Positions 1 to 43,318 of a stretch of DNA of 43,318 nucleotides are shown in pieces (within the stretch, counting starts at the first letter, position 1; each line of letters begins with the position of its first letter). The notes beneath the pieces are model-generated. The model saw only the letters and a list, made by a program, of their open reading frames with translations, did no database searches and had not been told where the DNA came from. Source of the stretch: Gemmatimonadota bacterium (GTDB lineage: Bacteria; JAAXHH01); assembly GCA_026706345.1 (NCBI GenBank), contig JAPOYX010000014.1:1-43318 (forward strand), written 5' to 3'. The position numbers and the translations under genes are program-made.

Positions 1-51
1 GTCAACAACGCCGGCATTCTGCGTGACGTCATCTTCCACAAGATGGACGAG
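1..51 (+). pseudogene. Fragment of a short-chain dehydrogenase/reductase gene at the contig edge
   Basis: Plus-strand frame 1 reads VNNAGILRDVIFHKMDE, which closely resembles the NNAG region of FabG or MFE-2 type SDR enzymes. The similarity stops at about base 51, where the antisense uvrA 3' end begins. Only 17 codons are visible, so this is either the broken end of a real SDR gene or a chimeric assembly join. No function can be assigned beyond the family resemblance. Confidence 0.45.
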
Positions 52-3000
52 AGCTCCCGCCGCCAGTTCCCTCGCGAGGATCTGCCCGGTGTGGGAAAGG
101 GACGCGGCGATTTTCTCGGGCGTACCCGTCGCGACCACGTGGCCGCCCTGGTCGCCGCCTTCGGGACCGAGGTCGACGATCCAGTCGGCTGTCTTGATGA
201 TGTCGAGGTTGTGCTCGATGACCAGCACCGTGTTGCCCCTGTCCACCAGCCTGTTGAGGACCTTCAGCAACTTGCGGATATCGTCGAAGTGGAGCCCCGT
301 GGTCGGCTCGTCCAGCAGGTAGACGGTCTTGCCGGTGCCCGGCCGGGAGAGTTCCTTCGCCAGCTTGACGCGCTGCGCCTCGCCCCCCGACAGCGTGACG
401 GCCGACTGACCGAGCTTGATGTAGTCGAGTCCCACGTCGTACAGCGTCTGGAGCATGCGCCGGATGCGGGGCACGTTCTCGAAGTGCTCGAGGGCCTCGG
501 CCACGGTCATCTCCAGGGTATCGGCGATGGTCTTGCCCTTGTAGGTCACCTCCAGCGTTTCCTTCATATAGCGCTTCCCGTCGCAGACTTCGCAGGTCAT
601 CCACACGTCCGCCAGGAAATGCATTTCGATCTTGCGCACCCCGAGTCCCTGGCAGGCCTCGCAGCGGCCCGCGGGCACGTTGAAGCTGAACCGGCGGGGT
701 TCGTAGCCCCGCATCCGGGCCTCCACGGTCTGGGCGAAGAGCGAGCGGATCGGCGCGAAGAGCCCGACGTAGGTGGAAGGGTCCGACCGGGGGGAATGGC
801 CGATGGGCGTCTGGTCGATGTTGATGACCTTGTCCACGAACCGCAGTCCCCTGATCTCGTCGTGGGGTCCGGGGTTTACCTGGGCACGGTGCAGGGTGGA
901 GGCCAGCACGGGATACAGGATGTCGTTGACGAGGGAGCTCTTCCCCGATCCGGACACCCCCGTAACGCAGATGAGGAGCCCGAGGGGCAGCGTCACGTCG
1001 ATGTTCTTGAGGTTGTTCTGGCGGGCCCCCACGACGTGCAGCTTGTTCCGGCCGGGCTTGCGGCGGTTCCGCGGCACTTCGATGCGAACCCGGTTGCCGA
1101 GGTAGCGTCCGGTCAGCGAAGCCGGGTGCTCCTTGAGCGCGGCCGGCGACCCTTCGCCCACGATCCGGCCCCCGTACGTGCCCGCCCCCGGACCGAAATC
1201 CACCAGGTTGTCGGCATGCTCCAGCGTATCGCGGTCGTGTTCGACCATGATGAGGGTGTTGCCGAGGTCGCGCAGGTTCTCCAGGGCCTCGATCAGCCTG
1301 AGGTTGTCCCTCGGATGGAGCCCGATCGTGGGTTCGTCCAGCACGTAGAGCACGCCGGTCAGTCCCGATCCGATCTGGCTGGCCAGACGGATCCGCTGCG
1401 CCTCGCCGCCCGAAAGCGTGGGCGCGCGGCGGTCGAGGGTCAGGTATTCCAGGCCCACGTCCAGGAGGAAGCGCATGCGGTTGCGAATCTCCGTCATCAC
1501 TTCGCCTACGACCTCCCGCTGGGATGCGGATAGTTCTACTGCGTCGATAAAAGCCGTGGCGCGGTCGATGGACATGGCGCAGAGCCCGGCAATGGATACG
1601 CCGTCGATCAGCACGGACAGGCTATCGGGCCGGAGCCGTCCCCCGTCGCAGGCCGAACAGGGCGTCGGCTGCAGCAGGCGGGCCAGTTCGGGGAACCGGT
1701 TCGCGTACCGGGCGACCAGTTCAACCGTCGGGAATATGCCCCGGAACTGGAAGGACAGGCCGGGTACCCGGGGGTCGTCGATCCACTGTTCGCTTCCGTG
1801 GAGAAACGCCTGGAGCTGCTCCGGCGACAGCGCTTCAACCGGTGTCTCCAGGTTAAACCCCTTTGCGGACGCGACCTGCTCCAGCAGATCGAACATGGAC
1901 CGGTCGCCCATGGCGTCGTCCCCCCAGATCGCCGCTGCGGCCTCGCGAATGGACTTCGAACGATTGGGAATCAACAGGTCGAGGTCGATGCCGGGCTGGG
2001 TCCCGAGTCCCTCGCACTCGGGACACATGCCCGACCGGTGGTTGAAGGAGAAGCTCTGGGGGGACGGTTCTTCGTAGCTGACGCCGCAGGACGGGCACGA
2101 ATAGTACCGGCTGAATCGAATATCGCGGGCGTCGTCGGAATCCGGTTCCTGCACCTCGGCGATCAGCAGTCCCCCCGACAGCTCCAGGGTCGTCTCCACC
2201 GAATCGGCCAGGCGCTGCCGCACGTCCCCCCGCATGACGATCCGGTCCACCACGACGCACAGTTCGTGGCGCCGGCGCCGGTCGATCTGTATATCCTCTT
2301 CAAGCCGGTGGAGGACGCCGTCGATGCGCACCCGGATGAACCCGTTCCGGCGGGCCCGGTCCAGGAGGGCCTCGTACCCCTCGGCGCCGTCGGGCTCCAG
2401 CGGCGCGTGCAGCGTGGCGCGGGTCTGCTCCGGCAGGGTCATGATGCGGTCCACGATCTGGCTGGGCGTCTGCGCGCCGATGGGTACCCGGCAGGCCGGG
2501 CAGTGGGGGACGCCGGCCAGGGCGTAGAGCGCGCGCAGATACTCGTAGATTTCCGTTATGGTGCCCACCGTGGAGCGGGGGTTCCGGCCCGGGGACTTCT
2601 GTTCGATGGAAATGGCCGGGGACAGGCCGACGATGTGGTCCACCTTCGGCTTCTGCATCTGCTGGAGGAACTGGCGCGCGTACGCGGAAAGCGATTCCAC
2701 GTACCGCCGCTGGCCTTCCGCGTAGATCGTGTCGAGGGCCAGGGAGGTCTTGCCGGAGCCGGATACACCCGTGAACACGGTCATCCGGTCCCGGGGGATG
2801 GCCACGGAGAGATCATTCAGGTTGTGTTCCCGGGCTCCGCGCACGGTGATCTCCCGGATGTGCCCGTCTTCCGAAGCCACTTTTTCCACCGGCTCCGGAG
2901 GAGTCTGGGGCGCCCGGGGCCGCAGCGCCTTCCCCAGGATCTGCCCCGTGGACGATGCTTCGACGCCTGCTACCGTCTCCGGCGCGCCCTCAGCGATGAT

Positions 3001-5745
3001 GCGCCCGCCCGCTTCACCGCCCTCCGGCCCCAGGTCGATGATCCAGTCGGCCGTCTTGATCACGTCGATGTTGTGCTCGATGACGACGACGGTGTTGCCC
3101 TTGTCCACGAACGCGTTCAGCACGGCGAGCAGGTGGGTGATGTCTTCGAAATGCAGGCCCGTCGTGGGCTCGTCCAGCACGTACAGGGTCCGCCCCGTGC
3201 TGCGCTTGCAGAGCTCGCGCCCCAGCTTGATGCGCTGCGCCTCGCCGCCCGACAGCGTGGGGGCGGGCTGCCCCAGCTTGATGTACCCCAGGCCCACCTC
3301 GTAGAGGGTCCTCAGCACCCGGGCGATGGACGGGACGTGTTCGAACAGCTCCAGCGCTTCCTGCACGTCCAGGTCGAGGACGTCCGAGATGGAATGTCCC
3401 TTGTACTTCACCTCCAGGGTTTCCCGGTCGAACCGTTTCCCCTCGCAGATCGAACAGGAGACCCACATGTCCGCCAGGAAGTCCATTTCCACCCGCGTGG
3501 CCCCGTTGCCCTCGCAGGCTTCGCACCGACCGCCCCGGACGTTGAAGCTGAACCGTCCCGGCTTGTAGCCGCGCACCCTGGCCTCGGGCGTCTCGGCGAA
3601 AAGGGACCGGATCGCGTCGAAGACCTTCGTATAGGTCGCCGGATTGGATCTCGGCGTACGGCCGATGGGCGCCTGATCGATGCTGATGACCTTGTCCAGG
3701 TGTCCCGCGCCCTTGAGGCTGTCATACGCGCCCGGGTCCGTGCCGGCCCTGTTCAATGACCGGGCCAGAGCCGCGTACAGGATGTCGTTGATCAGCGAAC
3801 TCTTCCCGGAACCGGACACGCCGGTGACGCAGGTGAAGAGACCGACAGGGATGCGGACATCCAGGTTCTTGAGGTTGTTCTGCCGGGCGCCATAAATCGT
3901 CAGCCACTTGTCGTTAACCCCGCGGCGGGAGGCCGGAACGGGGATCGCCTTCTTCCCGTTCAGGTACTGCCCGGTCAATGAACCGTTTGTGGCGGCCACG
4001 ACGCCGGGGCTGCCCTGGGCCACGATCTCCCCGCCGTTGATGCCGGCGCCGGGGCCGAAATCCACCATGTGATCGGACGCCCACATGGTTTCTTCGTCAT
4101 GCTCCACGATGATGACGGTATTACCCTGGTCCCGCAGCTGGCCCAGGGTATCCAGCAGCCGCCGGTTGTCTCGTGGATGCAGGCCGATACTCGGTTCGTC
4201 GAGCACGTACATGACTCCGACGAGGCCGCGGCCGATCTGGCTCGCGAGACGTATGCGCTGCGCCTCGCCGCCTGAGAGCGTCGGCGCCGTGCGTTCGAGC
4301 GTCAGGTAGTCGAGTCCCACATTGAGCAGGAAGTCCAGCCGGGCGACGATCTCCTTGAGCGCTTCGTCGCCGATCTGGCGTTCGGCGTCCGACAGGGACA
4401 GCTTGCGGAAGAACGCTCGGATATCCGTGATCGACATCCGGCACAGCGCGGCGATGGAGACGCCGCCGAGGGTGACGGAAAGCGCTTCCGGCCTGAGGCG
4501 CTCGCCCTGACAGTGGTCGCACTCCCCGATGGCCATGTATCTTTCGAGCTCGGCCTTGTGCCGCGGGGACTTGAGTTGGTGATAACGTTTTTCCAGGTCG
4601 GGCACGACCCCGTTGAACCGGTCCTTGTGCGACCATTCGCCGCCCTTCCCGTTGCGGAAAGTGAAGGTAATGCGCTTGTACCCCAGGCCATACAGCAGGA
4701 CGCGCCGAGCTTCCTCGGTCAGTTTCTCCCAGGGGGTGTCCAGGCTGAACCCCACGTATCCGGCTATACCCTCGAAGAAGTGCCGTTTCCAGAGATTGGT
4801 GATTCGCCCGAGGGGTTCGATCGCCCCTTCGTTGATGGATTTCGCCGGATCGGGTATGATGAGCCGCGGCTCGATCCGCATCATGGTGCCCAGTCCGTGG
4901 CAGTTCGGGCACATGCCCTGGGGACTGTTGAAGGAGAACAGCTGCGGCGCGGGCTCCTCGTAGCTCAGGTCGCACTTGTTGCAGGCGTACCGCGTGCTGA
5001 AGAGCTGGTCGGAAGTCCGGCCGTCCTCCTCCAGCTGGATCATCATGGTACCCTGGCCCAGATGCAGCGCGCCTTCCACGGCTTCGACCAGCCGGGTGCG
5101 TATATCGTCCCGCAGGACGAGCCGGTCCGTCACCACCTCGATCGTATGCCGCATGTTGCGGTCGAGATCGGGATCTTCGGAGAGGTTGACGACCTCGCCG
5201 TTCACCCGCGCACGCAGATAGCCCTGCCGGCGCAGGTCCTCGAAGAGGTCCCGGTATTCCCCGCGCCGGCCCTGGACGACCGGCGCCAGGACGTGCAGCC
5301 GGGTTCCCGAAGGCAGCGCCAGGATACGCGCGACGATCTGTTCGAGGGTCTGCGCCCCGATCTCGTCTCCGCATTTCGTACAATGGGGCGTTCCCACCCG
5401 GGCGTAGAGCACGCGCAGGAAGTCGTAGATTTCGGTAATCGTCCCGACCGTGGACCTCGGGTTCAGTCCGGAGGCCTTCTGTTCGATGGAAATGGCGGGC
5501 GCCAGCCCGGTGATCCGGTCCACGTCGGGTTTCTGCATCTGGCCGAGGAACTGCCTGGCGTAGGCGGAAAGTGATTCCACGTAGCGCCGCTGACCCTCCG
5601 CGTAGAGGGTATCGAAGGCCAGCGAGGACTTGCCGGAACCGGATACCCCGGTGAAGCAGATCAACGCGTCTTTGGGCAGGTCGAGGCTGACGTTCTTCAG
5701 GTTGTGAACGCGGGCCCCTTTGATCTGGATGGTCGTTCTGGCCAT
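1..5745 (-). CDS. uvrA: Double-length excinuclease ABC subunit A (tandem UvrA-UvrA fusion), 3' end not in window
   Basis: DNA-damage recognition ATPase of nucleotide excision repair (UvrABC). Translation from the ATG at 5745 (MARTTIQIKGARVHN) shows no in-frame stop to the window edge, about 1915 codons, twice the usual 940 aa. Copy 1 spans residues 1 to about 940 and copy 2 about 959 to 1900, joined by a Pro/Glu-rich linker. Each copy has two ABC domains. GVSGSGK Walker A motifs lie near residues 33, 640, 990 and 1594, and LSGGEAQR signatures near 490, 830, 1445 and 1785. Zinc-binding cysteine pairs (e.g. CNKC/CPNC, CEAC/CSIC in copy 1; CPSC/CPEC, CEAC/CEVC in copy 2) are retained in both. 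Double-length UvrA is known in chlamydiae, for example. The last ~17 codons at the left edge are antisense to an SDR-like fragment, so the true C-terminus probably lies near residue 1895 and the natural stop is missing. There is no strong ribosome-binding site before the ATG. Confidence 0.93.
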   Translation of the reverse strand, partial: MARTTIQIKGARVHNLKNVSLDLPKDALICFTGVSGSGKSSLAFDTLYAEGQRRYVESLSAYARQFLGQMQKPDVDRITGLAPAISIEQKASGLNPRSTVGTITEIYDFLRVLYARVGTPHCTKCGDEIGAQTLEQIVARILALPSGTRLHVLAPVVQGRRGEYRDLFEDLRRQGYLRARVNGEVVNLSEDPDLDRNMRHTIEVVTDRLVLRDDIRTRLVEAVEGALHLGQGTMMIQLEEDGRTSDQLFSTRYACNKCDLSYEEPAPQLFSFNSPQGMCPNCHGLGTMMRIEPRLIIPDPAKSINEGAIEPLGRITNLWKRHFFEGIAGYVGFSLDTPWEKLTEEARRVLLYGLGYKRITFTFRNGKGGEWSHKDRFNGVVPDLEKRYHQLKSPRHKAELERYMAIGECDHCQGERLRPEALSVTLGGVSIAALCRMSITDIRAFFRKLSLSDAERQIGDEALKEIVARLDFLLNVGLDYLTLERTAPTLSGGEAQRIRLASQIGRGLVGVMYVLDEPSIGLHPRDNRRLLDTLGQLRDQGNTVIIVEHDEETMWASDHMVDFGPGAGINGGEIVAQGSPGVVAATNGSLTGQYLNGKKAIPVPASRRGVNDKWLTIYGARQNNLKNLDVRIPVGLFTCVTGVSGSGKSSLINDILYAALARSLNRAGTDPGAYDSLKGAGHLDKVISIDQAPIGRTPRSNPATYTKVFDAIRSLFAETPEARVRGYKPGRFSFNVRGGRCEACEGNGATRVEMDFLADMWVSCSICEGKRFDRETLEVKYKGHSISDVLDLDVQEALELFEHVPSIARVLRTLYEVGLGYIKLGQPAPTLSGGEAQRIKLGRELCKRSTGRTLYVLDEPTTGLHFEDITHLLAVLNAFVDKGNTVVVIEHNIDVIKTADWIIDLGPEGGEAGGRIIAEGAPETVAGVEASSTGQILGKALRPRAPQTPPEPVEKVASEDGHIREITVRGAREHNLNDLSVAIPRDRMTVFTGVSGSGKTSLALDTIYAEGQRRYVESLSAYARQFLQQMQKPKVDHIVGLSPAISIEQKSPGRNPRSTVGTITEIYEYLRALYALAGVPHCPACRVPIGAQTPSQIVDRIMTLPEQTRATLHAPLEPDGAEGYEALLDRARRNGFIRVRIDGVLHRLEEDIQIDRRRRHELCVVVDRIVMRGDVRQRLADSVETTLELSGGLLIAEVQEPDSDDARDIRFSRYYSCPSCGVSYEEPSPQSFSFNHRSGMCPECEGLGTQPGIDLDLLIPNRSKSIREAAAAIWGDDAMGDRSMFDLLEQVASAKGFNLETPVEALSPEQLQAFLHGSEQWIDDPRVPGLSFQFRGIFPTVELVARYANRFPELARLLQPTPCSACDGGRLRPDSLSVLIDGVSIAGLCAMSIDRATAFIDAVELSASQREVVGEVMTEIRNRMRFLLDVGLEYLTLDRRAPTLSGGEAQRIRLASQIGSGLTGVLYVLDEPTIGLHPRDNLRLIEALENLRDLGNTLIMVEHDRDTLEHADNLVDFGPGAGTYGGRIVGEGSPAALKEHPASLTGRYLGNRVRIEVPRNRRKPGRNKLHVVGARQNNLKNIDVTLPLGLLICVTGVSGSGKSSLVNDILYPVLASTLHRAQVNPGPHDEIRGLRFVDKVINIDQTPIGHSPRSDPSTYVGLFAPIRSLFAQTVEARMRGYEPRRFSFNVPAGRCEACQGLGVRKIEMHFLADVWMTCEVCDGKRYMKETLEVTYKGKTIADTLEMTVAEALEHFENVPRIRRMLQTLYDVGLDYIKLGQSAVTLSGGEAQRVKLAKELSRPGTGKTVYLLDEPTTGLHFDDIRKLLKVLNRLVDRGNTVLVIEHNLDIIKTADWIVDLGPEGGDQGGHVVATGTPEKIAASLSHTGQILARELAAGALVHLVEDDVTQNAGVVD

Positions 5746-5795
5746 GGGAAGACGACTGGATTTCGCGGGTCGGCGGATCGGTCTGTCGCGCGTCG

Positions 5796-5820
5796 GTACA
5801 GCAACCGGAAGTTGCTATAC
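5796..5820. promoter_or_regulatory. Imperfect dyad upstream of uvrA
   Basis: Two 10-base arms, GTACAGCAAC and GTTGCTATAC, are separated by CGGAA and pair with one mismatch. The dyad sits about 50-75 bases upstream of the uvrA ATG, where an operator for a damage-responsive repressor could lie, or it could be a leader hairpin. It does not match the classical E. coli LexA box, so any regulator is unknown. Confidence 0.3.
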
Positions 5821-5871
5821 GCGTGTTTAGAAATCAAGGTATTTTCACGGTGGCCGGGGAATCCCGCGCAC

Positions 5872-5888
5872 TAACAAGTTTTAGGCTT
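5872..5888 (+). repeat. Left terminal inverted repeat of the IS1595-like island
   Basis: TAACAAGTTTTAGGCTT. It is identical over 17 bases to the reverse complement of 8633-8649. The match stops at both ends of the 17 bases apart from scattered outer identities. Confidence 0.8.
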
Positions 5889-5935
5889 TACACCTGAATG
5901 AGATCCCGTATTTTGATTGTTGTCAACTTCTCCAA

Positions 5936-5975
5936 GCGACCACCCAAGCGACCACCCAACCCGGCGACCACCCAA
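5936..5975 (+). repeat. Three copies of a 12-bp unit GCGACCACCCAA
   Basis: Copies lie at 5936-5947, 5948-5959 and 5964-5975, the last after a 4-base spacer. They sit just inside the left inverted repeat and upstream of the first passenger gene. They may be subterminal sites bound by the transposase or a slippage expansion. Read as protein they would give a low-complexity KRPP-type stretch, which is one reason the downstream gene start is placed at 6099. Confidence 0.7.
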
Positions 5976-6098
5976 CCCGGGTGGCTCGCTGAATACAACA
6001 GCCAAATGGCAAATAGGCGAGGACCCTCTGCATGGAGAGTTGACACTGCCCGGGGCCAATTTAGGCTGCCGGCAGACGACTCCCGAAAGGGGACCGTT

Positions 6099-6722
6099 AT
6101 GCTCCGCATCCTCAAGAAAACGCTCAAATACTCGGCTATCGGTTTCGGAGGATTGATTGCGTTATCCGTTCTGATTGCCCTTTGTGCCGACCCCGAACCC
6201 GAAAAGTCGGCGGAGACGGAAACCCCTCCGAAGATCGAACCAGTCGAGACCGAAGAAGAAATCACGACTGACAGATATGCGGCTTGGATCGTCGAGCATG
6301 GACGGGAACGGGCGGGAGAGATGATGAACGAGGAAATAGACGCGTCATTCGAGGCGAAAGACGGACGTGTGGAACTTCTGATAAATGCCAAGTCAAAAGC
6401 CATGCTCCAGGACCATGAACGGTCACAACGGCAAAAGGCGGAGCGAGAGGCCGCACTTCAAGAGAGGGTTGACGCGCAGTTCAGTCCGTGGGACGGTAGC
6501 CACAGGGTGCTGGTGGAGGCTGTCAAAAAGACGCTGAACGATCCGGGGAGTTTCGAGCATTTGGAAACGAAAACCATGCGGGGAACGGGCTGGCCGGAGA
6601 CGTTCGTGGTCCGTATGGAGTACACGGCCAAAAACGCCTTTGGGGGACGCGTACGCAAGTTTGTACTCGTCGAAGTAACGGGCGAGACCGGACGGATCGT
6701 TCAGGTGTTCGACGAGGGGTAA
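6099..6722 (+). CDS. Membrane-anchored protein with C-terminal NDPxSF-type domain (passenger gene 1)
   Basis: 207 aa. The start at 6099 is preceded by AGGGGA at good spacing; the frame is open upstream but only through low-complexity sequence. Residues 10-32 form a hydrophobic anchor ending IALC, a poor lipobox, so a signal anchor or an atypical lipoprotein is possible. An acidic Pro/Glu-rich stretch and a charged, probably helical region (residues 70-135) follow. The C-terminal ~70 residues (PWDGSHRVLVEAVKKTLNDP, then SFEH and NAFGG) resemble a small domain seen in many uncharacterised exported or phage-linked proteins, which I cannot name. It is the first gene inside the inverted-repeat island. 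Function unknown. Confidence 0.75.
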   Translation: MLRILKKTLKYSAIGFGGLIALSVLIALCADPEPEKSAETETPPKIEPVETEEEITTDRYAAWIVEHGRERAGEMMNEEIDASFEAKDGRVELLINAKSKAMLQDHERSQRQKAEREAALQERVDAQFSPWDGSHRVLVEAVKKTLNDPGSFEHLETKTMRGTGWPETFVVRMEYTAKNAFGGRVRKFVLVEVTGETGRIVQVFDEG

Positions 6723-6842
6723 GCGAAGCCTACCGTCGCATGTCGTCGTGCCAGGGTCGAGGCAGTTCGGCAACCATTACAACATCTCGCGCTCTACATC
6801 AGATAAGCACAACCGCTTGTGTTTCAATAGGTTAGAAAAATC

Positions 6843-6871
6843 TTTACACCGGTACCGTATCGGCTTATATT
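6843..6871 (+). promoter_or_regulatory. Sigma-70-like promoter for passenger genes 2 and 3
   Basis: A -35 TTTACA (6843-6848), 17-bp spacer and -10 TATATT (6866-6871) give five of six matches in each box. The expected start near 6878 leaves a leader of about 60 bases before the ATG at 6940. Confidence 0.6.
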
Positions 6872-6939
6872 CTCCGAATAGAAGGACGGAGCAAGAGGCT
6901 CCTCGCCGTTTAACGTACCTCTACGAGGGAGATGCAATT

Positions 6940-7230
6940 ATGTATGCCGTCATAGTAACGTATTTAAATACGTTGCCACGCATTTCTCAATCAGAGTCCG
7001 AATTGTTGGAATCTGGTGGGAGAAAACGGCCATTTAACTGGCGGATTGTCGACCACATAAAGATCGGGATCGACATGAACAAAGCCCTATCCAACTATAG
7101 TCCCTTGGAGGGACCTCTAACGGCCACAAAAGAAACGATAGAGGAACTCAACCTCTATGGTGAGAATCACCGGAAACGGTGGACGGAATATCTGGAGGAT
7201 CTTGAAGAGGAGATCTATGCCACGGAATAA
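6940..7230 (+). CDS. Orphan 96-aa cytoplasmic protein (passenger gene 2)
   Basis: The start at 6940 (MYAVIVTYLN) has GAGGGA nine bases upstream and lies below a good promoter. The protein has no signal peptide or membrane segment. It is charged, with an acidic C-terminus (EYLEDLEEEIYATE) likely to be helical. Its last codons overlap the ATG at 7217 that opens the DUF2335 frame, so the two are probably translationally coupled. I do not recognise the family. Codon use and base composition are more AT-rich than in neighbouring chromosomal genes, consistent with acquisition on the mobile element. Confidence 0.65.
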   Translation: MYAVIVTYLNTLPRISQSESELLESGGRKRPFNWRIVDHIKIGIDMNKALSNYSPLEGPLTATKETIEELNLYGENHRKRWTEYLEDLEEEIYATE

Positions 7231-7282
7231 ACCGAAGGATGAAATCGTGGTACCGCCCCAGATATTAGAGACAGTCTAAGGG
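7217..7282 (+). other. In-frame leader of the DUF2335 gene, closed by a TAA stop
   Basis: From the ATG at 7217 the frame reads MPRNKPKDEIVVPPQILETV, then TAA at 7277-7279, then continues in the same frame as the DUF2335 gene. The stop is either a nonsense mutation or sequencing error that splits one gene, or a real short peptide followed by restart at GTG 7283. Confidence 0.55.
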
Positions 7283-7660
7283 GTGGTTGAACAACGAATC
7301 AAGTCATTGGTTGTTGAAGCATCACTTCACATAGGGCCGATCCCCGACCCTGAAGACCTCAAGCGTTATGAATCCATTCTCCCGGGGCTAGCCGACCGAA
7401 TCGTTACAATGGCCGAGAAGGAACAAGAGGAGAGATTTACTGAAAACAAAAGGGGACAATCGCAGTTCAACACCATTATGCGAGGCGCCTTCAGTTTGAT
7501 GGGCCTCGGAATCATGATGTCCTTTTATCTTCTTGCCTTCGAGGATCCTCCCCAACGTAACTGGTGGTTTTTTCTATTGTTTTCTGTCCCGCATTTACTA
7601 TCTCAAATCAGAAGCGCTTTGAGACGAGACAAAAAGCCATCATCACCGCCGTCGGATTGA
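7283..7660 (+). CDS. DUF2335 family small membrane protein (passenger gene 3)
   Basis: 125 aa from GTG 7283. The motif GPIPDPEDLKRYESILPGLA followed by DRIVTMAEKEQEER is characteristic of DUF2335. Two closely spaced hydrophobic segments (about residues 67-85 and 92-108) form a membrane hairpin, and the C-terminus is basic and Pro/Ser-rich. Family members are uncharacterised predicted membrane proteins. The frame is open upstream except for one TAA six bases before the GTG, so the original start was probably the ATG at 7217 and the present product may be slightly shortened. The stop lies 10 bases from the converging transposase remnant. Confidence 0.75.
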   Translation: MVEQRIKSLVVEASLHIGPIPDPEDLKRYESILPGLADRIVTMAEKEQEERFTENKRGQSQFNTIMRGAFSLMGLGIMMSFYLLAFEDPPQRNWWFFLLFSVPHLLSQIRSALRRDKKPSSPPSD

Positions 7661-7670
7661 AAAACCCTCG

Positions 7671-8559
7671 TTAAGCAAACACGCTTTCCCTAAACCCGTC
7701 CCACGGTCGCCTGTCTCTGAGGTGTTTGTACTTCCACGTGGCCTCGGCGACGTACAACGGCGTATACCCCAGCGCGTAATGGTGCTGGCTTCCGAACCAC
7801 GTCCGTTTTAAGAGACTCGAAAAGCCCTCTATTGTGTTCGTATGGATCGGGCCGTTCACGTACTCGCGATAGTGATTGATAACTGAGTGAGGCAGGATTT
7901 CTCGGACGGCGCACCACGGCTTGAACTCGTCGGCAACGAGTATCTGTGTTTTTGGGCCGGTGACCGACCGGATGAAGTTGAGCAGGCCCTTGCCGGTCAG
8001 ATCGTCGGCAACCTGGGCGACCACGGTGCCGTCTCGTTCGACCGCGTCTACGATGGGAGTTTTATCAGTCCCGCCCGGACCACCTTTCCCTTGCGCTTCG
8101 ACAGCTCGTACCCGCGCTTGTTTTTCTTCCGAGGCTTATCGCCCAGCTACGTCTCGTCCGCTTCGATGACTCCAGTCAGCATGGGGGCCTGATCCGAGGC
8201 CATAGCCGCCTGGATCCGCTGTTGCATGTACCACACGGTCGGTTGCGTCAATTCGAGATCTCGGGCCAATTGGTAACTGGACAGGTTTTTCTTTGCGTTG
8301 ACTATCAGGGCGATGGCGAGGAACCATTTTTGCATGGGCATGTGCGTACCCTGCATGACCGTCCCGGAAAGCACGTTAAACGACTTCTGCAGTCGTGACA
8401 GTTCCACCTGCCAACGAGGTTGTTTTGCTTCTTACGGTGGGCGTTTTCGACCGATCCGCAAAGTGGGCAGTAAGACCCGTTTCGGAATCGTATGGCTTCA
8501 AGATGGTCGATACAGGCTTGTTGATCGGGGAACCGGCGGAAAACTCCGACGAAGTTCAC
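7671..8559 (-). pseudogene. Decayed IS1595/ISXO2-like transposase
   Basis: Three frames together rebuild one transposase. The N-terminal zinc ribbon (YCPLCGS, then CHDCR) runs from 8559, the middle section (FNVLSGTVMQGT to VIEADET) ends at 8147, and the C-terminal DDE section (VAQVADDLTGKGL to TNTIEGFSSLLKR) ends at 7671. Breaks are a one-base loss near 8385 in an A run, a TAG at 8147-8149 where family members have the Tyr of DETY, and a second frameshift near 8070-8095. The ISXO2 fold retains family hallmarks, but no full-length protein can be made without recoding. It lies convergent to the passenger genes and next to the right inverted repeat, so the element would now need a transposase supplied in trans. 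Confidence 0.88.
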
Positions 8560-8632
8560 AGTGTATTTCCAATATGGTAAAAGGTTTATCTCTCTATCTA
8601 CCCTTCATTGTACACCGTTTATTCCTACCTTC

Positions 8633-8649
8633 AAGCCTAAAACTTGTTA
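8633..8649 (-). repeat. Right terminal inverted repeat of the IS1595-like island
   Basis: AAGCCTAAAACTTGTTA, the exact reverse complement of 5872-5888. It lies about 75 bases upstream of the transposase start, as expected for an IS end. Confidence 0.8.
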
Positions 8650-8833
8650 TTTCGGAATCCCGGAAAAGACGCTTGTAATACGTGGCGGCGGGGGTTAACC
8701 TGAGGCGGTCGGCTTTGGACACCGGCCATGCGACCATCGATGCGGCAACGGCCGGCGACACGGCGAAAACCACTGAGTACGGCCCGGACGGCTCTGCTTC
8801 TTTCGGCGGCGCCCGGGCGGCGGGACAACCATC

Positions 8834-9559
8834 ATGACAAATCCCTGGTACGTCGACTATTTCGGCGAAGACTACTACCATTTTGACCACCACGAGGATA
8901 CGGACCTGGAGGTGGATGGCCTCGCGCGCCTGATCGGGCCTCCGGACGGGAGCGGGATACTGGACCTCGGCTGCGGCTATGGACGCGTCGGCGCGCCGCT
9001 GAGAAAGCGTGGTTACCGCGTCGTCGGGTACGACCTGTCCCCGTCGCTGCTGAAGCGCGCCCGCGAAGGGGAACCCGCGGGGGCCTGGGTCAGGGGCGAT
9101 ATGCGCGAACTACCCTTTGCCGCGGCATTCGATTGGGTTATCAGCCTGTTCAATACGATGGGCTATTTCGAGGGCGAAGACGAGAATTTCCGGGTGCTGA
9201 GATCGGTCTCGGAGGCACTGCGCCCCGGCGGCCGGTTCGTGTGTCAACTGGTCAACCGGGACTACCTGGTCCGGCGGTTCGCCGCCCGGGAAGTCCATCG
9301 CCGGGATGACCGTATCATACTCGAAGAACGCGACTTCGATCCGGTCGCAAACCGGGTTCATACCAGGACGACCGTATTCGACGGCGCCGAAAAGCGGGAA
9401 TACACATCTTCCATCAGGGTCTACACGGTGACCGAACTGGACCTGCTCCTGGCCGCCGCGGGCATGACGATCAGGGAGGTGCACGGCGGACTCGATTTCA
9501 GGCCCTATGACTGGGATACGAACCAGTTGGTGGTAGTCGCCGAAAGGACCGAACAGTAG
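8834..9559 (+). CDS. Class I SAM-dependent methyltransferase
   Basis: 241 aa, cytoplasmic. The SAM-binding motif I, ILDLGCGYGRVG, lies at about residues 42-53. It is followed by an acidic strand-2 end (VVGYDLS), a motif near GDMRELPF, and LRPGGRFV in the usual later position. The C-terminal half (EERDFDPVANRVHTRT, EYTSSIRVYT) matches the small beta insert of the ubiquinone/C5-type or glycine/sarcosine-like methyltransferase group, but the substrate cannot be read. It is the first chromosomal gene after the mobile island, with its own intergenic space on both sides. The 174 bases between the right inverted repeat and the start hold no clear promoter. Confidence 0.85.
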   Translation: MTNPWYVDYFGEDYYHFDHHEDTDLEVDGLARLIGPPDGSGILDLGCGYGRVGAPLRKRGYRVVGYDLSPSLLKRAREGEPAGAWVRGDMRELPFAAAFDWVISLFNTMGYFEGEDENFRVLRSVSEALRPGGRFVCQLVNRDYLVRRFAAREVHRRDDRIILEERDFDPVANRVHTRTTVFDGAEKREYTSSIRVYTVTELDLLLAAAGMTIREVHGGLDFRPYDWDTNQLVVVAERTEQ

Positions 9560-9591
9560 GGAATCCGGGTCTGGTCCGGCCCCCAATGTGC

Positions 9592-9620
9592 TTGACAAGA
9601 AACCGGTCTGGCCGTAGGAT
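9592..9620 (+). promoter_or_regulatory. Sigma-70-like promoter for the Gfo/Idh-lipoprotein-DUF971 run
   Basis: A perfect -35 TTGACA (9592-9597), 17-bp spacer and -10 TAGGAT (9615-9620). The predicted start near 9627 leaves about 65 bases before the ATG at 9694. Confidence 0.55.
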
Positions 9621-9693
9621 TCAATGTCGTTTCGACGCATCCGGGCACAGTTGAAAAGCATTTATGTCAGCTTAGAACGCAAAGGAAGCATAC

Positions 9694-10734
9694 ATGGCGT
9701 CAGACCTGTTGCGCGTGGCCGTTATCGGCCTGGGTTTCGGTCAATACCACGTCCGCGGCTACCAGGCCTGTCCCGGCGTGGTGGTCGAGACCATTTGCAG
9801 CAGGACCGCGGCAACCGCGCAGCGCGTGGCCACGGATTACGGGATCGCCGAAACGCACACGGACTACCGTGCGGTCCTGGACCGCAAGGACATCGACGCC
9901 GTCAGCATCTGCACGCCCGTGAACCTGCACAAGCAGATGGCCGTCGAGGCCCTGGAAGCCGGGAAACACGTGCTGTGCGAGAAACCCCTGGGACTGAACA
10001 CCGAAGAAGCCGGGGACATGCTCGAGAGCGCCCGCCGGAGCGGCATGGTGCACATGACCAATTTCGGCTGGCGGTTCAACGGTCCGGCCTTTCGCATGAA
10101 ATCCCTGCTCGACGAGGGATACATCGGCAGGATCTACCATCTGAACGCACGCTACATGATGGGTTACCGGGCGAGCCCCCGGAAAGAACACAGTTGGCGG
10201 GAGCGGCGCGTGGAGGCGGGGCTCGGCGCCATGGGCGACCTCGGCGTGCACCTGATCGACATGACGCGGTGGTGGGTCGGGGAATTCGAGCGGGTCTGTG
10301 CGCTGATGCACACGCTCATCCCGGAACGCCCCGCCCCCGATTCTTCCGCCATGCGGGAATCCGAGCTTGAAGACGCCTGCGCCTTTATCTCCCAGATGCA
10401 GGACGGGATCCAGGCCGTGTTCCACGTGAGCCGTTGCGCACTGTGCACGGACTACATACACATCGACATCCACGGCAGTAACGGCTCGCTGCAGTTCCAG
10501 TTCGTCCGCGAAACCATGCAGGCCAGTTTGAAAGGCGGACAGGGACTGCGAAGCAGCCTGCAGCCTCTGCCCGTGCCGACCCGCCAGGATACGCTGTCCC
10601 CGCAGAGACACTTCGTCGACGCGATCCGGTCCGGCGGAGAAGCCGATCCGAGTTTTCACGAAGGGTTCTGCGTGCAGCAGGTTGCCGACGCCATAACGGC
10701 TTCGGAGGAGAAACAGACATGGGTTGCCCTCTAA
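9694..10734 (+). CDS. Gfo/Idh/MocA family NAD(P)-dependent oxidoreductase
   Basis: 346 aa. Members oxidise or reduce hydroxyl groups on sugars, inositols or related compounds. The N-terminal Rossmann fold carries VAVIGLGFGQYH at residues 6-17, and the family EKP motif appears as LCEKPLGLN near residue 95. The C-terminal alpha/beta domain contains GAMGDLGVHLIDMTRWW, the GxHxxD region that normally supplies the catalytic His. AAGGAAG precedes the ATG. The 3' end overlaps the following lipoprotein gene by 16 bases, indicating co-transcription. Substrate unknown; two further paralogues lie at 12100 and 35505. Confidence 0.9.
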   Translation: MASDLLRVAVIGLGFGQYHVRGYQACPGVVVETICSRTAATAQRVATDYGIAETHTDYRAVLDRKDIDAVSICTPVNLHKQMAVEALEAGKHVLCEKPLGLNTEEAGDMLESARRSGMVHMTNFGWRFNGPAFRMKSLLDEGYIGRIYHLNARYMMGYRASPRKEHSWRERRVEAGLGAMGDLGVHLIDMTRWWVGEFERVCALMHTLIPERPAPDSSAMRESELEDACAFISQMQDGIQAVFHVSRCALCTDYIHIDIHGSNGSLQFQFVRETMQASLKGGQGLRSSLQPLPVPTRQDTLSPQRHFVDAIRSGGEADPSFHEGFCVQQVADAITASEEKQTWVAL

Positions 10735-11672
10735 TGGCATCACGGCGGTTCGTGCCGCGGCATCTGACGTTGCTGCTGGTTCCCCTTTTCCTCTTATGGA
10801 TCCCCGGATGCGCCGGCCCGGATTCAGATGAAGGCTTCGCGGACGCCAGTCGCGATCAGGCCCGGGCCATTGCGGAAGAGGTGATGGAAGCCATGGGCGG
10901 CCGGGAAAGCTGGAATGCCACCAGGTATATACGGTTTTCGTTCTTCGGATTCCGCACGCATTACTGGGACAAGCACAGCGGTCGATACCGCGTCTCCTGG
11001 ACCGACCGGGAGAGCGGGCAGTCCCACGTCGTCCTGATGAACCTGGACACCGGGGAGGGGAGGGCGTTCACGGACGGGACGGAAATCACGGACGCCGAGG
11101 CGCGGAACCGGTTCCTGGAGCGTGCCCGGGGCGCGTGGATAAACGACACGTACTGGCTGCTGATGCCCTACAAGCTGCAGGATCCGGGCGTCGATCTGGC
11201 CTACGCGGGCGAAGAAATCGTCGACGGTATCGTCTACGACAAGCTGCATCTCAGTTTCAACGACGTGGGGAACACGCCGGGCGATGAATACTGGGCCTAT
11301 ATCAACCGGGAAACCCGCCTGATGGACAAATGGGTCTATCTCCTTCAGTTGCGCGAGGGCCAGGACGAGAGAAGCCGGGGCGAATGGAAGTGGAACGACT
11401 GGCGTCAGTACGGCGATATCCTGCTTTCCGCGGAACGGGAAAGGATGGATGGCCAGAAGCGGTCCCATGAAGACGTGGCGGTGTTCGAACACCTGGACGA
11501 CCTGGTGTTTACGTCCCCGGCGCCGGTCTCTCCCGCGATGATGCAGGAGCGTGCCGATCCGGGCGGTCCGGGCGGTCCGGGCGGTCCGGGTACATCCGAA
11601 GTCCCGGATACCTCAGGCGAACCCTCCGACACACGCTCTGCCGACACCCAACCCGCCGACCGGCCAGAGTGA
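10719..11672 (+). CDS. Predicted lipoprotein with Gly-Pro repeat tail
   Basis: 317 aa. The ATG at 10719 has GGAGGAG eight bases upstream. A second ATG at 10734 overlaps the upstream stop as TAATG and would still keep the signal. Residues 15-30 are a hydrophobic signal ending IPGC, a good lipobox, so it is probably an exported lipoprotein. The mature part (EEVMEAMGGRESWNATRYIR, then RYRVSW and GEGRAF) resembles the LolA/LolB-like or DUF6503-type fold of uncharacterised periplasmic lipoproteins that bind lipids. The last 60 residues are low complexity, with GGPGGPGGPG then Ser/Thr/Asp/Pro. It lies in an operon with the preceding oxidoreductase and following DUF971 gene. Its role is not known. 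Confidence 0.8.
   Translation: MGCPLMASRRFVPRHLTLLLVPLFLLWIPGCAGPDSDEGFADASRDQARAIAEEVMEAMGGRESWNATRYIRFSFFGFRTHYWDKHSGRYRVSWTDRESGQSHVVLMNLDTGEGRAFTDGTEITDAEARNRFLERARGAWINDTYWLLMPYKLQDPGVDLAYAGEEIVDGIVYDKLHLSFNDVGNTPGDEYWAYINRETRLMDKWVYLLQLREGQDERSRGEWKWNDWRQYGDILLSAERERMDGQKRSHEDVAVFEHLDDLVFTSPAPVSPAMMQERADPGGPGGPGGPGTSEVPDTSGEPSDTRSADTQPADRPE
11562..11588 (+). repeat. Three tandem copies of a 9-bp unit GGCGGTCCG
   Basis: Copies at 11562, 11571 and 11580 encode the GGPGGPGGPG run near the lipoprotein C-terminus. It is the same unit length as the larger repeat at 35043, so copy-number slippage is likely. Confidence 0.75.
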
Positions 11673-11682
11673 TGGAGCCGTC

Positions 11683-12027
11683 ATGCCCGCTGCCCCGCCC
11701 GCGCCCGAACACCTGGCCCTGGACCACCCGGAAAAAGGCGAACTGACCGTCTTCTGGAATGACGGCCGCGCGAGAAAGTATGCGCTTGCCGAGCTTCGAA
11801 AAGCCTGTCCCTGCGCCACCTGCCGCGATCTCCGCGATCAGATTTCCTCCGCCGGCGGGTTGACCCTGCTCGCCAACGAGTCCCTGGATCCGAGCGTGGA
11901 GGTGGTCGACATGAGTACCGTCGGCCGGTACGCCCTCCAGTTCACCTGGAAAGACGGCCACAATACCGGTATATACACTTACGAGTATCTTTACGACGCT
12001 GGCCAGGATCTTGATACGGCGGGTTAG
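11683..12027 (+). CDS. DUF971 family protein
   Basis: 114 aa starting at the ATG at 11683, ten bases after the lipoprotein stop. The DUF971 fold (gamma-butyrobetaine hydroxylase N-terminal-like) is shown by LTVFWNDGRARKY, the ACPCATCR cysteine cluster near residue 46, and ALQFTWKDGHNTGIYTYEYL near the end. Stand-alone DUF971 proteins are small, often metal-binding, and have been linked to iron-sulphur or scaffold roles in some bacteria; no role is established here. An alternative ATG eleven bases upstream is in another frame. It is the last gene of the run starting at 9694. Confidence 0.88.
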   Translation: MPAAPPAPEHLALDHPEKGELTVFWNDGRARKYALAELRKACPCATCRDLRDQISSAGGLTLLANESLDPSVEVVDMSTVGRYALQFTWKDGHNTGIYTYEYLYDAGQDLDTAG

Positions 12028-12099
12028 CGCGCTGGGAAGCGATGTGATTGTATCTTCAATGAACGCGATCGGGCGCTTCCGCGTGGAAGGATGGATGGC

Positions 12100-13206
12100 A
12101 TGAAGGTCAAGGTAGGGTTCCTGGGGGTTACCCATCCCCATTCCGGTCCCCATTTGCGCACGCTCGAGTTGCTGGATGAGGTCGCCGCCGTAGTCCCCTG
12201 GGACGAGGACGAAAGCGCGGTGGAACGGTTGAAAGGCGGAGGCCATCCCAAACTGGAGTCCGGCCGGGTGTCATTCGAGCAGATCATGGAGCGGGAGGAT
12301 ATCCCCATCGTCGTGTCGCTGGCGACCAACGACCGGAACCCCGACTGGGTGATCCGGGCGGCGAAGGCGGGCAAGCACGTCCTGACCGAGAAACCCGTCG
12401 CGGCGGCAAGCCGGGACATGGAGCGCCTGCTCGACGCGGTTCGCGGCGCGGGCGTCCACCTGGGCGTTTATTACACCTGGCGGTCCAACCCCATCGTCAA
12501 CGACCTGCGGGCGCTGATCGAAGCGGGGGCAATCGGAAAACTGCTGTCCGTGGAAGGCCGGATGGTCACGTCCCAGGTCCGCTTTCGCGATCCCACGCAC
12601 TGGCTGTTTCAGAAGCGGGTTTCCGGCGGCGGCATCCTGAGCTGGCTTGCCTGTCACTGGATTGACGCGATCCGGTATATCACGAAGGACGAGGTGACGG
12701 CCGTCTCCGCCATGGTCGACACGCTGAACGGACAGCCCATCGACGTGGAAGACACGGCCGGGATGATCATGCGCATGGGAAGCGGCGCGATCGCCACGCT
12801 CCACGCGGGGTACCTCCTGCCCATCAGTCCGGCCGGGTACCTTTCGGGAAGCTACGACACCTATCTGAGTTTCCGTGGGCTGGAGGGGAACATCACCTGG
12901 TATCCGACGGAGGAGGATCGGCCCGTAGTCGTCGAGAGTACTTCGCAGACCTGGCGTTCGACGCCACGGCGCGAGTTGAAGTACGTCGTTGCGGAAACCG
13001 ACGCCTACGGCGGCCAGTACGGCCAGGATTTCGTCGGCCGGTTCATCGCTTCGGCCATGCGTGGGGATCCCCCGGCCGGCTTGGCCGGTCCGACCGGTGA
13101 TGGAGAAAACGCCCTGCGCGTGCTGCGGATCATAGAAGCCGCCTACCAGTCCAGCGAAACGGGGCGCATGGTGTCGCTGGACCGGGACCGGACTAAGGAA
13201 GGTTAA
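12100..13206 (+). CDS. Gfo/Idh/MocA family oxidoreductase with atypical N-terminal motif
   Basis: 368 aa. The ATG at 12100 is chosen because GGAAGG lies nine bases upstream; the ATG at 12091 is too close to it. Residues 1-15 read MKVKVGFLGVTHPHS, so the usual GxGxxG dinucleotide loop is replaced by GVTHPHS, which is seen in a subset of this family. The EKP motif is present as LTEKPVA near residue 96. The region GGGILSWLACHWIDAIRYI aligns with the family GxHxxD site, with CHWID in place of GVHLID. It ends seven bases before an SDR gene, suggesting paired use. Cofactor binding may therefore differ from the other two paralogues. Confidence 0.85.
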   Translation: MKVKVGFLGVTHPHSGPHLRTLELLDEVAAVVPWDEDESAVERLKGGGHPKLESGRVSFEQIMEREDIPIVVSLATNDRNPDWVIRAAKAGKHVLTEKPVAAASRDMERLLDAVRGAGVHLGVYYTWRSNPIVNDLRALIEAGAIGKLLSVEGRMVTSQVRFRDPTHWLFQKRVSGGGILSWLACHWIDAIRYITKDEVTAVSAMVDTLNGQPIDVEDTAGMIMRMGSGAIATLHAGYLLPISPAGYLSGSYDTYLSFRGLEGNITWYPTEEDRPVVVESTSQTWRSTPRRELKYVVAETDAYGGQYGQDFVGRFIASAMRGDPPAGLAGPTGDGENALRVLRIIEAAYQSSETGRMVSLDRDRTKEG

Positions 13207-13212
13207 GCGCCT

Positions 13213-14040
13213 ATGGCTTCAATGAGCGGCAACGTAGTGGTGGTCACCGGCGCGTCGACCGGTATCGGCCAGGCCACGGCCGAAGCTTTTGCCCGCGAAG
13301 GCGCCACGGTCGTCCTGGCGGCCCGTTCCGAGGGAAGGCTGGTGCGGATCGCCGGAGACATCGAGCAAGCGGGCGGGCGGGCGGTTCCCATGGCCGTGGA
13401 CGTGACGGACCGGTCCGCCGTGTTCGAAAGGATGAAAGAGGTCGCGGAAGCCCAGGGACGTATCGACGTACTGGTGAACAATGCGGGAATCGGCCTGCTG
13501 AGTCCCGTGGATGATATGGATCCGGAGGAGTTGAAACGGGTCTTCGAGGTGAATTTCTTCGGCCTGATCTGGTGTACCCAGGCGGTGTTGCCCTACATGA
13601 TCAGGCAGAAAGGCGGCAGGATCATCAACGTCTCATCCGTCGCCGGAAAAAGGGCGCTGCCCCATATCTCCGCTTACTGTGCCAGCAAGTTCGCCGTGCA
13701 GGCCTTCTCGGACAGTCTCCGCATGGAAGCGGCCGAACACGGCATCGCCGTATCCGTCGTCTGCCCGCCCCGGGTGGATACGACGTTCCACGACACGCCC
13801 CTGATGAGACAGAAAGGGCACCGGATGAGCGCGCCCTCGATCTCTGCCGAATCCGTGGCGGTTGAGATCGTCCGGGTGGCCCGCAAGGGCACCCGGGAAG
13901 TCGTGGTTTCCTTCTACGGGAAGTTCTTCGTCTTCTTCCACTGGCTGTCGCCCCGCCTGCTGGACTGGATCATGAAACGCCTCTGGACGCGGCTGGCCGA
14001 CAGGAAGGCGGACAGGCCGGATCCGGAGCGCCCGTCCTGA
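13213..14040 (+). CDS. Short-chain dehydrogenase/reductase
   Basis: 275 aa classical SDR. It has TGASTGIG at residues 12-19 for NAD(P) binding, VLVNNAGIG near residue 91, the catalytic Ser in INVSSVAG, and the Tyr/Lys pair in SAYCASK. The last 60 residues extend beyond the core with KFFVFFHWLSPRLLDWIM, a hydrophobic, possibly membrane-associating helix, before a basic/acidic tail. It follows the Gfo/Idh gene by seven bases, so the two probably form an operon. It ends nine bases from the convergent aminotransferase gene without an obvious terminator. Confidence 0.88.
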   Translation: MASMSGNVVVVTGASTGIGQATAEAFAREGATVVLAARSEGRLVRIAGDIEQAGGRAVPMAVDVTDRSAVFERMKEVAEAQGRIDVLVNNAGIGLLSPVDDMDPEELKRVFEVNFFGLIWCTQAVLPYMIRQKGGRIINVSSVAGKRALPHISAYCASKFAVQAFSDSLRMEAAEHGIAVSVVCPPRVDTTFHDTPLMRQKGHRMSAPSISAESVAVEIVRVARKGTREVVVSFYGKFFVFFHWLSPRLLDWIMKRLWTRLADRKADRPDPERPS

Positions 14041-14049
14041 TCTTTAACC

Positions 14050-15471
14050 TTACCCCTTCGCCGATTTCGAGATCTCTTCGATGGCGCCGAGGATCTTGTC
14101 CACTTCGGCGGCCGTGACCATGATGTGCATGGAGGCGCGGTTGGCGTCCCAGCCGACCTGCATGTGGGTCACGCTCCGGATGTAGATATTGTACTTCTCC
14201 CAGAGCATCGTGTTGAGTTCCCGGGTCGGCACGCCACTGACCTTGAAGGGGACGAGTCCCGCGTGGAGCCGTGGATCCTCGGATGCGAACACCTCCACGC
14301 CGTCGATATTGCGGAGGCCGTTGGCCAGCCTGGTGGCCAGGTAGCGGATGCGGGCCTCGATCCCTTCACGGGTCAGATGGTTGTGGAAGTCGATCGCCGC
14401 GTTGACGGCCACCCACTTCGGATAGCTGCTGGAACCCCGGCGCGTGTACTGGCCGGCCGAGCTCATCCGTTCGAGCCAGCGCTCGTTCGTGGAGAGGTCC
14501 TCGCCGTACATATTCTTCCCCGCGAAGGGCGTGGTCGAGGTGACGGGCTGGATCCGGTCGAACATGTCCTCTTTCACATAGAAGAAACCGGACTGCATGG
14601 AGGCCAGCATCCACTTGTGCGACGGACCGGCGTACATGTCGCATGCCAGGTCGTGCATGTCGAGCTTGACCATGCCCGGCGGCTGTGCGCCGTCGACCAG
14701 CGTGATGACCCCCTTCGACCTCGCCATCTCGCAGATCTCCTTGACCGGCATGAACAACCCGTCCGTATAGTTCGTGTGGCAGAAGCTGAGCAGCTTGGTC
14801 TTCGGCGTGATGGCGGCCTCGAAGGCCTTCAGGAGGTCGTCCGGCGACTTGGGCGGGTGAAGCTTCGGGTCGGAAAGGTCGATGACGCCTACCTTCAACT
14901 TGTCCCGGTGCGCCCGGTTCAGCACGGGATTCGTCCCGGCGCCGTGGTCGTGATTGGTGTAGAGGATCTCGTCGCCGGGTTCGAGGACGGGACCGAAAGT
15001 GCCCGTGATCATCCCGTCCGTCGTGTTGTTGGCCAGGGCGAGTTCGTTGGGCTTGCAGCCGACGTAATCTGCGAACTTGGCCATGAACGCGTCGCTGTAT
15101 TCCTCGGTCCAGAAATCCCTTCTGAAACTCACGTAGTCGTTGTTTATGCGGTTCAGCGCATCGATCTGCGCCATGTGGACGCTGCGGGGAGACGGCCCCC
15201 GCGTCCCGGTGTTCATGTACGCGATGTCCGGGCGGATCAGGAACTGTTTGGTGACCAGTTTCCAGAACTGTTCGTCATCGGGCGCGGCGGCCGCGCCCAG
15301 ATCGTTCATGTCTTCCGCGGCGCGGGCGGTTTTCGCGCCCAGCGACAGCAAGGCGGTACCGGCCAGCGTGCCGCCGAGAAAGCGGCCCAGGAAACCGCGG
15401 CGGCTGAGTGCCGCCAGCTCCTTCGGATCTTCAAACCTTGGATCGAAGTTGAGGTCGGGCGAGGAATACAT
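14050..15471 (-). CDS. Tat-exported class-V aminotransferase-fold protein
   Basis: 473 aa PLP-dependent enzyme related to isopenicillin-N epimerases and cysteine desulphurases. The ATG at 15471 has GGAGG seven bases upstream. A twin-arginine signal, SRRGFLGRF at residues 23-31 followed by a hydrophobic stretch ending TARAA, indicates folded export to the periplasm. The mature enzyme has the PLP-contacting VDGAQ (Asp260) and the Schiff-base lysine in GPSHKWM (Lys286). The length beyond the signal is typical. It is convergent with an SDR gene and divergent from the cold-shock gene. Periplasmic PLP enzymes of this type are common in marine heterotrophs, but the substrate is unknown. Confidence 0.9.
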   Translation of the reverse strand: MYSSPDLNFDPRFEDPKELAALSRRGFLGRFLGGTLAGTALLSLGAKTARAAEDMNDLGAAAAPDDEQFWKLVTKQFLIRPDIAYMNTGTRGPSPRSVHMAQIDALNRINNDYVSFRRDFWTEEYSDAFMAKFADYVGCKPNELALANNTTDGMITGTFGPVLEPGDEILYTNHDHGAGTNPVLNRAHRDKLKVGVIDLSDPKLHPPKSPDDLLKAFEAAITPKTKLLSFCHTNYTDGLFMPVKEICEMARSKGVITLVDGAQPPGMVKLDMHDLACDMYAGPSHKWMLASMQSGFFYVKEDMFDRIQPVTSTTPFAGKNMYGEDLSTNERWLERMSSAGQYTRRGSSSYPKWVAVNAAIDFHNHLTREGIEARIRYLATRLANGLRNIDGVEVFASEDPRLHAGLVPFKVSGVPTRELNTMLWEKYNIYIRSVTHMQVGWDANRASMHIMVTAAEVDKILGAIEEISKSAKG

Positions 15472-15579
15472 GGGAGTACCTCCGGTTCGGCAGCCTGACG
15501 CCGGGTATGCGTGCGGCGGTGACAGGCCGTTTGACTGCATCCGGTGCAGTAGCTGAGATGCGAGGGGGAATGGTTACTT

Positions 15580-15610
15580 ATTATATGTACCATAAGGCGA
15601 TAACAGGCAA
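15580..15610 (-). promoter_or_regulatory. Possible promoter for the class-V aminotransferase gene
   Basis: On the minus strand a perfect -10 TATAAT lies at 15585-15580, with TTGCCT as the best -35 at 15610-15605, 19 bases away. The -10 is strong but the spacing is long. The leader would be about 100 bases. Confidence 0.35.
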
Positions 15611-15641
15611 CCTGTTTTTGCCGGCGAGGCGAAGAAATAAC

Positions 15642-15669
15642 TTGACAAATCAACCCCGCTCCGTATATT
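15642..15669 (+). promoter_or_regulatory. Strong sigma-70-like promoter of the cold-shock gene
   Basis: A perfect -35 TTGACA (15642-15647), 16-bp spacer and -10 TATATT (15664-15669). The implied start near 15676 gives an unusually long 5' untranslated region of about 147 bases. Confidence 0.65.
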
Positions 15670-15675
15670 TGCCCG

Positions 15676-15822
15676 AAGGTGCAAAACACTTAAACCCCCT
15701 CCCCGACAACCAGATCACAACCGCCGAGAACTGCCCGTGTTTTCGAGTAGTTCCTTATTTTCAGGCAATTGAGAAACGGTTGTCAGGGAAACCATTTCTT
15801 CCTAGAAGGTAGGAGTGTCGGT
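15676..15822 (+). promoter_or_regulatory. Long 5' leader of the cold-shock mRNA
   Basis: About 147 bases between the predicted transcription start and the ATG hold no convincing gene. Long structured leaders are typical of cspA-type messages, where they act as RNA thermometers. The ribosome-binding site AGGAG at 15811-15815 is seven bases before the start. Folding was not computed. Confidence 0.45.
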
Positions 15823-16029
15823 ATGGAACGTGGCACGGTAAAGTGGTTTAATGAACGCAAGGGATTCGGATTCATCGCCCGCGAAGACGGGGACGACGTG
15901 TTCGTCCACTATTCGGCGATCGTCGCACAGGGGTTCAAGACGCTGAACGAAGGCGATGAAGTCACCTTCGACATTACAGAAGGACCCAAGGGTCTTCAGG
16001 CCGCGAATGTAACCAAGGTGTCCGGTTAG
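15823..16029 (+). CDS. Cold-shock domain protein (CspA family)
   Basis: 68 aa single cold-shock domain that binds single-stranded RNA and DNA. RNP1 is KGFGFIA (residues 13-19) and RNP2 is DVFVHYSAI (about residues 25-33). The start is METERG-like ([14 protein letters not shown]), and the length is typical for CspA. It has its own promoter, a long leader and a strong terminator, so it is a single-gene unit. RNP2 carries VHY where many family members have VHF, a conservative change. Confidence 0.97.
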
Positions 16030-16061
16030 AGACACTTTCATATTGTACAGAACGTTTCAAG

Positions 16062-16108
16062 ATAGCCCGTGGACTGAGCAGCACAGTTTCACGGGCTATT
16101 TGTTTATT
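16062..16108 (+). terminator. Rho-independent terminator after the cold-shock gene
   Basis: A perfect 10-bp stem, ATAGCCCGTG (16062-16071) with CACGGGCTAT (16090-16099), encloses a smaller ACTG/CAGT stem and is followed by a T-rich tail TTTGTTTATT. Confidence 0.85.
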
Positions 16109-16191
16109 GGCCGATGCCGTCTCGATGCGTGATTCGCGCGGCAGCCAGGATCGCAACCGCCCTGAACGCCGGGCGCGAAGGAGATGGGAAC

Positions 16192-17094
16192 ATGTCCGCC
16201 AGCGAAGTGCCCGTTCCGGTTACCGGCTTCACTTCATCATGTCTCGAGTTCGACTTTCCCCGCCTGCGTATCGGATTCGCCGAGTACGACGAAGGTCCGA
16301 CCGGATGTACGGTCTTCCTTTTTGACGGAGGCGCCGTCACGGCTGTCGACGTGCGCGGCGGCATGCCCGGCGTGGTCGAATCCGAGTACCAGTTCCACCA
16401 TGCCATTTGTTTCGCGGGCGGTTCGTTGCACGGCCTGGAAGCCGTATCCGGCGTGCGGGCCGGCCTGACCGCTGCGGCGCCGCCGAGCAATCCCCCTCCC
16501 CTGCCCCTGGTCGCCGGCGCGATCATTTTCGACTGGTTCAACCGGAAGGATTTCGTCTATCCGGACAAAGCGCTCGGCAGCGCGGCCGCGGAAACGGCTT
16601 CCCCGGGTCGTTTCTACTATGGCCGGCGCGGCGCGGGACGCTGGGCCGGCGTGGGCCAGGGCGGGGCCTGCAGGGAAATCGGAGCGACGAAGATCGCCGT
16701 ATTCACCGTGGTGAACGCCCTGGGCGATATCGTCGACCGCGAGGGCCGGGTCCGAACGCGGGACCATCGCCATCCCTGCGACAAGCTGGAAGCCCGTCTT
16801 GCGAGGGGATCGAAGTCCAGGCCCGACCAGGTGGGCAGGCACACCACGCTGACGCTTGTCGTGACCAACCAGAAGTGGACCCAGGGTGACCTGAACCAGA
16901 TCGGCAGGCAGGTCCATGCGTCCATGGCCCGGGCGATCCAGCCTTTTCACACGGCACGGGACGGGGACGTGCTGTTTACCGCGACGACGGGCGAGGTGGA
17001 GAACAGGCGTCTCAAGAGTACGACCGATTTCGGGTTGATCGCCTCGGAGCTGGCATGGGACGCCGTGCTGAACAGCCTGGGGGAATCGGCCTGA
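16192..17094 (+). CDS. P1 (S58/DmpA-NylC-like) family peptidase
   Basis: 300 aa. The ATG at 16192 has GGAG eight bases upstream. S58 enzymes are N-terminal-nucleophile aminopeptidases or amide hydrolases that cleave themselves into two chains. Family signatures are GGSLHGLEAVSGV near residue 77, LPLVAGAIIFDW near residue 104, and GRHTTLTLVVTN near residue 215, where Thr218 aligns with the nucleophile. The residue before it is His217 rather than the usual Asn or Gly, so self-processing may differ. The Gly-rich stretch near residue 150 is also divergent. No signal peptide is visible. The gene is separated from cold-shock transcription by the terminator and is convergent with the TolB-CehA gene. 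Confidence 0.85.
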   Translation: MSASEVPVPVTGFTSSCLEFDFPRLRIGFAEYDEGPTGCTVFLFDGGAVTAVDVRGGMPGVVESEYQFHHAICFAGGSLHGLEAVSGVRAGLTAAAPPSNPPPLPLVAGAIIFDWFNRKDFVYPDKALGSAAAETASPGRFYYGRRGAGRWAGVGQGGACREIGATKIAVFTVVNALGDIVDREGRVRTRDHRHPCDKLEARLARGSKSRPDQVGRHTTLTLVVTNQKWTQGDLNQIGRQVHASMARAIQPFHTARDGDVLFTATTGEVENRRLKSTTDFGLIASELAWDAVLNSLGESA

Positions 17095-17176
17095 AGGAAT
17101 GCCGAGGGCAGATATTCCAAACCCGGCGGCCGGCAGGCACGCCCGCGCCGTGCGGCGACACCGAAATACTGCCCGG

Positions 17177-19714
17177 TCAGCGCGCCAGGTTCTCGTAGAC
17201 CGCACGGGCTTCGCGAAACTGGCCGAGCACGTGATCGATTTCCTCCTGAGAACGCCAGCCCGGATGCTCCCCGGCCATTTCGATGAGCCGGTCGATCCAC
17301 CGGACGAAGTATTGGGCGGAATCCCGGTTGCGGATCGTATCCTCTCCCACGTAAACCCGAATGGATTGCGTGGTGGCCAGCGGGTAGCGGTCGTCGATGG
17401 GGTGCGTCCAGGGGCTGCCCTCCGCTTGGAGGGTGTACCATCCGCTTTCGCGAACGGTCATCTGTTCCTCGAAAACCGCCTCGGTGCCTTCCCCGGAAAG
17501 CGGAATCTCCTTCAGTATCCGGCCGTTGTGGTAAACCATGACCCTGTCGAGGGGTACGATGCTCCGGACCGCTCCCCGTAGCGTAATTGCACCGCCCGCT
17601 GCGGGAAGTCGGATGATTTCGCCGGGACCCGCACCGTCGATGGTAAAATCGAGAAGGGGCCCATTGGTGGCGAACGTCCGTCCGGCCCGCAGCGCCGACA
17701 GCCAGGCGCCCCAGGACAGGGGTTCGTCGCCGAGGTAGACGTAGGACCGCACCTGGCCGACGATGGCGGTCCGGTACATGCTGCTGATGGAGTCCTCCCC
17801 GCCGGTCAGAACGATGTTGATGTCGTTATTGAGCAGGTGATGCCACACGTTGAGGACGGCATGCCCCGCCCCGGAGATCTCGAGGGCTTCGACGGTGCCC
17901 AGGGCCGCGTCGACGGGAAAGGCCTTGGCGCTGCCCAGCGTCGGGTTATCGCCGCCCAGCGGATCCGCTTCGCCGAAATAGGGGTGGACATAAGCCCTGA
18001 AAGCCCCCTGCTCGCCGGCAAGCCGCAGCATATCCGTGTTTGACGGGTACAGACTGTATATCGCGGTGCCCTCGTACCCGGACGCGAAGGGCGACAGGAG
18101 GAAGTCCGACAGGTCGATGAAGTAAACGTGCCCGTGAAAGGCGGGACGGTATTCCTCGCCCACGTGCAGGATGTGCTCCGGCGTGGAAAGGGCGTCAGGC
18201 TTACCCGTGAAGAACTGGTAGTCCAGCATCCGGTTGTCCTTGTTGGCCACGAGTTCATTGACCACGGACTGGTCCTCCGCCTCCGACATGTGCATCAGGT
18301 TCTCCAACGTGTTGTGCAGGTCCCCCGCGTAGTTCATATGCACGTGCGTGCTGCCGCTGTACCATCCCTGCTCGCGCATGTCCGTCATGCGCCGCAGCGT
18401 CAGGGCCACGGCAGTGGTCTTCCCGTCCTCGATCTCGACCGTCTTGCTGACAGGGTGGTATTCGAAGCCCTTCATGGCTTCCACGGTCAGCGGTCCGGCC
18501 GGGACGTCCAGGATGAAAGATCCGGGCGCGTGAAAGAAGTGTTCGCGGAGCCGGCCGACGCGGTGGTAGGCACCTTCCGCGGCATAGGACTTGCCGTCGG
18601 ATGCCCGGGCATAGACGCGGACCGTGGCCGGTTTTCCCGTGTCGCCGTCCAGGACGGTGACCGCCGCCCGGCCGTGAGGACCGCGCCAGCGTTTTTCCTC
18701 GATCACGACGTCGGTTTGCCTGCCGCCCACGGTTTCCATGATCCGCAGACCCGGCAGGCCGTACTCATTGGTAATGTAAGCGATTTTCGATCCGTCCGGC
18801 GACCAGCGGGGATAGAAATCGTCCCAGTCGCCGAAGGTGATCTTGTAGGGATGGCCCCCGTCCGCGGGCAGCAGGTAGAGTTTCGTGTACTGGCCGCCGC
18901 GATGGGAAGCGTACACGAAACGCGACCCGTCCGGCGACCAGTGCGGCCGGGTCCGGTACAGCGTCTGTTCTTCGAGTACGATGCTGGCTTTGTCGATACC
19001 GAACGGCTCGACGGGCATCCGCCGTACCGCCCCCGATCCGAGGGGAATGCCGCGGTTGCCGACGAACATCAATTCGCTGCCGTCGGGCGACCAGCTCGGT
19101 TCGATGTGGAGGTCGTAAGCACCGAAGTACAGGCGGCTCTTTCCATAGTCATTGTCACGGGTCAGCTGAATCGGGTCTCCGGCCGCGCCGCCGTCCGCCA
19201 TGTCCTGTACGAAGATGTTGAAGTAGCCGTTGGGTTCCGTGGACACATAGGCCAGCCTGGAACCGTCGGGCGACCACGTGGGATCGAGATAAAGGTGATC
19301 CCCCGTCTTCAGCGGCCGGGATACCCCGGTTTCGACGTTCAGGACCATGAGATCGATGGTCCGGTTGTCGGTTTCCGCCGTGTAGGCGATCCATGCGCCG
19401 TCGGGCGACCAGGCCGGAGAGGAGTCGTAGGTTTCGTTGTCCGTGAGCTCGCGGGCCGAGTATTCGTCCAACCGTATCTGCCAGATGGACCCGTGCAGGG
19501 CGAAGGCCAGCGTCTCGCCGTCGGGGGACCATGCCGGCCGGCGCGGCGTGGTCGTGGAGGGCGGCGGCAAATAGAAGTTGTGCATGTAGTTGCCGCCGGT
19601 ACGGGCGGCCTGGTAGGCCGTGGGAGGAGGCTGCTGGGCTGCCGTGCTTCCGGCCGCCGCGATGAGGCATGCGGCCAGGACCAGGCGCAGGGACGCGGGA
19701 ATCCTCTGGATCAT
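17177..19714 (-). CDS. Secreted TolB-repeat / CehA-McbA-like metallohydrolase hybrid
   Basis: 845 aa. The ATG at 19714 has AAGGAGG six bases upstream. A signal peptide (residues 1-26, ending STAAQ) indicates export. Six WSPDG repeats between about residues 60 and 345 form a TolB-like PD40 propeller. A carboxypeptidase-regulatory-like beta domain follows, around residues 365-440. The C-terminal half is a CehA/McbA-type PHP metallohydrolase, with THVHMNY near residue 455 and HPYFGEAD near residue 578 as likely metal ligands. CehA-type enzymes hydrolyse carbamates or phosphoesters, but here the natural substrate is unknown. It is the downstream-most gene of a minus-strand group of exported proteins. 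Propeller plus PHP fusions are known in planctomycete-like genomes. Confidence 0.88.
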   Translation of the reverse strand: MIQRIPASLRLVLAACLIAAAGSTAAQQPPPTAYQAARTGGNYMHNFYLPPPSTTTPRRPAWSPDGETLAFALHGSIWQIRLDEYSARELTDNETYDSSPAWSPDGAWIAYTAETDNRTIDLMVLNVETGVSRPLKTGDHLYLDPTWSPDGSRLAYVSTEPNGYFNIFVQDMADGGAAGDPIQLTRDNDYGKSRLYFGAYDLHIEPSWSPDGSELMFVGNRGIPLGSGAVRRMPVEPFGIDKASIVLEEQTLYRTRPHWSPDGSRFVYASHRGGQYTKLYLLPADGGHPYKITFGDWDDFYPRWSPDGSKIAYITNEYGLPGLRIMETVGGRQTDVVIEEKRWRGPHGRAAVTVLDGDTGKPATVRVYARASDGKSYAAEGAYHRVGRLREHFFHAPGSFILDVPAGPLTVEAMKGFEYHPVSKTVEIEDGKTTAVALTLRRMTDMREQGWYSGSTHVHMNYAGDLHNTLENLMHMSEAEDQSVVNELVANKDNRMLDYQFFTGKPDALSTPEHILHVGEEYRPAFHGHVYFIDLSDFLLSPFASGYEGTAIYSLYPSNTDMLRLAGEQGAFRAYVHPYFGEADPLGGDNPTLGSAKAFPVDAALGTVEALEISGAGHAVLNVWHHLLNNDINIVLTGGEDSISSMYRTAIVGQVRSYVYLGDEPLSWGAWLSALRAGRTFATNGPLLDFTIDGAGPGEIIRLPAAGGAITLRGAVRSIVPLDRVMVYHNGRILKEIPLSGEGTEAVFEEQMTVRESGWYTLQAEGSPWTHPIDDRYPLATTQSIRVYVGEDTIRNRDSAQYFVRWIDRLIEMAGEHPGWRSQEEIDHVLGQFREARAVYENLAR

Positions 19715-19793
19715 GTTGTTCCTCCTTCCAGTGCCTTGTCCACCTCTGACGCCCAGGAGCCTTCCCCCGGGTTTTGCGTCGGAAAGTTCCATC

Positions 19794-22484
19794 CTACGGT
19801 TTCGGTAGATTCAGGTCGGGCACAACCCTCCGCGGAGCGATTCGCATCAGCGAAGCCAGACCTGTCGGCGAGTCTTCATAGACCTCGAACTGATGGACAT
19901 CCTCGTCGACGTCCCCGACGGGCGACGCCATCCCCGTCTCCGCGTCCACCGCGTACAGTTTCGCCGTCCACCCGCCGGCCATGTACAACGCGCCTCGGTG
20001 TGAAGTCAGTCCGGTCGGCAGATCTTCTCCCACGCCGAAATCGGATGCCTCGCCGACAGGCGTCGCCGTCCCCGTGGAAGGATTCAATACGTAAAGTTTC
20101 CCTGAACCGTACCCGACCATGTACAGGCTTCCTTCGTGGGAAGCCAGGCCGAAGGGGTGGCGTTCATCGACACCGAACCGGTCGGCGTTGCCGACCGGCG
20201 TCGCTTCTCCCGTCACGGTATTGAGCGAGTAGAGCCTGGCATTCGCCCTACCGGCCATGTACAGCGTTCCGTCGTGGGACGCCAGTCCCGTTGGCTGGGA
20301 TTCGGCGATCCCGAATTCCACCGCGTCGCCGACCTGAACGGCCGCGCCGGTTTCCGGGTCCAGCGTGTACAGCGCCGCGTTCCATCCGCCCGTCATGTAC
20401 AACATGCCATGATGCGCGGTCAGACCGTGGGGCTCGTACTCGCCGGCGTCGAATCGCACGGCGTCTCCCACGGGTTTGGCTTCTCCCGTATTCGGATTCA
20501 ACCTGTACAGCCGGTCGGTTCCGTCGCCAACCATGAACAGTCCCTCCGAAAAGCCGGCTTCGTCGCAGCGTGGACCCTCAGGGTTGTCAAGGGCCTCGAA
20601 CCAGGTAAGCAGCGCCGGCGCGCCCGGTAGACACAGACCGTCATTGTCATAGAAGAAGAACGTCAAAAGGTCTGTAAGGCCTGCAAAAGACCCGGGTACT
20701 TCCCCGGTGAACTGGTTTCCATGGAGATACATGCCTTCGAGGTCGTCAAGCCGTCCCAACTCGGATGGAAGGGGTCCGGACAGTTCGTTGTTGAACAGGT
20801 ACAGCCCTTCGAGATCCTCGAGCCGTCCCAACTCGGACGGGACAGGTCCGGAAATCCGGTTGTTGTGCAGCAACAGGTATTCGAGATTGTCCAGTCTGCT
20901 CAGTTCGACCGGCAACGGTCCCGAAAGTTTGTTTCCATAGAGGCTCAGCAGACGCAACCGGGAAAGTTCGCCCAGGACGGCGGGGATTTCGCCGGAGAGA
21001 CCATTGCTGTTGAGGAACAGCAGCTCGAGATTCGTCAGCTGTCCCAGCTCCACGGGGATCGGTCCCGACAATCTGTTTTCATCGAGGTCCAGACGTTCCA
21101 GGCGGGTCAGGTGACTTAATTCAATCGGAATGGTGCCGGACAGTTCGTTCTTCCAGAATATCACGCTCTTCAGATTGGCCAGATCACCCAGTTCCGGCGG
21201 GATCGTACCGCTCAGTTTGTTCCTGTAGAGGTACAGTACTTCCAGGTTCTGCAGTAGTCCCAGTTCGGCGGGTATGGGTCCGAGTAGTTCGTTGCTGTCC
21301 AAAGCAAGCGACTCGAGATTGGCGAGTTGACCCAATTCCGCAGGGACGGTACCGGTCAGGCGATTCCTGCCAAGGTCCATTCGCTTCAGGCCGGTTATCC
21401 GCCCCAGCGCCGGGGGGACCGGACCCGACAGATTGTTGTTTTCGAGGTCCAGTACTTCCAGGTTGGGCAGCAGGGCAAGTTCGGCGGGAACGGGCCCCGA
21501 GATTCCGTTCCAGCCGAGATCAAGGATCCTCAGTTCCGCGAGCTGGGCAAATTCGACCGGGATGCCGCCGGATACCTGGTTGAATGCCAGGTCCAGTTCC
21601 CTCAGCAGGGCGAGATCGACGAGGCTTGCAGGCAACCTGCCCGACAGGCCGTTCCTTCTCAACTCCAGCCGGATCACTCTGCCGTTCGCGTCGGTAGTTA
21701 CGCCGTGCCACTCGCTCAGGGGCACCTCTTCATTCAGCCAGTGTTCTTTGTCACTCCAGTCGGGACCCTTCAATGCGTGGTAGAAATCAACCAGCGTGGT
21801 GCGATCGCTGATCACGATGGCCACGGTTACGGGCACGCTGGCCGAAACCTCGCCGGACGTGGCCATGACGACCGTGCTGCCGCTGCTCACGGCGGTGACC
21901 GTTCCCGCGTCGTTTACCGTCGCCACTGTTTCATCGGCAGTTACCCATTTCACCGGCGCGTCTTCGACGATCTGGCCGTTTTCGTCCAGGACCGTGGCAT
22001 TCAGTCCGGCGGTCTCGCCGGCCGCAGTCAGCGACACAGACGCCGGTTCGACGGTGATCGTCGCTGCCGACTGGGACACGGTAACCGAAGCAACCGTCTG
22101 CTTCTGTCCCGCGGTGGCCGCGATGTCGGCCGTACCGTTACCATAGGCGGTGACGAGCCCTCCGTCGCTTACGGAGGCTACCGACGGATTCCGGCTCGAC
22201 CAGACCACCTCGTGGCCCGTCAACACGTTGCCGTTCTCGTCCTGCACCTGCGCCGTAAGCTGCACGGACTGATTGATCGCCGTCATGGTAACGGCGCTCG
22301 GAGTTACGACGACTTTAGCCGGACCGGTCGGACGGGTGGGGCCGTCCTTCCCGCATGAAACCGCTGCAAACAGGGCGAGCAGGAAAAAGACGGGGATTCG
22401 AGTTTTCAGGGAAGTCGCCCGCGGTGTTCGTAATCTACCGCCAGATGAAACCGATTCATGATTGGACCGGCGTTGGAAACACAT
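19794..22484 (-). CDS. Surface lipoprotein with two BIG2 domains, 13-14 plant-type LRRs and a propeller-like C-terminus
   Basis: 896 aa. The ATG at 22484 has AGGAGG upstream. A hydrophobic signal ending AAVSC (Cys near residue 44) marks a lipoprotein. Residues 55-220 hold two bacterial Ig-like (BIG2) domains (e.g. VVWSSRNPSVASVSDGGLVT). Residues 278-615 hold 13 to 14 leucine-rich repeats of 24 residues with consensus IPxELGxLxNLExLxLxxNxLSG, the plant-specific LRR type. Residues 641-871 hold five ~49-residue repeats (LYxLNPxTGxAxPVGD, then GLASHxGxLYM) resembling a beta-propeller. The LRR face suggests protein or glycan binding. It is probably exported and held at the cell surface; it lies 79 bases upstream of the CehA-like gene. 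The binding partner is unknown. Confidence 0.88.
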   Translation of the reverse strand: MCFQRRSNHESVSSGGRLRTPRATSLKTRIPVFFLLALFAAVSCGKDGPTRPTGPAKVVVTPSAVTMTAINQSVQLTAQVQDENGNVLTGHEVVWSSRNPSVASVSDGGLVTAYGNGTADIAATAGQKQTVASVTVSQSAATITVEPASVSLTAAGETAGLNATVLDENGQIVEDAPVKWVTADETVATVNDAGTVTAVSSGSTVVMATSGEVSASVPVTVAIVISDRTTLVDFYHALKGPDWSDKEHWLNEEVPLSEWHGVTTDANGRVIRLELRRNGLSGRLPASLVDLALLRELDLAFNQVSGGIPVEFAQLAELRILDLGWNGISGPVPAELALLPNLEVLDLENNNLSGPVPPALGRITGLKRMDLGRNRLTGTVPAELGQLANLESLALDSNELLGPIPAELGLLQNLEVLYLYRNKLSGTIPPELGDLANLKSVIFWKNELSGTIPIELSHLTRLERLDLDENRLSGPIPVELGQLTNLELLFLNSNGLSGEIPAVLGELSRLRLLSLYGNKLSGPLPVELSRLDNLEYLLLHNNRISGPVPSELGRLEDLEGLYLFNNELSGPLPSELGRLDDLEGMYLHGNQFTGEVPGSFAGLTDLLTFFFYDNDGLCLPGAPALLTWFEALDNPEGPRCDEAGFSEGLFMVGDGTDRLYRLNPNTGEAKPVGDAVRFDAGEYEPHGLTAHHGMLYMTGGWNAALYTLDPETGAAVQVGDAVEFGIAESQPTGLASHDGTLYMAGRANARLYSLNTVTGEATPVGNADRFGVDERHPFGLASHEGSLYMVGYGSGKLYVLNPSTGTATPVGEASDFGVGEDLPTGLTSHRGALYMAGGWTAKLYAVDAETGMASPVGDVDEDVHQFEVYEDSPTGLASLMRIAPRRVVPDLNLPKP

Positions 22485-22582
22485 GTAACGCACCTCCTGA
22501 TGAGACGGACTGCGACAGGTGTCGCGTTCGCCGTGAGACCAATGCCTCTTCGTCGGAGAAGTCTCCCGCGTCCGGCAGGACA

Positions 22583-25500
22583 TCAGAAGCTCATGCGTCC
22601 GATGAGACCTATGCGGTGATGGACAGATCCGCCCCGGCGATCGACGCGCGCGCCCGAAAGCTCCAGGGATCCGGAACGCGGGCTCCGGCCCTGGCCGCCG
22701 ACGCGGGTTCCGATCCGCACCTGGCGCCGTTCATCGCCGTAGAGATACATTTCGCCAAAAGAGGTGAACAGCAGGCCGGTGGGAGAAGTCAGGCCATACC
22801 CCACCTCGGCCCGAAGGGAACGGGCATCTCCGCCTCCGCCCATGGCAGATCCGGCAAGGGGCCGGTCGCGCCATATCATGCCGGAGTCGCCGGTGCCGAC
22901 GCCCGCGCGCGGGGCCACGGACATCGAAAGGCCCTGCCCGTCCGCATCCGGATTCAGGTAGGCAACCATGGAGAACCCGTGCTCGCTGTAATTCTGCTCG
23001 GTATGGACGGCCAGGAACCTGCCCCGCGCGTTCACGCCGACCCGGTTTCCGGCCAGCCGCAGGCCGCCCGAGACCTCAAGGCCCTGTCCGGTTCGTCCGT
23101 CGCCGCCGTCATAGCGTCCGGCCACCTGGGCATAGGGGGTTGCCGTGACGCCGCCGCCCAGGGCCGCCGATCGCGAACCTTCCAATCCGATACGTATACG
23201 CCGCACGCTGGCGGCGATGCCGCGCAACGCGGCCGATCCGTCGTCGGAGGTGGAAACGCGCAGCAGTCCCGCGTCCCCCACCAAGTCGATCCCCATGCTT
23301 CCCGAGGAGGCCAGCCGGGAACGCAGCCCCACCATGCCCATGCGCATGCCCAGATCGCTGGCGTCCGTACCGTTGTCGACGTTGCCGGAACCGAGACCCA
23401 GGATCGACCACACTTCGGTGCAGCATCCCTCCTCGGACCAACGCGCGTAGGGCAGTACGCTGGCGAGGCTGGCCTCCAGGCTACCGCTGGCCACGGCGAC
23501 GTCGTAATCGGACCGCCCCATGGCGTAGGAGAGGGCGATGCCGGCCATCCAGCGCCGCCGCGCGGCCAGGTCCACGCCGAGATAGGCCGTCCTCGTGTTG
23601 CCGTCGTAGAAGGCGCCGGCCGCGGGTTCGCCCTCGAAACGCTGCCAGTCGCCGGCCCCCCATACGCCCCATCGAAGACCGCCGCCGGCGGTCTGGTCGT
23701 CGAAGGCGTAGGAGAAGGCGCTGGTCCTGAGCAGGTCATTGCCGCGAACGCCGTTCCGGCGCCGACCATCGTCCATCAGCGCCAATTCCCTGGACGATTC
23801 CCGTCTCCAGTGTCCGGTCGCGCCGGCCAGCGCCGACACGGCGGCCGCGGGACCGTCGATCCTGCGTCCGCCCACGACCACGCCCTGATCGCCGCTGCCG
23901 GCGAAACGTCCGCCGATGGTGGCGGAAGCGCTCGAGAGCATGCCGCGGCCCATGGCGGCTAAGATATCGGTATAGGTCTCGCGTTCCGCCAGGACGGCCG
24001 TGACGGTTACGCCGACGACGAGGCTGGCCTCTCCGGCCGCGTTCCTGGCGGAGAGGGTCACCGCGGCCGATCCTTTGCGCACGCCCGTTACGCTCAACGT
24101 GGCGCCGGAGAGGACCGCTAAGGCCACGCCGTTGTCCGACGAACTCGCCGAATAGGCCAGCGCGGCGCCGCTGAAGAGCGCGCCCGCGTCGATCGTCTCG
24201 GAGCGCCCCGCTTCCAGCGTTACCGACGGTGATGCGCCGACAACCGCCGGAGCATCGAAGGCATCGCTTATCCTGAGCGTCGCGGCGCCGAGGTCCCGGC
24301 CATTGAAACGCGCCGTGAAGACGATCGTTTCGCCCCCTGGTTCATATACGTCGTCACCGACGGGCGTGACGGTAAGCTGCGTCAATCCCTCCGTCTGTCC
24401 GCCGGGAATCGAGATGCTAAAGTTTCCGCTCACACTGTAGTCGTCGCCGGTAGCCGTGCCGGAAAGCGAAAGCGGGATCACGGTCGCGACCGGTATGGCC
24501 ATGCCGGTCCGCGTCGCCGTCACGGTCACGGACTGCGCGCCGGCGTCCTCCGACACGGCAGCCGGACTCACGGTAAGCGTGATGTCGGGCGCGTGTTCGT
24601 CCAAGTCGACATACAACCCCGATCCGATGATGAATGCCGTCCCGTCGTAGGTCATGATTTCCGCGTAACTCACCTTCGGCGAGCCGGATTCTTCGTCTCC
24701 GTCCACGTCCGGATTGTCGAAGTGATACTCGACGAAACCGCCTCCGGCCTGCGCGGCCTCGATGATTTCACGGGTGTAAAAGACCCCGTTGAGGTCCTGG
24801 TGATCATAGAGGTTCATGGTTTCCAGCGATGGATTGGCGCCGTGAAACACCAACACGCCGTCGTCCCGAAAGACAAACAGGTAAACAGCCCCCTGCTTCC
24901 AGGGGCCGCCTTCTTCTCTGAGCGCCCGATCTATCTGCGCCGGCAGCGCTTCCGGACCGGAGCCCGCCCGCGCAAAAGCCTCCTTCGACCAGTTTGCCGC
25001 GCCCTGCACGAAAGCCTTCAGCGTTTCCCGGTTCGTCACGTCCCGCGCCCATACCCCGGGCGGGTCCGGCAATTCCAATTCTTCGTCGTTCGTTACGTGC
25101 TGATTGAAACCGGCCGCCACCACCCAGGTCTGGCCGGTCTGCGCAAGCGTATAGGGGATCGCGTAGGCCACCCGGGCTGGAGGAGACGTCGAGGCGATCT
25201 GGAACGGATCGACGCCTTCCACTTCTGGGTCGTCCCACGTATAATCGACGTAACCGCCGCCGGCCGCCGCCGTTTCCAGGATCATCCGGACGACCAATAC
25301 CCCGTTGTCGTCTTCCAGGTTGCTCGCGTCGATACCGTCCCGGGTCGGGTCGTCCGCGTGCAGGAACACCGTGCCGTCGGGTTGGAACAAGACGAAATAC
25401 ATCTTGCCGGGCATTCTCCAGATTCCCGCCGACCGGATATCCGTCCCGAGTCTGACGGCTTCCTCCGCGGTGTCTATGGTATCTAGGTAATCCCTGAAAC

Positions 25501-26929
25501 CAGCTACGAAGGATCGAAGCGTCTCACGATCCACCACGTCGGCCGCCGTTACGACGTTTTTCGTGTCTGTCAACGCGATGGTGGCGGACGTCAGGTCGTT
25601 GCCTTCATAACCGGCTCGGATCACGATGGTCTCGACGCCTTCCGCCGTTCCGTCGTCGAATGCCTTGAAAGTCAGTGTCGTGGAAGCCGAGTCGGCGTGC
25701 CGGGGAATGATGATCTCAAGCGTTCCTTCCAGATCGTAATCATCGGACGTGGCCGTACCCGCCAGGGAAAGGTCGATGATTGTCGCCACCGGTACCGGAT
25801 CCTCGCGCAGCGCGGCCGTTACCACCACCTCCTGGACGTCGCCGCCTTCGGATATGGCCGCGCGATTCACCGCCAGGGTGATCTCCGGCACGTTATCCAC
25901 GGGCCTGCGGTAGAAACCGGCGCCTACGACGAAATGCTGCCCCGGGTACCGCGCGACTTCCATCAATTCGGCGTAGCTCACCTTGAGCGAACCGAGTTCT
26001 TCATCGCCCGTGATCGACGGGTCGTCGAAGTGGTACTCGACGAAACCGCCGCCCGTCGCCGCGGTCTCGATGAGTTCCTCGATGAATCGGACGCCGTTGA
26101 GGTCTTCGAGATCAATCCGGATCTCGCCTTCCTGCGTCTTGTCCGCGCCGTGGAAGAACACGTATCCTTCCGTGGTGACGATGAAGAGGTAGATCGCGCC
26201 TTCTCTGAACGGTCCGCCCTCTTCTCTCAAGGCGATCGTGATCGCCCCGGCGTCCGCATCGTGCTCCTCAACGGCGTCGAGGTACCACTGGATCGAGCCT
26301 TTCACGAAAGCCTTGAGCGTTTCCCGGTCCACCACGTCCGCGGCGCGCACCGCGGGCGGATCGGGAAGCGTGCGCTCTTCCGGATCGTTGATACTCATGT
26401 GGAAACCGCCCGCCAGGATGTAATCGCCCACGCCGAACCCGGAGGTATACCGGATCGCGAAGGCCACGCGGTCGGGTGCGTCGTCCGGATCCCTGAGATC
26501 ATCCCAGGTGTATTCTATGAACGAGCCGTCGGCGTCCACCGCAATGATTTCCTGCACGACTTTCTTGCCGGTGTCGTCTTCCAGCCCACTGATATCGGTT
26601 TCGACGATATAGGGATCCCCCCCATGCTCGATCACCACGCCCTCGAGACTGAGAATCACCAGGTACAGGTCGCCCTGTTTCCAGTCGCCTTCGTTCCGCA
26701 GGGATCTTTGCATTCCGGGCACGTCGTTGAGGTCGTCGATTCGTTCCAGGGAATCCGCCACCGAGACGACGAAGGCCTTCAACGTCTCGCGGTCCGTTAC
26801 CTGGCTGGCCGTAATCGTCGCGCCCTGGGCCAGGGCTGGCTTAGCGTGAACGAACAGGCCGGCCAGACCGACAAGCAGCCCGAAGACCAGGACTGATCGC
26901 CTCGAAACGTGAGCAGCTATGGAAGACAT
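22583..26929 (-). CDS. Giant autotransporter-like protein with two [Cache-Cache-Calx-beta] units
   Basis: 1448 aa. The ATG at 26929 has AGGAG seven bases upstream. Order of domains: signal peptide (1-35, ending ALAQG), Cache-like 1 (40-180), Cache-like 2 (195-345), Calx-beta 1 (345-455), Cache-like 3 (462-612), Cache-like 4 (630-775), Calx-beta 2 (780-892), Ig-like (895-980), and an autotransporter-type barrel (about 985-1448) ending in Phe. Each Cache unit has DRETLKAFV, REEGxWKQG and GGGFVEYHFDDP. The linkers before Cache 2 and 4 both read LPDPP. Cache domains normally sense small molecules in receptors, so display by a barrel is unusual. It neighbours a truncated paralogue (27895). Ligands and release from the surface are unknown. 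Confidence 0.88.
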   Translation of the reverse strand: MSSIAAHVSRRSVLVFGLLVGLAGLFVHAKPALAQGATITASQVTDRETLKAFVVSVADSLERIDDLNDVPGMQRSLRNEGDWKQGDLYLVILSLEGVVIEHGGDPYIVETDISGLEDDTGKKVVQEIIAVDADGSFIEYTWDDLRDPDDAPDRVAFAIRYTSGFGVGDYILAGGFHMSINDPEERTLPDPPAVRAADVVDRETLKAFVKGSIQWYLDAVEEHDADAGAITIALREEGGPFREGAIYLFIVTTEGYVFFHGADKTQEGEIRIDLEDLNGVRFIEELIETAATGGGFVEYHFDDPSITGDEELGSLKVSYAELMEVARYPGQHFVVGAGFYRRPVDNVPEITLAVNRAAISEGGDVQEVVVTAALREDPVPVATIIDLSLAGTATSDDYDLEGTLEIIIPRHADSASTTLTFKAFDDGTAEGVETIVIRAGYEGNDLTSATIALTDTKNVVTAADVVDRETLRSFVAGFRDYLDTIDTAEEAVRLGTDIRSAGIWRMPGKMYFVLFQPDGTVFLHADDPTRDGIDASNLEDDNGVLVVRMILETAAAGGGYVDYTWDDPEVEGVDPFQIASTSPPARVAYAIPYTLAQTGQTWVVAAGFNQHVTNDEELELPDPPGVWARDVTNRETLKAFVQGAANWSKEAFARAGSGPEALPAQIDRALREEGGPWKQGAVYLFVFRDDGVLVFHGANPSLETMNLYDHQDLNGVFYTREIIEAAQAGGGFVEYHFDNPDVDGDEESGSPKVSYAEIMTYDGTAFIIGSGLYVDLDEHAPDITLTVSPAAVSEDAGAQSVTVTATRTGMAIPVATVIPLSLSGTATGDDYSVSGNFSISIPGGQTEGLTQLTVTPVGDDVYEPGGETIVFTARFNGRDLGAATLRISDAFDAPAVVGASPSVTLEAGRSETIDAGALFSGAALAYSASSSDNGVALAVLSGATLSVTGVRKGSAAVTLSARNAAGEASLVVGVTVTAVLAERETYTDILAAMGRGMLSSASATIGGRFAGSGDQGVVVGGRRIDGPAAAVSALAGATGHWRRESSRELALMDDGRRRNGVRGNDLLRTSAFSYAFDDQTAGGGLRWGVWGAGDWQRFEGEPAAGAFYDGNTRTAYLGVDLAARRRWMAGIALSYAMGRSDYDVAVASGSLEASLASVLPYARWSEEGCCTEVWSILGLGSGNVDNGTDASDLGMRMGMVGLRSRLASSGSMGIDLVGDAGLLRVSTSDDGSAALRGIAASVRRIRIGLEGSRSAALGGGVTATPYAQVAGRYDGGDGRTGQGLEVSGGLRLAGNRVGVNARGRFLAVHTEQNYSEHGFSMVAYLNPDADGQGLSMSVAPRAGVGTGDSGMIWRDRPLAGSAMGGGGDARSLRAEVGYGLTSPTGLLFTSFGEMYLYGDERRQVRIGTRVGGQGRSPRSGSLELSGARVDRRGGSVHHRIGLIGRMSF

Positions 26930-27010
26930 CGAATCTCTCCTGTCTGGTTTAATATGCATTTCGCGATATCAGCCCGTACAGACGGAAGCAACCCTTTCGC
27001 AAAACAGAGA

Positions 27011-27042
27011 CCCGGATACGGCGAGGCCCGGATACGGCGAGG
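27011..27042 (+). repeat. Two tandem copies of a 16-bp unit CCCGGATACGGCGAGG
   Basis: Perfect copies at 27011-27026 and 27027-27042 lie between the giant Cache gene and the PhyH gene, in the leader region of the former. This could be a protein-binding site or a local duplication. Confidence 0.75.
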
Positions 27043-27048
27043 CGGATG

Positions 27049-27870
27049 CTATGCCGCGGCGTGGCTGCGTTCCAGCGCCTTCTCCACTTCGGATTCCCAC
27101 GTGCCGTCCACGCGAACGCCGTACTCCGCCACCCCACCCGTCGCCCGCGGTCCGGTGACATAGGGCCGGTAATCCCGGTCGTCCTCGATGAGCCGATCGG
27201 GCGCGAAGTCCGCGCGGAGAAAGTGGAAGGCGATGCCGGCGCGGGAGTTTTTCGTTCGGTTGTGGCCGGTGCAGTGCGCGGTGCCGTAGCAGAAGAACAG
27301 GGCGCCGCCCGCCTTCAGTTCGATGGTATCCGCCTGCTCCTCCGGGGGATAGCAGCGGATGTGGTGGTCGCTGTAGGGGTCCCGGCTGTGTTCGTAGGGC
27401 GTTCTGTAGCTGCCGGGAATCACCTGCATGGTGCCGTTTTCGACCGTGGCGTCGTGCACGGCGATCCAGACGGCCGTTCCCTTGAGCGGATCGCGGATCT
27501 TGAAATAGGCGTTGTCCTGATGCCAGTGGGTGCCCATGCCGTCGCCGCCCGGCTTGAGAAAGACCTGATCCAGGTGGAGGATAAAGGGATCCCCGATCAA
27601 CAGGGAGATGGCGGCGACCACGTCGGGCTGGAACGGGAGGGCCCTGAACAGGTCGCTTTGCCGGTACATCGGGCAGAGTTGCAGGTTCCGCTGCGTGGAG
27701 GACGCCGTCTTCCCGTCGCCTGCCGTGGCGACGTTCCGCAACGCGCCGTCTTTCATGAGACGGTCGATCTCGGACTGGAAGGCCCGGGTCTCGCGGTCCG
27801 AGAAGAATCCGGGTTTTGCCACGTAACCGTGGTTTCTGAAATGAGTGACTTCTTTGTCGGTGAGTACCAT
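27049..27870 (-). CDS. Phytanoyl-CoA dioxygenase (PhyH) family protein
   Basis: 273 aa, cytoplasmic non-haem Fe(II)/2-oxoglutarate-dependent oxygenase. The iron-binding HxD is in HWHQDNAY (His117, Asp119). The distal ligand and 2-oxoglutarate site are in AHCTGHNRTKNSRAG (probably His199 and Arg210). VIPGS and the VENG motif are typical of PhyH. The substrate could be a modified lipid, ectoine-like compound or small alkyl metabolite. It sits between two Cache-family genes on the same strand, 24 bases from the truncated one, so it may belong to the same transcript. A second PhyH lies at 41564 but is not closely similar in the variable region. Confidence 0.92.
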   Translation of the reverse strand: MVLTDKEVTHFRNHGYVAKPGFFSDRETRAFQSEIDRLMKDGALRNVATAGDGKTASSTQRNLQLCPMYRQSDLFRALPFQPDVVAAISLLIGDPFILHLDQVFLKPGGDGMGTHWHQDNAYFKIRDPLKGTAVWIAVHDATVENGTMQVIPGSYRTPYEHSRDPYSDHHIRCYPPEEQADTIELKAGGALFFCYGTAHCTGHNRTKNSRAGIAFHFLRADFAPDRLIEDDRDYRPYVTGPRATGGVAEYGVRVDGTWESEVEKALERSHAAA

Positions 27871-27894
27871 CTTTCTACGCCTTTCTTACAGGGG

Positions 27895-28779
27895 TCAGAA
27901 ACGCATGCGGCCCAGCAGGCAGATTCGATGGACGGACGCGGTGCCATGCCGGTCGATCCGCATGCCGGAAAGCTCCAGGTGCGACTGGTTCCGCGCTTCC
28001 AGTGTCCGGTCGGCGCCGTGAAAGATCACGTATCCATCGTCGTTCAGGATGAACAGGTAGATGGCTCCGTGGCGCCAGGGACCGTCCGCGATCCTGAAGA
28101 CGTCCAGGATATCGTTGTAGCGAGGGGTCCCATGTTCTCGCAGTGCGGCAGCGTAGCCTCTGGCTGCGCCGATGACAAAGGCCTTGAGGGATTCGCGGTC
28201 CATCACGTCGGCCGCGGTCACCTCGGGCTCCGCTATGAGCGACGCATCGACCATGGGAGGCACGACACAGGATACGTCCTGATAGAACCCGCCGGCCAGC
28301 ACGACCCTGTTGTTGTAGGTCTTGCCGAAAAAACTCGTGGCATAAGCCACCTTTACGGGATCGTCCTCGTCGTCATCGGGATCGTCCCAATGGTATTCGA
28401 CGTGTCCGCCGTCCATCAACCCCGCCTCGATGAGCGCCCTGACCACTTCGTCTCCGCGACCGTCCCGGAGATTGAACAGGTTCTTGCCTGCCGCGGACTC
28501 GTCGTCCGCGTGAAACAACACAGTGCCGTCCAGGCTCAGGAGCATGAGAAACACGTTCTCGTGCTTCCAGTCTCCCTCCATCCTGGTGCTGTCCAGAAAC
28601 GGCGCCAGCGCGCTATCTTCCGCGAATATCATTTCGATATGGGCTTTCGCGCTTTCCACGAAGGTCTTGAGCGTTTCCCGATCCACCACTTCGTTCGCCG
28701 TAATTGGCGCGCCCTGGGCACGAACGGGCTTCGCCTCGAGCAGTAAACCCTCTAGAAGTAAACCAAAGAGTCCTGTCAT
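27895..28779 (-). CDS. Shortened Cache paralogue: signal peptide, one Cache, half a second Cache, last barrel strand only
   Basis: 294 aa from ATG 28779; an upstream TTG gives nine-base (three-residue) extension. It has a degenerate signal (ending VRAQG), one full Cache-like domain (DRETLKTFV, GDWKHENVF, GGHVEYHWDDP) and a second that breaks off near GADRTLEARNQS. The final ~27 residues, HLELSGMRIDRHG then HRICLLGRMRF, match the extreme C-terminus of the giant protein (LELSGARVDRRG, HRIGLIGRMSF). The second half of Cache 2, any Calx-beta and Ig-like parts, and nearly all of the barrel are missing. An in-frame internal deletion of an autotransporter paralogue explains this. Without the barrel, surface display is not expected, so it may be a decaying gene or a periplasmic Cache protein. 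Confidence 0.8.
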   Translation of the reverse strand: MTGLFGLLLEGLLLEAKPVRAQGAPITANEVVDRETLKTFVESAKAHIEMIFAEDSALAPFLDSTRMEGDWKHENVFLMLLSLDGTVLFHADDESAAGKNLFNLRDGRGDEVVRALIEAGLMDGGHVEYHWDDPDDDEDDPVKVAYATSFFGKTYNNRVVLAGGFYQDVSCVVPPMVDASLIAEPEVTAADVMDRESLKAFVIGAARGYAAALREHGTPRYNDILDVFRIADGPWRHGAIYLFILNDDGYVIFHGADRTLEARNQSHLELSGMRIDRHGTASVHRICLLGRMRF

Positions 28780-28853
28780 TACCCCCAAACCAGCATAGAG
28801 GCCATCGATCTGGAAACAGTAGAGGAAGTCATGATTTGCGTCTCCCCGGTGGA

Positions 28854-30320
28854 TTACTCGGATAACGCCTCGTTTCCGAAACGTTCGATGGCTTCCAGGG
28901 TTTCGCGCACATCGTCCCAGGTCGTGGTATGGTTGACAATACAGAGCCTGAGTGTAAACTTGCCCGCCAACAGGGTCGATGACATGAGGGCGCGGTCCTC
29001 CCAGAAGACGCGGACGAGCACTTTCCGGTTGATCTTCTCGAGCGCTTCCTCATCGAGGTCTCCATTGTCGGGATTCACGCGGAAGCATACAATACCTAGC
29101 GAAGACGGCAACAACAGTTCCATGGTCCCGCTGTTCCGGATATGCTCCTCAGCCCGCCCGGCCAGTTCCATGCCTTTGGATACGGCGTTTCGGAATGCAG
29201 CCATTCCAAAGGTCTTCACGGACACCCAGATTTTCAGGGCCCGTACCGACCGGCTCAGTTGCAGTCCCCGGTCCGAGAAGTTGGGATGATTCGCGCCCCA
29301 TACCGTGTCCTGGAGGATATCGTGTCTTACGGCGAATGCGCGCTCGAGGTGGCCTAAGTCCTTCACCATCAGGCAGCCGGCTTCGTAGGGTTGAAAGAAC
29401 AACTTGTGCGCGTCCAGACCGATGGAGTCCGCGCGTTCTATGCCGCGCAGGAGGTCCTTTCCCTGTCCGGTGATTACCGTAAAACCGCCATAGGCGGCAT
29501 CGACGTGAAGCCAGATGCCCTCCGCCTCGCAGAAATCCGCCATCGTTTCGAGCGGATCGATCGCGCCCGTACTGGCCGCCCCGGCGTTGGCGCAGATCGC
29601 CACCGGATTGAATCCCACGGCCCGGTCCTTCGCCACCGTACGCCTCAACGCCTCCGGATCCATCCGGAAGAGCGCGTCGGTAGGTATCAAACGCACGTTT
29701 TCGGATCGTATGCCCATGATCCGGGCTGCCCGGACCAGTGCGCTATGGCTCTGGTCGCTCGTATAGACCGTGGCGCGTTCGGGAGTGCCTGCAGACTCCC
29801 GTGCCGCGACCAGGGCTTCCAGGCTGGCCGCGGAGCCTCCGGAAGTCATCAGGCCTCCGGCGGTATCCGGATACCCCAGCCAGCGTCGGATCCAGTCCAT
29901 GACGACCAGTTCCATCTGGCTTGCCCCACTGGATGTGAGCCAGGTACACTGGTTGACCTGGTATGCGGAGACCATGAAGTCAGCCAATACTCCGGGCCAC
30001 GTCGGCGCCGAAGGGATGAACGCGAAGGATCGGGGGTGATCAAGGCGGGCTCCCAGGGGGAGTATGTCCTTCGCCGCCCTTGCCAGGACCTCCAGCGCGG
30101 GACTGCCGCGTTCGGGCGGATCCTCCATGAGCTGATCTTCCAGTTCCTTCTTGAACTCGCCGTCCCAAGCGTGTTGCTCCGGAAGATTCCTGATACGTTC
30201 TACGATGAGTTCCGCCGTCCTGTTCGCGAGCTCGAGCATGACGTCCGGGGGCATCTGAAGGCCGTTGAGCGCCTCCGCATCCGATCTGTCGTTCTGCTTT
30301 TCCCGTTTCTCCCGCGACAC
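28854..30320 (-). CDS. PLP-dependent group II decarboxylase (aromatic-amino-acid decarboxylase-like)
   Basis: 488 aa, GTG start at 30320 with AAGGAG upstream. Members decarboxylate aromatic or related amino acids, or act as aldehyde synthases. The PLP lysine is in LDAHKLFFQP (Lys306). His192 in DQSHSALVRAA stacks on the cofactor ring, and Asp274 in VDAAYGG pairs with the pyridine nitrogen. The conserved TSGGSAASLEAL lies near residue 160. The active-site loop before Lys differs from the usual NPHKW of aromatic decarboxylases (DAHKL), so the substrate may be different. It is the upstream end of the minus-strand group. The 74 bases before the shortened Cache gene hold no promoter I can support. 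Confidence 0.9.
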   Translation of the reverse strand: MSREKREKQNDRSDAEALNGLQMPPDVMLELANRTAELIVERIRNLPEQHAWDGEFKKELEDQLMEDPPERGSPALEVLARAAKDILPLGARLDHPRSFAFIPSAPTWPGVLADFMVSAYQVNQCTWLTSSGASQMELVVMDWIRRWLGYPDTAGGLMTSGGSAASLEALVAARESAGTPERATVYTSDQSHSALVRAARIMGIRSENVRLIPTDALFRMDPEALRRTVAKDRAVGFNPVAICANAGAASTGAIDPLETMADFCEAEGIWLHVDAAYGGFTVITGQGKDLLRGIERADSIGLDAHKLFFQPYEAGCLMVKDLGHLERAFAVRHDILQDTVWGANHPNFSDRGLQLSRSVRALKIWVSVKTFGMAAFRNAVSKGMELAGRAEEHIRNSGTMELLLPSSLGIVCFRVNPDNGDLDEEALEKINRKVLVRVFWEDRALMSSTLLAGKFTLRLCIVNHTTTWDDVRETLEAIERFGNEALSE

Positions 30321-30435
30321 TCTTAGTCTCTCCTTATTTTCACGTCAGTCTTACGGACGTTTTTCGTTTTCGCTTCGCGACGGCTGAAGCCGGCCGCGTA
30401 GCTCCGGGAGTGCGATCACTCGATCCCGCTACGGC

Positions 30436-31683
30436 TCAGTGCCACGAATCCAGGTAATCCCTCTGCTCCGGCGACAACTCGTCAATGGTCATGCCCATGC
30501 TTTCGAGCTTGAGGCCGGCGATCTCCCGGTCGATTTCGTCCGGCAGCGTGTGTACTCCGGGTTTCATTCCCTCGTGGCTGGCTGCCAGGTGCTCCACGGC
30601 CAGGGCCTGGTTGGCGAAGGAAAGGTCCATGACCGCGGCGGGATGCCCCTCGCCGGCGACCAGGTTGACCAGCCGGCCCTCACCGATGAGATACAGCCTG
30701 CGGCCGGGCGCCAGGGCATACTCCTCCACGCAGGGCCGCAGGGATCTTCTCTCGACCGCGAGGGCGTCCAGGGCACGCATGTCGATTTCCACGTCGAAGT
30801 GGCCGGCGTTGGCCAGCATGGCGCCGTCTTTCATGCTTTCCAGATGATCGCGGCGTATGACCCCGCGGTTTCCGGTCACTGTGATGAAAAGGTCTCCGAG
30901 CGCGGTCGCCTCGGCCATGGGCAGTACCCGGAATCCTTCCATGGCGGCTTCCAGGGCCGCGACGGGGTCCACTTCCGTTACGATGACCTGACCGCCCAGG
31001 CCCCTCGCCCGGGACGCCACGCCTCGGCCACACCAGCCGTAGCCGCACACCACCACGGTTTTGCCAGCTATCAGCGTGTTGGTAGCCCGGAGGATGCCGT
31101 CGAGCGCGCTTTGCCCCGTGCCGAACCGGTTGTCGAAGAGGTGCTTGGTCTTCGAATCGTTGACCGCGATGACCGGAAAGGTCAGGTCGCCGTGTCGGAC
31201 CATGCTTCTGAGCCGGTTTACTCCCGTGGTCGTCTCTTCCGTTCCGCCGATGATTCGATCCAGTTGCTCTCGGTGATCGCGATGCGCGGTGGTAACCAGG
31301 TCGGCCCCGTCGTCCAGCAGGATATCCGGCTGCGCATTCAGCACGGCGTGCAGGTGCCGGCTGAAGGTGCCGGAGTCTTCCCCTCTTTTCGCGAACACGG
31401 GAATCCCGTGATGCACGACCAGGCTGGCGGCCACGTCGTCCTGCGTGCTGAGGGGATTGGAAGCGCAGACGATGGGCGCCGCCCCGCCCGATTTGATCGC
31501 CGCAACCAGGTTGGCCGTCTTGGTCGAAATGTGCAGACACACGCCGACACGCAGGTTGCGAAAGGGCTGTTCTCGAGCGAACCGGTCTTTTATCGAACGC
31601 AATACCGGCATCTGGCGGGCATCCCATGCCATGCGTGCCGCGCCGGATTCGGCGAGATCGGGATCCCGGATGTCAGATTCCAT
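30436..31683 (-). CDS. ahcY: Adenosylhomocysteinase
   Basis: Converts S-adenosylhomocysteine to adenosine and homocysteine in the methyl cycle. 415 aa starting at the ATG at 31683 (MESDIRDPDLAESG), chosen because family N-termini begin with this motif; the frame is open upstream to a GTG at 31758. The substrate-contact region NDSKTKHLFDNRFGTGQS, HISTKTANL and the NAD-binding CGYGWCGRGVA are intact. The length is that of the shorter, thermophile/archaeal-like type. It has a good minus-strand promoter 100 bases upstream and stands alone between the decarboxylase and the divergent MATE gene. I saw no match to the SAH riboswitch core in its leader. Confidence 0.96.
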   Translation of the reverse strand: MESDIRDPDLAESGAARMAWDARQMPVLRSIKDRFAREQPFRNLRVGVCLHISTKTANLVAAIKSGGAAPIVCASNPLSTQDDVAASLVVHHGIPVFAKRGEDSGTFSRHLHAVLNAQPDILLDDGADLVTTAHRDHREQLDRIIGGTEETTTGVNRLRSMVRHGDLTFPVIAVNDSKTKHLFDNRFGTGQSALDGILRATNTLIAGKTVVVCGYGWCGRGVASRARGLGGQVIVTEVDPVAALEAAMEGFRVLPMAEATALGDLFITVTGNRGVIRRDHLESMKDGAMLANAGHFDVEIDMRALDALAVERRSLRPCVEEYALAPGRRLYLIGEGRLVNLVAGEGHPAAVMDLSFANQALAVEHLAASHEGMKPGVHTLPDEIDREIAGLKLESMGMTIDELSPEQRDYLDSWH

Positions 31684-31788
31684 GGCTTGACTATGTAGGT
31701 CGGCGACGAGTTGCTTCGGCAATCTCCGGCTGAACACCATGACGGATCCCGTCCACACGATGCAGCCGTTGCGGGATGGCTAACTGTC

Positions 31789-31817
31789 ATTATGGCTTTC
31801 GATGTGTAACGCGTCAA
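31789..31817 (-). promoter_or_regulatory. Sigma-70-like promoter of ahcY
   Basis: On the minus strand -35 TTGACG (31817-31812), 17-bp spacer and -10 CATAAT (31794-31789), five of six matches in each box. The rest of the 332-base space to the MATE start holds a weak ATCCCG/CGGGAT stem (31746-31777) inside the ahcY leader and no gene. Confidence 0.6.
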
Positions 31818-32015
31818 GGGTAATGCACAAGTCGTACAACTGCCTCAGTTACGTTGAAAGACAAAGACGTGCACGCTTCCGCGGAGACCCCATATGCCCT
31901 TGACATCCAGGGACTTCAACAACTAACATGGTGAGATTTCTATTCCCGGTAAGTGACCGGTTTTTCGGGTCTTACACTGACCGCTCTTCGAATCCTCCGA
32001 TCGTTCGGACGCTCC

Positions 32016-33359
32016 ATGCTCGACCTCTCCCGAAAACATCTCAACCGCACCATCCTCGGTCTTGCCTGGCCTGCCATCCTCGAAAACCTGATGCACACGT
32101 CGGTCTATATCGTCGACAGCATCTTCATCGGATCCCTGGGTACGCTGGCCTTCGCCGCCGTTGGCCAGAGCTCCATGATCCTCTTTACCGTGGTGTTCGT
32201 GTTCTATGGCATCGGGGTGGCGACCGGCGCCGTCGTGGCGAGGAACCTGGGCCGGGGCGACCAGAAGACTGCCTGCGAGGCCGCCGGCCAGGGGATCATA
32301 CTCGGAACGTCCATCGGTCTGATGGTGGCCGCGCTGGGCCTGATGTTCGGCGAGGATCTCATGGTATTCCTGGGGACGGAGCCGGATGTCGTCGCACGGG
32401 CCCAGGAGTACATGCCCATCGTATTCGCATTCAGCGTGCTGCGTCTTTTCATCTACACCAGCAGCGGGATTCTGCGCGCGGCCGGCGACACCAAGACGCC
32501 CATGTGGATCACGGGCATCATGAACGTCTACAACATCTTCGCCGACTGGGTGCTGATCTTCGGAATCGGACCCTTCCCGGAACTGGGCATAACGGGGGCG
32601 GCCCTCGCTACCGGAACGGCCTATGTCCTGGGCGCATCCCTTCTTGTGCACAGACTGTTTCGCCGCCACGCGAAATTCAGGCTGTGCGGCAGCGACCTGG
32701 GGAATATCAGATCGGGTCACCTGCGGACCATCATACGGATCGCCGTGCCGAATCTCGGAGAACAGACGGTCATGCAGAGCGCCTATTTCTCGTTCATGTG
32801 GATCGTGACCAGCCTGGGCACGACCGCCCTCACCGCGCATTTCATGACTATCCGGGTGGAAATGGTATCCTTCATGCCCGTATTCGGACTTTCCATGGCC
32901 GTGGCCACCGTCGTCGGTCAGAGTCTCGGCGCGGAACGTCCCGAAATCGCCGAGCTGGCCGTCAAGAAAGCCGTGCGAATCGGGCTGCTCGCCATGACCG
33001 CGCTGGGCCTCGTATTCGTCGCGGTACCCGGCCTGCTCGTCGGCATATACAGCCCGTCGCCCGAGGTATACAGTCTGGCCGTGCTCTGCGTGCGGATCGC
33101 CGCCCTCGAACTGCCGACGTCGGCCCTGCTGATGATCTACACCGGCGCCATGCGGGGAGCCGGAGATACGCTGAGTCCCATGCTGATCAGCATCTTCGGC
33201 GCGATCTTCCTGCGGATCGGCATGATGTACGTGCTGGTGATCGAGCTGGGGTGGGGATTGCCGGGCGTATGGTACGGCACGGCGCTGGACTGGGGCATCC
33301 GCCTGGTGATCGCGTACTTCCTGTTCCGGAGGGGACGCTGGAAACGGATCGCGATCTAG
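32016..33359 (+). CDS. MATE family multidrug/Na+ antiporter
   Basis: 447 aa inner-membrane efflux protein with about 12 hydrophobic segments. The start at 32016 (MLDLSRKHLNRTILGLAWPA) matches usual family N-termini; an earlier GTG at 31953 would add 21 residues with no clear ribosome-binding site. Family features include the helix-1 pattern LAWPAILENLMHTSVYIVD, the repeated GAMRGAGDT / GILRAAGDT signature at the loops between helices 4-5 and 10-11, and the internal duplication typical of MATE. It is divergent from ahcY and precedes the dtd-maf run. The exported compound cannot be told from the sequence. Confidence 0.93.
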   Translation: MLDLSRKHLNRTILGLAWPAILENLMHTSVYIVDSIFIGSLGTLAFAAVGQSSMILFTVVFVFYGIGVATGAVVARNLGRGDQKTACEAAGQGIILGTSIGLMVAALGLMFGEDLMVFLGTEPDVVARAQEYMPIVFAFSVLRLFIYTSSGILRAAGDTKTPMWITGIMNVYNIFADWVLIFGIGPFPELGITGAALATGTAYVLGASLLVHRLFRRHAKFRLCGSDLGNIRSGHLRTIIRIAVPNLGEQTVMQSAYFSFMWIVTSLGTTALTAHFMTIRVEMVSFMPVFGLSMAVATVVGQSLGAERPEIAELAVKKAVRIGLLAMTALGLVFVAVPGLLVGIYSPSPEVYSLAVLCVRIAALELPTSALLMIYTGAMRGAGDTLSPMLISIFGAIFLRIGMMYVLVIELGWGLPGVWYGTALDWGIRLVIAYFLFRRGRWKRIAI

Positions 33360-33385
33360 GATGCGGGATTTCCGCCTTATCCGGT

Positions 33386-33414
33386 TTGACAGCGGGTAAG
33401 TCGGCGACTACCAT
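33386..33414 (+). promoter_or_regulatory. Sigma-70-like promoter for the dtd-maf operon
   Basis: A perfect -35 TTGACA (33386-33391), 17-bp spacer and -10 TACCAT (33409-33414, four of six). The leader would be about 65 bases. Confidence 0.5.
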
Positions 33415-33484
33415 GTACAATCCTGATTGCATGTCATCGTAAGGTTGCGAGTTTCAGCGTTAATCAATCCAGGAGTATGAATCA

Positions 33485-33928
33485 ATGCGGGTAGTGCTGC
33501 AGCGCGTCTCGAGCGCTTCGGTCGCGATTGACGGCGCGGCAACCGGTGAAATCGGTCCGGGTCTCGTCCTGCTCCTCGGGATTGCGAAGGAAGATACGCG
33601 GCGGGACGTGGAATATGTCGTCGACAAGTGCGCGGGCCTGCGGATCTTCGGCGACGAGAACGGAAAGATGAACCGGTCCCTGATGGATGTGGGGGGTGAG
33701 GTGTTGATGATATCCCAGTTCACGCTTTTCGGCGATACCCGCAAGGGCCGCAGGCCCAGTTTCGAAGGCGCGGCTCCGCCGGACCTCGCCGAACCCCTGT
33801 ACGAGCTGGCGGTCGAGCGCCTCAGAGAAAAGGGAATACGGGTCGCCACCGGCCGGTTCGGCGCCTTCATGGAAGTATCCCTGGTCAACGACGGTCCCGT
33901 GACGCTTACCGTAGAGTCCCGCCGATGA
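33485..33928 (+). CDS. dtd: D-aminoacyl-tRNA deacylase
   Basis: 147 aa. Removes D-amino acids (and Gly from tRNA-Ala) from tRNA, protecting translation fidelity. The start [13 protein letters not shown], the [10 protein letters not shown] motif (about residues 75-84) and the Gly-cisPro motif in NDGPVTL near the end are all intact. The length is standard. It overlaps maf by four bases (ATGA), a coupled pair. Confidence 0.96.
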
Positions 33929-34518
33929 AGCGTATCGTCCTGGCCTCCACTTCGCCGCGCCGGTCGGCCCTGCTTGGTCAGATTGGAATACCCTTCGAAG
34001 TCGTAGCTCCCGATGTCGATGAGTCCCGGTATTCGTTTGAAGCCGATCCGGCCGGTACGGCCGAACGGCTGGCCCTGGACAAGGCGCGCAGTGCGGCAGG
34101 AAGGATCGATGCCCCGGGCAGCCTGGTTTTGGGAGCCGACACGGTGGTCCTCTTCGAAGGCCAGATACTCGGAAAACCACGAGACGCGGATGACGCCTGC
34201 GCCATGCTGAGAAGGCTGACCGGTCGCACTCATCGGGTGCTTACGGCCTTCGCCCTGCTGGAGGCCGGAACGAATCGGGCGGTGACGGTCCACGAATGGA
34301 CGACGGTCTACATGCGCAGTTTCAGCGCCGATGAAATCCGGGCGTACGTGGACACGGGCGAGCCCCTTGACAAGGCGGGGTCCTATGGCGCCCATGCCCT
34401 GGGAGCCGGCCTGATCACCCGTGTCGAGGGTTGCTTCTACAACGTGATCGGCCTTCCCCTCGCCCGGCTGCTGGAATCGCTCAGGACCTTTGAAGCCGAC
34501 GCGGTGGTCCGAAACTGA
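33925..34518 (+). CDS. maf: Maf family nucleoside triphosphate pyrophosphatase
   Basis: 197 aa house-cleaning enzyme that hydrolyses non-canonical nucleoside triphosphates and was first linked to septum formation. The nucleotide-binding start [12 protein letters not shown] (residues 6-17), [15 protein letters not shown] and the catalytic KPRDADDA region follow the family order. [20 protein letters not shown] near the end is the usual C-terminal signature, with AHALG instead of the common IQGLG/IQGKG. It overlaps dtd by four bases and is followed three bases later by the DUF457-like gene, so the three are co-expressed. Confidence 0.95.
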
Positions 34519-34521
34519 CTC

Positions 34522-35040
34522 ATGGCCGATTTCCGCGGACATCTATGGGGCGGTTTCGCCGCCACGCTGTTTGCAGGCGTACTCTGCGTTGTCGGCCTGT
34601 GGTGGACCGAAAATCTCGATCCCTACAGGACGCTCGACGTCTGGCCCAGGGTCCTGTTGCTGCTCGCCATCGGGATGCTGTCCGCCTGTTTCCCGGACGT
34701 GGATACCGAGAGCAAATCCCAGCGTCTGTTCTACCGCCTGTTGATTCTGCTCGACATATGGTTTATCTTGATCGGGGATTACAGGACCGCGGCTTTGCTG
34801 GGCCTTGGCGCGATGCTTCCGCTGCTCGGCAAGCACAGGGGGTGGACCCACACCTGGCTCGCCATGCTGCTGGTGCCGGCGCTCTTCCTGCTCGTCCCCA
34901 TGTATCTGAAACAGACCGTCGAGTCCTTTCCGATCGTCTGCTACGTCGTTTCGGTATCGGCCTACGCAAGTCACCTGATACTGGACGGCTACATCGAGGA
35001 AACCACCAGGCGCTTCCGCCGGCTCCTCGGCGTGAAGTAG
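34522..35040 (+). CDS. DUF457/YdjM-like integral membrane metal-dependent hydrolase
   Basis: 172 aa with about four hydrophobic segments. Putative metal ligands are spaced as in the YdjM family: an early His in RGHLWGG, Asp in CFPDVDTESK, His in KHRGWTHT, and a late SHLILD. Family members sit in the inner membrane; some are phospholipase-like or SOS-linked, but the reaction is not established. It follows maf by three bases. A tandem 9-bp repeat begins immediately after its stop. Confidence 0.85.
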   Translation: MADFRGHLWGGFAATLFAGVLCVVGLWWTENLDPYRTLDVWPRVLLLLAIGMLSACFPDVDTESKSQRLFYRLLILLDIWFILIGDYRTAALLGLGAMLPLLGKHRGWTHTWLAMLLVPALFLLVPMYLKQTVESFPIVCYVVSVSAYASHLILDGYIEETTRRFRRLLGVK

Positions 35041-35042
35041 GC

Positions 35043-35132
35043 GGCCTGAACGGCTTGAACGGCCTGAACGGCTTGAACGGCCTGAACGGCCTGAACGGCC
35101 TGAATGGCCTGAACGGCCTGAACGGCTGGAAC
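35043..35132 (+). repeat. Ten tandem copies of a 9-bp unit GGCCTGAAC
   Basis: Ten nine-base units run without a gap; six are exactly GGCCTGAAC and the rest differ by one base (GGCTTGAAC twice, GGCCTGAAT, GGCTGGAAC). The array fills the space between the DUF457-like stop and the next gene's ribosome-binding site. In the frame of the downstream gene it reads Gly-Leu-Asn repeats and contains no stop. Confidence 0.95.
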
Positions 35133-35150
35133 GATCAAATCGGAGGTATC

Positions 35151-35444
35151 ATGAAAAGCGCACTGGAAATCGCCATGGAAAAGACCGCCGGCGCGCAGGA
35201 GGGCGGCGGTTTGACAGACGAGCAGCGAGGGGCGATCGGCGACCTGGAAAAGGAATACCAGGCCAAGATCGCGGAACAGGAGATCATGACCGAATCGAAG
35301 ATCAAAGCGCTCGCGGCCCGGGCGGAGGGTCCCGAGTTCCAGCAGCAGGTACACGCCCTGCGGGAGCAACTGGTTCAGGAACGGGAACGGCTGGAAGAGG
35401 AGAAGAGAGCGAAAGTACAGGCGGTCCGGGACCAGGCGCCATAA
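35151..35444 (+). CDS. Small coiled-coil protein of unknown function
   Basis: 97 aa. The ATG at 35151 has GGAGG four bases upstream. No signal or membrane segment. Residues 25-95 are Glu/Gln/Lys/Ala-rich with heptad-like spacing (IGDLEKEYQAKIAEQEIMTE, then LREQLVQERERLEEEKRAKV), so a long helix or coiled coil is expected. I do not recognise a named family. It is downstream of the dtd-maf-DUF457 run and the tandem repeat. The frame is open upstream through the repeat, so a longer Gly-Leu-Asn-tailed product is possible but less likely. Confidence 0.75.
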   Translation: MKSALEIAMEKTAGAQEGGGLTDEQRGAIGDLEKEYQAKIAEQEIMTESKIKALAARAEGPEFQQQVHALREQLVQERERLEEEKRAKVQAVRDQAP

Positions 35445-35504
35445 CGTGAGACAGCTTCCGACCATTCCCCCGTCAGACGCCGAGCCCGGATTGGAGTTCT
35501 CGTC

Positions 35505-36488
35505 ATGGCTAAGAAGCGGTTGCGCATCGCACTGATCGGCTGCGGCGGCAACATGCGCGGGGCCCATGTGCCGCGCATCAAGGCCGACGGGGCCGTGGAT
35601 CTCGCCGCGGTCGCGGATACTTCAGAGGATGCGGCTACGGCGTTGATGGAACGCTGGGGTGGGCAGGTGCCCTTCCATGCCGATTACCGGGACATGATTC
35701 GACATCATAAGCTGGACGCGGTGATGGTCAGTTCGCCCCACGCCCTGCACTACGAGCAGGTGGACTACGTGCTCGATCGCGACCTGCACGTACTCGTCGA
35801 GAAGCCCCTCACCATATCATCCGGCCATACGCGCGCGCTGATCGACAAGGCGGCAGCGCGAAACCGGGTTCTCATGGTCAGCTACCAGCGGAATTTCATG
35901 GCTCCGCATGTCTACGCCCGGGAGCTGATTCGAAAGGGTGCCATCGGCGAAGTCCGCGGCGTGGTGGCCTACGTCACGCAGAACTGGGGCGGCGCGCACG
36001 GGTGGAGGCTCGACCCGGCGCTCTCCGGCGGCGGCATGTTCCTGGACACGGGCAGTCATCTCGTGGCCTCCACGCTGTGGATTACGGATCTGAAGCCCCT
36101 CGAGGTGAGCGCCTTTCTGGACAACTTGGACAAGGCGGTGGATATCAACATGGTGGTGGCCGTGCGGTTCGCCGGCGGCGCGTACGGCACGCTGAACACT
36201 TTCGGAAACGCTTCCCGTCATGACGAACGTATCGCGATCCACGGCAGCGAGGGCAGCCTGGTGTTCCATTTGCACCAGTGGCAGGTCAAATCGGTCCTGT
36301 TGAACGACGAACCGCTGAAGATCCCGGGAAGGATCCGGGAGGACACGCCGGACGCCGCGTTCTTTCGCCTGATTCGGAACGGGGGGAAGGGGTACGATCC
36401 CCCGCATTTCGCCCTCGCCGTATCCCAGGTCAGCGAGGCGGCCTACCAGTCGGTCGAAGCAGGAAAACCGGTTAAGGTTGCCGGGTAG
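35505..36488 (+). CDS. Gfo/Idh/MocA family oxidoreductase
   Basis: 327 aa. Rossmann motif RIALIGCGGNMRGAH at residues 6-20 and EKP motif LVEKPLT near residue 98. The C-terminal site is GGGMFLDTGSHLVASTLW, where the His of DTGSH aligns with the catalytic His region. GGAG lies upstream of the ATG at 35505. It is followed 42 bases later by an SDR, the same Gfo/Idh-SDR pairing seen at 12100-14040, which suggests sequential oxidation of a sugar or cyclitol. Substrate unknown. Confidence 0.9.
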   Translation: MAKKRLRIALIGCGGNMRGAHVPRIKADGAVDLAAVADTSEDAATALMERWGGQVPFHADYRDMIRHHKLDAVMVSSPHALHYEQVDYVLDRDLHVLVEKPLTISSGHTRALIDKAAARNRVLMVSYQRNFMAPHVYARELIRKGAIGEVRGVVAYVTQNWGGAHGWRLDPALSGGGMFLDTGSHLVASTLWITDLKPLEVSAFLDNLDKAVDINMVVAVRFAGGAYGTLNTFGNASRHDERIAIHGSEGSLVFHLHQWQVKSVLLNDEPLKIPGRIREDTPDAAFFRLIRNGGKGYDPPHFALAVSQVSEAAYQSVEAGKPVKVAG

Positions 36489-36530
36489 TCCTCCGGCTCG
36501 CTCCGGATCAGGAGAACCAGGAGACCGAAC

Positions 36531-37322
36531 ATGAGTGGGACAGGGCGTCTGGCGGACAAAAGAGCGATCGTTACCGGTGCGGGCCGCGGGATCGGCCAGG
36601 CCATCGCGGTGAGACTGGCCCGGGAGGGCGCCCATGTCGCCGCCGTGGACATCGACCTGGAAAGCGCCGAAGCCACGGCAGGCCTGATCCGCGACAACGG
36701 CGGCACCGCCGCGGCGTTGACGGTCGACCTGGTCCGCATCGACCTGATAGAACCCATGATCGATGAGGCCGTATCGTTCCTCGGAAGGCTGGACATCCTG
36801 GTCAACAACGCGGGCCGGGTGGAGATCAAGCCCTTTCTCGATCTCACCGAAACGGAATGGGACCAGACCATGGATCTCAATCTGAAGGGGACCTATTTCT
36901 GCATGCAGGCGGGCGCGCGCCAGATGATCCACCAGGGCGGCGGCGGCCGCATCATCAACATGTCCTCCATCTCGGGCCGTCACGGAAGGGCAGACTCCAG
37001 CGCCTACGCCGCCAGCAAGATGGCCATCATCAGCATCACGCAATCCGCGGCGCTTGCGCTCGCCGACCACGGGATCCTGGTCAACGCGCTGTGTCCGGGG
37101 GTCGTGGCCACGCCCATGTGGAACCATATCGACGAGGACCGTGCCCGCCTGTTCGGCTACGAGCGGGGAACGGCACGGGCCCGGCTCGTAGAGAAAATAC
37201 CCCTCAAGCGGGTCTCCGAGCCCGAAGAGATCGCCGCCGCGGCGGTCTTCATCGCCTCCGATGAAAACACGTTGATCACCGGCCAGGCGATCAACGTCGA
37301 CGGCGGCATGGAAATGAACTGA
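36531..37322 (+). CDS. Short-chain dehydrogenase/reductase (sugar-alcohol dehydrogenase-like)
   Basis: 263 aa classical SDR. TGAGRGIG at residues 15-22, ILVNNAG near residue 90, the Ser in INMSSISG and the Tyr/Lys in SAYAASK complete the catalytic set. The C-terminal VVATPMWNHIDEDRARLFGY and the ending INVDGGMEMN resemble sorbitol/galactitol-type dehydrogenases, so a polyol or sugar substrate is the best guess. It is the last gene of the plus-strand run and pairs with the Gfo/Idh gene before it. Three imperfect repeats follow its stop. Confidence 0.9.
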   Translation: MSGTGRLADKRAIVTGAGRGIGQAIAVRLAREGAHVAAVDIDLESAEATAGLIRDNGGTAAALTVDLVRIDLIEPMIDEAVSFLGRLDILVNNAGRVEIKPFLDLTETEWDQTMDLNLKGTYFCMQAGARQMIHQGGGGRIINMSSISGRHGRADSSAYAASKMAIISITQSAALALADHGILVNALCPGVVATPMWNHIDEDRARLFGYERGTARARLVEKIPLKRVSEPEEIAAAAVFIASDENTLITGQAINVDGGMEMN

Positions 37323-37328
37323 ACGGGC

Positions 37329-37432
37329 CGGGGCGAACCTGGTTTCGGCGAAGCGCGGTCAGCGGGGCGAACCCGAATACTGCGCGACCCCGCCGGCCGG
37401 GGCGAACTCGAATTCCGCGTGGCGCGGCCGGC
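37329..37432 (+). repeat. Three imperfect direct repeats of about 34-35 bp
   Basis: The core CGGGGCGAAC begins at 37329, 37363 and 37398, each followed by a related GC-rich stretch. The array fills the 3' space between the SDR and the kptA promoter. No gene is visible in it. Confidence 0.7.
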
Positions 37433-37443
37433 CGGGATTGATC

Positions 37444-37472
37444 TTGACAGGACGGAAAGCCCGGCATATACT
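37444..37472 (+). promoter_or_regulatory. Strong sigma-70-like promoter of kptA
   Basis: A perfect -35 TTGACA (37444-37449), 17-bp spacer and -10 TATACT (37467-37472, five of six). The leader to the ATG at 37542 is about 65 bases. Confidence 0.65.
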
Positions 37473-37541
37473 CGATAGATTCCAAATCCACAGTTCGAAC
37501 AAGCATACTCCTCACGGAAAGCATAGGAAAGATACCCCGCA

Positions 37542-38144
37542 ATGGATCCAAGACGACACGAAAGACTGTCCAAGCTCCTCTCCCTGATACTCCGACACAA
37601 GCCCGAAAGATTCTCCATCGTCCTCGATGAACGGGGATACGCGCTGATCGACGAAATCGTCGAGGCCGTCCAGGAGAAGTTCGACGATCTGACACGGGAT
37701 GAAATCCTGGAGATCGCCGACGGCGCCGAGAAGCGAAGGTTTGAGGTGGACGAGGAACGCATCCGCGCCCGCTACGGACACAGTTTTCCCGTCGACCTTG
37801 GCCTTTCTCCCGCGGATCCCCCGGAGTTTCTCTACTACGCGACGGTGCCCGCGCGCGCTTCGGTCATTGCCAACGGCGGCCTGCAGCCAAGCGACCGGCA
37901 GTACGTCCACCTGTCCCTCTCCGAAGAGACCGCCGAGCAGGTGGCCAGGAACCAGACGGAGACGCCCGTCGTCTTTCGCATCAAGGCCTGGGAGGCCACC
38001 GAGGTCGGCGTGAGCTTCTACGATCGCTCGCCGGTCATGCTGACGACGGGTGTTCCCTCCGAGTTTATCGACGTACTGAAGGAGGCCCCGCCTCCGCCCG
38101 CCGCCTTTGGCCGACGGAAGCGGAAGGCCCCGCCGCGCAGATAG
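37542..38144 (+). CDS. kptA: RNA 2'-phosphotransferase (Tpt1/KptA family)
   Basis: 200 aa. Transfers an internal RNA 2'-phosphate to NAD, releasing ADP-ribose 1'',2''-cyclic phosphate; the bacterial role is unclear because bacteria lack the yeast-type tRNA splicing pathway. The N-terminal LSLILRHKPE (Arg18, His19), IRARYGHSF and the QYVHLSLSEETA motif of the ADP-ribosyltransferase fold are present. At the position of the usual LYHGT motif this protein reads LYYAT, losing a His that normally contacts NAD. The C-terminus is a basic Pro/Arg tail. It has its own promoter and is one base upstream of the GH113-like gene. Confidence 0.92.
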   Translation: MDPRRHERLSKLLSLILRHKPERFSIVLDERGYALIDEIVEAVQEKFDDLTRDEILEIADGAEKRRFEVDEERIRARYGHSFPVDLGLSPADPPEFLYYATVPARASVIANGGLQPSDRQYVHLSLSEETAEQVARNQTETPVVFRIKAWEATEVGVSFYDRSPVMLTTGVPSEFIDVLKEAPPPPAAFGRRKRKAPPRR

Positions 38145-38145
38145 C

Positions 38146-39261
38146 ATGCGCCGCCTCGTCCTGCCCTTCCTGGGTCTGCTGCTCGCCATCAGCCTGCTGT
38201 TGTTCGACCTGACCATACTCTGGTCGGGACGCACGGCTATCCGCCCCGTGATGCAGAAAGGGGTCGCCGTGGGGATTTTCAAGGCCTCGGAGGGGATGTC
38301 CTACTACAAGTCCTCCTTGGACGAAATCGCCGCCCTGGGCGCATCCCACCTCTCCGTTCCCGTCTTCTTCCTGCAGGATTCCGTACATTCCGTCACCCAT
38401 TTCTCCCGGCCGTCGGACGGCGCCACGCCTGAACAGCACGATCGCGTGGTGCGGGAGGTCATCGACTACGGGCACCGGCTGGGACTGAAAGTCATGCTGA
38501 CGCCCATCGTCAACATAGACCGCCCCCGGAAGAAGGAATGGCGCGGGGTCATAGCCCCCCTCGACTGGGACGCGTGGTTCGATAGTTACCGCGGATTCGT
38601 CCGGCGTTACGCCCGGCTGGCCGCGGAAATGGACGTGGAGTACCTGAGCGTGGGCACCGAGCTCGTATCGTCCGAAGGGTTTACCGGGCATTGGCGCGAG
38701 ATCATCGCCGAAGTGCGGGGAATCTACCCCGGGCAACTCACCTATTCGGCGAACTGGGACCGGTATGATCAGGTCGCTTTCTGGGATGATCTCGACTACA
38801 TGGGCATCTCGGCTTACTATGAGCTATCGGACTCGGAGGATCCCGCCGTGGAAGAACTGGTCTCCGCCTGGAGGCCGGTCAAGGCAGGGTTGCTGCGCTG
38901 GCAGGCCCGGTGGAACAAACCCCTGCTGTTCACGGAAATCGGCTACATGAGCCAGGATGGCGTCGCGGGTCATCCCTGGAACTACGTGTCGACGGAGCCC
39001 CTGGACCTGGAGGCGCAGCGGAGGTGCTACGAGGCCTTGCGACTGGCCTGGGAAGGCGAAGACCGGTTCGCGGGCCTGTATCTGTGGATATGGGAACCGG
39101 ACAAACGGGGAAGGGAGGACCGGGGTTACAATTTCGCGGGCAAGCCCGCGGAAGGGGTCGTCCGCGATTGGTACCACAGTCTTCCCGACAATGCGAACGT
39201 CCTGGATTACGCCGTTAACGGCATGGAACGCTTTCTGCGATCCCTGCGGCAGGGGTTGTAA
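38146..39261 (+). CDS. Membrane-anchored GH113-like glycosidase
   Basis: 371 aa. A single N-terminal hydrophobic segment (residues 4-27) anchors or secretes it. The TIM-barrel glycoside hydrolase fold is recognised from LSVGTELVSSE (acid/base Glu172) and LLFTEIGYMS (nucleophile Glu264), as in GH113 beta-mannanases. SANWDRYD and LYLWIWEPDK match other conserved active-site loops. It starts one base after the kptA stop and is likely co-transcribed with it. Polysaccharide specificity is not certain. Confidence 0.85.
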   Translation: MRRLVLPFLGLLLAISLLLFDLTILWSGRTAIRPVMQKGVAVGIFKASEGMSYYKSSLDEIAALGASHLSVPVFFLQDSVHSVTHFSRPSDGATPEQHDRVVREVIDYGHRLGLKVMLTPIVNIDRPRKKEWRGVIAPLDWDAWFDSYRGFVRRYARLAAEMDVEYLSVGTELVSSEGFTGHWREIIAEVRGIYPGQLTYSANWDRYDQVAFWDDLDYMGISAYYELSDSEDPAVEELVSAWRPVKAGLLRWQARWNKPLLFTEIGYMSQDGVAGHPWNYVSTEPLDLEAQRRCYEALRLAWEGEDRFAGLYLWIWEPDKRGREDRGYNFAGKPAEGVVRDWYHSLPDNANVLDYAVNGMERFLRSLRQGL

Positions 39262-39304
39262 GCCAGACGCGCCGCGCTGGAGCGTCGGGACGCCGCCGGA
39301 CCTG

Positions 39305-41236
39305 CTAACCGGACACGGGCGCCGCGTGACCACCGTAGCCGAGGATTTCCACGTCCCGGTGCAGGCGTTCCAGCACCCTGGACCGCACCTCTTCGAACAT
39401 CTCCCGGGTCAGGAAATGCACGCCGGGCAGGTCGCCCTTGGGCTGACCGACGAAGACGTCGGACGGCATATCGTATTCGTCCGGGGTGATTCCCTGTTTC
39501 TGCTCGAGGGCGAAACCCAGGATGTGGGCCCGGTAGGTGGCGGCCAGCACCCGCTCGGCCGAGAAGGCAACCCCGAAAACGGACTCTATGCCTTCGCTGA
39601 CCTGGTCCGGTGGGGCCATGGTGAACAGGCATCCCCCGTGCAGGTCCTTGTTCACCATCTTCCAGCCTTCCTCGGTGATGTTATGGACCCAGTAGTCCGC
39701 CGACTCGGGCTTGCAGTCCGGATCCATCACGTACAGCAGGAAGGTGCGCATGGACATGTGGCCGCCCGCGACGGCGAAGGGGTAGCCCGGATTGGTCTGT
39801 CCCAGGTAAGCGGAGAACTCGACCCCCTTGGCATGCATGGCGAAGGCCTCGCCGCCGATCTCGTCGGCGATCATCCGGACGCCTTTCCCGAAGAGGGGCT
39901 CGCGGCCGTAGGCGATCTCTTCCTTGAGACGGCGCGCGCCCTCCGCGTCCCCGAAGGTGACGCCGCCCGCGACGGTGCCGTTGCCCCGGGCATTGTAATC
40001 CATCAGGAAGGACAGCACCACGTTGACCGAAATGGTATCGAACCCCAGGTCGTCGTCGAGCCGGGCCAGTTCCAGGTTGGCGTGGGGGTCCAGGATGCCG
40101 AGATTGGCGCCGGAAAGCTCCATGGGTTCGAACTCGAACCGGCCCAGATAGTCCCCGTGGTTCTTCCGGGCCTGGCGCCAGTCGGGGTCCTTGCCGCCTT
40201 CCGGCACGTCGTAGAAATCCTGGTGGCAGGAGATCTGGCAGCCGAAGCACTGTTTGTCGATGACGATGAAATCCTCCGACTCCCGCATGGTCTCCAGGTG
40301 CACGGGTACGGCCACGTTTTCGCCCGGCGGCGTGAAGTTCCTGAAGGGCAGTACGCCGAATCCGTCGAGGATCTTGCTGTTCTTGCCCGTGCCGCCCAGA
40401 CCTTCGCGGTTGTGCGGATGGCGGTACCCCCGGCTCTGTTCGCCCCGGCCGATCTCGTTGTTGATGGCCTTCAGCCGGGCGTCGCCCTTCCGGTAGTAAT
40501 CCTTTGGCGCCTCGGCGACGATGCCGATGATGTTCTTGGAGCCCAGGACCGATCCCATGCCGAGCCGCCCGGCGAAACGCCACTTGTCCTCGCCGCTCAT
40601 CAACTGTTCCTGCGTCGTGCCCACCACGGCGGCGTACCAGACCGTCTCCCAGTGCTCCCCGGCCGGACCGAGGACGGCGAAATGGGCCGGGAACTGCTTG
40701 TTGGCGTCGTCGTTGTAGCGATCGTTCAGGTAGACCATCTTGTCCCGGACCCGCGCGCCGACCAGGTGTGCGGGAGCGTCGATAAGGGATATGCGGGGAC
40801 CGTTTTCGGTCTGTTTGATCTCGAGTATGCTCGGAACGGCGGCGCGCCCGGTAAGAATCAGGTCGCCGATGCCGGTGTAGGAGAACTTGCGTCCGAAACT
40901 GCCGCTCATGGCCGACCACACGGGCATGGGCATGCCCGCACGGGTGCGCTTCAACGGGGAATATCCCGAGAAATACGCCCGCAGTCCGGTCATGAACTGC
41001 GTACCGGTGAAGCAGCCTGAATTGATGACCAGGGGGGCATCCGGGGCGAAGGGATCGCTCACCTCGTATTCGGCGAGTATCTTGAACGACCGGCCTATTC
41101 CCCCCAGAAAGTCCATGTCGTCCCGAACCTTCAGTTCTTCGTTACGGACTTCGCGGCCACCTGAGACGTCGTATTCGATCCGCGTATAGCAAAAATCGGT
41201 CACGTCTCCCGGCGTGCCGTTCGCTGGCTTCAGCAC
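39305..41236 (-). CDS. Aldehyde:ferredoxin oxidoreductase family tungsto/molybdopterin enzyme
   Basis: 643 aa, GTG start at 41236 with GGGGAG upstream. The family oxidises aldehydes to acids using a bis-pterin tungsten or molybdenum and one 4Fe-4S cluster. Cluster ligands are Cys330, Cys333 and Cys337 in CFGCQISC and Cys536 in LHGGCLF. Pterin-binding RLGMGSVLGSKNIIGI (about residues 224-239) and the conserved DDDLGFDTIS are present. The length is typical. AOR enzymes are mostly from anaerobes, and this gene stands alone without a visible cofactor-synthesis or ferredoxin gene nearby. It is convergent with the GH113-like gene. Confidence 0.92.
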   Translation of the reverse strand: MLKPANGTPGDVTDFCYTRIEYDVSGGREVRNEELKVRDDMDFLGGIGRSFKILAEYEVSDPFAPDAPLVINSGCFTGTQFMTGLRAYFSGYSPLKRTRAGMPMPVWSAMSGSFGRKFSYTGIGDLILTGRAAVPSILEIKQTENGPRISLIDAPAHLVGARVRDKMVYLNDRYNDDANKQFPAHFAVLGPAGEHWETVWYAAVVGTTQEQLMSGEDKWRFAGRLGMGSVLGSKNIIGIVAEAPKDYYRKGDARLKAINNEIGRGEQSRGYRHPHNREGLGGTGKNSKILDGFGVLPFRNFTPPGENVAVPVHLETMRESEDFIVIDKQCFGCQISCHQDFYDVPEGGKDPDWRQARKNHGDYLGRFEFEPMELSGANLGILDPHANLELARLDDDLGFDTISVNVVLSFLMDYNARGNGTVAGGVTFGDAEGARRLKEEIAYGREPLFGKGVRMIADEIGGEAFAMHAKGVEFSAYLGQTNPGYPFAVAGGHMSMRTFLLYVMDPDCKPESADYWVHNITEEGWKMVNKDLHGGCLFTMAPPDQVSEGIESVFGVAFSAERVLAATYRAHILGFALEQKQGITPDEYDMPSDVFVGQPKGDLPGVHFLTREMFEEVRSRVLERLHRDVEILGYGGHAAPVSG

Positions 41237-41315
41237 GATCTCCCCCTCGCTGTTTTACGGGCAATTGTTACCAGTGTAATCGTTTTGGAATCAGACGGGG
41301 CGCCGGATTAGCCCT

Positions 41316-41338
41316 GCGGTCCGTTGGAACGGGACCGC
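41316..41338. promoter_or_regulatory. Stem-loop upstream of the AOR gene
   Basis: GCGGTCCGTT and ACGGGACCGC form a near-perfect stem with a GGA loop and one bulge. A related TACGG-TC-CCGTA dyad lies at 41399-41410. Both are in the 327-base space between the divergent AOR and PhyH genes, so they could be operators or leader structure. Nothing else but the 41467 promoter is seen there. Confidence 0.35.
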
Positions 41339-41466
41339 GTGCGCATGTTCGGCGCAATCTACAGGCACAATCCACAATCGAAAGCGCGAACACCATGGTA
41401 CGGTCCCGTATAATATACAGGAATGCACGCGCGAAAACAGCAATAATCCCGGCGGGACAATGGCGG

Positions 41467-41496
41467 TTGACAAAACCCCCGCTTTTCAATTAGAAT
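41467..41496 (+). promoter_or_regulatory. Sigma-70-like promoter of the second PhyH gene
   Basis: A perfect -35 TTGACA (41467-41472), 18-bp spacer and -10 TAGAAT (41491-41496, five of six). The leader to the ATG at 41564 is about 60 bases. Confidence 0.6.
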
Positions 41497-41563
41497 AACT
41501 CCAGGAACAACTCCATCCCTCCTCGAATTCACCACCCCGAACCCTGCGTAGCCGAGGCCATCG

Positions 41564-42487
41564 ATGACCGACCTTTCCCAGCAGACCGAACCCGCGATCG
41601 AAGTCCCCCGGATCGTGGACGATGAACAGATCCAGTTCTACGTGGACAACGGCTATCTCGTCGTCCCCGACCTGATGACCGCCGGGGAGCTCCAGGAATT
41701 GAAGGACGACCTGGTGGACGTGGCGCGGGGCAAGTATCCCTGCAGGGGACTCGATCCACCTGGTCCGGACGACACCGACGATGACGTGCTGCAGCGCATC
41801 CTGTGCATACACCAGCCGCACTTCGTCAGCCAGGTGATCGAGAAATACGTGCGCCATCCGAAGATCTGCGGCGTGCTGAGCCAGATCACCGCGGCCCACC
41901 TGCCCTATTGGGACGGGAGCGTCAAGTGCATGCAGTCCATGTACTTCATCAAGCCGCCCCGGTTCCAGGGCCAGGCCTGGCACCAGGACGAGATCTTCAT
42001 CCCCACGCGCGACCGGTCGCTGATCGGCGCGTGGATCGCCGTGGACGACGCCACGATAGAAAACGGATGCCTGTACGTCATACCCGGTTCCCATCGCAAT
42101 GGCTACCTCTATCCCCAGCGCGCGCACGAGAACCCCGACGAGTTCGATTTCGCCCCCGAGAGTCACGGCTTCGACGAGTCGGTGGAAGTGCCGGTCGAAG
42201 TGCGTGCCGGGGCCCTGGTATTCTTCAACGGCTATCTCCTGCATCGGTCCTACAAGAACCGGAGCGAACAGACTCGCCGCGTGCTGGTCAACCACTACTG
42301 CAACGCGTGGAGCCTCCTGCCGTGGGGCATAGAGGAGGGCGAGCGTCCCGCCACGGCCGACCGGCGCACGATCGTTCCGGTTTCCGGCACCGACCCCTAC
42401 GCCTGGAAGGGCTACGAACCCACGCAGGACAAGATCTGGATCCGCAACTGCAAGGCGGCGGATGAGATGAGGGAAGAGGCGCACTAG
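41564..42487 (+). CDS. Phytanoyl-CoA dioxygenase (PhyH) family protein
   Basis: 307 aa, Fe(II)/2-oxoglutarate oxygenase. HxD in AWHQDEIF (His140, Asp142), distal His227 in LLHRSYKNRS and Arg238/239 for 2-oxoglutarate. GSHRNGYLYPQRAHENPDEF and NHYCNAWSLLPWG are features of the larger bacterial PhyH subgroup that hydroxylates small substrates. It has its own promoter and is convergent, by 13 bases, with the broken methyltransferase. Substrate unknown. Confidence 0.93.
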   Translation: MTDLSQQTEPAIEVPRIVDDEQIQFYVDNGYLVVPDLMTAGELQELKDDLVDVARGKYPCRGLDPPGPDDTDDDVLQRILCIHQPHFVSQVIEKYVRHPKICGVLSQITAAHLPYWDGSVKCMQSMYFIKPPRFQGQAWHQDEIFIPTRDRSLIGAWIAVDDATIENGCLYVIPGSHRNGYLYPQRAHENPDEFDFAPESHGFDESVEVPVEVRAGALVFFNGYLLHRSYKNRSEQTRRVLVNHYCNAWSLLPWGIEEGERPATADRRTIVPVSGTDPYAWKGYEPTQDKIWIRNCKAADEMREEAH

Positions 42488-42500
42488 GGGCTCGCGGCGT

Positions 42501-43300
42501 TCACTCCCTGACCGCCGCGAATCCGATGATGGGTGGCGCCGCCATGAATTCGTCCCAGAACCCGTTGTTCCGCTCGGACGGATCCAACTGCGGGTCGACC
42601 CAGTGAAAACCGGCAAAGCCGGCTTCTTCGAAGGCGCGGCGATAGGTTTCCGGCGAGAGGTAGTAGTTGTTGAACTCGAACCGCGAGCCGTCGTCGTTCG
42701 TGAACCGGTAGACGATAGGGTCGCCTTCGGACGGCGCTGCCCCGGACTGCGTACTCTCGGTTAGCGTGCCTTCGGTCGGCGTCTCGGCCCTCCTGATGTA
42801 CGCCTTTTCGAATCCGTATCGGGCGTATGAGACCGTTCCGCCGGGCGCGCTCAGGACGTTGTCGTTGAACCCCACGAACCGCCCGCCCGGTTTCAGCGCG
42901 CCGTAGGCCGCCCGGACGAAGCGAAGGAGTTCGTTCGCGTCGCGGGCGTAGTTCAGCAGGTACATGGCCACGACGAGATCGACGGGCTCGTCCAGGACCA
43001 GGGCCGCCGCGTCCCGGTTCAGATACCGGCAACCCGTGGGGCGCGTGCGTTCCTCGGCCTCTGCCAGCCGGATCATTTCGGCCGAGACGTCGACACCGAG
43101 CACCTCCCCGGCGCCGGCGAGCTTCAGCTTGCGCGTGTAGAATCCCTCGCCGCAGGCCAGTCGAGCGCCTTCATCCCGCCGATGTCCCCGAGCGTTTCAA
43201 AAAGCGTGTATTCTTCGATGTAACTACGAAACGACAGTTGCTTGGAGTCTTTGTAGGCCCCGGCGATGGCATCGTATTCGGATTCGGCTGGTTGCGTCAT
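42501..43300 (-). pseudogene. Class I SAM-dependent methyltransferase, frameshifted
   Basis: The gene begins at the ATG at 43300 (MTQPAESEYDAIAGAYKDSK) and reads to KALD, where one base, probably a C of CTCGACCTGG, is missing near 43160. Restoring it gives KALDLACGEGFYTRKLKLAG and then GVDVSAEMIRLAEAEE in the frame that runs to 42501. The SAM motif I is LDLACGEG, with LKPGGRFVGFNDN later. A sequencing or assembly error is as likely as a real mutation. If intact it would be a 265-aa cytoplasmic methyltransferase. An alternative start at 43103 would yield 200 aa without motif I. Its substrate is unknown. Confidence 0.85.
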
Positions 43301-43318
43301 TGGGGCATCTTAGTGGTG

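Follow-up and report, generated by a model that had tools for sequence, protein, structure and literature searches.

The window, the whole 43,318-nucleotide stretch of Gemmatimonadota DNA analysed here, encodes an autotransporter-like protein whose passenger carries four sCache_2 domains, arranged as a repeated block and predicted to be displayed outside the cell. We propose, as a reading about as apt to be right as wrong, that this protein is an outer-surface multivalent array recognizing small carboxylates, used with the sponge host or its dense microbial community. Its basis in sequence and computation comprises the identity of the domains, the residues of their pockets, the lack of signalling partners of the same family, the gain and loss of blocks, a patchy distribution across phyla and a recurring decarboxylase neighbour. 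The array would serve recognition or adhesion, rather than uptake.

The gene is a single open reading frame of 1458 aa (22583-26959, minus strand). The ATG at 26929 is preceded by AGGAGAG and kept in the closest ortholog, L070, making it the probable start and the end coordinate 26929 of the initial annotation right. The encoded order is signal peptide, sCache_2, sCache_2, Calx-beta-like, sCache_2, sCache_2, Calx-beta-like, Ig-like and autotransporter-type beta-barrel, the N-terminal signal peptide being called by inspection. The features of the gene and its neighbourhood are as follows.

26825..26929, minus strand: signal peptide (MSSIAAHVSRRSVLVFGLLVGLAGLFVHAKPALA-Q), from the sequence, start conserved in L070
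26360..26824, minus strand: sCache_2 domain C1 (aa 46-200), block-B type, pocket Tyr-His-Tyr-Arg, dN/dS 0.14
25898..26359, minus strand: sCache_2 domain C2 (aa 201-354), block-B type, pocket Tyr-His-Tyr-Lys, dN/dS 0.14
25562..25897, minus strand: Calx-beta-like spacer X1 (aa 355-466), 46% identity with X2, assignment from orthologs
25064..25561, minus strand: sCache_2 domain C3 (aa 467-632), block-C type, pocket Tyr-His-Tyr-Arg
24602..25063, minus strand: sCache_2 domain C4 (aa 633-786), block-D type, pocket Tyr-His-Tyr-Lys
24278..24601, minus strand: Calx-beta-like spacer X2 (aa 787-894)
23990..24277, minus strand: weak Ig-like (Big_2-like) domain (aa 895-990), Big_2 E=0.0068, under the cut-off
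23705..23989, minus strand: linker with predicted helices (aa 991-1085), from sequence and model
22586..23704, minus strand: autotransporter-type outer-membrane beta-barrel with C-terminal Phe (aa 1086-1458)
19794..22583, minus strand: protein with two Big_2 domains, LRR and repeats, lipoprotein-like N-terminus
27049..27870, minus strand: PhyH-family dioxygenase, flank of the ancestral slot
27895..28788, minus strand: decayed second copy, comprising one and a half Caches plus the final 27 aa of the barrel, with a frame break in the signal-peptide region
28854..30320, minus strand: group-II PLP-dependent decarboxylase, the neighbour common to other phyla

The repeated units had been taken for Cache domains from the letters of the sequence, and three approaches agree on that identity. 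Pfam matched four stretches of the protein to dCache_2 (5e-48, 164 bits against a cut-off of 26.5) and to sCache_2 (2e-43, 148 bits against a cut-off of 25). An AlphaFold2 model of aa 466-1458 gave confident Cache domains with a PAS-like alpha/beta fold (pLDDT mostly 80-97 across C3-C4), and Foldseek matched the modelled domains to 4k08, 4exo/2qhk, 5g4y and TlpB. The nearest NCBIfam names are those of the sensors MctS and CtpM, both far under their cut-offs. Profile searches with Pfam and NCBIfam found neither a signalling domain nor a transmembrane receptor layout in the protein, whose C-terminus is the barrel, in keeping with the claim that these Caches stand without a signalling domain.

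The proposal that the block was duplicated as a unit is also borne out. Corresponding Caches of the two blocks share 39% (C1-C3) and 52% (C2-C4) identity, and the two spacers 46%, whereas the two Caches within each block (C1-C2 and C3-C4) share only 33%; the Cache-Cache-Calx block was therefore repeated as a whole. Internal repeats gave shuffle z-scores of 20-59. Three trivial origins were ruled out: chance repeats by these z-scores, an assembly artefact by a syntenic, 86% identical ortholog in another genome, and a receptor fragment by the lack of any transmembrane or signalling part.

The remaining modules are assigned with less certainty. Pfam detected no Calx-beta (PF03160) match in the window protein, and the spacer of an ortholog reached 8e-5 and 23.1 bits, under the 27-bit cut-off; a related Calx autotransporter (L086) passes the same profile at 49 bits. 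The Calx-beta spacers of the initial annotation are thus retained as Calx-beta-like, a putative assignment made through orthologs only. The barrel, about 360 aa long, scored 1e-4 and 22.6 bits against the Autotransporter profile PF03797 (cut-off 26), which four relatives exceed (L010, 29.0; L036, 26.4; L085, 29.2; L072, 26.3 bits), and a phmmer search of the barrel against the PDB returned nothing meaningful. A barrel-only model (mean pLDDT 62, five-sequence alignment) had BrkA as its top fold match, followed by other barrels and autotransporters. The barrel looks autotransporter-like, but its supposed 12 strands are not confirmed, since both AlphaFold2 models, of modest confidence (mean pLDDT 62-68, built from shallow alignments), draw about 18. 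The passenger would lie on the outer cell surface.

In the sCache_2 sensor PscD, propionate is contacted by Tyr90, His103, Tyr143 and Lys156 (PMC5062169). All four window Caches keep contacts of this type, as Tyr-His-Tyr-Lys/Arg. When 85 Cache domains were aligned, nearly all of them from the proteins described here and, being related, not independent observations, Tyr90 was kept by 75 (with Phe in the other 10), His103 by 83, Tyr143 by 83 and Lys156 by 74 (with Arg in the other 11), and all four positions fall inside the 19 most conserved of 150 columns. Around the contacts the window Caches differ from PscD, with Trp92 replaced by Phe/Val and Phe126 by Val/Ile/Thr, and the hydrophobic positions flanking the pocket vary among the aligned domains. 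Judged from these residues, the ligand is likely a small carboxylate or a carboxylate-bearing group, and their retention supports ligand capture, as first suggested, as a putative biochemical activity. Since a small carboxylate pocket would suit free metabolites no less than host surfaces, it does not demand adhesion. Compared with the G011 ortholog, the protein is most constrained in C1 and C2 (dN/dS 0.14), with values of 0.40-0.84 over C4, the spacers, the Ig-like domain and the barrel (0.40-0.46 for spacers and barrel).

Each of the 11 other species in the genus has members of the Cache autotransporter family, which carry as many as nine Caches. The gene occupies a common slot in G001, G004, G005, G006 and G010, with 3, 9, 3, 3 and 5 Caches, respectively, the count for G010 coming from a gene cut by the contig end. 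There, PhyH adjoins wherever the contig allows and the decarboxylase precedes in all but G005; in G002, G003, G007 and G009 the slot is empty and the decarboxylase abuts PhyH. A tree of the Caches resolves four block types, A to D. Genomes G001, G005 and G006 hold A+D, G010 A+B+D and G004 A+A'+B+C+D, while the window protein and that of G011 hold block B followed by a second block whose first Cache is of C type and whose last is of D type. The decayed copy in the window belongs to block A. The arrays are built from orthologous blocks that were gained and lost.

Outside the genus, relatives are scattered over Spirochaetota, Acidobacteriota, Nitrospinae, a deltaproteobacterium, Cyanobacteria and Alphaproteobacteria. 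Those with names are Nitrospinae, Ca. Synechococcus spongiarum, the deltaproteobacterium, Boseongicola, Rhodothermales, Spirochaetaceae and several Acidobacteriota-group MAGs. The same architecture, sought in other genomes, recurs as Cache-Cache-barrel proteins (L035, L036, L037, and L085 within the genus); L085 and the cyanobacterial L036 share 46% identity across 835 aa. Other relatives carry similar Cache pairs on proteins that appear lipoprotein-like or soluble by inspection, and the cyanobacterial family has further members with standalone secreted double-Cache proteins (L064, L066). The Cache pairs of Spirochaetaceae and the deltaproteobacterium are 69% identical. Strong matches are rare among sampled kin: 3 of 151 in the Synechococcus family, 2 of 199 in that of Boseongicola, 12 of 396 among the sampled Acidobacteriota and 1 of 393 across the Spirochaete phylum. 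Such a distribution would most naturally be read as horizontal transfer. Nitrospinae bin107 is confirmed as a bin from Aplysina aerophoba (PMC5649159), and most of the other named relatives appear to be sponge-derived too, to go by isolate codes and names; the window genome probably has a sponge origin as well.

Constant neighbours were sought by an all-against-all comparison of the flanks of Cache genes, and a single family, the group-II PLP decarboxylase (best solved match 4obu, 2.5e-78), proved to be shared by the window genus with other phyla. Its identity is 59-71% in 16 further genomes across phyla, whereas other genera of its own family and order have it at about 38-41% or lack it. The decarboxylase and a Cache gene are same-strand neighbours in the window genus, in Nitrospinae (L035), in Spirochaetaceae (L043) and in three genomes of the Acidobacteriota group (L138, L139, L141), an adjacency spanning four lineages; in L142-L147 and L152 the decarboxylase lies elsewhere. 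No transporter or signalling gene recurred in the flank comparison. In the window, the ATG of the LRR protein gene overlaps the autotransporter stop, and the two genes are also adjacent in G011. A second autotransporter of the window genome (L079), cut by a contig end, has Calx and barrel parts. PADLOC found no defence family, a promoter and terminator scan stayed at chance level, and viral contigs scanned with the barrel alignment held no relative.

In the proposed mechanism, the signal peptide would export the protein, the barrel would insert in the outer membrane and display the passenger outside, and the Calx-beta-like and Ig-like modules would form a stalk. The Caches would then bind ligand as domains in their own right, not as kinase or chemoreceptor inputs, and recombination between Cache repeats would change the size of the array.

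Several other explanations were weighed against this recognition array. Cache domains are normally sensor inputs and their fold and pocket are intact here, so a surface sensor relaying ligand binding to a separate receptor or regulator has some appeal. It is nevertheless highly improbable: no MCP signalling domain was found in the window genome or in the 11 other genus members searched, all dCache_2 matches of the window genome fall in the present reading frame and its decayed neighbour, and no signalling gene is a constant neighbour. The same searches speak against the initial idea that the array feeds a separate receptor or importer, as do the genes adjoining it, which are metabolic (decarboxylase, SAHase-like, PhyH) or encode the LRR lipoprotein. 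Nutrient capture, in which the array would concentrate host-derived organic acids for uptake by ordinary porins and a TRAP-type transporter, is a possibility we doubt but take seriously; the retained carboxylate pocket and one strong DctP-type TRAP binding protein in the window genome are in line with it, but no transporter recurs as a neighbour, and binding at the outer membrane does not itself transport. That the Caches are only the inert bulk or variable antigen of a surface protein is scarcely credible, given the conservation of the pocket residues and the strong constraint on the outer two Caches, even though surface repeats typically show block gain, block loss and decayed copies.

The decarboxylase opens a further explanation, in which the adjacent enzyme would make or consume the ligand, as part of an amino-acid or amine pathway, and the Cache array would retain or read it in the sponge. 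Its high identity across phyla, set against its divergence or absence in closer genera, and the same-strand adjacency in the window genus, Nitrospinae, Spirochaetaceae and the three Acidobacteriota-group genomes favour such a link, but the two genes are non-adjacent in at least seven genomes holding both, and we consider this explanation unlikely. It can overlap with the others, including the recognition array. More speculatively, and only as a tentative suggestion, the decarboxylase and the surface Cache array may together form a sponge-symbiosis cassette moved across several phyla by horizontal transfer, an extracellular metabolite-recognition system outside known Cache signalling. In such a cassette the anchor of the array would vary by lineage, being an autotransporter barrel, a lipoprotein or a secreted form.

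Returning to the recognition array, its patchy relatives with intact pockets, found mostly in genomes that seem to derive from marine sponges and sometimes beside the decarboxylase, suggest a common, undescribed device for recognition or capture. It seems that Caches were here relocated to the cell exterior, to serve as tandem binding modules that retain the carboxylate pocket. Their spread, patchy and for the most part tied to sponges, provides a defined, expressible candidate for how unrelated symbionts recognise one host environment, with single Cache domains open to direct ligand screening.

In the searched literature, which included few subscription papers, a Cache domain and an autotransporter were found together only for a Desulfovibrio Lap-like system. 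The closest report concerns sponge Thaumarchaeota, in which Cache Pfams are enriched and proposed for host recognition (PMC7848895), likewise surface Caches in sponge symbionts; it deals with archaea, and its relevant passage gives no architecture and no autotransporter or decarboxylase link. A large study of sponge MAGs describes how cadherin and fibronectin adhesion genes have passed between symbionts, with Caches absent from its main text (PMC8163846).

The window protein has the fold of the sCache_2 chemoreceptor sensors (PscD, 5g4y; the V. parahaemolyticus MCP, 4exo/2qhk; Adeh_3718, 4k08; TlpB) and, TlpB excepted, their carboxylate-contacting residues. Unlike these chemoreceptors, proteins of the window type have no transmembrane helices, MCP domain or kinase, carry up to nine Caches in tandem and are predicted to lie outside the outer membrane. 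With type Va autotransporters (BrkA, EspP, Hbp, EstA) they share a signal peptide, a passenger and a C-terminal barrel with a terminal aromatic residue, but the passenger consists of Cache, Calx and Ig modules instead of the usual beta-helix, and the barrel is some 360 aa long with about 18 predicted strands. Like LapA-type adhesins with Calx-beta/Ig stalks, they combine a tandem modular stalk with binding domains and vary in repeat number; unlike them, they have an autotransporter-type barrel in place of type I secretion and LapD/G control, and use the Cache as the binding module.

The autotransporters at three other loci of the genus (L084, L086 and L087) carry different passengers on related barrels and constitute a modular passenger system. 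Calx-beta units are the only recognised passenger domains in L086 and L087, and the L084 passenger contains Big_2 and fn3 modules. A further copy of the Cache autotransporter, locus L014 in the congeneric genome G008, is interrupted by in-frame stops and is in decay.

Two genes lie downstream of the Cache autotransporter in the window:

19794-22583 (-), lipoprotein-like ORF combining a pair of Big_2 domains with an LRR array and with repeats at the C-terminus
17177-19792 (-), CehA/McbA-type metallohydrolase domain fused to a TolB-like propeller

The Big_2/LRR ORF overlaps the autotransporter stop codon and adjoins the autotransporter gene both here and in G011, another member of the genus. Cache genes also adjoin a group-II PLP-dependent decarboxylase (28854-30320 in the window, about 70% identity between phyla) in the window and in Nitrospinae (L035), Spirochaetaceae (L043) and Acidobacteriota-group genomes (L138, L139 and L141).

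Elsewhere, the window contains:

~34989-35444, a run in which GLN repeats in frame (GLNGLNGLN...)
1-5745 (-), UvrA-like ORF, 1915 aa or longer, continuing past the window edge

The GLN run is probably a short tandem DNA repeat. The UvrA-like ORF appears to join two tandem UvrA copies in a single fused frame.
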